Part shown: positions 1 through 44,154 of the stretch, in pieces
Layout: every line of letters begins with the position of its first letter
How positions within the stretch are numbered: the first letter of the stretch is position 1
IMG/VR virus record: IMGVR_UViG_3300050821_003066
Location: 1-44,154 of that record
Origin: a virus
Strand: one strand, 5' to 3'
Length of the DNA: 44,154 nt
Position numbers and translations under genes: made by a program
The notes under the pieces: generated by a model
Told to the model about the DNA's origin: nothing
Seen by the model: the letters and a program-made list of their open reading frames with translations, nothing else
Database searches by the model: none

Positions 1-121
1 GGACACCGTTACCAGTTTACCCTATCGCACGTCCCTTTGCATCTGGAGAATTACCTTTGTTTTCAACACCTTTTTATAAAGTTCTTTGTTTTGCAAAGTG
101 ATTTGCATAATCCCAAGTAAG

Positions 122-550
122 TTAATAATGATTATTAACATAATAAAGTTGCTTTGCTTTTCTTACCCTCTGTTCATTCCATCTAATTCTTTCCTGTTTA
201 TTCCATTTAACTCCTTTCTCTCCTTCCCAGTGTAACTTGCTATGGCATGCATCACATAAGTACAGTAGATTCGAAATAGAATTGAATATCTCTATTGAAA
301 CGTTGTAATCAATATGATGGACATGCCCAGTTCTTATCGGTGTATTACAGTGCTGACATCTGAATTTAGCTTTCCTTTTGAGTTCCCAAGCAATGTTCTT
401 AGATGGCCGACACAATTGCGAAACATTTGCAGGAGTGCAGTTCATTCTTTCCGCTACTTCTTCATATGTAAGTCCTTGCATCTTCAAGGTGATGGCTGTA
501 GCTTTCTGCGGACTCATACTTCTTTCTTTTTGCTTCGCGATTAGTGGCAT
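122..550 (-). CDS. HNH endonuclease with N-terminal HTH
   Basis: This 142-residue protein has two parts. Residues about 15-50 look like a helix-turn-helix (LTYEEVAERMNCTPANVSQL). Residues about 64-107 form a zinc-supported HNH nuclease core, with CQHC, then HVHHID, then LCDACHSKLH. Such free-standing HNH enzymes cut DNA and are often mobile in phage genomes. An AGGAGG ribosome site lies just upstream on the minus strand, and a GGTATATA promoter-like box lies a few bases further upstream, so the gene seems to be its own transcription unit. The HTH probably gives DNA specificity, which is an inference. It may be a homing enzyme or a host-directed nuclease. Confidence 0.85.
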   Translation of the reverse strand: MPLIAKQKERSMSPQKATAITLKMQGLTYEEVAERMNCTPANVSQLCRPSKNIAWELKRKAKFRCQHCNTPIRTGHVHHIDYNVSIEIFNSISNLLYLCDACHSKLHWEGEKGVKWNKQERIRWNEQRVRKAKQLYYVNNHY

Positions 551-572
551 ATTCTATATTCCTCCTATTCTT

Positions 573-580
573 TATATACC
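573..580 (-). promoter_or_regulatory. GGTATATA promoter-like box
   Basis: On the minus strand GGTATATA sits about 7 bases before the AGGAGG site of the HNH gene that ends at 122. It is one of about ten similar boxes in the window that lie just upstream of first genes. Confidence 0.5.
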
Positions 581-634
581 GCTGTCTTTTATCCTATATA
601 TACATGAATCTTACCTATATACTGTCAACACAGT

Positions 635-1018
635 ATGAAACAAAGAATCCTAGGATCGCGAGCTATACAGGTACTCAATCTCTTGATTCTAGGATACTCT
701 AACCAACAGATTGGCAAAGCACTTGATATGGCTAGACGTACAGTTAAGGCTCACCTCAGTAGAGCATTTGTCCTCTATGATATCGATTACGCTGTACATG
801 TACCTAGTGTTCGTTTAGCTATCCTTGTCCTCTATGAACGTAATCCTGAGCTAAAGCCTTTCTTTGATGGTGATCGTGCTTCACAGTGGGGCTATCCTTC
901 AGCTGCTGATAATCTAAGGACTGCTGCTGAGATTGATGCCTATCATGATATACAGAGCAGAAGTCTTAAATTCATCAGAAATCGTGCTTGTAACGATCAA
1001 GGGAAGGGAAGGACCTAA
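635..1018 (+). CDS. LuxR/GerE-type helix-turn-helix protein
   Basis: This 127-residue protein carries a GerE-like HTH near the N terminus (residues about 9-45). The pattern is LNLLILGYSNQQIGKAL followed by a recognition-helix-like RRTVKAHLSRAF. There is no receiver or sensor domain, so it is a stand-alone DNA-binding protein. It is divergent from the HNH gene at 122-550, with an AT-rich spacer between them. Its 3' end overlaps by 4 bases the end of a convergent 51-residue gene. It is likely a phage regulator of the small-gene region. No strong ribosome site is seen before its ATG. Confidence 0.75.
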   Translation: MKQRILGSRAIQVLNLLILGYSNQQIGKALDMARRTVKAHLSRAFVLYDIDYAVHVPSVRLAILVLYERNPELKPFFDGDRASQWGYPSAADNLRTAAEIDAYHDIQSRSLKFIRNRACNDQGKGRT

Positions 1019-1170
1019 TACAGCTTGATGACTTTGAAATCTCCAATGAAGACGTTATTGGTAGATGCTATCTTATCGTAAGCGATATCTGCTCTATCCC
1101 TTTCATCGTATCCAACTGTAGTCACAGCTACATTCCCTTGATAAAGCACTATCACCAGTATTTTATACAT
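1015..1170 (-). CDS. small hypothetical protein (51 aa)
   Basis: This is a 51-residue reading frame on the minus strand, starting MYKILVIVLYQ and ending VIKLY. A GGAG ribosome site inside the end of the preceding gene supports the ATG at 1170. It starts 1 base after the stop of the YLCAGF-motif gene, so it is the last member of the minus-strand run. The composition (mixed beta strands with charged residues) looks like a real small phage protein. I do not recognise a family. Confidence 0.6.
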   Translation of the reverse strand: MYKILVIVLYQGNVAVTTVGYDERDRADIAYDKIASTNNVFIGDFKVIKLY

Positions 1171-1171
1171 T

Positions 1172-1434
1172 CTAATCTCCTATCCTCTGTGCAATCGACA
1201 TCCAATAAGATAGCTTATTCCTTAGGATAGGAGCACAGAATGTAATCAGCCCATCCTTAATCACGAATCCTGCACATAAATAGGAAGTAGTAACTTGGTA
1301 GAGGCCATCTAGTATCGCTAATCTCTTACCCGTTGCTTTAGTTTTGGCTACGAATCTCTGAGACTCTATTGCTGCCCTAAGGATTATGCCTAACCCTCTA
1401 TGAATCTAACTTCTTTAATCTTCATTGCTATCAT
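1172..1434 (-). CDS. YLCAGF-motif phage protein, reading frame interrupted
   Basis: Read from the minus strand, the ATG at 1434 has a perfect AGGAG site but its frame stops after 14 residues (stop at 1390-1392). The -1 frame from there is open to 1172 and encodes a well-formed protein with YQVTTSYLCAGFV, CAPILRNK and YWMSIAQRIG. I associate this motif series with a widespread small phage protein of unknown function. The long frame has no ATG, GTG or TTG of its own near its beginning. Joining the two frames would give about 86 residues. Either a -1 ribosomal slip, a real mutation or a single-base sequence error explains this. Confidence 0.55.
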
Positions 1435-1576
1435 TCTCCTGATAGTAGGCACGAGCTATGACAACAGCTAGGTCAGCTATGTCTGCTTGACGACCTAATC
1501 GATCCTGCATATCTCTATCTAGCGTCTTACAAGCATGTGCTGCTGTATACATCCAAGATTTAATCTCTTGTCTCAT
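1415..1576 (-). CDS. small hypothetical protein (53 aa)
   Basis: This 53-residue protein starts MRQEIKSWMYTAAHACK and is helical, with ADIADLAVVIARAYYQ near the end. Its start overlaps the end of the 68-residue gene by 17 bases, with a ribosome site (GGAG) inside that gene. Its own 3' end carries the ribosome site and start of the YLCAGF-motif gene, an arrangement typical of translational coupling. No family is recognised. Confidence 0.6.
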   Translation of the reverse strand: MRQEIKSWMYTAAHACKTLDRDMQDRLGRQADIADLAVVIARAYYQENDSNED

Positions 1577-1766
1577 ATTCTATTTCTCCTACATCTAGAT
1601 AAGTAAAATCAGAGATGAATACAAATCCCTGTAGAACTTTACTGGCTTGCATATCGATTAAGCCATTATCCAGAGGAGCTCTCCATTCGATCTGACCGAA
1701 AGCATTCCCTCCTGCTTTAATTACGACGGTGCCATCATCTCTTTTAATCGTGATTTCAACTAGCAT
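1560..1766 (-). CDS. small hypothetical protein (68 aa)
   Basis: This 68-residue protein is mainly beta-strand in character (MLVEITIKRDDGTVVIKAGG...). It starts 4 bases after the stop of the upstream 57-residue membrane protein. The start is preceded by AGGATTATAAAGAT, a junction sequence repeated elsewhere in this run. It belongs to the compact minus-strand operon. No domain is recognised and the function is unknown. Confidence 0.6.
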   Translation of the reverse strand: MLVEITIKRDDGTVVIKAGGNAFGQIEWRAPLDNGLIDMQASKVLQGFVFISDFTYLDVGEIEYETRD

Positions 1767-1768
1767 AT

Positions 1769-1785
1769 CTTTATAATCCTGTCAG
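1769..1785. repeat. 17-nt junction repeat, copy 1
   Basis: CTTTATAATCCTGTCAG occurs here and again, identical, at 2134-2150. Both lie at gene junctions in the minus-strand run; read on that strand they supply TGACAGGATTATAAAG just before a start codon region. Shorter relatives (TTTATAAAGAAATG) precede two other genes of the run. Confidence 0.7.
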
Positions 1786-1944
1786 CTTAATTGCTATAGC
1801 AATGGCTAGAGAGATTGGGAAGACAAATCCCATGATAAAGCATGGGAGAAATGGCCAGTTATGATTTACATTTCTGCCCATCCAGAAGAACACCCAACTG
1901 ATATATAGGCTAGCTCCAATGAATATAAGCAAGAATACTTTCAT
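1771..1944 (-). CDS. small membrane protein (57 aa)
   Basis: This 57-residue protein has two hydrophobic stretches, residues about 3-21 and 33-53, separated by a short charged loop (WMGRNVNHNW), so it is a likely two-pass inner-membrane peptide. Its start overlaps the stop of the next upstream gene in ATGA fashion, indicating coupled translation. The function is unknown. Small two-pass proteins in phages include holins and superinfection-exclusion proteins, but nothing here decides between them. Confidence 0.6.
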   Translation of the reverse strand: MKVFLLIFIGASLYISWVFFWMGRNVNHNWPFLPCFIMGFVFPISLAIAIAIKLTGL

Positions 1945-2114
1945 TTCTTTATAAACCTCTCTTTAGCTGCCTCCCAACCTTTTTGGAAGGCTTCCCACTC
2001 GCGTTTTGTATGCTGATCCATGATAGCGCGAGCTACAGGCTCACCGAGCTGTTTTATCTCCCAATTAGCTAGTGGATAGGAAGCCTCAAATGCTTGTCTA
2101 ATTTCCTCTTTCAT
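1941..2114 (-). CDS. small charged phage protein (57 aa)
   Basis: This 57-residue protein starts MKEEIRQAFEASYPLANWEI and ends with a basic helix, REWEAFQKGWEAAKERFIKK. The aromatic pattern with FQKGW near the end resembles small phage proteins of unknown role that I have seen in many siphoviruses. It has a 4-base ATGA overlap with the downstream membrane protein. A weak AAGGG site lies about 10 bases upstream. Confidence 0.6.
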   Translation of the reverse strand: MKEEIRQAFEASYPLANWEIKQLGEPVARAIMDQHTKREWEAFQKGWEAAKERFIKK

Positions 2115-2133
2115 TTCTTTATAACCCTTATTT

Positions 2134-2150
2134 CTTTATAATCCTGTCAG
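2134..2150. repeat. 17-nt junction repeat, copy 2
   Basis: This is an identical copy of the 1769-1785 sequence. It overlaps the stop codon of the 95-residue membrane protein and runs into the spacer before the next minus-strand gene. Confidence 0.7.
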
Positions 2151-2434
2151 TCTGCCTCTCTCCAAGCATCCGATTTCAATTCATCTACGTCATCGGGTGA
2201 ATCGTTTGGGAGACCGTTACAAGGTCCGTTTACTCTACAGATGTGAGGAAAAGGTCGTGTGCAGATCTTTATCCTCCTACGACGTATCATCAGCCTAATG
2301 ACATCATATAGGAACCAGCCGAATAGGAAGCCAAGGAATGATGTAATGATGAGAGTTTTGCTGTGGAGTACATATCGAGAGAGTATTGTGTAGCCGACAG
2401 CAAGTAGGATACCTACGAGAGAATGCCTTAGCAT
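2147..2434 (-). CDS. two-pass membrane protein (95 aa)
   Basis: This 95-residue protein has two hydrophobic segments, residues about 5-22 and 29-50, then a basic cluster (MIRRRRIK) and a soluble acidic tail with DSPDDVDELKSD. It is probably an inner-membrane protein with the tail in the cytoplasm. A GGAGG ribosome site and tandem GGTATATA-like boxes lie directly upstream, so it is the first gene of the minus-strand operon that runs down to 1015. No family is recognised. Confidence 0.6.
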   Translation of the reverse strand: MLRHSLVGILLAVGYTILSRYVLHSKTLIITSFLGFLFGWFLYDVIRLMIRRRRIKICTRPFPHICRVNGPCNGLPNDSPDDVDELKSDAWREAD

Positions 2435-2452
2435 ATAAGCCTCCTATATGCT

Positions 2453-2474
2453 TATATACCCCGGATTGTATACC
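2453..2474 (-). promoter_or_regulatory. tandem GGTATATA-like boxes
   Basis: Two boxes on the minus strand, GGTATATA (2453-2460) and GGTATACA (2467-2474), start 14 bases apart upstream of the GGAGG site of the 95-residue membrane protein. Between them and the next gene (2475-2691) I see no convincing gene. Confidence 0.5.
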
Positions 2475-2691
2475 CGTAAGCCTGTGAGATTCTATGAAGA
2501 GTATGCTAGCTATAGGTAATACCGTAGGATCAGTATAAATAACATCGTCAGTATACGGAGGTGATTAGTAATCTATTGCTCTACAAGACGTATTGAAGAT
2601 GTTTAGAGCTATTAAATCATGAAAGATTCAGAAATATCGCGATACATATGATTACAACATAGTCGTCATCTAACTTCCTCCTCAACTACGG

Positions 2692-3129
2692 TTATACAGC
2701 GATATCTGCAGTAAGAATTCTTTCTATCTCCTCTACTTTCTCCAGGATCATCCCTTTCAGCAGCTGATTCATTGGCATATTAATCTTTCTCCTAGCTGCT
2801 TCTAATCTAATGAACATTTCCAATGGCAGTTCGCACGTGACAATCCTCCTAGGAGCAATCCTCCTCTTTCTATTGCCTGCTTGCTCTATCCTTGTAGCCC
2901 ATCTACAGTTGCCAGGCTGATAGTGTCCATCATTATCAATTCTATCAAGCGTCATTCCCTCTGGACGCTTGCCAAGGTCCTCTATGAACTGCTCGAAACT
3001 TCTATATAGGAACGCGATGCCTCGTCCGCCATAGTAAGGATACTCATTGTTGTTTGGATTATTACATCTGAACTTAGCGTCACAATAGGCTTGATATTCT
3101 TTGGGATAGTCTATAGTAGGTTTAATCAT
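2692..3129 (-). CDS. HNH-type homing endonuclease fused to an RHH-like tail
   Basis: Residues 1-90 of this 145-residue protein carry the motif series YYGGRGI, then [19 protein letters not shown], then NCRWAT. This series typifies a family of small HNH/AP2-associated phage endonucleases. Residues about 95-140 ([20 protein letters not shown] and a following helix) look like a ribbon-helix-helix DNA-binding unit. The usual family members are shorter, so the tail looks added. An AGGAGG site and a GGTATATA box lie upstream, suggesting its own transcript. It probably nicks or cuts DNA, and the tail may set specificity or autorepression. Confidence 0.75.
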
Positions 3130-3157
3130 GGCTACCTCCTCTTTCCTCCTGCTATAG

Positions 3158-3165
3158 TATATACC
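3158..3165 (-). promoter_or_regulatory. GGTATATA promoter-like box
   Basis: GGTATATA on the minus strand, 18 bases before the AGGAGG site of the HNH gene ending at 2692. It has the same geometry as the other boxes listed. Confidence 0.5.
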
Positions 3166-3228
3166 TCAGTTCTATAGCAGTTATGCCAGAAAAATATTTC
3201 ACCTCTTTTTAGCTAGGAGGAATCTGTT

Positions 3229-3324
3229 ATGACAGGAAACAACATCCTAATAGGAGTAAGATACATCTTTATTAGCAGAGCAAGAGCGTTCTACATCCTC
3301 CTCTGCGTCGTTGTTAAATATTAA
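3229..3324 (+). CDS. possible 31-residue peptide
   Basis: This short frame starts with ATG, has an excellent AGGAGG site 8 bases upstream, and encodes MTGNNILIGVRYIFISRARA and a hydrophobic end. It is a plausible membrane-associated peptide. Evidence is limited to the ribosome site and position, and its 3' end overlaps the convergent frame at 3321-3509. Confidence 0.35.
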   Translation: MTGNNILIGVRYIFISRARAFYILLCVVVKY

Positions 3325-3509
3325 GATTCTATGAGGTAGAATCTACAGCTTCGTTTTCTTCTTTTTGTTCTATATTTACCTGCTCTACGTCCTCCAGCTC
3401 CTATTATGGCTCTATATACATCTTCGTCGTCGGCTGCCCTCCGCCGGCTCGTCGTCAAAATGCCCAATTTGCTAAACCCTTTATTTTCATACACATAGCA
3501 TAAGGCCAT
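3321..3509 (-). CDS. uncertain 62-residue frame
   Basis: This frame encodes 62 residues ending in a very basic stretch (KYRTKRRKRSCRF). There is no ribosome site before the ATG and no recognisable domain, so it may be non-coding. It lies at the edge where base composition changes. An alternative start is the second in-frame methionine region a few codons on. Confidence 0.25.
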   Translation of the reverse strand: MALCYVYENKGFSKLGILTTSRRRAADDEDVYRAIIGAGGRRAGKYRTKRRKRSCRFYLIES

Positions 3510-3596
3510 TAGAATCTAGGGTTTAGACGCATCCTTACTATAGGCGCACCGATCAAGCCAGCACTCGGCGCACGATCAAGGCCAAGTGTGTGTAAA

Positions 3597-3617
3597 TTGC
3601 ACACAATTGCTGTGCAA
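3597..3617. promoter_or_regulatory. inverted repeat, operator-like
   Basis: TTGCACA and TGTGCAA flank a 7-base centre (CAATTGC). This perfect 7-bp dyad lies in the non-coding stretch 3510-4040 and could be a repressor operator. Related CAATTGCA words recur in this stretch and again at 4877-4885. Confidence 0.4.
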
Positions 3618-3772
3618 GATTCCCCAATTGCAAACATGTCAAGATAATTATTTTCGTATTGCAAGCAAAGGTACTTACAAGCGTATAAACCCCATATGCA
3701 AGCCTACGTTATAACACTCATGTTACAGTGATTAAGTAGTCGTTCGGTTGGCGGTTGGTTGCAATTGGCGCG

Positions 3773-3813
3773 GCTCGGGTTTCGCACCCCGTACGCGCGT
3801 ACCAGCCCCGAGC
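3773..3813. other. GC-rich stem enclosing a 12-nt palindrome
   Basis: GCTCGGG (3773-3779) pairs perfectly with CCCGAGC (3807-3813). The perfect palindrome GTACGCGCGTAC (3791-3802) sits inside. As RNA this would be a stable stem, and as DNA a possible cruciform or protein-binding site. It is followed at once by a second short stem, GCAGG/CCTGC (3812-3832). No complete tRNA can be folded here on either strand. Confidence 0.5.
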
Positions 3814-3861
3814 AGGGTTTCCCGAATCCTGCCCCTTGGATCGAATGGCGAAACGTACCCG

Positions 3862-3950
3862 ACAGGTGAGCCGTAGGCTAACCCAAGACAGGGTACAAAG
3901 GTTAGTCCGACCAACCATACAGGCCCTAGCAGTTCGCATGGCTCACCTGT
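3862..3950 (+). ncRNA. candidate branched structured RNA or leader
   Basis: ACAGGTGAGCC (3862-3872) is exactly complementary to GGCTCACCTGT (3940-3950), an 11-bp closing stem around an 89-base element. Inside, GCTA can pair with TAGC, and two small hairpins are possible (ACCC with GGGT; GGTTaGT with ACcAACC, one mismatch). This branched design resembles a structured leader or small RNA. It lies about 90 bases before the gene at 4041. I recognise no known RNA family, and the inner pairing is only suggestive. Confidence 0.35.
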
Positions 3951-3968
3951 ATGCAGCAAAAGGGACAG

Positions 3969-3976
3969 GGTATACA
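3969..3976 (+). promoter_or_regulatory. GGTATACA promoter-like box
   Basis: GGTATACA lies 65 bases before the ATG of the 138-residue gene. It matches the other boxes in seven of eight positions but is further from its gene than most. Confidence 0.35.
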
Positions 3977-4000
3977 GGGTAACCTGATACCTGAGCACAG

Positions 4001-4022
4001 GCATAAGGGTAAACCCCTATGC
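4001..4022 (+). promoter_or_regulatory. leader hairpin before gene at 4041
   Basis: GCATAaGGG and CCCcTATGC close a TAAA loop with one internal mismatch. The hairpin ends a few bases before the AGGAGA ribosome site of the next gene, so it may tune its translation. Confidence 0.45.
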
Positions 4023-4040
4023 ACAGGAGATACACACATC

Positions 4041-4457
4041 ATGGCAAACGATACCCGAATTGAGAAGGCAACCCGCGAATATGTTGGCGCTACGTTGACA
4101 GGGGAACAGATTAAGTTCCTAGTCCGCGAATCTTCCCCTGAATGGAAGGGTGGTATCTACCCTTCCGACGTTGCATACGTTCGGACGAATGAGGGATTCG
4201 TACCGCGCGGTAAGGATGCATACGGGGACGGTGTACTTGAGTATATCGGCACGGATGCATTCCGAGTCCTTGCGACTGAGGATATTGTCCGCAAGGAACG
4301 TTCCGGTAGGGGACGTGGGGCAACCATGCCAACCCCGCCGGACACACTCAAGGCGCAATTGGCTACTGTCAAGGCCAAGATGGAAGAACTCAAGGCCAAG
4401 ATGCCAACCCCAATTCCCGCAAAGGGAAAGGGTAAGGATGGTTCAGCAACCGTCTAG
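4041..4457 (+). CDS. hypothetical phage protein (138 aa)
   Basis: The best start is the ATG at 4041, preceded by CAGGAGA; the frame is open further upstream but without a ribosome site. The protein has an alpha/beta N-terminal part (ATLTGEQIKFLVRES, then VAYVRTNEGFV) and a flexible lysine/proline-rich end with a KAKMEELKAKM helix. Codon use is richer in G and C than in neighbouring phage genes, suggesting a different origin. It lies in a small plus-strand unit with the 84-residue gene, inside a stretch rich in inverted repeats. The function is unknown. Confidence 0.65.
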   Translation: MANDTRIEKATREYVGATLTGEQIKFLVRESSPEWKGGIYPSDVAYVRTNEGFVPRGKDAYGDGVLEYIGTDAFRVLATEDIVRKERSGRGRGATMPTPPDTLKAQLATVKAKMEELKAKMPTPIPAKGKGKDGSATV

Positions 4458-4471
4458 TTGGTACACGTAGT

Positions 4472-4533
4472 TTGCGTCTAGGGTATGGTGCCTTACCGCT
4501 AGTACAGCGGTGCATGGCATACCCTAGGCGCAA
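4472..4533. other. 16-bp inverted repeat with internal hairpin
   Basis: The sequence at 4472-4487 is complementary to 4518-4533 over 16 bases with one G-T pair (core CTAGGGTATG / CATACCCTAG). Inside, ACCGCT and AGCGGT (4495-4511) form a second hairpin with loop AGTAC. It is not followed by a T-run, so it is not a typical terminator. It lies between two co-directional genes and could be a processing site, translational switch or recombination site. Confidence 0.7.
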
Positions 4534-4578
4534 GCCTATTTGCACGAACTACACACACACACTGAAAGGAACAAAACA

Positions 4579-4833
4579 ATGGCGCGTAACTTCAGATTGG
4601 AGCCTTGCAAGTGCTGCCACTATAGCGGCTCATTCGCTGACGTCCATGTAGTAGTACATGGGGTCTGGGATTGTTTCCAAATGCTTTCGGTCGGGTTCAC
4701 TGTCGAGGATGCAAAGGAGCATCTAGCAATCGTTATCGAGATTAGCGGTTTAAGCGGACCTAAGCTACAGGCTGCCCTGCTCATCGCAGGTATGACAGTC
4801 GAGGCTAACATTCAACCCACACACACAGCGTAG
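4579..4833 (+). CDS. hypothetical protein with CxxC motif (84 aa)
   Basis: The ATG at 4579 follows GAAAGGA and is preferred over the upstream in-frame ATG at 4540, which falls in a CA-repeat without a ribosome site. The protein begins with a CKCCHYSG knuckle (residues about 10-17), then an alpha/beta body (VHGVWDCFQMLSVGF and a long helix). No family is recognised. A strong terminator begins 7 bases after its stop, so it ends the 4041-4833 unit. Confidence 0.65.
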   Translation: MARNFRLEPCKCCHYSGSFADVHVVVHGVWDCFQMLSVGFTVEDAKEHLAIVIEISGLSGPKLQAALLIAGMTVEANIQPTHTA

Positions 4834-4840
4834 GCTACTC

Positions 4841-4870
4841 GGCCAGTGCATAACGCACTGGCCTTTTCTT
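4841..4870 (+). terminator. rho-independent terminator
   Basis: GGCCAGTGC and GCACTGGCC form a perfect 9-bp stem with loop ATAAC, followed by TTTTCTT. It closes the plus-strand unit 4041-4833. Confidence 0.9.
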
Positions 4871-4889
4871 ACGTCCCAATTGCACGTAT

Positions 4890-4901
4890 ATTGTATACAA
4901 T
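4890..4901. promoter_or_regulatory. perfect 12-nt palindrome
   Basis: ATTGTATACAAT is a perfect palindrome in the 349-base gap 4834-5182. It could be an operator. Nearby ACTCGGCG words (4923, 4948) match one at 3572 on the other side of the island. Apart from these words, this palindrome, the terminator and the 41-base repeats, I see nothing else in the gap. Confidence 0.35.
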
Positions 4902-5029
4902 TTGGTTGCATTGTGAGCACAGACTCGGCGCACTAGCGCGCACAGGGACTCGGCGTAGTTTGCAATCCCTTGCAATTCAAGGGCCATTATGAGCCAATTT
5001 TCGAATTTATTTTTGTGACGACGGGGACT

Positions 5030-5070
5030 GGTATCTTCATCTAGAACTATACTTTCCGAAAATCTTAACT
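5030..5070. repeat. 41-nt direct repeat, copy 1
   Basis: This copy starts GGTATCTTCA and ends ACTTTCCGAAAATCTTAACT. The second copy at 5087-5127 has the same length and matches except for a variable centre. A shorter echo (GAAAATCTTAACTACTAAGG) is at about 5743-5762. Confidence 0.8.
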
Positions 5071-5086
5071 GGTAACCACATCCAAT

Positions 5087-5127
5087 GGTATCTTCAGATA
5101 TGGTTCTACTTTCCGAAAATCCTAACT
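5087..5127. repeat. 41-nt direct repeat, copy 2
   Basis: Partner of 5030-5070, separated from it by 16 bases. It lies beyond the 3' end of the minus-strand exported-protein gene. The tandem spacing would suit a double protein-binding site. Confidence 0.8.
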
Positions 5128-5182
5128 ACTAATCTTCAGTTATTAGCAAATTCTGCTAAACTGCCATAAACTTCCTATACAT

Positions 5183-5686
5183 CTACATCTGAGGAAACTT
5201 TACACAGTGCTTAGAACCATCTTCTGCAGTTAACAGTATACGAGACTTATCAGCACAGGTAGCAAACGTTATTTTACAACCATGTTTTGCATCTTCAGAA
5301 ATAGACCACCCAGTTGAATATGCTAAAGAAAAAGTATCGAAACAACTCTTAGTTTCAGTGAGGGCAGGTACATCCATAGGCGGTTCAAAGTCTTTAAGCG
5401 GTCCACTGTCTGTACCGTCACCTACATTCTCATATTCCCAGCCAGGAGCATCCTTCGGTGCTGGTGGAAACCAAACTACGGTTGGTCCTATCTGAAAGTC
5501 GTCCCTCACAGTTGTATCTTCCATATACTTTGTATAGTCAGATTCAGGATATCCCTGCCACGTAGGAGCTCCTATCGAGAAGTCTTTAATCTCAGTACAG
5601 GGAGCATCCTTGACAGTACCTACCCATACCTTTTGTGCTGCTGCAGATAAAATCATCAGCATTAGTACTGCTGCTAAACTTTTCAT
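5183..5686 (-). CDS. exported protein of unknown function (167 aa)
   Basis: A short Sec signal peptide is clear (MKSLAAVLMLMILSAAAQ), with a likely cut after the alanines. The mature part has at least five cysteines (APC, KSCFD, GCKITFATC, KHC) that could form disulfides, and a WVGTVKDAPC start. It stands alone on the minus strand between two plus-strand units, with AAGGAG and a GGTATACT box upstream. It is therefore probably an independently expressed periplasmic or secreted effector, perhaps changing the host surface. No family is recognised. Confidence 0.7.
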   Translation of the reverse strand: MKSLAAVLMLMILSAAAQKVWVGTVKDAPCTEIKDFSIGAPTWQGYPESDYTKYMEDTTVRDDFQIGPTVVWFPPAPKDAPGWEYENVGDGTDSGPLKDFEPPMDVPALTETKSCFDTFSLAYSTGWSISEDAKHGCKITFATCADKSRILLTAEDGSKHCVKFPQM

Positions 5687-5703
5687 ATAAATCTCCTTTA
5701 CCT

Positions 5704-5711
5704 AGTATACC
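5704..5711 (-). promoter_or_regulatory. GGTATACT promoter-like box
   Basis: Located on the minus strand about 5 bases before the AAGGAG site of the exported protein gene. It is the most divergent member of the box set. Confidence 0.4.
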
Positions 5712-5814
5712 GTTACTGCTGATATCATCATCTTGATTTTAATGAAAATCTTAACTACTAAGGATGTCTGCAAAGGTTGTTATATAAAAATATTTCATTC
5801 CGTCCTATACTAGC

Positions 5815-5822
5815 GGTATAAT
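5815..5822 (+). promoter_or_regulatory. GGTATAAT promoter-like box
   Basis: GGTATAAT, embedded in ACTAGCGGTATA, lies 19 bases before the ATG at 5842. The same ACTAGCGGTATA string occurs at 7520-7531 before another first gene. Confidence 0.6.
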
Positions 5823-5841
5823 AACTTACAGGCAGAATAAA

Positions 5842-6504
5842 ATGGCTGATACACCTATTCCAATCAACGCTGCACCGAACCTATACACACGTAAGCAAGT
5901 GGCTGAACTCGCTGGTGTGGATCACTCTACTATCAGTCGCTGGGAAAAGAAAGGGATAATTACTTCAGCTACCCGCTACAATGGTATGTCCTTGTATACG
6001 GAAGAGGAACTACAGCGCATAAAAGAAGTCGCAATCGCACATCAACAGCCAGCATACGACGAGAGTGAACTCTGCAGTATCTGTAAAAGAAGGAAAGCAC
6101 GTCGTAATTCATCCATCTGTTCTCGCTGTTCGATAAACCGATTCAAGGAATCTCTCCGTGATACCCTTCCACAGAACGAGTTCATAGGATCTGATACTAC
6201 TGTATTGCAGGCTGGCCAAAAGTACTACAGCAGGAATGAAGTAGCTAACCTATTAGGCGTCAGTCATTCGACTATCGCTCGGTGGGAAGCTAAAGGTGCT
6301 ACCCCAAAGCCTGATATCTACAACAACCAATACGTCTACACGGAAGAGATCTTTCACAAGATAGTCGATTATGCTGAACAGCAGGTAACTCAACAGCGCA
6401 CCCCTGTCGAACGAGCAGCCAAGCTATCTAGCAAGAACTTTGGGAGGGCTGAACGCGCTGTCGCTACAAGGATACGATCTATTGGCGGACGAGGTATATT
6501 ATGA
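5842..6504 (+). CDS. double-HTH DNA-binding protein with central zinc knuckle
   Basis: This 220-residue protein contains two copies of a MerR/excisionase-like HTH: residues about 14-60 (YTRKQVAELAGVDHSTISRW) and about 128-175 (YSRNEVANLLGVSHSTIARW). Between them C78-x2-C81 and C93-x2-C96 form a zinc knuckle rich in arginine. The internal duplication suggests binding to a paired or bent site. It is the first gene of the plus-strand series after a promoter-like box, and a four-base overlap couples it to the next gene. It is probably a phage transcription regulator; the role in the cycle is inferred. Confidence 0.8.
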   Translation: MADTPIPINAAPNLYTRKQVAELAGVDHSTISRWEKKGIITSATRYNGMSLYTEEELQRIKEVAIAHQQPAYDESELCSICKRRKARRNSSICSRCSINRFKESLRDTLPQNEFIGSDTTVLQAGQKYYSRNEVANLLGVSHSTIARWEAKGATPKPDIYNNQYVYTEEIFHKIVDYAEQQVTQQRTPVERAAKLSSKNFGRAERAVATRIRSIGGRGIL

Positions 6505-6644
6505 TATCTTGGGGGGTTATCACTGGCTTGGTTATCACACTGCTAGCCGTCTCTGCTTACGATGTCGTTACATGTACTGATATTAGACCCTGCTTTCTCT
6601 GCAGATGGCTACGAGGGAAAAATGACTCAGAAACAGAAAGATAA
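6501..6644 (+). CDS. small single-pass membrane protein (47 aa)
   Basis: The ATG at 6501 overlaps the stop of the double-HTH gene and has GAGG upstream. The 47 residues start with a hydrophobic segment (MISWGVITGLVITLLAVSA) and end in a short cytosolic part with three cysteines (VTCTDIRPCFLC). Its 3' end overlaps the next gene by 23 bases. It is a plausible membrane peptide; a lysis role is possible but not shown. Confidence 0.5.
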   Translation: MISWGVITGLVITLLAVSAYDVVTCTDIRPCFLCRWLRGKNDSETER

Positions 6645-6804
6645 GCATATTGCTGATAAAGCTGCTGTTAAGAAAGAAGCTTCGATTCCAGCAGGTTGGA
6701 CTGGAGCATTTAAAAGTGGATCGAGTTGGGCGGCACTGAAACAGCAACCGACACGATACGGAGACAACAAGAATGTACCCGGTAGAGACAAAATTAGAAA
6801 GTGA
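6622..6804 (+). CDS. small basic protein (60 aa)
   Basis: The start at 6622 follows GAGGGAAAA and is preferred over the in-frame ATG at 6562, which lacks a ribosome site. The protein is lysine-rich (MTQKQKDKHIADKAAVKKEA), with GWTGAFKSGSSWAALKQQP in the middle. It could bind nucleic acid. It overlaps the preceding gene by 23 bases and the following methyltransferase by 32, so the three are probably coupled. Confidence 0.5.
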   Translation: MTQKQKDKHIADKAAVKKEASIPAGWTGAFKSGSSWAALKQQPTRYGDNKNVPGRDKIRK

Positions 6805-7495
6805 CAAGGTGTACTGGCATCAGTACATGGGTGATTATGAGAGACTCATATTCACCCGTATCGATCCACCAAAGAATATCCTTGAATTCGGTGTGCTCCA
6901 AGGAGCTTCGATACGATTCCTTCTAGAACGCTTTCCTCATGCTGATGTATTAGGTGTTGATATCTTCGGGATATTTGATGCAATCAAGGATCCTAGATTT
7001 ATCTATTTACATCAGGATCAAGGGAAGCGACTAGAAGTAAGGGAGATGTTCCAACGATTAGACATTAAGTTTGATCTGATAATCGATGACGGCAGTCATC
7101 AACCAGAGCATCAGGCTATCTGTCTACTCGAGGGATTCCCTCATGTAAGGAAGGGTGGCTTCTACATCGTAGAGGATATCCACGCATCCTTTATAAGATT
7201 AGGTTCTCCTACAATCTTTCACGTACTGCTGATGATCAAGCATCTTAAGTCTACGGGAGAACATCCTACAAAGCATATCCAGGAATCCCTTGATTACTAC
7301 TTCACAGGAAAGGAGATTGCTGAGCTATTCTATTCAATCGAAGATCTTCATATGATTAGACGTTCTCACTTACCACTGCGCTGCTGGAAATGTGGAGGCG
7401 ATCAGTTTGATTATGCTAGACTCAAGTGTTCTTGTGGAGAAGATCTTTATAAAGAAAATGATTCCATGTCTTTTGTGATACAGAAGAAAGGTTAA
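6773..7495 (+). CDS. SAM-dependent methyltransferase with C-terminal zinc ribbon
   Basis: Motif I is ILEFGVLQGAS (residues about 36-46), with an acidic follow-up GVDIF; LIIDDGSHQPEHQ (about 102-114) is the hallmark of CmcI-like or Methyltransf_24 enzymes that often methylate hydroxyls on sugars or small molecules. A C-terminal part (residues about 204-223) carries CWKC and CSCGED, a zinc ribbon unusual for this family. GGAG precedes the ATG. The substrate is unknown; with the glycosyltransferases near 14-16 kb a glycan target is attractive, but this is inference. Confidence 0.75.
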   Translation: MYPVETKLESDKVYWHQYMGDYERLIFTRIDPPKNILEFGVLQGASIRFLLERFPHADVLGVDIFGIFDAIKDPRFIYLHQDQGKRLEVREMFQRLDIKFDLIIDDGSHQPEHQAICLLEGFPHVRKGGFYIVEDIHASFIRLGSPTIFHVLLMIKHLKSTGEHPTKHIQESLDYYFTGKEIAELFYSIEDLHMIRRSHLPLRCWKCGGDQFDYARLKCSCGEDLYKENDSMSFVIQKKG

Positions 7496-7523
7496 ATTTT
7501 ATTGCTACTTCGTCTAAACTAGC

Positions 7524-7531
7524 GGTATATA
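7524..7531 (+). promoter_or_regulatory. GGTATATA promoter-like box
   Basis: The box lies 17 bases before the ATG at 7549 and just before AAAGGAG. Its upstream context ACTAGC is identical to that of the box at 5815. Confidence 0.6.
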
Positions 7532-7548
7532 CTATAAAAGGAGAAATT

Positions 7549-7815
7549 ATGGCAGAGAAATCAAATAGCCTGCTCGGATTAGGTTTTACTATCGAGCCAG
7601 GTCATGGAGAAAAGGATGCTAACGGTCTAGAGGTCATCGCTGTTGTCTACCGACCAATTTTCGTCAAGAAGACGAAGCGAGGTCGGCTAAAAGCTTACCA
7701 TACTCTTGATGGAACAGTCCAAACTGGAATTGATGGCATGTACACTTTCCAATCTGAAGCAAACGGTGATTTTACTGGGAAGCGTGCTGTAGTCAAGGCT
7801 AAACAGGCCGCATGA
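7549..7815 (+). CDS. hypothetical protein (88 aa)
   Basis: This 88-residue beta-rich basic protein has GLEVIAVVYRPIFVKKTKRG and a C-terminal lysine-rich end. It has a strong AAAGGAG site and its own promoter-like box. Immediately after its stop comes the pentanucleotide array and then a strong hairpin, so it is a single-gene unit. No family is recognised. Confidence 0.65.
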   Translation: MAEKSNSLLGLGFTIEPGHGEKDANGLEVIAVVYRPIFVKKTKRGRLKAYHTLDGTVQTGIDGMYTFQSEANGDFTGKRAVVKAKQAA

Positions 7816-7825
7816 TTTTGAAATG

Positions 7826-7895
7826 ACACGGCAGGGTCTGGTCTGGTGAGGTCTGGCGGGGTTAGGTACGTTGTGGTGAGGTCCGGTGGGGTAAG
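7826..7895. repeat. pentanucleotide-periodic array
   Basis: Fourteen consecutive 5-mers each have a pyrimidine at position 2 and G at position 5, and twelve start with G (for example GTCTG GTGAG GTACG GTCCG). The individual 5-mers differ, so it is a degenerate, register-locked array and not a simple microsatellite. It lies in the 3' untranslated part after the 88-residue gene. Confidence 0.85.
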
Positions 7896-7908
7896 GTAAA
7901 GCAAAAAT

Positions 7909-7934
7909 ATCCCCACTCTTTCGGGGGTGGGGAT
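7909..7934 (+). terminator. strong GC-rich hairpin, probable terminator
   Basis: ATCCCCAC and GTGGGGAT form an 8-bp stem around TCTTTCGGGG, followed by GTTTCT. It ends the 7549 unit and sits 6 bases before the AAGGAGG site of the next gene, so it may also affect that gene's translation. Confidence 0.65.
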
Positions 7935-7951
7935 GTTTCTAAGGAGGTGTA

Positions 7952-8212
7952 ATGAGTAAAAGAGCAGGATGTAAACAGTGTGGCGCTTGCGCCAACTGTG
8001 ATCGTTGCTCTCATTGCGGTTGCTGTAGAAACTGCGGAAAGTACGTAGCTCTTCCATGGCAACCTGTTTATTTTGCACCATATATCTATCCACAGCCGTA
8101 TTGGGTCATGCCTACGTATCCAGTAGTGTACCCAACAAATACGATTATATATACGGGAACCACAACTGGAGCTATAACAACAGGAGGGGATGGCTCTACA
8201 ATCTCTTGCTAG
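7952..8212 (+). CDS. cysteine-rich protein with period-3 CxxC array (86 aa)
   Basis: Residues 7-28 contain nine cysteines, most spaced exactly three apart (C7, 10, 13, 16, 19, 22, 24, 25, 28), plus a last C at residue 86. The rest is proline/tyrosine-rich (PWQPVYFAPYIYPQPYWV) and threonine/glycine-rich. The array suggests metal or cluster binding, like a small metallothionein, or a dense disulfide surface if exported, though no signal peptide is visible. A near-perfect ribosome site (AAGGAGGTG) implies strong translation. It is bracketed by two strong hairpins. No family is recognised. Confidence 0.7.
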   Translation: MSKRAGCKQCGACANCDRCSHCGCCRNCGKYVALPWQPVYFAPYIYPQPYWVMPTYPVVYPTNTIIYTGTTTGAITTGGDGSTISC

Positions 8213-8237
8213 GAGGAAAAAGTTAAGCACAAAAGTT

Positions 8238-8270
8238 CTCCCCCACTTTTAGTTGGTGGGGGAGATTTTT
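8238..8270 (+). terminator. rho-independent terminator
   Basis: CTCCCCCAC and GTGGGGGAG form a perfect 9-bp stem with loop TTTTAGTTG, followed by ATTTTT. It ends the unit of the cysteine-rich gene before the terminase region. Confidence 0.9.
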
Positions 8271-8293
8271 ATGAATTAATTGTATAAAGCGAT

Positions 8294-8316
8294 GCCCAGA
8301 TACATTTCCTCTGGGC
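8294..8316. other. hairpin upstream of terminase
   Basis: GCCCAGA and TCTGGGC form a perfect 7-bp stem with a 9-base loop, not followed by a T-run. It sits in the 241-base gap before the small terminase gene, a place where pac or cos sites are often found, but nothing proves that role. Confidence 0.4.
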
Positions 8317-8416
8317 GGGGAGTCCGAAGACATTACTAATGTATATTAACGTTCGAAAGAAGTCAAGTAGATATTATTGGTAATCTGCCTTATTAATCGT
8401 CTGTTAAAGGTTTGTC

Positions 8417-8445
8417 TTGACATACTGTAGAGAATCCAATACAAC
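8417..8445 (+). promoter_or_regulatory. sigma-70 type promoter
   Basis: TTGACA (8417-8422), a 17-base spacer and TACAAC (8440-8445) match a classical housekeeping promoter. The expected transcript start is within a few bases of the terminase ATG at 8455, so that message would be nearly leaderless. Confidence 0.55.
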
Positions 8446-8454
8446 TTAAGGTAC

Positions 8455-9210
8455 ATGTCCACGTCTCCTCCAATTGAAAAGAAAGACGTTGACCTCCTAC
8501 CAATTAGAAAGACTCCAGTATTACCTCTTAGACCTAACAGTAGTCTCTCTATTGAGCAAGTAGAAAAGATTAGTAATACACCGCTTCCCACAAATAGAGG
8601 TCTTACTACTAAGGAAATGACCTTCATTGAATTCTTTCTGCAGGGTAAGAGTCTAAAGGAAGCAAAAACTTTAGCTGGGTTTAAGGAAAGTGTTACCGGT
8701 ACCGATGTTTACCGCAGACCGCGGATATTCCAAGAAATTCAGAAGCGAGCAAGAGTTCATTTCGAGAAGATGCAGCTAACTACAGAAGATGTATTAAATC
8801 GAGTTTCTGCTTGCGCCCATTCAAATCCACTTGATTACTACGATATTCTTCCTGATGGCAACTTCCAGCTTAACCTTAATAATATGCCGTCAAGAGAAGC
8901 AGCTGAAGCTATTCAAGAACTCTACTATGATGCAGCAGGTCGTCCTCGAATTACGTTTGTACCTAAAGCAGCATACGTCGCATTAGAAACACGTCTAAAG
9001 GGTATGCTTTCAGATAACAGATTTGAATCAGATGGAAAAGATGGATCACCATCAACTATTCAAGCATTTGATCAGATTATCATGAACACTACTATCAATG
9101 TCCAAAATGTTCGAGTAGTAAGTCCGGATAGAGAGAAGCTCGAAGATAAGCATCCTGTCCTTGAAGGTAAGATCTTAGTAGATGATACACAATCCCAAAA
9201 GGGTTCTTGA
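8455..9210 (+). CDS. terS: terminase small subunit
   Basis: This 251-residue protein has an HTH-containing core (MTFIEFFLQGKSLKEAKTLA, residues about 56-75), followed by a helix and the ITFVPKAAYVALETRLKGML segment seen in Terminase_2-like small subunits. It would recognise the packaging site and regulate the large subunit at the portal. The N-terminal 45 residues are extended and proline-rich. Only a weak AAGG precedes the ATG. It is the first gene of the particle cluster, but four small genes separate it from the large subunit, which is unusual. Confidence 0.75.
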   Translation: MSTSPPIEKKDVDLLPIRKTPVLPLRPNSSLSIEQVEKISNTPLPTNRGLTTKEMTFIEFFLQGKSLKEAKTLAGFKESVTGTDVYRRPRIFQEIQKRARVHFEKMQLTTEDVLNRVSACAHSNPLDYYDILPDGNFQLNLNNMPSREAAEAIQELYYDAAGRPRITFVPKAAYVALETRLKGMLSDNRFESDGKDGSPSTIQAFDQIIMNTTINVQNVRVVSPDREKLEDKHPVLEGKILVDDTQSQKGS

Positions 9211-9295
9211 AGACGCCCTAGTAGAGAAGGTTTTCATCAGTCCTATAGAACTCTAACAGGTATTCCCTTTTCAGCAGTAACAGAAGTGGGGAAAC

Positions 9296-9484
9296 ATGCC
9301 GGTAAAGAAGTCCGATCCTGTCCCGAACTTCGTCGCTGGACCACAATCTATCAAGTGTGAAGAGTGCCAGTGGGAAGGCGTATGGATCTTACCTGAAGAG
9401 ACAAATCAACTAATATCGTCTCTTTTCGAGCATCTCCAGCAGCACGGTATCGAGTTACCAATATTCACATGTCAGGTATTCTAA
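9296..9484 (+). CDS. small zinc-knuckle protein (62 aa)
   Basis: This 62-residue protein contains IKCEECQWEGVWI (a CxxC half-knuckle), then a helix with LFEHLQQHGIELP and a late cysteine (FTC), a layout like a short CCHC or zinc ribbon. A GGGG site lies upstream of the ATG. The 85-base gap before it shows no convincing gene. The function is unknown; it lies between the terminase subunits. Confidence 0.6.
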   Translation: MPVKKSDPVPNFVAGPQSIKCEECQWEGVWILPEETNQLISSLFEHLQQHGIELPIFTCQVF

Positions 9485-9493
9485 GGAGTTACG

Positions 9494-10201
9494 ATGAAAA
9501 GTCTCATTTTATTTGTAATGCTTGGATCCTGTCTTAGCTTCGGACAAACGAAGCCTCGTACACAACCAAAAGTAGCTCCAAGAGCTACAGTTAATACAAG
9601 CACCCTTGCTGGTGCTACTGTCCATTCTGTTACCCTCGGTGGTTGTACGGATACAACCGCAGGAGTTATGTTCAACTTCTATCGAGGATCAATCCAAGGA
9701 CAGGAAAGTACAACTCCTTTGAATGCCTCTCCATTAGCCACATGCAGTTACACAGATACTGGAGTGATGGCATTAGGAAGTTATTACTACTCAGTTAAAG
9801 CATACTGCTCTACCTGTAATCCTAGCTTGTCTGGTCCTGATGAAGTTGGCCCTGTAGTTATCCCAGCTGATGGCCAACCAGCAACTCCAACCGGCTTGAC
9901 TGTCGGTACAATCGCAAAGAACAATGTTCCTTTAATGTGGAAGGCTCCTATCCAGCAGGCAGGCGTAGTAGTTGATAACTATTGGATTTATCGATGTGGT
10001 GATTCAAGGTGTCCTTCACCTCCACGAGTTGCTATTGTTCCCGCAAGCCAAAAGTCCTATACTGCAACCTGCACGCCAGTTGCACCGAATGTAAAGAAGA
10101 CATGCTGGTTTGATGTAAAGGCTCATGATACTATTGCTGGCGTATTCGTTACTTCTGGTCCTAGCAACATAGTAGTTGCGACGACGACGGTGGTGCGGTA
10201 A
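9494..10201 (+). CDS. exported fibronectin-type III-like protein (235 aa)
   Basis: Residues 1-18 form a Sec signal peptide (MKSLILFVMLGSCLSFGQ). Two repeats follow with fibronectin-III features: residues about 35-120 with FYRG, YYYSVKAYC, and about 130-232 with PTGLTV, LMWKAP, YWIYRC and CWFDVKAHD. Several cysteines could pair once exported. AAGGAG precedes the ATG. Location between terminase genes suggests late expression. It may coat the host cell, act in adsorption or be released; the partner is unknown. Confidence 0.7.
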   Translation: MKSLILFVMLGSCLSFGQTKPRTQPKVAPRATVNTSTLAGATVHSVTLGGCTDTTAGVMFNFYRGSIQGQESTTPLNASPLATCSYTDTGVMALGSYYYSVKAYCSTCNPSLSGPDEVGPVVIPADGQPATPTGLTVGTIAKNNVPLMWKAPIQQAGVVVDNYWIYRCGDSRCPSPPRVAIVPASQKSYTATCTPVAPNVKKTCWFDVKAHDTIAGVFVTSGPSNIVVATTTVVR

Positions 10202-10203
10202 TT

Positions 10204-10458
10204 ATGTGGGTAGCACCGTCCGTAATGTTTATAGAAATGGCTCAAGATAGTCTGCATAATGCAGATCCAAGGATGCTGGCTAGCCAAGAGGCTGAGCTAA
10301 AGTCATTTGGAGATGTACGAGCACAGGAGATAGGAGCTAAGGGTATATCCAGTGATCTTAGGATAGGTTATATGCTGGGATTACAAACAGCTAGGATGAT
10401 GTTGGCTGTAAGTCCTACATTAATCCTTAAAGGTATAAAGCCGGAGGATGTGCTTTAG
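10204..10458 (+). CDS. hypothetical helical protein (84 aa)
   Basis: This 84-residue helical protein begins MWVAPSVMFIEMAQD and ends ILKGIKPEDVL. It starts 2 bases after the exported protein and overlaps the next gene by 1 base, so it is part of the operon. No family or motif is recognised. Confidence 0.6.
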   Translation: MWVAPSVMFIEMAQDSLHNADPRMLASQEAELKSFGDVRAQEIGAKGISSDLRIGYMLGLQTARMMLAVSPTLILKGIKPEDVL

Positions 10459-10745
10459 TGGCGACGTGCATTTTGACACATTCACAGGTAACTGCTTGGG
10501 AAGTATCAGGAATACGTCCTCCCTGTAAATATCACTATCATACTTCTTTCACTAAAGCACAGCAAGCTGTGCATGGTGATGAAGCTATCTGGATTCCTGA
10601 ACTCAGGGCTATTGTGATGTATACATGTGTCCTTCGATACGTTTGGACAGGCCGTAGGAGTGGTGGCTATAGTACGCTTCAACTTACTGCAGTTGTTGGG
10701 CGGAAATCTCCTATAGGACTCTGCGCTGAAGCTAGAAAACATTAA
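10458..10745 (+). CDS. hypothetical protein (95 aa), GTG start
   Basis: The start is GTG at 10458, overlapping the previous stop (TAGTG), with GGAGG 10 bases upstream. The protein has scattered cysteines and histidines (RPPCKYHYHTSF) and a beta-rich centre. Its stop overlaps the ATG of the large terminase by 1 base. No family is recognised. Confidence 0.6.
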   Translation: MATCILTHSQVTAWEVSGIRPPCKYHYHTSFTKAQQAVHGDEAIWIPELRAIVMYTCVLRYVWTGRRSGGYSTLQLTAVVGRKSPIGLCAEARKH

Positions 10746-12499
10746 TGGCTACTCAAGCAGTATTACCGGTTGCTGATGTTGTTGCTCAAGGATTAAATCT
10801 ATCAACCTTAACACCAGCACAACGTATCAAGTTATCGTTTGAACTTCCTGACCTATTCGCAAAGACTTATCTACAGACTAATCTTTGGTACATGCAGAAG
10901 GAGATTCTAAACTCTCTGACAGTACCTCAAGCTCGTGTAGCTGTAAAGGCTTGCCATGCTTCTTCAAAGACCTTTACCGCAGCTTTAGCAGTATTATGGT
11001 TCCTAGCGAAGTATCAGGAAGTAGTAGTGGTAACGACCGCGCCGACATGGGGACAGGTAGAACGTCTACTCTGGGGAGAGGTTCACAGCTTCCTAGCTAA
11101 GAGTACATATCCTTTTCCCATTGCTAACTTAACCAAGATACAGTTTCCTGGTGGAGCTAAGCGCCTCGCTTATGGATTAGCTACATCAGTCACGAAGTCT
11201 GATGAAGGTGTTAAGTTTCAAGGTATCCACGCAGAGCATGTACTAATCATCCTAGATGAAGCACCCGGTGTAGAAGCAAAGATCTGGGAAGCCATTGAAG
11301 GTGCTAGAGCTGGTGGTAATGTACGTATTCTTGCTATCGGCAACCCAACCATCTCATCCGGTCCCTTCCATGATGCATTTACAGATAATCGTTCAGGTTG
11401 GAAGACGTATACAATCTCTGCCTTTGATACGCCTAACCTGAAAGGAACCTACTTCCTAGATCAACTAGGAGAATCTAAAAGGTTAGGAAAGAAAGTACCG
11501 GGAGACCTGTTAGATGCTACAGATGAGGAACTTGATACTAATGCTCTTCCTTATCTAACAACTCGAAGATGGGTACAGGAAAAGTATTTTGAATGGGGTC
11601 CAGGACATCCTCTCTGGGAATCTCGTGTACTAGGAAACTTCCCGAAACAGAGTCCTGATGCTCTCATGAGTCTTACTTGGCTTGAGGAAGCAGGGGCTAG
11701 CCAAGGTATCGGTGTAGGAAAGATTAAGGCTGGGTTAGATGTTGCTGGTCCTGGGGAAGATGAGTCATCTCTTACAGTTAGGCGTGGCGGAGAGATCATA
11801 CTTCACAAGCAATGGAACTATTCAGATCCACGTGGTGATATTGTAATCTGCCTAAGAAATCTTCAAGAGAGACTAAAAGAGAACATTGAGAATATCAATA
11901 TTGATTCAATTGGTATTGGCTGGGGTATTTGCCAGCATCTTAAAGATATGGGCTTTCCAGTTACTCCTATCAATGTCTGTGAGATAAGTAACGATGGTGA
12001 TAAGTACTTCAATCTTAAAGCAGAGTTCTATTGGGGACTCCGCCTTAGATTCCAGGCCGGTGAGATTTCTGGACTTTCAGATGAGAAGACAGTTGGACAG
12101 TTAGCCGGTATACGTTATAAGCCTACTTCAAAAGGGCAGATTCAGATTGAATCAAAAGAAGATGCAGCCAAAAGGGGAATGAGAAGTCCTGATCGAGCAG
12201 AATCTATTATGCTCGCATTCGCTGAACGTACTTTAGTCTACGGCGCATTGGACTTCTTTAAGGATATGCGAAAAATAGAGGAAGCGAAGAGTTTACTGAA
12301 GCCAATGCAGGTTGATAAGCCTCTTAACTGTCCCGAATGTCAAGCAACGTGTATTAGCCGTGCTCAGGGACAATGGCGCTGCGGCCAGTGCGGACTACAA
12401 TTTCGAGCAGAAAGAGAAGTACAACCTATCGGCTTGAGGACGCAATCACGTACTGATGTACTGCAAAAGATGGATCGTAAAGTTGGATTCATGGATTGA
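10745..12499 (+). CDS. terL: terminase large subunit with C-terminal zinc ribbon
   Basis: The ATPase half has a deviant Walker A, ACHASSKT (residues 69-76), an adenine-side VVTTAPTWGQV, Walker B VLIILDEA (166-173), and a coupling motif AIGNPT (197-202). The nuclease half has GLDVAGPGEDES (about 330-341) and SPDRAES (about 482-488), consistent with an RNase-H-like fold. Residues 529-549 add a zinc ribbon (CPEC ... CGQC), absent from most terminases. It powers DNA packaging through the portal and cuts the concatemer. Length (584) is a little above the usual 450-550, explained by the ribbon. Confidence 0.92.
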   Translation: MATQAVLPVADVVAQGLNLSTLTPAQRIKLSFELPDLFAKTYLQTNLWYMQKEILNSLTVPQARVAVKACHASSKTFTAALAVLWFLAKYQEVVVVTTAPTWGQVERLLWGEVHSFLAKSTYPFPIANLTKIQFPGGAKRLAYGLATSVTKSDEGVKFQGIHAEHVLIILDEAPGVEAKIWEAIEGARAGGNVRILAIGNPTISSGPFHDAFTDNRSGWKTYTISAFDTPNLKGTYFLDQLGESKRLGKKVPGDLLDATDEELDTNALPYLTTRRWVQEKYFEWGPGHPLWESRVLGNFPKQSPDALMSLTWLEEAGASQGIGVGKIKAGLDVAGPGEDESSLTVRRGGEIILHKQWNYSDPRGDIVICLRNLQERLKENIENINIDSIGIGWGICQHLKDMGFPVTPINVCEISNDGDKYFNLKAEFYWGLRLRFQAGEISGLSDEKTVGQLAGIRYKPTSKGQIQIESKEDAAKRGMRSPDRAESIMLAFAERTLVYGALDFFKDMRKIEEAKSLLKPMQVDKPLNCPECQATCISRAQGQWRCGQCGLQFRAEREVQPIGLRTQSRTDVLQKMDRKVGFMD

Positions 12500-12501
12500 T
12501 C

Positions 12502-12738
12502 ATGAGCTACGACAGGTGTACAGAGAAGCAGAAAGCCATTATCGATTACATGATTAATCCGAAGACAACTTTAGCTAAGCCAATTAGACATCAGATAGCA
12601 GATCATTTCAAGTGTAAGATAAGTACATTACGGAATCATTTCCTCCATATATATATGGTGTATGAGATCTACGAAGATGAATTCTGTCCGCAAGTCAGGT
12701 TGATGTACTTAAGAGCAAAGGAATTGGGCCTTCTATGA
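12502..12738 (+). CDS. small HTH-like protein (78 aa)
   Basis: The ATG at 12502 is preferred over a TTG at 12496; the ribosome site is weak, so coupling with the terminase stop is likely. Residues about 8-50 (KQKAIIDYM, then IRHQIADHFKCKISTLRNHF) look like a winged or LuxR-like HTH. It overlaps the next gene by 4 bases. A regulatory or DNA-packaging accessory role is possible. Confidence 0.55.
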   Translation: MSYDRCTEKQKAIIDYMINPKTTLAKPIRHQIADHFKCKISTLRNHFLHIYMVYEIYEDEFCPQVRLMYLRAKELGLL

Positions 12739-13145
12739 ATGATGTAGATTACAGGTTTGTTGAGATAAAAGCAGATCACGATCTCGTTGTGCAGTGGCAA
12801 AAGCAGCATATGCACCAACATGACCTAGAGCAACACGCTCTACAAATAGCTCGCACGGGTGATGCGTTAGCATTAGATATTGCTCGTGATGATGTTAATC
12901 GCAGGCTCGAAGGAATGAATGAACTTCGATCTCAGATCAATGAAGAGAGAGGACGTTACCTACAAAGAGATCGATACGAAGCTGAAAGAGATTCGAATAA
13001 GGAATCGGTCGACACTAGACTTAAAGCACTAGAAACTAATAAGTCTAACTTAGAAGGTAGGATGTGGGCTATAGGTGCTGCACTTAGTGGGTTTGTTGTT
13101 ATGTTAAACATTGCGATGTACTATCTACGCATTGGAATGAAATAA
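12735..13145 (+). CDS. membrane-anchored coiled-coil protein (136 aa)
   Basis: A long charged helical region (residues about 20-108, with a heptad-like pattern and ERGRYLQRDRYEAERD) is followed by a single C-terminal membrane segment, MWAIGAALSGFVVMLNIAMY (residues about 110-129). I recall similar proteins near terminase or lysis genes in several siphoviruses, of uncertain function (spanin- or holin-associated roles have been suggested for such topologies). It has a 4-base overlap upstream and a 1-base overlap downstream. Confidence 0.65.
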   Translation: MNDVDYRFVEIKADHDLVVQWQKQHMHQHDLEQHALQIARTGDALALDIARDDVNRRLEGMNELRSQINEERGRYLQRDRYEAERDSNKESVDTRLKALETNKSNLEGRMWAIGAALSGFVVMLNIAMYYLRIGMK

Positions 13146-13660
13146 TGATTGACATCTCCAAATCAGAAAGTATCCAAGGCTGGATGAGCCATGCTGAATT
13201 AACATGGCTCGCACAGCAAGCTTCCAACCACGACCTTATTATAGAGGTTGGTTCCTTTCTTGGGCGTAGTACACGCGCACTTGGAGATCATGCTAAAGGT
13301 AAGGTAATAGCTATTGATACATGGACTGGTCCTGTGGGAGCTAACGAACGGGAAGAACTCCCTTCCTTCTTTGGGCAGTTTCAAGATAACCTTTTTGATC
13401 TAATTGTAACTGAGAAGGTAATCCCCTACAAATCAACCGATGTCTTAGCTTTCCGCGAAGTTAACTTTGTGTTCATCGATGCAGATCACCAGTATGCAGG
13501 AGTTAAGAAAGATATTGAATACTGGCTGCCGAGGGTTGCTAAAGGCGGTATAATTTCTGGACACGATTATTCGTACCCAGATGTTCGTAGAGCAGTTAAT
13601 GAATCGCTGAAAGTTGTAATACAGCCTCTTGGAACCGACATCTGGTATTCTCATGTATAA
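13145..13660 (+). CDS. class I SAM methyltransferase (171 aa)
   Basis: Motif I LIIEVGSFLGRST (residues about 31-43), VIAIDTWTG (about 54-62), VFIDADHQY (about 109-117) and GGIISGHDY (about 133-141) define a Methyltransf_24-type fold, often acting on sugar or small-molecule hydroxyls. It is shorter than most stand-alone members. It is followed by two glycosyltransferase genes with overlapping ends, so the three probably act on the same glycan or modified base. The target is unknown. Confidence 0.75.
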   Translation: MIDISKSESIQGWMSHAELTWLAQQASNHDLIIEVGSFLGRSTRALGDHAKGKVIAIDTWTGPVGANEREELPSFFGQFQDNLFDLIVTEKVIPYKSTDVLAFREVNFVFIDADHQYAGVKKDIEYWLPRVAKGGIISGHDYSYPDVRRAVNESLKVVIQPLGTDIWYSHV

Positions 13661-14303
13661 CGCATCCGTCTTCTCCGTCTACATGTCGAACATTCCAGAT
13701 GAAGTCGTAGAAGCACAGAACACTGTTGTAAATAAGTTCTTACCACCAGATTGGGAGTTTCATCAGTATCTGCATTCTCCGAAAGAGTTTGAAGTAAAGC
13801 ATCATGCAGCTGCTATTGCGAGATGTATCAAAGAAGCTAAGCATGATGATATCATCCTACTTGATATCGATTGTGTACCCTTAACCTCAAATGCATTTCA
13901 TTTCCTTGTTTGGGGAGCACATAATGGGACACTCATAGGAGCTGTACAGAGAGCGGGTCACATCCAGAATGAAGAACATCTTTATGTTGGTCCTTTCTGC
14001 ATGGCATTTAGTAAGTGGCAGTATGAGCTTCTAGCTAGCCCTTCTTTCGATGAAACAGATAGAGGCGATTGCGGAGAAGAACTAACCTATCGCTGGCAAG
14101 AACGTAGAAAGAAAGTAAGATTTCTCTGGCCATCAGCTGTAGAGCAGCCGATGTGGAATCTTACTGACGGTAAAGTATTCGGTTACGGTACTACTTACGA
14201 GGATTTGTTCTATCATTCATTCTGTAGCAGAGAACAGCATACTCGTGAGAGATTTCTTAACAAGTGTGATAGTATTCTAAATTCTAAGGAGATAGTAGCA
14301 TGA
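13653..14303 (+). CDS. glycosyltransferase-like protein (216 aa)
   Basis: ILLDIDCVPL (residues about 66-75) is a DxD motif for binding a metal and nucleotide-sugar in GT-A enzymes; VGPFCMAFSK and GDCGEELTYR fit the acceptor side. The ATG at 13653 overlaps the methyltransferase stop and is preferred over a TTG at 13629. It overlaps the next glycosyltransferase gene by 4 bases. It likely transfers a sugar to a virion protein, a cell-surface glycan or DNA. Confidence 0.65.
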   Translation: MYNASVFSVYMSNIPDEVVEAQNTVVNKFLPPDWEFHQYLHSPKEFEVKHHAAAIARCIKEAKHDDIILLDIDCVPLTSNAFHFLVWGAHNGTLIGAVQRAGHIQNEEHLYVGPFCMAFSKWQYELLASPSFDETDRGDCGEELTYRWQERRKKVRFLWPSAVEQPMWNLTDGKVFGYGTTYEDLFYHSFCSREQHTRERFLNKCDSILNSKEIVA

Positions 14304-15958
14304 GCAAGCCCGATAGACCTGTCGCTATCGTTGTACTCGCGAAGTATATAGATGTTTACATTCCCTTCCTTTTATCACTTCGAAAGTTTGGTGTTAAGAA
14401 TACTGTTTACTGCGTTGTTGATGGGTCTAGTCCAGATCCGATGGAGAAGTGGCAAGGTTCTCTTGAACCATATGTCGTTACAATCAAAGGGCCTGAGAAG
14501 TTCTCGATGGCTGGAAACGGGAACTTAGGCTTGAAGGCAGTACCGAAAGATCACGATGTACTCTACGTAGGGGATGACATCAGATTCCTGCAGAAGAACA
14601 CTATCGAGGATCTTCAGAGGATTGCTTATGCGTATCCTCGGATTGGCATTCTTTCTCCTCGTATTGTTGGTCGAGGGAGTTATATGCTAGTTAATCCGTC
14701 ACTGGCTAATTCCCAAGTAGTAGACCCGGTTGAACCTATTGTTCCGATGCAGATGTGGTTCCCGTGTGTGTACATCAAGAGAGAACTTATCGATAAGATT
14801 GGCTTCCTGGATGAACAGTTTGATAGCTTTGGGTCCGATGATCTTGACTACTGCTTAAGAGCACGAATGGCTGATTATGAGCTCGCTGTAGCCGCTAAGG
14901 TAGTAGTACAGCATGAAGCTGGACCAAAAGGTGGTCCTACTACATTCGAGAAGAATATCGGCTTTGATGCGTTCCAGAGACAGCAGATTGCTTCATATGA
15001 GAAGTTAGCAGCAAAGTATAAGGTAGATGCTTATACACTTCAACGTATTGCTTCTACAGGGATTGTAACGGATATAAAGCCGAAAGATGAAAGTGTAAAA
15101 CGCCCTGCATATAGTCTTTCACCTACAGATAAGCAGAAGCAAGCGATGAAAGACTATCTTAGAACAAAGTCTATCTATATTGCTACTCCTGCTTATGGTG
15201 GAATGATGGCTGTTAACTACGTCAACTCATTGACGAGTTTAATGGCAATCTGTATTGATTGGGGAATCAAGTACCAAACTGCTTTCCTGTACAATGAGAG
15301 TCTAATCACTAGAGCACGGAATACGCTAGTGAGCAAATACTTAACTGAGTCAAGTGCTACAGACTTCTTCTTTATTGATGCAGATATAGGGTTTGATCCT
15401 AATGATCTACTTGCTCTCCTAACCCACGATGAAGAGATTATCTGTGCTCCTTGTGTTAGAAAGAATCTCCGCTTAGACAGGGTTCAGAAGGCAGTAAAGC
15501 AGCATCCAGAGAAGGATTACACAGTCGGTGAGATGCAATCCCTTCTCGGTGAGTACGTACTCAATTTCCCGCCTGATAATGCTCCTAAAGAGATTGCTTT
15601 AGATAAACTGCTAGAAGTACAGCATGGTGGGACAGGATTGATGCGGGTTAAGAGAGAAGCCTTCCTAAAGTTCTCTAACTTCCACACAGAGGGTCGATGG
15701 CATCTCCCGATGCGGGGAGAAATGGAAAATACTCCTGTATACATGTATTTCCAGTCAAAGATAGATCCTGAGTCAGGTAAGTTCAATGCAGGCGGTCTTC
15801 CCCATTATGTCTCCGAAGATTATGCATTCTGCCTGGATGCACGCGCTGCTGGGATGAAAGTATACATTGCTCCCTTCATGAAGACCACGCATCTTGGTAG
15901 CTACTTATTTGAAGGTGATATGCGGAGTGTGGCATTAGCAGGGGGCTCGCTTAGATGA
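14300..15958 (+). CDS. two-domain glycosyltransferase (552 aa)
   Basis: Residues about 5-255 resemble a GT2 enzyme, with VYCVVDGSSPD, a VLYVGDDI acidic motif (about 88-95), MWFPCVYIKRELIDKIGFLD and DDLDYCLRARM. Residues about 290-552 form a second GT-A domain with YIATPAYGGMM, FFFIDADIGFD (about 354-364) and a SEDYAFCLDARAAG acceptor-side motif. Fusing two transferases would let one protein add two sugars in sequence. It follows a GGAG site and overlaps both neighbours by 4 bases. It is not a beta-glucosyltransferase of the T4 kind by sequence. Confidence 0.75.
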   Translation: MSKPDRPVAIVVLAKYIDVYIPFLLSLRKFGVKNTVYCVVDGSSPDPMEKWQGSLEPYVVTIKGPEKFSMAGNGNLGLKAVPKDHDVLYVGDDIRFLQKNTIEDLQRIAYAYPRIGILSPRIVGRGSYMLVNPSLANSQVVDPVEPIVPMQMWFPCVYIKRELIDKIGFLDEQFDSFGSDDLDYCLRARMADYELAVAAKVVVQHEAGPKGGPTTFEKNIGFDAFQRQQIASYEKLAAKYKVDAYTLQRIASTGIVTDIKPKDESVKRPAYSLSPTDKQKQAMKDYLRTKSIYIATPAYGGMMAVNYVNSLTSLMAICIDWGIKYQTAFLYNESLITRARNTLVSKYLTESSATDFFFIDADIGFDPNDLLALLTHDEEIICAPCVRKNLRLDRVQKAVKQHPEKDYTVGEMQSLLGEYVLNFPPDNAPKEIALDKLLEVQHGGTGLMRVKREAFLKFSNFHTEGRWHLPMRGEMENTPVYMYFQSKIDPESGKFNAGGLPHYVSEDYAFCLDARAAGMKVYIAPFMKTTHLGSYLFEGDMRSVALAGGSLR

Positions 15959-16260
15959 CAGAAGAAGCCCTGAAACGCGCAGATTATTACTCGCCAATTA
16001 CTATCATTGCGTGGCTACTCTCTCTACCAGTACATCTGTTTGCTCGGATTGTAAAATCACTTAGAGTCTATAATCCGGAGAAGGATTTATGTCCTGCTTG
16101 TGGATTTAAAGGAGACTCGGGAACGGGTAGGAAGAGTTGTGTTGTTACATGTACCCAAACCACTGGACCTGAGAAAGTAGCTTTACAACATATCTGTCTT
16201 CGTTGTACAGCTCAGTTCTACACTCCAGTGCTTATTAAAGCAGATAAGTGGTTGAAATAA
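15955..16260 (+). CDS. membrane-associated zinc-ribbon protein (101 aa)
   Basis: Residues about 15-38 form a hydrophobic helix (ITIIAWLLSLPVHLFARIV). A zinc ribbon follows: DLCPACGFKGDSG with a later CVVTC and HICLRC pair. The stop overlaps the portal ATG by 1 base. The mix of membrane helix and zinc ribbon is unusual. It may tie the packaging or glycan machinery to the membrane, but no function is known. Confidence 0.6.
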   Translation: MTEEALKRADYYSPITIIAWLLSLPVHLFARIVKSLRVYNPEKDLCPACGFKGDSGTGRKSCVVTCTQTTGPEKVALQHICLRCTAQFYTPVLIKADKWLK

Positions 16261-17921
16261 TGGCTAAGTTTACAGGGGTTATCAGGCAGTTAGGACCGAT
16301 GGTAATAGCTCTTAACAACGCTAGAACTGCCCTGTATAAGCCGCCACAGACAACTATCAGCACTATCCCTGATGATGCTTATCCAAATCCTCTCCAGCCG
16401 ATAACTCCGATGGGTCCGCCGAAAGCGGAGCCGTTATCTTTCCCATTTAACTTTGGAGAGAACTTAAACATACAGGCACGGTATGATGCTGAGATAGGGA
16501 CAGAGGAACTCAGACGTCTATCACAGTATCCACTTGCCCGTGTCTGTATCGAGAATAATAAAGACATTCTTACCCGGATGCCTTGGCGTATTCAGCTCAC
16601 TCCCATTCAGGGAGAAACTACTAAAGATAGAGCAAAGAGGAGTTCCAAGGATCCTGTACTTAAGGCGCTGAATAGGTTCTTTGCGCGTCCCAACCCAGAA
16701 CAGGATTGGGAGCAATTCCTTCGTCCTATATTAGAAGATATGCTGGTACTTGATGCAGCCAGTATCTTCGTGACACGTGATGGGAAGAATAACATCACTG
16801 GACTACGTTGGGTAGAAGGTGCATCTATTACACGAAAGATCGATGAACATGGATGGACGCCTCAACCACCCAGTACCGCCTATCAACAGTTGTATGAAGG
16901 CTATCCTAGATTAGATTTCACAACAGACCAGCTGATCTATCGACCTCGAAACATCGTTCCCAGGAACACGATTTCATCTTATCTGTACGGTTACAGTCCT
17001 TGTGAGCAGATGGCCTATGAGATCAGGATTGGGATTGAACGTCTAAAGTTTGTATACAATTTCTACTCTGAGGGGACCATTCCCGGAGGGATCCTCTTCG
17101 CTCCCATTAACACACCGCCTGAGAAGATTAAGGAAGCTCAGCAGTGGTTAGACAGTGATCTAGCAGGGCAATTAGCTAAGAGACGCCGACTTCAGATTCT
17201 ACAGGGATTCCAACAAGAAGGAAAGACAGAACAGTTTACTTTCCCTAAAGAACCTGTACTAGCGGATTTGTTTGATGAAGTTCATATCCGTAAGATTTGC
17301 TTTGCCTTTGGTACTTCGCCTACTAGACTGATGCGGATGATTAATCGCAGCAGCAGCGAATCACAGCAACAGTCAGCTGAAGAAGAAGGTACGATGCCTT
17401 GGCTGAATTGGCTTAAGGCAGCTATGGATTTCATTATCCAAGTGAAGATGGGCCACGATGCATATGAATTTGCCTTTGATCCAGTTATCGAGTTGGATGC
17501 ATTGAAACAGGCTGAAGGTGATAAGATCGATATCTCCATCGGGTTAAAGACACGCAACCAAGTTCTTGAAGATCGCGGTATTGATCCGAGTGATGAGCCT
17601 GCTGCAGACGAACTTAGCGTTATCACAAGTTCAGGCGTTATCCCCCTTAACATGGCAGAGAAGCTTGCTACTATGGCCATTAGAAGTCAGGGCTCAGGCG
17701 GAGCTTCGGGGGGTGGGGCTAAGGTAAGGACTACAGCACAGGGAAAGGTTGGTGGATCGGATGGACGAACCTCTGACAACTATGCAAGCATCGATAAGGA
17801 TGCAGCAACGAATGGAAACGGAAATGGATATCACAAATCATCCGTCTGCACTAAGCATTATGGCTACCCAAGAGCATTCTGTGCCGATTGCATTGCCTCA
17901 ACAGAGGCAAGAGTAAAGTAA
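16260..17921 (+). CDS. portal protein
   Basis: This 553-residue protein shows portal signatures: PLARVCIENNKDILTRMPWR in the N-terminal third, LYGYSPCEQMAYEIRIGIER in the middle and FGTSPTRLMRM near residue 355, then the long helical crown region. It forms the dodecameric ring through which DNA enters. The ATG at 16260 (TAATG overlap) is preferred to a GTG at 16248. Near the end (residues about 530-546) it has a CTKHYGYPRAFCADC knuckle of type CxxH-x7-CxxC, not usual in portals and similar to one in the next protein. Confidence 0.9.
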   Translation: MAKFTGVIRQLGPMVIALNNARTALYKPPQTTISTIPDDAYPNPLQPITPMGPPKAEPLSFPFNFGENLNIQARYDAEIGTEELRRLSQYPLARVCIENNKDILTRMPWRIQLTPIQGETTKDRAKRSSKDPVLKALNRFFARPNPEQDWEQFLRPILEDMLVLDAASIFVTRDGKNNITGLRWVEGASITRKIDEHGWTPQPPSTAYQQLYEGYPRLDFTTDQLIYRPRNIVPRNTISSYLYGYSPCEQMAYEIRIGIERLKFVYNFYSEGTIPGGILFAPINTPPEKIKEAQQWLDSDLAGQLAKRRRLQILQGFQQEGKTEQFTFPKEPVLADLFDEVHIRKICFAFGTSPTRLMRMINRSSSESQQQSAEEEGTMPWLNWLKAAMDFIIQVKMGHDAYEFAFDPVIELDALKQAEGDKIDISIGLKTRNQVLEDRGIDPSDEPAADELSVITSSGVIPLNMAEKLATMAIRSQGSGGASGGGAKVRTTAQGKVGGSDGRTSDNYASIDKDAATNGNGNGYHKSSVCTKHYGYPRAFCADCIASTEARVK

Positions 17922-18805
17922 TGGAAATAGTGCTAACAAGTACCCACTGCTCTAATCACTTATATAGGATGGCGGGCTGTAGTGACTGTGACCTCCTAAA
18001 GATTAGAGTTAAGCATGGTATTCATCATCTTCAGATTGATCATGGTACTCCAAGTCCGAAACTCCAGTTAGTTCGTCAGCAATTGCAGGCTGTATTAAGT
18101 AGCTTCCTTAGAAAGGCTGCGAAGAAGGCGGCTAGTGCAGCTGAACAGAAAGCAGCAGAAGTTATCAAGGCTGATGAAGACGAATTGATGCAGATCCTTT
18201 ACGCCGCCAACGGTGCTGTTGATTGGGAAGAGATTGTTGATAGTACAACTAGCGAACTAAAGACTGCATATGAAGATGGCGGTAAGGATGGTATCGCACA
18301 ATTAGCTATCAGCCATAATCTAGTCCCTGATATGACAGATAAAGTAGTAAGCAGTGCTGAACAGTACGCAAAGAAACGTGCAGCTGAAATGGTAGGCAAG
18401 AAGTTCATTGATGGTGAGTTAATCGGTGATTCTAATGCCGAATGGGTAATTGCTGAGACAACAAGGGACGATCTAAAAGATATTATCGAGATGGCTGTTA
18501 CGCAGAAAATGTCGTCTCAGGAATTGGCAACTGCTATCCAAGAAGCAGGTACATTTAGCGAAGCAAGAGCTGAACTAATCGCAAAGACAGAAATCGCGCT
18601 TGCTCAGGTTCAAGGTAATCTCGATGTATGGAAACTTACAGGTTTTGTTAAGACAGTAAGCATCCTGCTTAGTGCAGATCACGATATAGTCGACGAATGC
18701 GACGATGCTGCAGCAGGTGGGCCTTACCCAATTGATGATATGCCTTTTGTTCCACGACATCCTAGATGTAAATGTGTAATCATAGCTACAGAGATTTCTG
18801 AATAG
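17921..18805 (+). CDS. minor head protein (SPP1 gp7 / Mu F-like)
   Basis: The start at 17921 overlaps the portal stop by 1 base. Residues about 10-23 carry HCSNHLYRMAGCSDC, a CxxH-x6-CxxC knuckle echoing the portal's C-terminal one. A long helical body follows, then the C-terminal VDECDDAAAGG and PRHPRCKC motifs typical of phage head morphogenesis proteins (metal- or zinc-binding). It likely sits inside the head at the portal and may be ejected with DNA or help assembly. Confidence 0.85.
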   Translation: MEIVLTSTHCSNHLYRMAGCSDCDLLKIRVKHGIHHLQIDHGTPSPKLQLVRQQLQAVLSSFLRKAAKKAASAAEQKAAEVIKADEDELMQILYAANGAVDWEEIVDSTTSELKTAYEDGGKDGIAQLAISHNLVPDMTDKVVSSAEQYAKKRAAEMVGKKFIDGELIGDSNAEWVIAETTRDDLKDIIEMAVTQKMSSQELATAIQEAGTFSEARAELIAKTEIALAQVQGNLDVWKLTGFVKTVSILLSADHDIVDECDDAAAGGPYPIDDMPFVPRHPRCKCVIIATEISE

Positions 18806-18814
18806 GAGGAATTT

Positions 18815-19060
18815 ATGTCAGTGAGTTATTCGGGAACTAACAACTACGGTCCTTCTAATCCTAACGTAACTTATCGAGTTGTAGGTGATAACAGTGATCC
18901 TGATCCTACTGGAAGCCTCGTATCTGCTGATAACACCAATAAGAATACAGGACGATCACAACTAGCAGTGCAGTCATACATGACGGTTGATCAGCACTGG
19001 GGAGGAACACCTCCAGCTAAGACTTCACATACTGCAACCGGATCTAACGACGTCTGGTAA
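18815..19060 (+). CDS. small virion-like protein with KNTGR motif (81 aa)
   Basis: An AGGAGG site supports the ATG at 18815. This 81-residue protein has no clear helices; it is rich in N, T, S and G. Residues about 41-50 read NTNKNTGRSQ, a motif repeated near the C termini of the next two proteins. Possibly a head decoration or stopper-type protein; this is inferred from place and composition. Confidence 0.6.
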   Translation: MSVSYSGTNNYGPSNPNVTYRVVGDNSDPDPTGSLVSADNTNKNTGRSQLAVQSYMTVDQHWGGTPPAKTSHTATGSNDVW

Positions 19061-19068
19061 GGGGGATT

Positions 19069-19227
19069 ATGTCAGTTTCAGTGAATGCTACAACTTGCGC
19101 CCTAGCAACTACAATCAATAAGGCAACTCCTGGAGTTGTAATAGCACCTGTACATACTCCTCCAGTAACCCCGATAACGACAGCGCATCCTGATTTTACA
19201 GTCAAGAATACGGGAAGGACTAAATAA
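19069..19227 (+). CDS. small protein with KNTGR end (52 aa)
   Basis: The 52-residue frame starts MSVSVNATTC, has a GGGGG site, and ends TVKNTGRTK. It shares both an MSVS start and the KNTGR motif with the previous protein, suggesting a duplication that was later shortened. Its stop overlaps the next ATG by 1 base. Confidence 0.6.
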   Translation: MSVSVNATTCALATTINKATPGVVIAPVHTPPVTPITTAHPDFTVKNTGRTK

Positions 19228-19832
19228 TGCCTACAGTATCAGTTATGGCGGCTACAATTGAATTAGGTGATGCAATACCTAATACTGCAACTCCTCCCGC
19301 TGCGCCTACAAATGCTCCCATAGTAACTCTTGTTCATTCAGGGTCGCAAGCCACACGTTTTGAGCGTGTGATGATAACTTATAGTAATGCTTCCGGAGAA
19401 TCACTTCCTTCTCCTGAAGTGAAGATTCAGGTGCCAGCTAATAATGTTGTCGCTGTATATCCGCAGCCACTGCATGGAAAGATTGCTCCCGGACAGGCAA
19501 CCGGATGGAATTGCTATATCACAACTGGTGCTGCGAATACAGAGACAAAGCAGAATACTAGCCTTCTTGTTATTCCTGAGGTTATTGGTAGTATCAATGA
19601 AGCCGTAATTATTGGTCAGGCTTTCCAGGAGCCTGCTACTGGTTTGATTGGTGGTTCTGCTCTACCGACCACAGCGACAATTCTTGCAGGACTTGTTAGC
19701 GGTACCACCAATCTAGTCAATACTCCTCCGGGAACAGGTAGCCTCACAGTTGCTGACAACACGAATAAGAATACAGGTAGAACGCAGATGGCTGCTCAAG
19801 CTGCGTATGCGAAGTTTTCAGGAATTTCTTAA
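19227..19832 (+). CDS. virion-like protein with KNTGR end (201 aa)
   Basis: The 201 residues are beta-rich, with a fibronectin-like middle (RFERVMITYSNASGESLPSP, then TGWNCYITTG) and a C-terminal ADNTNKNTGRTQMAAQ. This is nearly the same ADNTNKNTGR string as in the 81-residue protein. It lies directly before the protease gene, consistent with a structural role in the head or its decoration. Confidence 0.6.
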   Translation: MPTVSVMAATIELGDAIPNTATPPAAPTNAPIVTLVHSGSQATRFERVMITYSNASGESLPSPEVKIQVPANNVVAVYPQPLHGKIAPGQATGWNCYITTGAANTETKQNTSLLVIPEVIGSINEAVIIGQAFQEPATGLIGGSALPTTATILAGLVSGTTNLVNTPPGTGSLTVADNTNKNTGRTQMAAQAAYAKFSGIS

Positions 19833-19844
19833 TTGGAGGATCCT

Positions 19845-21581
19845 ATGCAAGAAGTTAGAAAAGAAGGCGGAGATCCCGGAGCTCTTCATATCTTCATGCC
19901 ACTTGTCAAGGTGGATGTTGCTAAGAGAGAAGTCTGGGGTGTAGTCACGGCTGAAGTTCCTGATAAAGAGGATGAAGTTTGTGACTACGATACAACTGTT
20001 CCTTATTATAAGGCATTAGTTGATGAGATGTCTAAAGCAACAGATGGAGTTAACATCTTTCCTCTGCGAGAGATGCATGGATTATCTGCTGCTGGTAAAG
20101 GTATCTCAATTGAATTTCGTGAAGGCACTAAAGAAGTTTTCATGGGATTTAAAGTAGTGGATGACGCTGCTTGGAAGAAAGTTGAAGAGTGCGTCTATAC
20201 AGGCTTCTCGCAAGGGGGACGATACATCAAGAAGTGGCAGGATGGTGCGTATGTCAAGTATACGGCTAAACCATCAGAAGTAAGTCTTGTTGATCTTCCC
20301 TGCCTAACACGCGCTCACTTTGATTATGTTAAAGCTGATGGGACGGTTGAAAAGCGTGCCTTTAAGAAAGAGGCAGAGATTCCAACAGCTGTCGGTGCTC
20401 TTCCTGCTACGCCGACGCCAGTAAATCCAGTGGCTCCTGTTGATCTGTCTCTTGTAGCAGCAAAAGAGACTGTAACAATTCCTTCTGAAGAAGAGAAGGT
20501 TGCTATAGAAGCAGGGAAAGCTGAAAAAGCGAAATATATAACAGATAACCAAGATCGAGTAGGCAAGTCGATTAAGGAAGTATTAGTAGATGTAATCAAT
20601 GATCGTGCATTCGGCCAACTTGATAAAGGGATGTATTCAGTTAGTTGCTTCGCAGAAATCATTGAGCAGTTAAAGTATTTATGGCTTTCACTTGAATATG
20701 AACGTGAAGTAGAAGGAGATGAAAGTCCTGCTACTGACGATGTAAAAGAGATCTTTAGCAACTTGCTAGCAGCATTTCTTAGTTACGCAGAAGAACAAGT
20801 AGAAGAATTAACCGCCAACGCGGCGGCATTTGAAGGAGGACTAGCTATGGCCACAGAAGCCGCTGATCTTGAAAAGGCGGCAAGAATTTCAATGTCTTCT
20901 CATTTCAAGAAAGCTGCTAGTCACCACGAACACATAGCAGCTACACACGAGAAGATGACAAAAGCACATGATGGAGCAGCTGCTCATCATGAAGAGATGA
21001 TGAGAGAGTGCATGAAGGCTGATAGCAGTGGTGCTAGTCACCACAAGATTAAAGCCTCTTTTCATAAGTCAATGGCTAACCATCATGTAGCGTTGACTAA
21101 ACGCCATAATGCTCATGCGGAACATCTTCACAAGATGGCTGCTTCATGCGCAGCAGAAGATGCAACAAAGGTACTTAAACTAGCTACTATCGAAGAAGGA
21201 GAACTTATGGAAACTGTAGACAAGACCATCGCTGTGGTTCCGCCAGTTGTTAATGTTGCTTCTGCTGCTATTGTCAATGAAGATTTTGGTAAGTTGGCAG
21301 CCGCGCAGACTGAGACTAACAACCTGCTTAAAGCATTAATTGAAAAGATGTCAGCTCCAGCACCAGTAGTGGCACCTGAGGTTAATGTTGCTGCTGTTGC
21401 AGTTGACAACAAGGGAGTTGAAGCCGCAAAGCGTGCTGCTGAGATTCTAACTAACTCTGGACCGATTGCCCGGTCCTTTCCGGTACCGCGAACTGGCGAT
21501 ATGACAAAAGCTGGCGGCATTGACAAGGATTCAGTTCCTCCGCAATTCGCCCACCTTGTTGGCATTGAACACGTAGAGTAA
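19845..21581 (+). CDS. prohead protease fused to scaffold, with His-rich segment
   Basis: Starting at the ATG at 19845 (GGAGG just upstream; not the TTG at 19833), residues about 1-160 resemble XkdF/HK97-type prohead proteases, with REMHG (likely catalytic H78) and EVSLVDLPC (likely S147). The remainder is helical and would be the scaffold. Residues about 350-432 contain many HH pairs (SHHEHIAATHEKM, AHHEEMM, NHHVALTKRHNAH), unusual for a scaffold. The protease trims head proteins during maturation. Near the end are P/A/V-rich linkers and a conserved-looking PPQFAHLVG tail. Confidence 0.8.
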   Translation: MQEVRKEGGDPGALHIFMPLVKVDVAKREVWGVVTAEVPDKEDEVCDYDTTVPYYKALVDEMSKATDGVNIFPLREMHGLSAAGKGISIEFREGTKEVFMGFKVVDDAAWKKVEECVYTGFSQGGRYIKKWQDGAYVKYTAKPSEVSLVDLPCLTRAHFDYVKADGTVEKRAFKKEAEIPTAVGALPATPTPVNPVAPVDLSLVAAKETVTIPSEEEKVAIEAGKAEKAKYITDNQDRVGKSIKEVLVDVINDRAFGQLDKGMYSVSCFAEIIEQLKYLWLSLEYEREVEGDESPATDDVKEIFSNLLAAFLSYAEEQVEELTANAAAFEGGLAMATEAADLEKAARISMSSHFKKAASHHEHIAATHEKMTKAHDGAAAHHEEMMRECMKADSSGASHHKIKASFHKSMANHHVALTKRHNAHAEHLHKMAASCAAEDATKVLKLATIEEGELMETVDKTIAVVPPVVNVASAAIVNEDFGKLAAAQTETNNLLKALIEKMSAPAPVVAPEVNVAAVAVDNKGVEAAKRAAEILTNSGPIARSFPVPRTGDMTKAGGIDKDSVPPQFAHLVGIEHVE

Positions 21582-21614
21582 GACGACCCTAAGGACCTAC
21601 TAATTTCTTTACCA

Positions 21615-21633
21615 ATCGCTTCCTGTCAGCGAT
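21615..21633 (+). promoter_or_regulatory. TCCTGTC-loop hairpin before major capsid gene
   Basis: ATCGCT and AGCGAT (6 bp) close the 7-base loop TCCTGTC. The loop could pair with ACAGGA (21666-21671), part of the capsid gene's ribosome site. A hairpin with the same loop precedes the tail tube gene. Confidence 0.65.
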
Positions 21634-21680
21634 GAGGAAAAGGAAATAGAAAACTTCATCACGAAACAGGAGAATAAAGT

Positions 21681-23681
21681 ATGCCGCGTTTTAATCAAGA
21701 AGAATATATTCAAGGTATCATCAGGGGTCGTCAGGCACTCGCGAAGGCCCTCAGTGATCCTAAAATCGCTGACCTTGCTAAAAGGGTACGAGATCTTGAT
21801 CCAAGGACTGACGAAAATATCCCAGTTAGCAAGCGTTGGACTCAGAATAACCCAGAAGTACTTGCTCTTAACAGGAGCTTGCTCAAAGCACAGAATGATG
21901 CAATGCAGGAACTGATTAAGACTAATCCTCCCGGAATGGGAACCTGGATTGGTTTTAACTTCTACGATCTTCGTGGACCTGCCTTCTTCCTATTCCCGTT
22001 GCTGACACCCTTTATTCAGATGATCCCGAAGAAAGGTAAAGTCAACGCAGGCGTTGGTACGGCAGCTCACTGGAAGGCGACACGTAATCCTAACTCCACC
22101 TACATTTATGCAGGTGTTCAGGAAGGACAACGTAACGCTATCGCAACTCCGAACGAAATCGATTACCTTGCGACTTACAAAGAGCTCGGTATGGAAGGTG
22201 GGAATACTTTCACATCGCAATGGGCTGGCGAAGGGTATACAGATAACCTAGCAGACGAACACTTCCGCAATCTCGCTCGTCTCCGGTTGCAGGAAGAGTC
22301 GATGACTCTGCTTGGTAACTCTGGTACCGCAGCCGGTAACCTTGGTTTCGCTCTTGGTCAGGCTAATAACGTAACAGCCGCACTTGCTACTTCAGACACG
22401 TTTAATAGTCCCGCTACTGCTGGATTACCGAACTCTGCCTGTAACGTATTTGCTACTGTTATCGCTATTACCGGCATGGGCATGAACCCCGGTGGTCAAG
22501 GTGGTTATAATGCTCCTCCAACTGTAGCAGCTGGTCTTGTTCCTACCTCAACACGTACCAACGTTGATGGAACAACTCTTGCCGTTGCTGGTGGTACGTC
22601 AGCTATGTCTAACGTATCAACAGCCGTCCTGACTAACGCTACTGCCAAATGGGTAACGTTGACAACGACTGCGATTGCCGGTGCAGTTGGCTACGCGTGG
22701 TACGTATTTGCCGGTACTAACGCCGGTGCGATCACTATCAATAGTGCATTGACATTGGCTGCCATCACGAGTTCACCAAAGGTTGTTATTGGTGCTACTC
22801 CTGCCGGTACTCAGTTCGCTAATGCTACTGGTCTATCAACTGATAGCAGCTTCCAGACGACTGACTTTGATGGTCTGTTGACTTACGCGTTTAAGAATGG
22901 CATCTGGACGGACATGAACAACGGTTCGTTCACATCAGCCGGTAACGGGCAAGTAGCAGAACTGGAAGCAGATCTTCTGGCACTGTGGAACGCATATCAA
23001 GCACAGCCTGATGCGATTTGGTGTTCAGCTGATGTTCGTCAGAAGCTGGATGCTGCAATCGTGTACTCCGCCACTGGAACCAACTCCTATATCTTCCCTT
23101 ACGATAAGGGTGGACAACAGAGCATCCTTGGTGGATTCATGGTGTCTGCTTATAAATCAAAGTACAGCGTAAATCCTGAGGGCGGGACAGCAATTCCTAT
23201 TCGTCTGCACCCAATGTTGCCCGCAGGTACTTTGTTCTATGACATTAACACCAATCCTTACCCACATAGCAGGATCCCGACTGTCAGGGAATTCTTCACT
23301 ATGCGCGACTATTATGCCATTGAGTGGCCAGTAGTCACTCGTGAATGGACCTATGGAACTTACATCCACGAAGTACTCGCGCATTATATGCCGTGGGTTT
23401 CAGCAATCCGGACTTCAATCGGGCCATTTGTGGCACCTTGCTGGATCGCTGCTGCTGTATTCGAAGAAAACTTCTTCACAGGTACTAAGACTCAATTGGT
23501 CCGACGTTACCTGACAGAAGTTTATGAAAATACTGGACTTGGAGCCAAGTTGGTTATGGGCCTCTATCGAAAGTATGGGCAGCAAACAGCAAAACTGGTT
23601 AAAAAGAATAGCTTTGTGAAGAAGGTCTTCACCAAGTTGTTTACTTCTGTTCTAAAGAAGGCAGAACAGAAATACGTCTAA
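21681..23681 (+). CDS. major capsid protein (HK97 fold) with insertion and C-terminal domain
   Basis: Residues about 1-245 and 395-580 carry HK97-like capsid features (helical N-terminal region, GMGTWIGFNFYDLRGPAFFL, then DAIWCSADVRQKLDAAI and HPMLPAGTLFYDINTNPY). An approximately 140-residue threonine/alanine-rich beta insertion interrupts the fold, probably an Ig-like surface domain. Residues 587-666 add CWIAAAVFEENFFTG, LVRRYLTEVYE and a basic end; this resembles the CWIA/CFIATA-type domain found at the C termini of diverse bacterial proteins. Total 666 residues is very long for a capsid protein. CAGGAG is the ribosome site. Confidence 0.85.
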   Translation: MPRFNQEEYIQGIIRGRQALAKALSDPKIADLAKRVRDLDPRTDENIPVSKRWTQNNPEVLALNRSLLKAQNDAMQELIKTNPPGMGTWIGFNFYDLRGPAFFLFPLLTPFIQMIPKKGKVNAGVGTAAHWKATRNPNSTYIYAGVQEGQRNAIATPNEIDYLATYKELGMEGGNTFTSQWAGEGYTDNLADEHFRNLARLRLQEESMTLLGNSGTAAGNLGFALGQANNVTAALATSDTFNSPATAGLPNSACNVFATVIAITGMGMNPGGQGGYNAPPTVAAGLVPTSTRTNVDGTTLAVAGGTSAMSNVSTAVLTNATAKWVTLTTTAIAGAVGYAWYVFAGTNAGAITINSALTLAAITSSPKVVIGATPAGTQFANATGLSTDSSFQTTDFDGLLTYAFKNGIWTDMNNGSFTSAGNGQVAELEADLLALWNAYQAQPDAIWCSADVRQKLDAAIVYSATGTNSYIFPYDKGGQQSILGGFMVSAYKSKYSVNPEGGTAIPIRLHPMLPAGTLFYDINTNPYPHSRIPTVREFFTMRDYYAIEWPVVTREWTYGTYIHEVLAHYMPWVSAIRTSIGPFVAPCWIAAAVFEENFFTGTKTQLVRRYLTEVYENTGLGAKLVMGLYRKYGQQTAKLVKKNSFVKKVFTKLFTSVLKKAEQKYV

Positions 23682-23709
23682 TTATTCTAGCTTGGCCTCT
23701 TCTAGTACA

Positions 23710-23717
23710 GGTATATA
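23710..23717 (+). promoter_or_regulatory. GGTATATA promoter-like box
   Basis: Located 20 bases before the ATG of the HNH gene at 23737 and just before TAGGAGG, giving this endonuclease its own start signal inside the late cluster. Confidence 0.55.
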
Positions 23718-23736
23718 CGTCTATAGGAGGCCAAGC

Positions 23737-24474
23737 ATGGAATTTATCTGGATTACAGATGGAATAGCATCAAGGAAACATCCAAAGGATACTGCTATTC
23801 CAGACGGCTGGAAAAGAGGACGATCCGGTGTTAATTGGACTGTAAGTCGTCCTCAAACAGAGGAATCAAATAGAAAGAGAAGTTTAGCTTTACAAGGCAG
23901 ACCTAGTCCTAATAAAGGACATACTTCTCCAAAGAAGAATTTAACTAACGTTGAATACTATGGAGAAGAAAAAGCAAAGATGATTGCTCAGAGTATTTCC
24001 GATAAACTAACTGGAAGAGCACCTTGGAACCAAGGTATTCCTCACAGTGAGTTGACAAAAGCTAGGATAGGAGCAGCAAGAGAAACTAGTATTGCTCGTA
24101 CTAGTGCAAGATATCGCAGATGGTCGAAGAGCGTACTTGATCGTGATTATCATCGTTGCCAACATTGCGGAGCAAGAAAACACAAATTTGGTGATGATGA
24201 TGCGATGTACGCTCATCACATTAAGGATTGGGAAAGATTTCTCGAACTAAGGTTCGTTACAGAGAATGGCTTAACTCTTTGTAATAGCTGTCATCCTAGA
24301 TTAGAGAATACGTTGCGAGTACTGGCGAGGAATAACATTACTCCTCCAACGATTATCTTAAGTGAAGGTGTTACAGTATGTGGTAAATGTCAACGCCTTC
24401 TCCCAAGTTGTAGTATCGAAGAAATAAAATGTTGTAGCTGTTCAAAAGACCTTCCATCGGGATGCCAGTCTTGA
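23737..24474 (+). CDS. HNH homing endonuclease with NUMOD-like motifs (245 aa)
   Basis: The ATG at 23737 has AGGAGG; the in-frame start at 23692 has no ribosome site. Residues about 1-30 (IWITDGIASRK, IPDGWKRGR) and 45-95 (NKGHTS, YYGEEKAK, PWNQGIPHS) are NUMOD3-type DNA-binding segments. The nuclease core has CQHCG, MYAHHIKDWE and GLTLCNSCHPRLE. A third cysteine group (CGKCQ ... CCSC) ends the protein. It lies between capsid and later genes and is probably a mobile intruder that cuts phage genomes lacking it. Confidence 0.85.
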   Translation: MEFIWITDGIASRKHPKDTAIPDGWKRGRSGVNWTVSRPQTEESNRKRSLALQGRPSPNKGHTSPKKNLTNVEYYGEEKAKMIAQSISDKLTGRAPWNQGIPHSELTKARIGAARETSIARTSARYRRWSKSVLDRDYHRCQHCGARKHKFGDDDAMYAHHIKDWERFLELRFVTENGLTLCNSCHPRLENTLRVLARNNITPPTIILSEGVTVCGKCQRLLPSCSIEEIKCCSCSKDLPSGCQS

Positions 24475-24584
24475 TGGTCGTCTGTCTGGGTGGTTCTGTT
24501 GTTCCTTTGACAGGAGGAAGGACCACTCAGCAGATTTTCTTAAAGCTCGGAGTTCCAAAGACACTAGGAAAGAGGGGGTATTAA
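24474..24584 (+). CDS. possible 36-residue peptide
   Basis: The ATG overlaps the stop of the HNH gene (TGATG). It would encode MVVCLGGSVVPLTGGRTTQQ and a basic end. There is no independent ribosome site. A hairpin lies over it (GTGGTTC with GGACCAC, 24489-24525). Coding status is doubtful. Confidence 0.25.
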   Translation: MVVCLGGSVVPLTGGRTTQQIFLKLGVPKTLGKRGY

Positions 24585-24593
24585 ACTCCCTCT
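24571..24593 (+). other. hairpin after HNH region
   Basis: AGAGGGGG and CTCCCTCT form an 8-bp stem (one G-T pair) with loop TATTAAA. There is no T-run, so termination would be weak. It could separate the HNH unit from the following zinc-protein genes. Confidence 0.4.
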
Positions 24594-24621
24594 ATCTTAG
24601 ATTGAAAGAAAGGAGAAGCTT

Positions 24622-24888
24622 ATGAAACTGATGTATCCGGCACGGTTAGGTCCTGAGACTAGATGTCCTTATTGTAAAGGAAAGATCTTTCCTATAGGCG
24701 GCGGTTCTCTCTTTAACTGTCAGAACAGCCATCTTGTAGAGTGTGTAGTGATGGTCACTCTAAATAAAGCGGATGCTTTCCAAGAGAAGAAGGCCGAACA
24801 AACAGTAGCTCCTTCTAAACCATACATCCAACAGAATATAACTACAGACGAACCTATTCTTCCTCCGAAGCCAGGAAAGACGAACTAA
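24622..24888 (+). CDS. zinc-ribbon protein (88 aa)
   Basis: An AGGAG site supports the ATG. Residues about 15-42 form a ribbon: TRCPYCKGKIF, FNCQNSHLVEC. The C-terminal half is a flexible proline-rich tail. The stop overlaps the next ATG by 1 base. This is the first of three successive proteins with cysteine knuckles; the family is not recognised. Confidence 0.65.
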   Translation: MKLMYPARLGPETRCPYCKGKIFPIGGGSLFNCQNSHLVECVVMVTLNKADAFQEKKAEQTVAPSKPYIQQNITTDEPILPPKPGKTN

Positions 24889-25148
24889 TGTTTAACGCAC
24901 AAGAATTCTTAAAGTTATCGTCAACGGGCAAGATAGATTCACGGATGAAGACTGCTACTGAAACACATCCTATCTATCTGGTAGAGAGGGCGTACTGCGT
25001 GATCTGCGGTAAAAAGGGTGGTTACTCGAGTCAGGAATCGTCGAAGTATATACGTCCTTCTCACCTTATATATGTATGTGATGATTGTGTGTTCGCTTAT
25101 GGAGAACCCGTAGGACTCGAGAAGGCAGACGTAAAGGAAATATTATGA
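24888..25148 (+). CDS. ClpX-type zinc finger-like protein (86 aa)
   Basis: The pattern AYCVICGKKGG, then IYVCDDCVFAYGE with about 28 residues between pairs, resembles the zinc-binding domain of ClpX (CSFCGK ... YICDEC). In ClpX this domain binds adaptors and substrates. A stand-alone copy could interfere with or recruit the protease, or just be a convergent knuckle. It overlaps the next gene by 4 bases. Confidence 0.6.
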   Translation: MFNAQEFLKLSSTGKIDSRMKTATETHPIYLVERAYCVICGKKGGYSSQESSKYIRPSHLIYVCDDCVFAYGEPVGLEKADVKEIL

Positions 25149-25765
25149 ATTCGGTCGAAACATTTCCAAAAGAGAAGGCTCCCTTCCACAAAGATCCATT
25201 CTACGATGAAGGTGCATTGAAACAGCAAGATTTCTACCCTTGGGCAGAAATGGTTCGTGAAGGGCAGAAAGAGTGGAATGAGAACTGTCAGAATTGTCGA
25301 CGTGCAACGCAGAAGATATTCATCCGATCTGATATACATATGATTGGAGTTGTAGAGAGTGTACTTGGGATTACAGAAGATCCGAGACAGCATCCTTTAG
25401 CTTATAGACTTTGGAAAGATGATCCTGTTTTAGATCGGGGAGATTGCGGGCCTTTTTGGTACTGTTCCGAGTGTAGATCAATTTGGACAGTGTATAAGAA
25501 TTCTTTCTATACGAAAGTAATGATAATGGGTCAATTTGAGTTTGAAACTGAAAGAATTAAACTGATGACTGGAGGAGTACAAGTTATGCCAGAACCTGAA
25601 ATTGATCCAGGAGAGAAGACTTCTGAAGACGCTACTATGTGTTTTAGATGTCTTGTCTGGCGTGTAGTAAAGCCTTATTCAGATACACACGTACAACATG
25701 TGTGTCCGAAGTGTGAGACAGTGCAACTAGTTAAAATCGAAGAGCCTAAAGCTCAAGGAGAATAA
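25145..25765 (+). CDS. protein with two cysteine-pair groups (206 aa)
   Basis: The ATG at 25145 (ATGA overlap) is chosen over an upstream TTG-type start at 25085. Residues about 43-100 hold CQNC and, later, WYCSEC, one possible zinc site; residues about 168-196 hold MCFRCLVW and HVCPKCE, another. The middle is alpha/beta with a WKDDPVLDRGDCGPF stretch. No family is recognised. It completes the three-gene zinc-protein series. Confidence 0.6.
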   Translation: MNSVETFPKEKAPFHKDPFYDEGALKQQDFYPWAEMVREGQKEWNENCQNCRRATQKIFIRSDIHMIGVVESVLGITEDPRQHPLAYRLWKDDPVLDRGDCGPFWYCSECRSIWTVYKNSFYTKVMIMGQFEFETERIKLMTGGVQVMPEPEIDPGEKTSEDATMCFRCLVWRVVKPYSDTHVQHVCPKCETVQLVKIEEPKAQGE

Positions 25766-25768
25766 TCA

Positions 25769-26233
25769 ATGCCGTACTATTATGGAACTGCTTACAACGC
25801 TAACTCTAATGGCTCTGCGAACACAAACACTAGTTCACTGAGCACACTCGGTCTCGCTGGTCTTCGTTACGTGATCCAAAAGATTATGTGCGGATCTTAC
25901 GCAACACCAGCAGACAACGCCATCTGGATCCGCGCTAACAGAACTTCTGTTCTGTCAACGGCCGGATCGGCTATTGTACCAACTCCCCAAACTGTTGACT
26001 CGCCAGCTGCTGCTAACATAGTTAAATCTGGTATGACCTTGGGAACTTTGATCGCTGTTCCTAACGTCCAGCTAGCTTTTAACCAACGTGGTACAGCAAT
26101 GTGGGCTGCATTCAACGCTGATGAAGGCCTGTCCGGTGTTGGTGCTACTGCTTCTAACGCAGAAGTAGCAATCGTTAACCAGTGTACTGGTACTTCTGTC
26201 AACGTTAACGTCAACTTGATTCACTCTGAATAA
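25769..26233 (+). CDS. virion-like protein (154 aa)
   Basis: Asparagine- and serine-rich at the start (MPYYYGTAYNANSNG), then an alternating beta pattern with LSTAGSAIVPTPQ and VQLAFNQRGTAMWAAF. The composition, lack of cysteine pairs and AAGGAG site fit an abundant structural protein, perhaps a decoration or fibre-base protein. The MPYY start is shared with the next protein. Confidence 0.6.
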   Translation: MPYYYGTAYNANSNGSANTNTSSLSTLGLAGLRYVIQKIMCGSYATPADNAIWIRANRTSVLSTAGSAIVPTPQTVDSPAAANIVKSGMTLGTLIAVPNVQLAFNQRGTAMWAAFNADEGLSGVGATASNAEVAIVNQCTGTSVNVNVNLIHSE

Positions 26234-26234
26234 T

Positions 26235-26254
26235 CTTAGCTGTAGTTAGCTAAG
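26235..26254 (+). other. intergenic hairpin
   Basis: CTTAGCT and AGCTAAG form a 7-bp stem with loop GTAGTT, 2 bases after the stop of the 154-residue gene. No T-run follows. Confidence 0.4.
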
Positions 26255-26275
26255 TGGAGGCCCCGGCCCAGGTTT

Positions 26276-26298
26276 GGTGCATCCTGTTAAAATGCACC
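26276..26298 (+). other. intergenic hairpin with TCCTGTT-containing loop
   Basis: GGTGCAT and ATGCACC (7 bp) enclose CCTGTTAAA, so TCCTGTT lies at the top of the hairpin, close to the TCCTGTC loops before the capsid and tail tube genes. It sits 10 bases before the next ATG. Confidence 0.45.
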
Positions 26299-26308
26299 GG
26301 AATTACCT

Positions 26309-26659
26309 ATGCCATATTATTTACAGGACGCGGGAACGAATAACTGGCAGATGGGAGTTAACCCTCTTGGACAGTTAACGACTACAGGTGTCGGTGCTGT
26401 AACAGTCCCGATTTATGTCTTAAAAGATAGTAGTAATAATTGTTGGCAGCTAGGAATTACAACTAGTGGACAACTAACTACAACATCAGTCGGCGTTACA
26501 ACATCGACTGTGATTAGTTTACAAGATGTTAATAGTGCTATTTGGAGTGTAAACATAACAACATTAGGACAGTTAACAACGACATTTGTGGAATTCTTGA
26601 CATTTAATGCTGTAGTAATTACTACAGAGTGCCAATGGTTAGGAAGTGACGGATGGTAA
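26309..26659 (+). CDS. three-repeat beta protein with QWLG end (116 aa)
   Basis: Three repeats of about 33 residues each contain an LxD..NN.WQ-like start and GQLTTT end (YLQDAGTNNWQMGV; VLKDSSNNCWQLGI; SLQDVNSAIWSVNI). The C terminus is ECQWLGSDGW, a tag of the QWLG type also found at the ends of later proteins here. It is likely a structural or binding protein. No strong ribosome site is seen (GGAA only). Confidence 0.65.
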   Translation: MPYYLQDAGTNNWQMGVNPLGQLTTTGVGAVTVPIYVLKDSSNNCWQLGITTSGQLTTTSVGVTTSTVISLQDVNSAIWSVNITTLGQLTTTFVEFLTFNAVVITTECQWLGSDGW

Positions 26660-28020
26660 AGAGAATACTCATACTTCTGCTATTGCTGTTAACGGCTAAT
26701 TGTTTAGTGGCGCAAACCCATACGCAGGCCGTGCTTGATGTACCACAAACATGGACAGCAAGTCAGACATTCTCTACCATTAATACCTTTCAGGCCGGAT
26801 CAGCGTTTGGAGGAAGTACAGCTAACCTCTCAATCCTAGGTTTCTTAAACGACTCTAACACTGCGCCTGTCCTCAACATCGATACTCCTATGGGAACTAG
26901 CGGGCCGCAGCAAGGGGCAGTGCGCTTTGGAACGAACGGCTTCAGCCAATTCCAGATATGTAACTTCGGTGGAGGTGCTGGTGCTGCTGGAGCCAACATC
27001 TTCGGTTCGACCGTAGCGTGCGGCAGTATCTACACCACAGCGTTTGCGAAAAACATATTTATGACTGGCAATGCTGCCCATACCCTTATTCGCGGTTGGG
27101 AGGCCAGTGCAGCCTCTACCAGCGATATGATCCAGTTGAACAATGCTACAGCTGCAGGAACGGGATTCAACTTCCTTACAGCTTACGCTGGTGTCTCAGG
27201 GACAGATACCTTTCACACAGGTGGTACTAAGGTGTTCAGCGTGGATGGTGCTGGTGACGGTTTCTTCGCAGGTACATTGGGAGTGACAGGACACTTCACG
27301 GTCGAAGGCGTGACTTCTACAGGAGCAAGTGGGACAGGAAAGCTTCTATTTGACACAGGGAGTACTCCCGCCTCCATGACGTTAACTAACGCTACTGGGC
27401 TACCTATCTCAACGGGAGTATCCGGTCTGGGAACTGGTGTGGCAACATTCTTGGCAACCCCAAATAGCGCTAACCTTATGTCCGCAGTTACAGATGAAAC
27501 GGGCAGTAGTGGTAGTTTAGTATTCTCAAACTCTGCAACCCTCGTCAATCCGACACTAGGTACACCAGCGTCGGTAACTTTAACGAATGGTACGGGATTA
27601 CCAGGAGCGGGTATTGTTAGTGCGTCAGTCACTGCGACTCAGCTTGCTGCGCAGTACAGTAAGGGATCGTGTACGGAAGTATGGGGCGGTTCTGGAACTT
27701 CATTCGCAATGGCAGCCGGAGATGACGCAATCTCTAATAATTCCTGCTACAACGACTCCGGCGTCACGCGAACCATCACAGCAGTCAAGTGCCGTTCAGA
27801 CAATGCCGCGAATACTACCGCGCTAACTCCTACATTTGGCTCGGCAGGTACAGGCACAGCAATCCTTACCGGTACAGTGACATGCGGCAACTCCTACGCT
27901 TATTCATCTACCGGTACAGTGACTAACGCCGCATGGACGACTGGTACTGGAATCGATCCCGGTATGACAACTATCGGTAATGCGACCAGTATCGCCTTGA
28001 TCATGGAGTACACGTACTGA
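26653..28020 (+). CDS. tail-fibre-like protein with Sec signal (455 aa)
   Basis: Residues 1-20 are a clear signal peptide (MVKRILILLLLLLTANCLVAQ region). The body has fibre-like repeats (TWTASQTFSTINTFQAG; GLGTGVATFLATPNSANL; SLVFSNSATLVNPTLGTP), a set common in phage tail fibre or spike stalks. The C-terminal part is a beta domain rich in T and G. A signal peptide on a fibre-like protein is unexpected. It starts 7 bases before the previous gene ends and overlaps the next by 1. Confidence 0.7.
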   Translation: MVKRILILLLLLLTANCLVAQTHTQAVLDVPQTWTASQTFSTINTFQAGSAFGGSTANLSILGFLNDSNTAPVLNIDTPMGTSGPQQGAVRFGTNGFSQFQICNFGGGAGAAGANIFGSTVACGSIYTTAFAKNIFMTGNAAHTLIRGWEASAASTSDMIQLNNATAAGTGFNFLTAYAGVSGTDTFHTGGTKVFSVDGAGDGFFAGTLGVTGHFTVEGVTSTGASGTGKLLFDTGSTPASMTLTNATGLPISTGVSGLGTGVATFLATPNSANLMSAVTDETGSSGSLVFSNSATLVNPTLGTPASVTLTNGTGLPGAGIVSASVTATQLAAQYSKGSCTEVWGGSGTSFAMAAGDDAISNNSCYNDSGVTRTITAVKCRSDNAANTTALTPTFGSAGTGTAILTGTVTCGNSYAYSSTGTVTNAAWTTGTGIDPGMTTIGNATSIALIMEYTY

Positions 28021-29435
28021 TGTGGCGATTACTCTTACTCATTCCTCTTCTATGCGCGCATGCGGTGGCGAGCATATCAGTTGACTCAACTAGCAATAGT
28101 GGATCAACTACTTTGTCCGGATCATCGTTTACCTGGAATCACACCGTAGGCGCAGGCTGCACGAACAGCGTCCTCGTTATTCAGGTCGCCGGAGTTCTTA
28201 ACGATCCAAACGCATTGATGGTAAGTTCGGTCGCTTTCAACAGCGTCAACGCAAAGTTAGCGATTCGTGGTAGGGATCATGGCGGCTCTGAGATGGCTAT
28301 ACTAGAGTGGATTCTGGTTGCGCCTGCTTCTGGAACGCACGCGATACTGGTAAGTCTGTCTCGCGCGCTGAGTGGCGAATACATTGCTGGTTCTGCTGTG
28401 TCGTTTTGTGGAGTGCATCAATCCTATCCGGTACGCCTGCCTTCATTCTTCCATACAGGACTAACGAATAGCGCGACGTTGACGGCTACTTGTTCGGATG
28501 CTATCTCAGGAGATTATCTTGTCGGTCTTGCTCAAGGCCACGAGACTACTATTACGCAGAATGGATCGCAAACGGCTATTTTTACTTCAAATGCATTTGG
28601 CGCTGGAGAGGCAACAAGTTGGGCTTCTGCTTACATTGCCGCTGCGACAAGAACCACATTGATCTGGACACAAACCTCCGGTGACGGGGATGCAACCTGT
28701 ATCAGTTTACGACCTACGACCGACATCCCAACCATTCCCGCGTTTGATACCTATGCACAGGCGATAGGAACTACAGTAGGAACTCCATTCAAGGTAACGA
28801 TGAGCAACTATGTAGTGAGTAGCAGTCCTAATGGTTTGCTACTCTATCTCGCAACCTACGATACGGCAGCTAACACTATTTCCAGCGTTACTTTTGGTGC
28901 AGCGAATCTAACCAAGTTGCAAACGTGCACCAATGCCAGCGGGAATGGAGCAGAAATTTGGTATCTCAAGAATCCTACTGCATCCACAGCGAATATCGTG
29001 GCAACGTTCTCAGGTACGATGGATAACTACATGGGGATGGCAGAGACTTGGTTCCTGGTCAATCAAGGCTCTAGCGGGACCACTGCTACCGGGACCTTCA
29101 CCACTGTAGCCAGCACCTCTTTGGCGTCCGGAACGGTAACAGTAAGTGTCCCGTCTACGACTACTTCAATGGTTGTGCAAGATATAGCCAGCGTCTTTGA
29201 TTATTCCTATCAGGCTGTCCCGACCGGATCCGAAATAGAAAGTTTGGCTAGCGACCAAGGGTCGAGTGACGGTACAACGGATAGTGCTTTGTCACAATTT
29301 AAATTAGGGACTGGGGGCACGGTAGCGATGAGTTGGACCAACTCAGACACCAGTGGATTCTGTCAGATGGCTATGGGAATTATCTTCGGAAGCGGAGGGG
29401 TTGTTCGGCATCGTGCTTCAGTGGTAAACAAATGA
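28020..29435 (+). CDS. secreted protein with two fibre-like beta domains (471 aa)
   Basis: The signal peptide (MWRLLLLIPLLCAHAVAS) is followed by two related beta-sandwich domains, residues about 22-235 and 243-460, each with a W-containing strand and a FGSGG-like or similar ending. The same domain occurs once in each of the next two larger genes. The ending GSGGVVRHRASVVNK differs from those relatives, which run on into a QWLGG-type tag; here the tag is in the -1 frame (29432-29482). Confidence 0.65.
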   Translation: MWRLLLLIPLLCAHAVASISVDSTSNSGSTTLSGSSFTWNHTVGAGCTNSVLVIQVAGVLNDPNALMVSSVAFNSVNAKLAIRGRDHGGSEMAILEWILVAPASGTHAILVSLSRALSGEYIAGSAVSFCGVHQSYPVRLPSFFHTGLTNSATLTATCSDAISGDYLVGLAQGHETTITQNGSQTAIFTSNAFGAGEATSWASAYIAAATRTTLIWTQTSGDGDATCISLRPTTDIPTIPAFDTYAQAIGTTVGTPFKVTMSNYVVSSSPNGLLLYLATYDTAANTISSVTFGAANLTKLQTCTNASGNGAEIWYLKNPTASTANIVATFSGTMDNYMGMAETWFLVNQGSSGTTATGTFTTVASTSLASGTVTVSVPSTTTSMVVQDIASVFDYSYQAVPTGSEIESLASDQGSSDGTTDSALSQFKLGTGGTVAMSWTNSDTSGFCQMAMGIIFGSGGVVRHRASVVNK

Positions 29436-29482
29436 AGAAAATCTGCGACGAATACCAGTGGTTAGGCGGAGCTAATTTTTAA
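29432..29482 (+). CDS. 16-residue micro-ORF encoding a QWLGG tag
   Basis: ATG overlaps the previous stop (ATGA) in the -1 frame. It encodes MKKICDEYQWLGGANF and its stop overlaps the next ATG. The peptide matches the C-terminal tags of neighbouring proteins (EYQWVGDNS, DFHWLGGDE, ECQWLGSDGW). It is either reinitiated as a peptide or fused to the previous protein by a -1 slip. Confidence 0.5.
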   Translation: MKKICDEYQWLGGANF

Positions 29483-30201
29483 TGGCATTTACGCATATTC
29501 AAGGTAATTCTCACAACGCGACGGGTGTAACTACACTAAACGTGGTTCTTGGCGGGGCGCCTACTTTGGGAAACCTAGTGTGCGTAACTTTTTCTCCGGG
29601 TGGTTCGACAATATCTTCATTGGCGATAAAAGATTCTAATAATAATAGTTACGCAATAAGCGGTAATTCTCCTTCTACATTTATATCAGGCGCCGGACAA
29701 ATATACATGGCTTATCTGCTTTCGGCTCCAGCCAATGCTAGTGCGACCATTACTGCTACCTGGACCACAGTAACTTCGGCTGCAATGTGGGCGGATGAAT
29801 TTCACTATACAGGCGGAACTTGTAGTTTCGATATAGATATTGCAGCTAGTACTGCAAGTTCTGCAGTTACAATTAATACTCCAAGTATAACTCCGGCCGG
29901 TGCTGGTGAATTACTTTATTCTGGTGCTGCGGCTGGGGGAACAATAAGCGCTCCAGTTGCTGGCGGATCGAGCACAAATGGAATATGGACGGGATCAGAC
30001 GGAGCAATTGCTGCTGGCGACATGGCGGAATATATTCTCAGTTCTGCATCCGGAGCTACGGCAGTGAATTACACCCAGAGTTCCGGTGCTTGGTCAGCAA
30101 TGGCGATGGCTTTTATACTTACTGCTAGTGGGGGAGTAACGACTCCTTCAGGGATTACTTCTATAAATGATGAGTATCAATGGGTTGGGGATAATTCTTA
30201 A
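29482..30201 (+). CDS. fibre-like beta-domain protein with QWVG end (239 aa)
   Basis: A single copy of the beta-sandwich domain (FTHIQGNSHNATGVTTLNVV start; FHYTGGTCSFDIDIAAST middle; AMAFILTASGG end) and a C-terminal tail NDEYQWVGDNS. No signal peptide. It is related to both domains of the preceding 471-residue protein and to the next gene. Its stop overlaps the next ATG by 1 base. Probably a binding or adhesin protein on the virion. Confidence 0.65.
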   Translation: MAFTHIQGNSHNATGVTTLNVVLGGAPTLGNLVCVTFSPGGSTISSLAIKDSNNNSYAISGNSPSTFISGAGQIYMAYLLSAPANASATITATWTTVTSAAMWADEFHYTGGTCSFDIDIAASTASSAVTINTPSITPAGAGELLYSGAAAGGTISAPVAGGSSTNGIWTGSDGAIAAGDMAEYILSSASGATAVNYTQSSGAWSAMAMAFILTASGGVTTPSGITSINDEYQWVGDNS

Positions 30202-30896
30202 TGGCTTGGTCTAAAAATAACGATGTAACGAACACGAATACAGGCTCTCCGGTTACTGTTTCTCTTACGAATTCAACTATAGTTGGAAGCCTGATTGTGG
30301 TAGGTGTAATTAGTATACAAACTAATACATTTAATGTACCAACAGATACAGCAGGAAATACTTATGTTGATTGTGGTGTAGGGCAGTTATTGTTCAATGG
30401 AAGTGCTTACGTAATTCAGTTGTTTTACACTATTAATACTGCTGCAATATCTAATACAGTTTCAGTGTCACAGGTAGGAAATAGTGCAAGTTTCATGCGT
30501 ATAGTAGTCGAAGAATGGACTGGTAATGCTTTATCTAATCCAGTTGATGTTACAAGTAATTCTGGAAGTAATGCAAGTACGGGTACTGGTGGAGGACAGA
30601 ATGTTACAACAGGTCTGGCAACTACAAATTTTGCTGATTTAGTTATAGGATTTTGTGATGTTGTAGGAGGTACGTTAACGACAGGCACTGGATTTACAAC
30701 TGCTGCTAGTGATATCATGGAGAGTCTAATTCAGACGGTGGCAGGATCAGTAGCAGCCACGTGGAGTGATAATACTAATAGTGATTCGTATACCGCTATA
30801 ATGGCAGCGTTTAAAGCGTTTGGAAGTGGCGGTGTAACATTCAGTAATGCTTCAGTTATAGGAACAGACTTTCATTGGTTAGGTGGAGATGAATAA
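30201..30896 (+). CDS. fibre-like beta-domain protein with HWLGG end (231 aa)
   Basis: Paralogue of the 239-residue protein: TVSLTNSTIVGSLIVVGVIS, VEEWTGNALSNPVDVT, IMAAFKAFGSGGV and the tail DFHWLGGDE. Its end overlaps the start of the giant gene by 8 bases, with AGGTGGAG serving as that gene's ribosome site. Confidence 0.65.
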   Translation: MAWSKNNDVTNTNTGSPVTVSLTNSTIVGSLIVVGVISIQTNTFNVPTDTAGNTYVDCGVGQLLFNGSAYVIQLFYTINTAAISNTVSVSQVGNSASFMRIVVEEWTGNALSNPVDVTSNSGSNASTGTGGGQNVTTGLATTNFADLVIGFCDVVGGTLTTGTGFTTAASDIMESLIQTVAGSVAATWSDNTNSDSYTAIMAAFKAFGSGGVTFSNASVIGTDFHWLGGDE

Positions 30897-33800
30897 ATTG
30901 GTTAAATTTACAGTATTTTTATTTATACTGTTTGCATCATCATTACCAGGTTTCGCAACTTGTTCTGGTAGCGGCATTGCATGGTCATGTACTTCAGGTA
31001 GTACTGCCGCTCAGGTTAACACGGTAATCGGGTCAGCCTCGGACGGGGCGGTAGTGACATTCGCTAACGGCTCTTACTCGTGGAGTTCGACTATCAGTTT
31101 TTCTCTATCGACCGGAATTACTTTTATCTGCGCAAATGGAGCTACTTGCACAGTTACTTCCAGTGCTATAGCGGCCTTCGGATTCCCTACTGGGAGTTCC
31201 ACTAAACTATATCGTATATCGGGATTTACGTTTCCTTCTGCCGCTGGTACGGTATGGACCTGTCCCGCTGGAGGGTGTACTGGGACTATCACCCAATTCC
31301 GCTTTGACCACAACACCTGCACTGGGATAACGGCTTCGGCTACCGTTATCACCATAGGAGAAAATACCTCTATACAGTACGTCTACGGCGTCATTGACCA
31401 CAATACGTTCTCGAGCGCCAGTTCCTTCGCTGCTATGCAGGTATTCGGGATCGCGGATGCTAGCGCTCCTGCCAGTGCGCAGGGAACAATCAGCAACATG
31501 TTCATGGAAGACAATACGATCACCGTCACCACCATGACCGATAGCGGAACCGGAGCGATGGACGGTTGGGGGCCGATGGCCGCTGTAGTGTTCCGTCACA
31601 ATACGGTGACCAACGCCTTAGTAACAATTCACTCTGCCGAAACAGTCGGAGGACACGGGAACGGAGCAGCCAACTGGGAGGTCTACAACAATCATGTAAT
31701 TGGTACTTCCGGATCTGCTGTTCCTGACGGATATCGTCTTATTCACCATCAGGGATCGTTTGAGGAAATGTACTTCAACAACACATTTACCCCTTTCACC
31801 GAACCAATCAACTCTGATGCCTTGTCTTTGGCAGCTAATTATCCTCCGCAGTACACTGGATCGTATCCAACCATTTATCAGCCGGGGCGGGACTACCATG
31901 CCCATCTGCTCTACCCCGTCTATGGATGGAACAACCGGGACACGATAAACGGGAACAAAGTGCCGGAAGCTGATGAATCCGGATTTCCCACTTACTTTGC
32001 TCCCAATCGTGATTGGTATGACGAGGTGGGTACAGGTCCGCAAAGCTCTACTACATCGCCGTTCAATGGAACTTCTGGCGTGGGGTTCGGTACTTTAGCG
32101 AGACGTCCTTCGACCTGTACTCCAACACCTTCTGTTCTGGCACCAGATCAAGGACGAGGTGGTGTAGGTTACTTCGCTACTGATCAGGGTACGCAGGGAA
32201 TTCTATACTCTTGTACGTCAACGAATACATGGGGCGTTTGGTACACGCCTTACACTTATCCCCACCCTTTGATAAGCAGCGCAGCTTCTACTCCAACCTT
32301 CTCTCCTGGTGCAGGAACATACTCTGGTGCACAGAACGTCACACTCCATGCAACTAGTGGTGGTGTGATCTGTTGGAATACAGCAGGTGCTCCAGCAACT
32401 GACGGGGTTAGTGGCTGCACGACAGGAACTCCCTACACCGGGCCTGTAGGAGTCCCAATCACTGAGACTCTATTCGCGATAGCAGGAGGAACTGGATTCA
32501 CGGATAGCGCAGTCGGATCAGCAGCATATGTAATTAATCCAGCACAATCGGCTCTTCCTGCTCTTAAAGTAGACAATAACGAATGTAACACCAACTTCAC
32601 CTACACACTGGCCTTTCCGACAAGTTGGGCAAGTGCTACTCCGGTAGGCTGGCCAACTGCTCTTCCTTACGCAAACACCGACGCAGGCGTACAACAAGCC
32701 TTACTCGACATGGATACGTACCGTACCTCAACCGGTAAGGGGACACGGATACATATCCCTGCTAGATATGTTTATTCAGAAGCAAATGGACCGTGGATTA
32801 ACCAAACTAGTACAGTCGCAGCTACGCAATGTAACGTCATCGACTCGACGGAGGACGGTAGCCTTCCAATCGGCAGAACAGTCGGCTCGCACGGCATCCA
32901 AGACGACGTTGCAGGGAATCCTGCTGTAGTTAGTACAAGTGGGGTTACGGTTACTTTCGTCAGTGGAACTAACTTTAAATCCTTAGTCGGTGCTGGTCAG
33001 CCAGTCAATATAAACGGTATCAATTACAATACTGCCTCATCGTGGTCTCCTATAACACCTTTTACTACGTTGACACTTGCCACTAGCGCAGGAGCACAAA
33101 CAAATGTAAGCTTTACAACTACCACAGATATCGGCCTACATAATCCGAGTAACGATGGCCTGAATATGTACGACGAGTTAGGGCCGCAGAATATTGGTGG
33201 CGTTATCACAGGAGTCACCACTCTTGATGCGCACACGACAACACTGGCCGCTATCACCCTGAATGCCTCTCCGCAACTGGTTGCGCTTGCTAATGGTTAT
33301 GTCAGTCCTGGAAACTCCTACGTGGTTGATACTGGCGTAAATGCTGAAACTGTGGTCGCAGTAAGCGGAGTAAATCAGACGGGACTATATGGTGTGTTCA
33401 CGCTTAATCATGCTAGCGGGGTGACGGTAACTTATGATATAGGAACAATTACGCTGGCTAATGGTACTGTCGTGCATACTTCTGACTACAACGACGTACA
33501 GCATATGTGGACAGCAGAAAGCACGGCGGCTAATGCTTCGTCCATCCGCTTCTGCTCCCCGGTTGGCGGGCAAACAACGGCCCAGCCATCTCCTCAGTGC
33601 ACTAGCACGACGCTCGCGCCTGATCATTGGCTGATTATGGACATGGAAGCCCGTCCGAAGGCCGTATTCGTAAACGGCAGCACCCCGACTCCAGTCTTGA
33701 TGACTGGCTCGGGAGCTGAAACTGCTTGTAACCAGTACCCGCAGCACATACACTTCCGAAAAGACTGGTCACACAGCGATTGGACTAGTCTTGCGTCAGG

Positions 33801-35745
33801 ATTGAATCCTGTAGGAAACTTAATGTTCCTGAATGGTTCCTACGTTTCTGTTCTCGACACGCAGGCAGGACAGGCCATACGACCAGGCGCCGAGGGACAC
33901 ATCATTCTTATGGAAGGCTGTGGACCTTATAAGATGAACCACAATTGGCTAGAGGGGATGAGTATTGGGATGTTCTCCGGAGGGCCGGGAGGAATACTAC
34001 CGGTCGGATTGCAACAGATATTCCAAGACGTAGAGGCTCGTAGATACAAAATGGGCCGACCTTATACGTGGCTAGGCGGAAATTTAAGTGGTAATCCCCA
34101 CTTTGCAGGTAATAGTACCGTATTCAAGAACTTTAACGAACTGAAGAATGGGCAGCGCGTTCTGCACTCCGGATATATTTGGGAGAATATAGATGGTTCA
34201 GGTGGGCAGAGTGGACCTCAGGGAGATGTCACTGATCGAAATTGCTCAGCGGCTACGCCGTGCAGTAACTACAACACCATCATCACTGACGCTATATTCG
34301 AGTACGGAATCCTAAGAAATTCCTGCATTGGCATGGAGTTCGACAGATCTAATCTAGCCATAGGTAATGGTAATGGAGTGGCCTACGGGGTGTACCGCTC
34401 GACCTTGCGGCACCTACTTACTTATGGAATCAGTGGCCACAACCCAGGATGCTCCATTGCCGGAAACATCAAGGGTATAGCCTTGTCGAACGGCAGCAAG
34501 ACACTTTGGCAGGGAACTATCAAAGGGGACGGTACGACAGCAACATTCGTTGCCAACTGCTCCGTACAGCAAGGTGGTTGTCCGGGACACATCTCGAGTA
34601 TCGCGGTAAACGCCGCAGGAACTGGATGCGTGGCAGGAAGCTTAGTAATTCCTGCTCCTAACATCTCAGGCGGCACTCAGGCCGCGGGAACGTATACCTG
34701 CACCAGTGGAGCGCTAGCGACGGTAACACTCACGGCAGGTGGAACAGGCTACACATCTACCCCCTCAGTTACTCTGGCTACCGGGACAGGCACCGTAACC
34801 GTAACGATGGTCACCTCCCCAACGGCACCAACCATCGGAGCCGAAGTATTCGATATGCAGGTTGGAGATCCGGTCGCAATCACGATGTGTAACGGTACAC
34901 CAGCATTCAACAATGTCACAACTTCAAGCAACGGCGGCTTCATTAATCCTAGTCAGAGAGGTCCGCTGGCTACCGCTGCTAGCGCTCCATGGACTGGTAC
35001 TGGAATTGCTGGCAATCTGACAGTCTCCTTCCCATCCACGGTAACCGGAACCGACAACGGAGGCTTCTGCACAATTAGCGGTCTACAAGGAGGACCATTC
35101 AACCTAACCCTCCAACACGTCACGCAGATTACGGACAACACTGGCCCCGCGCTGACCAGTAACAACAGCCCGTCAGGTGGCTTCAACTTCCAGATGAATG
35201 CAGCTGTCCTTGACTCGATTATGCTAGGCGGTAATGGTTGGCTTGGTGGCTCAGTTACAGAAGGCACCCAGACGGAGAATCTGAATTACGACTCGACTAC
35301 TATGGCAGCCCACCACCTGGTATGGCCAATAGCTGTGGCGTCGAACTACACTGAGTATGGTAACAATCCAAACTATCCTGACTCCGCGGGCTGTACTGGT
35401 GCTGGATGCCACAATCCGGTAACGATGTACTTCCCAACAGCTACATTCTGCTCAGGGGCCATTGCTAACTCAAATTGCATAGGATTCTCGGGGGCCATGA
35501 GTGCAGCCTCGATGCCAATCACACTGCCTGATTATCATAGCTTCGCGCTCGATCCTACTAGTCTCTTCAAGGGAGGGGGCACGCAGCAAGCTTCAGACGG
35601 TACAGATATGGGGCCAAATATCTCCGCCATTGATGCTGCGCAAACACGGAATCAGTACAATGCACCTGGATTTTTCCCTGATGTTCAAAGCAGTGGTCCC
35701 CCGCCAACTCCCCACGGTCTAACAGTTTTAGGTGTAGGACAATAA
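30889..35745 (+). CDS. giant secreted beta-helix protein (1,618 aa)
   Basis: The ATG at 30889 is chosen over a GTG two codons earlier. A Sec signal peptide (residues 1-25) ends near FATC. Residues about 30-440 look like a right-handed parallel beta-helix of the pectate-lyase type (DGAVVTFANGSYSWSSTISF, FRFDHNTCTG, VFRHNTVTNA, VYNNHVIG). Residues about 464-546 resemble a chitobiase C-terminal-like domain (SPGAGTYSGAQNVTLHATSG). Further beta-helix-like regions follow, with Cys-containing GGTGYTSTPSVTLATG repeats near 1280-1305. It could be a depolymerase or spike, but the signal peptide suggests export. No catalytic set is certain. Confidence 0.65.
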   Translation: MNKLVKFTVFLFILFASSLPGFATCSGSGIAWSCTSGSTAAQVNTVIGSASDGAVVTFANGSYSWSSTISFSLSTGITFICANGATCTVTSSAIAAFGFPTGSSTKLYRISGFTFPSAAGTVWTCPAGGCTGTITQFRFDHNTCTGITASATVITIGENTSIQYVYGVIDHNTFSSASSFAAMQVFGIADASAPASAQGTISNMFMEDNTITVTTMTDSGTGAMDGWGPMAAVVFRHNTVTNALVTIHSAETVGGHGNGAANWEVYNNHVIGTSGSAVPDGYRLIHHQGSFEEMYFNNTFTPFTEPINSDALSLAANYPPQYTGSYPTIYQPGRDYHAHLLYPVYGWNNRDTINGNKVPEADESGFPTYFAPNRDWYDEVGTGPQSSTTSPFNGTSGVGFGTLARRPSTCTPTPSVLAPDQGRGGVGYFATDQGTQGILYSCTSTNTWGVWYTPYTYPHPLISSAASTPTFSPGAGTYSGAQNVTLHATSGGVICWNTAGAPATDGVSGCTTGTPYTGPVGVPITETLFAIAGGTGFTDSAVGSAAYVINPAQSALPALKVDNNECNTNFTYTLAFPTSWASATPVGWPTALPYANTDAGVQQALLDMDTYRTSTGKGTRIHIPARYVYSEANGPWINQTSTVAATQCNVIDSTEDGSLPIGRTVGSHGIQDDVAGNPAVVSTSGVTVTFVSGTNFKSLVGAGQPVNINGINYNTASSWSPITPFTTLTLATSAGAQTNVSFTTTTDIGLHNPSNDGLNMYDELGPQNIGGVITGVTTLDAHTTTLAAITLNASPQLVALANGYVSPGNSYVVDTGVNAETVVAVSGVNQTGLYGVFTLNHASGVTVTYDIGTITLANGTVVHTSDYNDVQHMWTAESTAANASSIRFCSPVGGQTTAQPSPQCTSTTLAPDHWLIMDMEARPKAVFVNGSTPTPVLMTGSGAETACNQYPQHIHFRKDWSHSDWTSLASGLNPVGNLMFLNGSYVSVLDTQAGQAIRPGAEGHIILMEGCGPYKMNHNWLEGMSIGMFSGGPGGILPVGLQQIFQDVEARRYKMGRPYTWLGGNLSGNPHFAGNSTVFKNFNELKNGQRVLHSGYIWENIDGSGGQSGPQGDVTDRNCSAATPCSNYNTIITDAIFEYGILRNSCIGMEFDRSNLAIGNGNGVAYGVYRSTLRHLLTYGISGHNPGCSIAGNIKGIALSNGSKTLWQGTIKGDGTTATFVANCSVQQGGCPGHISSIAVNAAGTGCVAGSLVIPAPNISGGTQAAGTYTCTSGALATVTLTAGGTGYTSTPSVTLATGTGTVTVTMVTSPTAPTIGAEVFDMQVGDPVAITMCNGTPAFNNVTTSSNGGFINPSQRGPLATAASAPWTGTGIAGNLTVSFPSTVTGTDNGGFCTISGLQGGPFNLTLQHVTQITDNTGPALTSNNSPSGGFNFQMNAAVLDSIMLGGNGWLGGSVTEGTQTENLNYDSTTMAAHHLVWPIAVASNYTEYGNNPNYPDSAGCTGAGCHNPVTMYFPTATFCSGAIANSNCIGFSGAMSAASMPITLPDYHSFALDPTSLFKGGGTQQASDGTDMGPNISAIDAAQTRNQYNAPGFFPDVQSSGPPPTPHGLTVLGVGQ

Positions 35746-35775
35746 CAAATGGAAGAAGTATAAGGAGAGGAAATA

Positions 35776-36369
35776 ATGGCAAGGCAATACTTCAATTCTA
35801 GTTTAGCTGATTCAGCAATAGTTTCAGCCTCTACGGGATCAATTACATCATTAACTGGTATTTTTACACCAGCACAAGCAAATCAATTCTTTCCTTTACC
35901 TTTTGGTGTTAACGGCGGTCCGTTTGCTGGTCAAGTCTTTCGATTTACTGCAGGGGGCCTATTTACTACTGGGACCACCGGTACTATGATCATTACTGCT
36001 GTTCATGGTCCTAGTACAGCTCAAGTAGCGCTTACTGCTGCCACCGTCCTAGCCACTTCAGCTACAATTACATATGCTCCAAGTATTACTAACGGTGCAT
36101 GGCGGATGGAAGGAGATCTTGTTTATCGTACTATCTCGAATGCGGCCACAGTATCAACAGCATGGATAGTAGGACAATTCATAGCACAAGGGGTTACTGG
36201 TACAGCTGGATATGCGTTTGTTATACCCTTTAGCTCAACAGCTGCTGTTAGTGTGGATACGACAGGGGCAGGTTCTTTGGGCAGTTATGGTGCGCTTAAT
36301 TTCGGAATTACATTTTCAGTAGCGAGTACGGTTACAGCCCAGTATACTTGTATGCAAGCTCTAAACTAA
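35776..36369 (+). CDS. virion-like protein (197 aa)
   Basis: AAGGAGAGG supports the ATG. The 197 residues are beta-rich and without cysteine pairs (FTPAQANQFFPLPFGVNGGP; GAWRMEGDLVYRTIS), typical of phage structural proteins. No signal peptide. It lies between the giant beta-helix protein and the acidic repeat proteins. Confidence 0.6.
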   Translation: MARQYFNSSLADSAIVSASTGSITSLTGIFTPAQANQFFPLPFGVNGGPFAGQVFRFTAGGLFTTGTTGTMIITAVHGPSTAQVALTAATVLATSATITYAPSITNGAWRMEGDLVYRTISNAATVSTAWIVGQFIAQGVTGTAGYAFVIPFSSTAAVSVDTTGAGSLGSYGALNFGITFSVASTVTAQYTCMQALN

Positions 36370-36370
36370 A

Positions 36371-38386
36371 ATGCCGAACTTCATAGGAGGTGTAGGAACT
36401 GGGTTTCCTATAAGCCCGTTTGAATTCTTTACACAGCCTCCTCCCTCGCAACCTCCTCCGATAATTTTAAATTGGTATGATGATACTGACCATTTCCCAC
36501 AAGATCTATTCAATTACTTTTCAGGTATAGCAGGATTGCAACTAGCTGAATATAGTATGGGGGATAATACAGAACTTCCATCGCCAATTGCCGTAGTATC
36601 AAACATAGTATTAATGGGATATACAGGCTACTGGACTTCAAAATCACTAATGTTGCAGGCTGATGATAGTACAGAACGGATTACAATTCCAACTGAAGCA
36701 TTTGATACAGATGCTGAACAACAGACTGATCCTTCTAGATTATGGGCACCGAATCAATATATAGCTAGTTTCTTCACTAATGATGACGATTTATCAGATA
36801 CTGGCGTAGAATTGATTACTTTACCGATTACAGGTTGGGATACAGATGCAGAGAATCAATTCTTACAACCCAGTTGGTATTTAGATTTAATAGAAGAACG
36901 TAATGAACTACCTATTATACTTATTGTTGCTTACGACACTGATGCAGAACAACAGAACCAACAACTAGGACTTACAGGAATACAAACAATTCAGATACCT
37001 GAGGTTGCGATTGGTGATAATAATGAACAACCTGTAATTCCAATACAGGCTTACGACACGGATGCTGAACAGCAATTCCAACAGCCTACATATCTGACAG
37101 ATAGAGATCTATCAGATGCGGGCGTAGAAATTCTGCCTCAGTTATCTGTAGCATCTGATACTATCCTAATGGGGTATAGAGGATATTTTATTCCAAAGTC
37201 TCTGATGCTTCAGTCAGATGATGGTGTAGAAAAGATAACTATAATCACGTTACTTACAGATTTTACATGGGACAACGATACAGATAATCAGTTCTTACAA
37301 GCCGCTTGGTCTAGAGATCTCTATACTCCTGAACGGGAAGTTAGTGATTTGGGAGTTGAGCGTATTATAATCCCGATTAACTCATGGCAAGACGATGCAG
37401 AGCAACAGAAATTGAATCCTGTAAGTTTTGGTTCAGATATACTAGCAGATGAGGGAGTGGAAAAGATTACTCTTCCCGCTATTGTTGCAACAACGACATG
37501 GGATGATATCAATGAACAGTCAACGCTGCTAGCTGATTACTTTAAGGATCATCTTTCAGACGAAGGAATAGAAATCCTGCCTCAGTTGTTTTCAGGTACT
37601 GATACTATATTGATGGGATATAAGGGATATTTTATTCCAAAGTCTCTGATGCTTCAGGCTGATGATAGTGTAGAATTAATAACTGTAATCGTTATAATAA
37701 CCGATCATACTTGGGACGATATTAATGAGCAACTTCCTCAAGCTCCTTGGTATCTAGATCAAGTAGAAGAAAGAAATCAATTACCTATTATCCCGAAGAT
37801 GGAAATTGATAATGATGCAGATCAACAACGTCTTAATCCATCACCTTTCGGAACAGATACCGTAATGGATGAAGAAGTAGAATTGATTACACTGGCGCCT
37901 GCTGTTCCTACTAGAGGGATGGATACAGATGCAGAAAATCAGTTATCTCAACTACCTTATCAGCTTGATGAAAGCGTATTCGATGCACAGATAGAAGTAC
38001 TCCCGCGGTTATCAGGTGCTACAGATGTTATCCTAATAGGATATCAAGGTTATAGTATACCTAGATCGTTGATGTTGCAGGCGGCTATCGAAGACGTAGA
38101 AATAATTATTGCTCCTGCACGATCTTTTGATACAGATGCAGAGCAGCAGTTCGCCTCACCACTATATCAGGTAGATAGAGATGTAACAGATGCGGGTGTG
38201 GAAAATATAATATTTTCTGGTATTACGTCATCGTTAACTTGGGACAACGATGCTGAACAGCAATTCATACCAGTCTTCTTAGCTTGTGACGATCAGATGG
38301 ATAGTGGAGTAGAGTTTATATCCCTTCCTCCATTTATCGATATAGTCGAAATAGTTGCTGGAGGTGAGGACGAAAATGACAACTAA
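36371..38386 (+). CDS. acidic DTDAEQQ-repeat protein (671 aa)
   Basis: The protein is built from many copies of an approximately 35-residue element with [YFW]D[TN]DAEQQ and DRDLSDAGVE-like parts, plus four copies of a longer element with ILMGYxGY then SLMLQ (starting near residues 80, 266, 413 and 554). It is strongly acidic and rich in Q. The regular DxDxE spacing could bind calcium. The N terminus is proline-rich (QPPPSQPPPIILNWYDD). No family is recognised, no signal peptide. Neighbours suggest a fibre or virion surface role. A second gene at 38792 shares the repeats. Confidence 0.65.
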   Translation: MPNFIGGVGTGFPISPFEFFTQPPPSQPPPIILNWYDDTDHFPQDLFNYFSGIAGLQLAEYSMGDNTELPSPIAVVSNIVLMGYTGYWTSKSLMLQADDSTERITIPTEAFDTDAEQQTDPSRLWAPNQYIASFFTNDDDLSDTGVELITLPITGWDTDAENQFLQPSWYLDLIEERNELPIILIVAYDTDAEQQNQQLGLTGIQTIQIPEVAIGDNNEQPVIPIQAYDTDAEQQFQQPTYLTDRDLSDAGVEILPQLSVASDTILMGYRGYFIPKSLMLQSDDGVEKITIITLLTDFTWDNDTDNQFLQAAWSRDLYTPEREVSDLGVERIIIPINSWQDDAEQQKLNPVSFGSDILADEGVEKITLPAIVATTTWDDINEQSTLLADYFKDHLSDEGIEILPQLFSGTDTILMGYKGYFIPKSLMLQADDSVELITVIVIITDHTWDDINEQLPQAPWYLDQVEERNQLPIIPKMEIDNDADQQRLNPSPFGTDTVMDEEVELITLAPAVPTRGMDTDAENQLSQLPYQLDESVFDAQIEVLPRLSGATDVILIGYQGYSIPRSLMLQAAIEDVEIIIAPARSFDTDAEQQFASPLYQVDRDVTDAGVENIIFSGITSSLTWDNDAEQQFIPVFLACDDQMDSGVEFISLPPFIDIVEIVAGGEDENDN

Positions 38387-38792
38387 AGAGTATCTTAAAC
38401 TATTCATAGCATTCGTTGCTATCACTCTATTCCTTTACGACGTACCGGGATTGACTCCTGTAATCCCAATTAGATCAGAAGCGACAGTTGATATCAATAC
38501 ATCCTCTGCAACAACGATATCTCTAGTTGCTCATTCTGGATCGCTTGTAACAAGATTTAGTTATCATTTAATGGCAGCCGGTACAACCAACGTTTCAATA
38601 GAATATGGGACAACATCATCAACACCATGTGATACAGGAACGACAGTGATAGATGGACCTCTCACATTAATTGCTCAAACTGGTATGACTAGTATAGATA
38701 TGGTTATTCCCGGAGGAAATGATTTGTGTTTAGTAAATAGTCAGGCTGTACAGGTGGGTGGAGCGGTTAGCTACATCAGGCATAATCAATAA
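38376..38792 (+). CDS. exported beta protein (138 aa)
   Basis: The ATG at 38376 with GGTGAGGA upstream is preferred to an earlier start at 38355. Residues about 8-24 are a signal or anchor (LFIAFVAITLFLYDVP). The rest, with SLVAHSGSLVTRFSYHLMAAG and SIEYGTTSSTPCDTGT, matches a beta-domain I have seen in many phage structural genes. It overlaps the end of the 671-residue gene by 11 bases and the next gene by 1. Confidence 0.6.
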   Translation: MTTKEYLKLFIAFVAITLFLYDVPGLTPVIPIRSEATVDINTSSATTISLVAHSGSLVTRFSYHLMAAGTTNVSIEYGTTSSTPCDTGTTVIDGPLTLIAQTGMTSIDMVIPGGNDLCLVNSQAVQVGGAVSYIRHNQ

Positions 38793-39883
38793 TGTTTGAA
38801 TACCTCTATCCTGATGAACAGTACGTAAAGCAGCTGGATATTATAATCCGGCAAGAACAGGAGGCCTTTGTAGGATTGACTGTAGCTCCGATCATACAGC
38901 AACAGGAATACGATCAACAACATGTATTATCATTACAGAAATGGCAAGTATCTTATGATGAAGTTGATGCTATAGTAATATGGCAGATTCCCAATTTTGT
39001 AGCTCCGTCGTCAGCAATGGCGGCAACTCTCAATATATCTAAGAGGCAAAGATACTGGGCACCAAAAGCAGCGATGATGGAACTTTTTCCTGTAGAATTA
39101 CCTCAATACGCTGTAGGTGTAGTTACAGGTTGGGATAGTGATGCAGAGCATCAATTTCTTCGACCTCCTTCTTTTAGTTCAGATTCCTCCGGTGAAGTTG
39201 AGTCAATTAACATCGTGGTTATTCCTGCTGCTTTTGATACAGATGCAGATCAGCAGTTTGCACAGGATCCTTATTTACTTGATAGAGAAATAAGTGATCC
39301 AACAGTAGAAACAATTTTAACAGGTATATTCCAGTTCACTTGGGATGATGCATCTGAATGGTCTAAGTCTCAACCTGAGTATTACAAAGATCATCTAATG
39401 GATGAAGGCGTAGAAAAGGTTTTCTTACCTTCCCAATTCTTTGACACAGATGCAGATCAACAACGAGCACAGGAGCCATACCAACTTGATAGAGATGTAA
39501 CAGATGCGGGAGTAGAAAATATCATACTAATTCCCATTCGCGATTTTTCATGGGATGATAGTGCTGAATGGCAACAGCTTAATCCGCTACAATTCTCATC
39601 CGATACATTAATGGATGAAGGTGTAGAACTCATTACTATCCCAATACCTATTGTAGATTTCACGTGGGATAATGATGCAGAGCAACAATTCTTACAACCC
39701 AGATGGTATCAAGATGCATTTGATGGTACGGAAGCTTATACACAAGTTCCAATTACTTTGTTCATCCTAGCAACAGGTGGTGTTACCCCTGCTTCGTTAG
39801 CAACTGGCGGAGCAATAAGTGAACCTATTCTAGCGGGGGGAATTGTTGAGCTTGTTATAGACGTAGACGGAGATATCATATGA
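38792..39883 (+). CDS. acidic DTDAEQQ-repeat protein, second member (363 aa)
   Basis: Contains the same repeat family as the 671-residue protein: GWDSDAEHQFLRP, FDTDADQQFAQDP, FDTDADQQRAQEP and WDNDAEQQFLQPRW, with WDDxxEW variants between. An APKAAMMELFPVEL motif looks like a degenerate relative of the SLMLQ element. It ends with a G/T/I-rich segment (LATGGVTPASLATGGAISEP). Two adjacent genes sharing these repeats suggest duplication and a joint role, perhaps in the same fibre. Confidence 0.65.
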   Translation: MFEYLYPDEQYVKQLDIIIRQEQEAFVGLTVAPIIQQQEYDQQHVLSLQKWQVSYDEVDAIVIWQIPNFVAPSSAMAATLNISKRQRYWAPKAAMMELFPVELPQYAVGVVTGWDSDAEHQFLRPPSFSSDSSGEVESINIVVIPAAFDTDADQQFAQDPYLLDREISDPTVETILTGIFQFTWDDASEWSKSQPEYYKDHLMDEGVEKVFLPSQFFDTDADQQRAQEPYQLDRDVTDAGVENIILIPIRDFSWDDSAEWQQLNPLQFSSDTLMDEGVELITIPIPIVDFTWDNDAEQQFLQPRWYQDAFDGTEAYTQVPITLFILATGGVTPASLATGGAISEPILAGGIVELVIDVDGDII

Positions 39884-40878
39884 GTACGATTCCAATCGCC
39901 CCACCTACTTCGATGACATTTCGATGTTTACAGCAGTCACAAATTACCTGGACCTTAACTGATCCTACAGGCTTACCTATTACAGGAATGACTGTTGTTG
40001 CTACACTTTATGCAAATAGAAGTCGATCAAATCCAGTAGCGCAACCGGGAACAATTGCAGATCCCAGTTTCAGCAATCTTGCTTTACCTGAAACTATCCC
40101 AGGAGTTTCCGGTATCTATCAAGGAGTGGTTCCAGCAACATTTAATCCGGCACAGTCATTGACTGGCTACTTAGTCGTTATTACAGCGTCGAGTGGCGTT
40201 ACATTAGTTGATACGTGGTCTATTCCTGGAGTAGTAGTTTTCCCTCAGGTAACATCCGATCTTGTCGAATTAGATGATGTTAAGTCTTGGTTAGGAATTG
40301 AGTCAACTAACACAGATGATGATGGTATCCTTCAACTTCTAATTAGTTCATTCAGTCGATACGTTCTCAATCGTACAGGACAGTCTTCTTTTACTTCAGT
40401 TAATCCTTATGTTGAGATTTATGACGGGAATAATGCAAGTCGTTTATTCCTTCGAAACTGTCCAATTGTATCAATTTTATCGATTATAGTTGGAAATTAT
40501 ACAATTCCTCAATCGGCAGGACTAACTAATTCAGGTTGGTATATTGATCCATCAGCTAAGGCAGTCGCATTAAGATGGAATACATCCGGGTTCCAAATAT
40601 CTGCACAGACGATATGGCCGGGACGTTTCTCAAGAGGACAAGGTAACATACAGGTAAGCTACACAGCAGGGTATGCATCTGTCCCTTTCGATCTCCAAGA
40701 GGCAGTAATGGAGGCAGTAGCTATTAACTACGAACGCAAAGATTGGATCGATCTTGCCAGCAAGACACTAAGCAGTGGTCAAGGTGTAGCCGGTACAACT
40801 CGATATAGAGATTGGTTTATGCCTCCGGGAATTGAGCGTATCATTGAACACTATTCACGAAGAGCATTGGCCTACTAA
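39880..40878 (+). CDS. head-tail connector (gp6-like) with N-terminal Ig-like domain
   Basis: Residues about 125-332 match HK97 gp6-type head-tail adaptors (LVELDDVKSWLGIES, LLISSFSRYVLNRTG, VPFDLQEAVMEAVAINYERK), which dock below the portal. Residues about 1-120 are a separate beta domain (TFRCLQQSQITWTLTDPTGL), probably an added Ig-like surface domain. It overlaps the preceding repeat protein by 4 bases. This gene restarts the canonical head-to-tail order after the insertion. Confidence 0.75.
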   Translation: MSTIPIAPPTSMTFRCLQQSQITWTLTDPTGLPITGMTVVATLYANRSRSNPVAQPGTIADPSFSNLALPETIPGVSGIYQGVVPATFNPAQSLTGYLVVITASSGVTLVDTWSIPGVVVFPQVTSDLVELDDVKSWLGIESTNTDDDGILQLLISSFSRYVLNRTGQSSFTSVNPYVEIYDGNNASRLFLRNCPIVSILSIIVGNYTIPQSAGLTNSGWYIDPSAKAVALRWNTSGFQISAQTIWPGRFSRGQGNIQVSYTAGYASVPFDLQEAVMEAVAINYERKDWIDLASKTLSSGQGVAGTTRYRDWFMPPGIERIIEHYSRRALAY

Positions 40879-41409
40879 ATGACTACGATAAAGTTCTCAT
40901 TCAACGGAACAGATCGACAAATCGTTCGTGCTCTAATGCTGAGAGCAAATAAAATGGTTGATGCCTTAACAGCTAAGATGTCGTTCCTTATGATTAAGTT
41001 ACAACAGAAGATCCAGCAGAAGTTGTCGGGAGAAGTATTACAGAATCGTGAGGGATCGTTATTTAGAAGTGTTCAGGTACAACCGACTACTTTTGATGGT
41101 GCTCTTATTACAGGAGCAGTTACAGCAGGAGGTGCTGATGCAGGTTTCGCACAAGTATTCGAAACAGGAGGCACCCACTGGTATAGAATTGTTCCTGTAG
41201 ATAAGAAAGCATTAGCTTTCATGGCTGGTCCACAAGTATTAGATGTACTCAGGGGAGAACTAAACAGCAAAGGTGTAGTAGTAGCGGCTGTGTGGCATCC
41301 TCCTGCGGTTAAACGACCTTTCATGTCTACTAGTCTTGATGAATCCATCAGTGATATTAAGACTGGATTACAGGAAACCATTACCGGTGTATTAGGAGAA
41401 CCTGTATAA
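40879..41409 (+). CDS. HK97 gp10-like neck or tail completion protein
   Basis: This 176-residue protein has a helical N terminus (IVRALMLRANKMVDALTAKM), a beta core with AQVFETGGTHWYRIVPVDKK, and PFMSTSLDESISDIKTGL at the end, a layout of the HK97 gp10 / Mu morphogenesis type. It would lie between the connector and tail terminator. It follows the connector with no gap and overlaps the next gene by 1 base. Confidence 0.7.
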   Translation: MTTIKFSFNGTDRQIVRALMLRANKMVDALTAKMSFLMIKLQQKIQQKLSGEVLQNREGSLFRSVQVQPTTFDGALITGAVTAGGADAGFAQVFETGGTHWYRIVPVDKKALAFMAGPQVLDVLRGELNSKGVVVAAVWHPPAVKRPFMSTSLDESISDIKTGLQETITGVLGEPV

Positions 41410-41879
41410 TGCCTCTCTCTCACGCAGGTCGTTCTACAGTGTTTAACGCTCTTCTAGCATTGATGAAGACAATACCGGCAACATCTATACCAGGACAAAC
41501 TGTATGGAAGACAATTACACAGAGTCTAGTTCTATGGGATGAGATTCCGGCAGTTAGCCAGCCTGCTATGTTGTTGCATAGAGGTCCACAGATTTCTGAA
41601 CAGAAGCATGTCTTTGGAGTTACTAAACAAGAGTGGCACGCATCGATCTGGATTTACTTTAGGACGGATAGTCTGAAAACAGCTTCTACCTATCCTGATC
41701 AGATTACAGATCAGATGTTAGATTCTTTCGAACTAGCCTTTCAAACTGATCCAATTAATAATAGACTGACTCTCGGCGGCGTCTGTTATCATTGTTTTAT
41801 CGATGGCACAATCTTTTTCGACAGCGGCATCAACGATCAACAGGCTGTAATCGTCGTTCCCATCACGATTTTGGTATAA
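41409..41879 (+). CDS. tail terminator-like protein (156 aa)
   Basis: Position between the gp10-like protein and the tail tube, size (156) and a beta pattern with VLWDEIPAVSQPAMLLHRGP and WHASIWIYFRTD match phage minor tail or tail-terminator proteins (lambda gpU-like). It would cap the tail tube and join it to the head. Confidence 0.65.
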   Translation: MPLSHAGRSTVFNALLALMKTIPATSIPGQTVWKTITQSLVLWDEIPAVSQPAMLLHRGPQISEQKHVFGVTKQEWHASIWIYFRTDSLKTASTYPDQITDQMLDSFELAFQTDPINNRLTLGGVCYHCFIDGTIFFDSGINDQQAVIVVPITILV

Positions 41880-41885
41880 AACTTT

Positions 41886-41904
41886 CTTCGTTCCTGTCAC
41901 GAAG
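41886..41904 (+). promoter_or_regulatory. TCCTGTC-loop hairpin before tail tube gene
   Basis: CTTCGT and ACGAAG (6 bp) close the loop TCCTGTC, identical to the loop before the capsid gene, though the stems differ completely. It lies in the 60-base gap before the tail tube gene. Confidence 0.65.
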
Positions 41905-41939
41905 TAGGCTGAACATAATCTGCTGTAAAGGAGAATAAT

Positions 41940-42650
41940 ATGGCCGTAATCGAGTTTGGTACCGGTTTGCTCTACTCTACACCGAACGCCGGTAACCTCG
42001 CTGTTAATCCAAGTCCTGTTCGCCTACTTTTGCAGGAAGTATCTGTTGAGTTCAAGGGCGACTTGAAGAAGCTGTTCACGCAATACCAGTTTCCAATTGC
42101 CACTGCCCGCGGTAAGATTGAAGTGACAGGAAAAGCAAAGATTGCTAACTACGATCCTGATCCCATCAATCAACTCTTCTGGGGACAATCAATTGCTGCT
42201 GGTACGCAAATTCCAATAGACGGAGAGACAATTACTCCTACCACGGGAGCTACTGGTTTACCTAATGCAACCGCAGCTAATGGCGGAGCCAACTTCACAC
42301 AGAACAACGGTGTACTATACGCCGGAGGCGCAAAAGCGGGAGCCTTGTTGCTTCAGGTTACAGCTATTGGATCTGGTGTAGGTGTATACACTGTCAACTC
42401 TACGGGGGCGTATTTCTTTAGTTCGGCTGATAATAACATTGCTATGTCTATCAGCTATACTTATACTAACTCTACCCGTGGTAAGACTATCACAATGGCC
42501 AATCAGTTGATGGGTTTTGCTCCTGTATGCCAAGTCCAAGTCTGGAATAACTTCCGGAGTAAGATCCTTGGTATTCAGCTTAACTCAGTGACGTTTGGCA
42601 GTTGGACTTACCCGAGCAAATTGGAGGATTTTTGGATCTCAACAAATTAA
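41940..42650 (+). CDS. major tail (tube) protein
   Basis: This 236-residue protein has an AAGGAG site and typical tail tube features: FGTGLLYSTP start, VSVEFKGDLKKLFTQYQFPI, ARGKIEVTGKAKIA and a C-terminal SKLEDFWIST. A variable T/G-rich segment in the middle (residues about 110-165) is probably a surface insertion. It forms the stacked rings of the non-contractile tail. Confidence 0.8.
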   Translation: MAVIEFGTGLLYSTPNAGNLAVNPSPVRLLLQEVSVEFKGDLKKLFTQYQFPIATARGKIEVTGKAKIANYDPDPINQLFWGQSIAAGTQIPIDGETITPTTGATGLPNATAANGGANFTQNNGVLYAGGAKAGALLLQVTAIGSGVGVYTVNSTGAYFFSSADNNIAMSISYTYTNSTRGKTITMANQLMGFAPVCQVQVWNNFRSKILGIQLNSVTFGSWTYPSKLEDFWISTN

Positions 42651-42659
42651 CCGGGATCG

Positions 42660-42677
42660 CTCTATAGGGATATAGAG
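42660..42677 (+). promoter_or_regulatory. hairpin with GGGA tetraloop before gene at 42684
   Basis: CTCTATA and TATAGAG form a perfect 7-bp stem with loop GGGA (a GNRA tetraloop). The 3' arm contains part of the GAGG ribosome site of the next gene, so it could limit its translation. Confidence 0.55.
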
Positions 42678-42683
42678 GACAAC

Positions 42684-42959
42684 ATGAAACCCACTCTAAT
42701 TGACTCGAACGCTGAGATGCCAACGAGGCGGAAGCCGATAGTAGTTACTATCATGCACCGTGAGAGACTAAGCGAGAGGGCACCTAGAACAGGTGATGCA
42801 ATAGTCCGAACATTGCAGGAATTGAACTGCAAGAAGCTAGCAGAAATGTCTAGCTCCTTTCTAGAAGACAGAAAGAGTAACAAAATTGCGGATGTAGCTT
42901 TCGATGCGAATACAGATGCCGGGAACAATCTCGGCCTTATTTTTGGAGATACTTTCTAA
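42684..42959 (+). CDS. hypothetical protein (91 aa)
   Basis: The 91 residues are charged and helical (HRERLSERAPRTGDAIVRTL, then LAEMSSSFLEDRK). It lies directly after the tail tube gene where small tail-assembly proteins often sit, but I see no family signature. The ribosome site (GAGG) is partly in a hairpin. Confidence 0.55.
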   Translation: MKPTLIDSNAEMPTRRKPIVVTIMHRERLSERAPRTGDAIVRTLQELNCKKLAEMSSSFLEDRKSNKIADVAFDANTDAGNNLGLIFGDTF

Positions 42960-43010
42960 TCAGTGACTTAGAAAGAATCTTTAAGGTAGTCCTTTAGTTC
43001 TTAAACTCAG

Positions 43011-43018
43011 GGTATAAC
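43011..43018 (+). promoter_or_regulatory. GGTATAAC promoter-like box
   Basis: Located 43 bases before the ATG of the HNH gene at 43062, in the 102-base gap after the 91-residue gene. It resembles the other boxes but the distance is longer. Confidence 0.4.
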
Positions 43019-43027
43019 ATAATAGGG

Positions 43028-43054
43028 ATGGGTAGGTAGAAAGGACCTGCCCAT
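43028..43054 (+). promoter_or_regulatory. hairpin in HNH leader
   Basis: ATGGGTAGGT and ACCTGCCCAT form a 10-bp stem (one G-T pair) with loop AGAAAGG, followed by TCTTCTT. It may act as a terminator for the upstream genes or hide the only AAGGA site before the HNH ATG. Confidence 0.6.
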
Positions 43055-43061
43055 TCTTCTT

Positions 43062-43760
43062 ATGCTACCAAAAGATCCAACCAAAATAAATGAATATATC
43101 TTAGGGATTAAGATATATAATCTACTTCTGAAAGCACTTGGTCAAACTTACAAGGGAGGACGACCAAAAGGTATTATTGCTTGGAATAAAGGTAAGACTA
43201 ACATTGAACTCTTTGGAGAAGAAAAAGCAGCTGAATTAAGTCTTATCCAAGCAGATAATGCTAGACGGACCCGAAACCATTTTGGTCATACTCATTCAGA
43301 AGAATCAAAAGAGTTAATGCGTATAGCTAGTACGGGAAAGCCATCAGGAAATAGAGGTAATCCTTCTAACTATAGGCATACACAAGAAAGAAAAGATAAG
43401 ATCAAAGCCGCGAACACAGCCTACTGGGAAGAATTTTGGAAGTTGCACCCGGCCGAAGGTCGGTATAGAAAGAAGTACCAAGTCTGGCAACTTGCAGTTA
43501 GACAACGTGACAATGATACATGTCAATACTGTGGTATCACGCAGGATGAATTACCAACTGAATCCTCAACTACAGCTAATTGCTTTCTTCATTGTCATCA
43601 CATTAAACCTTGGAGAGAGTTTCCGAAACTTCGCTACGAAGTAAGTAACGGTATTACACTCTGTCCATCTTGTCATCGCGCTGAAGAGACAAGACTTGCT
43701 CTTGAACGTAAAGGAATTTATACTGGAATACCGTTTGAAGATACTCCAGTATTCGTGTAA
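43062..43760 (+). CDS. HNH homing endonuclease with NUMOD3 motifs (232 aa)
   Basis: Residues about 33-125 hold NUMOD3-like segments (WNKGKTNIELFGEEKA; FGHTHSEESKELMR; YRHTQERKDKIKAANTA). The nuclease part has CQYCGI, FLHCHHIKPWREFP and GITLCPSCHRAEE. The NUMOD segment resembles that of the gene at 23737 (YYGEEKA versus LFGEEKA), so the two are related mobile enzymes. It interrupts the tail gene order between the tube and the chaperone. The ribosome site is weak or hidden in a hairpin. Confidence 0.85.
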   Translation: MLPKDPTKINEYILGIKIYNLLLKALGQTYKGGRPKGIIAWNKGKTNIELFGEEKAAELSLIQADNARRTRNHFGHTHSEESKELMRIASTGKPSGNRGNPSNYRHTQERKDKIKAANTAYWEEFWKLHPAEGRYRKKYQVWQLAVRQRDNDTCQYCGITQDELPTESSTTANCFLHCHHIKPWREFPKLRYEVSNGITLCPSCHRAEETRLALERKGIYTGIPFEDTPVFV

Positions 43761-43775
43761 GAAAGGAATCCTGTC

Positions 43776-44135
43776 ATGCCTGAAAAGATTAACATCAATG
43801 GAAAAGAGTACACACTATCTCCGCTACGCTTGAAGCATCTTCGTCGTATCAACGACACACTTAAAGAACCTCCTTCAGGATCAATTGCTGTATTGCTTGA
43901 TCGTTACTCACCTTATATTACAGCATCCATCCAAGGCAACGATCCTGACTTTAAGAAAGAACTCCTAGAAGAGCTCACGTTCGAAGAGTTTCTAAATACT
44001 TGGCAACTCACCCTTAGAGCCTCTGGTATTATTGTCCAGAAAAAAGAGGGGGAAATTCAGCCGGAAGCAACATCGAGTGGGGCGCAATCTACGGACGCCT
44101 CTGTGTCGCCTTCGGCTGGGACTATCGTTCAGTAG
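43776..44135 (+). CDS. tail assembly chaperone (lambda G-like), frameshift candidate
   Basis: This 119-residue protein has the place and features of phage tail assembly chaperones (NGKEYTLSPLRLKHLRRIND; helical body; S/T/Q-rich end). AAGGAATCC precedes the ATG. After AAAAAAG at 44040-44046 the -1 frame stays open to the end of the window and encodes IEWGAIYGRLCVAFGWDY, typical of the longer G-T fusion product. Thus the annotated stop at 44135 would end only the short form. The fusion continues outside the window. Confidence 0.75.
   Translation: MPEKININGKEYTLSPLRLKHLRRINDTLKEPPSGSIAVLLDRYSPYITASIQGNDPDFKKELLEELTFEEFLNTWQLTLRASGIIVQKKEGEIQPEATSSGAQSTDASVSPSAGTIVQ
44040..44046 (+). other. putative -1 ribosomal frameshift site
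   Basis: The zero frame reads CAG AAA AAA GAG GGG. A slip back by one base on the A-run would continue into the -1 frame with AGA GGG GGA and the conserved-looking tail-chaperone extension. The heptamer is not a perfect textbook slippery site in this register, so the exact slip position is uncertain. Confidence 0.5.
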
Positions 44136-44154
44136 AAGAACACACTCTGGACGA

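Follow-up and report, generated by a model that had tools for sequence, protein, structure and literature searches.

A C-terminal peptide recurring in the head-gene cluster of a soil phage, with one copy in a 16-codon reading frame, may serve as a docking module

We analyzed a 44,154-base IMG/VR virus record from a soil phage, referred to here in its full length as the window. As listed in Table 1, genes for a terminase, a portal, a minor-head protein, and a head-tail adaptor were identified, and o666 was assigned as the gene of the major capsid protein. Its AlphaFold model, built with 37 relatives (mean pLDDT 72), contains an inserted beta domain at about residues 224-387, and structural alignment with VIA-align 2 yielded Z scores of 14.2 against the SPO1 capsid, 8.8-12.0 against encapsulins (several at 11.5-12.0), and 9.0-11.3 against HK97. 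Foldseek on its own gave no o666 match at E ≤ 0.001, so the assignment is based on VIA-align 2 and on gene position; by sequence, the protein falls into phrog_13692 (function unknown) and into no named family. A gene for a homing-endonuclease-like HNH endonuclease with a NUMOD3 motif (23692-24474) directly follows the capsid gene. Further downstream, an ORF of 671 aa (36371-38386) contains diverged internal repeats of ~140 nt (37107-37246 versus 37551-37690, 80.7% identity), which were not picked up by a tandem repeat finder.

Table 1. Features of the window and, in the last rows, zinc-ribbon proteins of related phage loci
Feature	Position	Strand	Remarks
Terminase	10745-12499		
Portal	16248-17921		
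Minor-head protein	17888-18805		
o666, major capsid protein with HK97-type predicted fold	21681-23681	+	AlphaFold model and structural alignment
o116, three short repeats and C-terminal tag	26309-26659	+	ORF list, by eye
Tag ECQWLGSDGW	26627-26656	+	End of o116
o455, signal-peptide-like N terminus, no tag	26653-28020	+	N terminus by eye
o471, signal-peptide-like N terminus, no in-frame tag	28020-29435	+	N terminus by eye; ends GSGGVVRHRASVVNK
Micro-ORF, 16 codons, -1 frame relative to o471	29432-29482	+	MKKICDEYQWLGGANF
Tag EYQWLGGANF	29450-29479	+	Inside the micro-ORF
o239, ends in tag	29482-30201	+	No assigned family
Tag EYQWVGDNS	30172-30198	+	End of o239
o231, paralogue of o239, ends in tag	30201-30896	+	
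Tag DFHWLGGDE	30867-30893	+	End of o231
o1618, signal-peptide-like N terminus, no tag	30889-35745	+	N terminus by eye
Head-tail adaptor	39880-40878		phrog_442
Zinc-ribbon proteins, L092	14585-16102, 18037-18750		
Zinc-ribbon protein, L065	17027-17818		
Zinc-ribbon proteins, L070	209-451, 17715-18500		
Zinc-ribbon proteins, L081, L086, L088, L028			Further loci

Downstream of o666 and upstream of the adaptor gene lies a chain of genes, from o116 to o1618, that overlap at every joint (by 7, 1, 4, 1, 1, and 8 nt). The initial annotation had claimed that four neighboring stop codons in this region are preceded by one type of peptide, and we found the peptides and their coordinates as described, within a head-gene cluster. 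Three of the copies are indeed C termini of proteins, but these proteins, with 116, 239, and 231 aa, are not large as had been stated; the fourth copy lies in the micro-ORF. The accompanying label of fibre-like proteins was dropped, since no family match backs it: in curated Pfam, PHROGs, and NCBIfam, the proteins matched no family, those of decoration proteins included. The repeats of o116 follow the pattern LxDxxxxxWxxxxxxxGQLTTTxV by eye. The paralogy of o239 and o231 was evident in phmmer searches of a 12-sequence set (E values of 5e-5 and 1e-4), and the model of o231 is beta-rich at a low confidence (mean pLDDT 43.5), too poor for structure search. Searches of PDB sequences with o471 and with a profile of the domain gave no credible match, one match of the profile being at E 0.9. 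The large o1618 protein contains a chitobiase C-terminal-like domain that scores just under the curated cut-off. We also observed that the three genes of the window with a signal-peptide-like start (o455, o471, and o1618) carry no in-frame tag and that the three tagged genes have no such start. A signal-peptide-like N terminus was recognized by eye in a related locus as well (L025, 12625-13257, between the capsid and adaptor genes). From this distribution we infer that the tagged proteins may be retained inside for assembly and that the signal-peptide-like ones may be exported.

The tag was then evaluated as a peptide. When the last 16 residues of 20 frames in the window were compared, the six pairs of tagged tails scored 26-42, and the remaining 184 pairs scored 22 or less, which bears out the earlier claim of a conserved C-terminal peptide. 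Shuffling of residues never reached the observed score in 20,000 trials for the micro-ORF/o239 and o116/o231 pairs; it did so in 7, 44, and 46 of 20,000 trials for micro-ORF/o231, o116/o239, and micro-ORF/o116, respectively, and in 346 of 20,000 for o239/o231, the weakest tail pair. None of 20,000 Markov-random frames of 48 nt attained the micro-ORF/o239 score either. At the DNA level, seven tag codons of the micro-ORF and o239 differ at 1, 1, and 6 places in codon positions 1, 2, and 3, and third-position differences dominate in most pairs, the weakest being o116 versus o239 (2, 2, and 3). The glycine after W-L/V is encoded by GGA, GGC, GGG, and GGT across the four copies. Because the codons differ mainly at third positions, it is the protein rather than the DNA that has been conserved, and this also holds in the frame of the micro-ORF. 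A DNA repeat or recombination linker was rejected as the source of the tag on the same ground, and an Rfam element or tRNA was rejected with 0 matches at gathering scores. These data indicated that the tag is very likely real as a peptide module; since no close homologues were found, its conservation is read from four copies in one genome. Literature matches to QWLGG and like strings concerned animal neuropeptides, as judged by titles, and a limited search found no literature on this phage.

The tag is carried, as judged from sequence comparison, by two unrelated types of protein body, the short-repeat protein o116 and the beta-rich paralogues o239 and o231. The tail of o116, LTFNAVVITTECQWLG, matches that of o231, VTFSNASVIGTDFHWLG, with a score of 40, whereas the bodies of the two proteins score only 43, compared with 401-933 for paralogous pairs in the same list; outside its tail, o116 has no detectable similarity to o239 or o231. 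Tails were compared with bodies for 8,021 same-strand gene pairs from the window and the loci of 70 relatives (frames of at least 70 residues, the micro-ORF excluded). Tail scores of at least 34 were obtained for 13 of the 8,021 pairs, nine of which have related bodies (401-933). The other four pairs, with unrelated bodies, are the pair in the window and three pairs of zinc-ribbon proteins, two of which are near-duplicates.

The micro-ORF begins, as the initial annotation described, in an ATGA overlap with the stop codon of o471 (-4) in the -1 frame, and it ends in a TAATG overlap with o239 (-1). Without it, the gap between o471 and o239 would be 46 nt. Its frame is open upstream only as far as a stop at 29300, so that the frames of o471 and the micro-ORF overlap from 29303 to 29435. 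Of 200,000 simulated 46-nt gaps, 3,517 (1.8%) produced an ATGA start together with a -1 overlap onto the following ATG, and the geometry alone is thus weak evidence. Considered together with the peptide match, which was never attained by random frames, it makes it very likely that the micro-ORF frame is, or recently was, coding.

How the micro-ORF relates to o471 was then assessed. The o471 protein contains two tandem stretches weakly similar to o239 and o231 (18-27% identity, best phmmer E of 0.025 in the 12-sequence set). Its end, FGSGGVVRHRASVV, parallels the end of o231, FGSGGVTFSNASVI, and the linker FGSGGV...ASVV is retained ahead of its stop. When o471 was joined to the micro-ORF by a -1 step and fitted to the tail of o231, steps before 29430 and 29433 tied as the best among 44 (score 70), whereas o471 without a step reached 53 and the micro-ORF by itself 32. 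With the tail of o239 as the reference, the ATGA junction scored 60, and 8 of 44 steps scored higher (best 64, at 29400 and 29406), which leaves the precise site of the frame change uncertain. The earlier view of o471 as an untagged relative of the tagged proteins is plausible by the parallel end and the fit to o231, but similarity over the whole domain is weak and the fit to o239 is not the best one. On these comparisons, the micro-ORF probably represents the C terminus of o471, with its tag, in a displaced position. The simplest history would be the loss of one base from an A run, creating both the stop and the ATGA; recombination could just as well have left the frame change as a scar.

The distribution of the tag was examined in several collections. 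Searches of viral contigs for o239, o231, o471, and o116 found only a near-identical record of 125 kb (IMGVR_UViG_3300021168_000016), and a set of 50,697 phage records contained nothing that matched o471 or o231. The 125-kb record has the same arrangement of tag and micro-ORF; compared over 1-830 and 11681-44154 of the window, with 831-11680 left aside, the sole mismatch lies at 28676, outside the micro-ORF. Sequencing error was rejected, as the two records agree (though they are perhaps from the same sample). Elsewhere in the 125-kb record, only one more match to the tag fell outside longer ORFs; this match, ...STIQWVGV, forms the end of an AAA ATPase and was taken as chance. The search for the tag in related phages, put forward in the initial annotation, turned up no further copy: the tag was present in none of 71 capsid-related loci scanned on the plus strand (70 viral loci and one contig of a metagenome-assembled genome [MAG], several being near-duplicates), a count that bounds its range only loosely, because E ≤ 1e-3 is out of reach for a query of 16 residues and some loci stop shortly downstream of the capsid gene. 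The tag is thus not part of the core of this group. With tblastn at E ≤ 1e-3, o116, o239, o231, and o471 had no match among these loci, and o455, o1618, and o197 had six in all.

Two pattern scans of viral contigs found a credible C-terminal tag in this phage only. EYQWLGG occurred in 20 stretches, one being this phage and the other 19 lying 23-402 residues from a stop or contig end. A looser pattern occurred in 21 stretches, two of them from this phage; those in L053, L063, and L055 lie 8-14 residues from a stop, but the frames concerned are short and run antisense to, or out of frame with, longer ORFs, and the remaining ones lie further from any stop. In 396 Acidobacteriota genomes, the tag pattern matched five times, versus seven for a reversed control pattern; two of the five matches lie near a stop, namely DYQWFGGICGP, 11 residues from the stop of a 79-codon frame (L143), and DFHWLGG, 16 residues from the stop of a 166-codon frame (L145). 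When the four domain stretches were combined into a profile, 9 of the 396 genomes gave a match (E of 1e-7 to 4e-4) and none of eight other records did, and the domain type may thus exist in cells. Two of the nine matched proteins, long complete frames (L134 and L137), end without the tag; the others were not judged, three running off the locus and four having an insecure reading frame. By these searches the tag looks like a private feature of one phage, which leaves no conservation among phages from which its function could be read. A search with an alignment of five capsid proteins found one contig of an Acidobacteria MAG, and an acidobacterium may thus be the host. That contig (JABCZL010000017.1, 123,707 bases) and a virus record, the pair L065 and L067, are identical in size and match coordinates, however, so a phage contig appears to be part of the MAG.

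Short terminal address peptides are already known, for the cargo of encapsulins and for internal proteins of phage T4. Targeting (cargo-loading) peptides of Family 1 encapsulins are described as short C-terminal peptides on proteins encoded with an HK97-fold shell (PMC8346489). The present locus resembles that system in that a gene for a predicted HK97-fold shell lies near the tagged genes and one short C-terminal peptide occurs on unrelated bodies (o116 versus o239 and o231). It differs in its motif, which by eye is unlike the TVGSL reported for encapsulins (PMC8346489). It differs also in that the shell gene has a tailed-phage context (portal, terminase, and adaptor) and that the bodies are beta-rich or repeat proteins rather than enzymes. 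In T4, the capsid targeting sequence is N-terminal and cleaved, whereas the tag here is C-terminal. That shared sequence is described as sending different, even foreign, proteins into the head (PMC3012670). For the Ig-like accessory protein Hoc of T4, the same source reports that C-terminal, and not N-terminal, fusion affects capsid binding, and that it "reduced the Kd by 500-fold," which is read here as weaker binding (PMC3012670). No sequence relation to Hoc was found for o116, o239, or o231, and their attachment to the capsid is putative.

Taking these results together, we propose, at somewhat less than even confidence, that the tag is a private C-terminal docking peptide for head-associated proteins and that one copy has been split off by a frame change. 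The module would have the form [DE]-[YFC]-[QH]-W-[LV]-G-[GSD] within a tail of up to ~20 residues, and two or more unrelated accessory proteins, whose genes lie between those of the major capsid protein and the head-tail adaptor, would carry it. Through this module the proteins would attach to one shared partner within the particle, for which the capsid is the nearest candidate. Docking is the most economical reading because the capsid gene is nearby, and we put it forward tentatively. In o471, the tag would have been shifted into the -1 frame when a single base changed close to the AAA that precedes today's stop, as suggested by the splice fit. The micro-ORF would stay open through its overlaps with both neighbors, by which ribosomes ending o471 restart on it and then on o239, and also through the Shine-Dalgarno-like bases that its codons place ahead of o239. 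On this proposal o471 is now made without the tag, which, if made at all, would be a free peptide of 16 residues. Should the docking module be confirmed, a shared C-terminal peptide would be a handle to tell particle proteins of uncultured phages and a natural route to swapping displayed proteins, and the split copy would show that a tag can be lost or freed by one base change.

Translation of the micro-ORF by termination-reinitiation has known parallels. Overlaps of -4 and -1 are described as by far the commonest between genes, and gaps of ~20 nt as almost abolishing translational coupling (PMC10666635). Because the same -4 and -1 overlaps, at which termination-reinitiation is reported (PMC6728339, PMC10666635), link o471, the micro-ORF, and o239, reinitiation across the three is plausible from the gene layout. 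Unlike in known reinitiation pairs, the middle gene here has 16 codons, and its peptide is elsewhere the tail of a protein. The product of reinitiation at the ATGA would be a peptide on its own and not a protein bearing the tag. We consider the chances even that the micro-ORF is translated at some level. A role for the free peptide, which might compete for or cap the docking sites of swappable head proteins and so tune their entry into the particle, is a speculative extension that we regard as improbable.

Rather unlikely, in our judgment, is that the micro-ORF is a dead remnant, the tag of o471 having recently been lost, through a shift of frame or replacement of the gene, and its codons having no translated purpose. 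Such a remnant would agree with the length of only 16 codons, with a Shine-Dalgarno match of only 3/6 ahead of the start, with an ATGA that is possibly incidental after loss of one base in the A run, and with the frequency of the geometry in simulated gaps. The frame is intact, however, its DEYQW.G matches o239 through synonymous codon changes, and without the micro-ORF the chain of overlapping genes would be broken by a gap of 46 nt.

We also weighed whether the tag is mostly a by-product of ribosome-binding sites in gene ends, which we consider unlikely. The tag codons TTA GGN GGA double as a Shine-Dalgarno-like site, giving AGGNGGA, and coupling would fix its position; the next start lies within the last tag codons or at the stop in all four cases. 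Matches of 5/6 to AGGAGG were found in the tag DNA of o116 (AGGAAG, 6 nt before the start of o455, which falls within the last tag codons), of the micro-ORF (AGGCGG, 12 nt before o239), and of o231 (AGGTGG, 2 nt before the o1618 ATG at 30889). But the spacing is poor in two of these three, and the site before o231 is weak (3/6) even though o239 does end in the tag. AGGAGA without the tag peptide serves five other genes that were checked (o666, o154, o197, g88, and g236), the third base of GGN takes all four values, and E-Y-Q-W upstream of the glycines is left unexplained. Use as a Shine-Dalgarno site may help to keep the glycines of the tag, but not E-Y-Q-W.

Programmed -1 frameshifting, which would fuse the tag to part of the o471 protein and yield the tagged and untagged forms suggested in the initial annotation, is very improbable: the two frames do overlap, and a -1 step at A AAC AAA, which adjoins the stop and is among four heptamers with 3/4 re-pairings, would yield ...ASVVNKMKKICDEYQWLGGANF, but the overlap contains no slippery heptamer X XXY YYZ, the RNA of 29380-29520 folds no better than shuffles (z of -0.35, pseudoknots being outside the method), and no relative was found that could reveal a conserved shift site.

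Some observations were made in the related phages themselves. A zinc ribbon, CxxCGS...GGM..CNQCG, is common to the C termini of unrelated proteins whose genes lie close to that of the capsid (Table 1); one of the bodies is methyltransferase-like by Pfam, and others are glycosyltransferase-like by eye. In L092 and its near-duplicate L100, the zinc-ribbon tails score 57 on unrelated bodies. Of 71 records scanned, the window included, 23 had a C..C motif within the final 18 residues of a protein, and not all of these motifs are of the zinc-ribbon type. Finally, a Radical-SAM-like protein of L025 (15413-17455) appears by eye to contain an intein, starting with CLEAGTQI and ending with VHNC.
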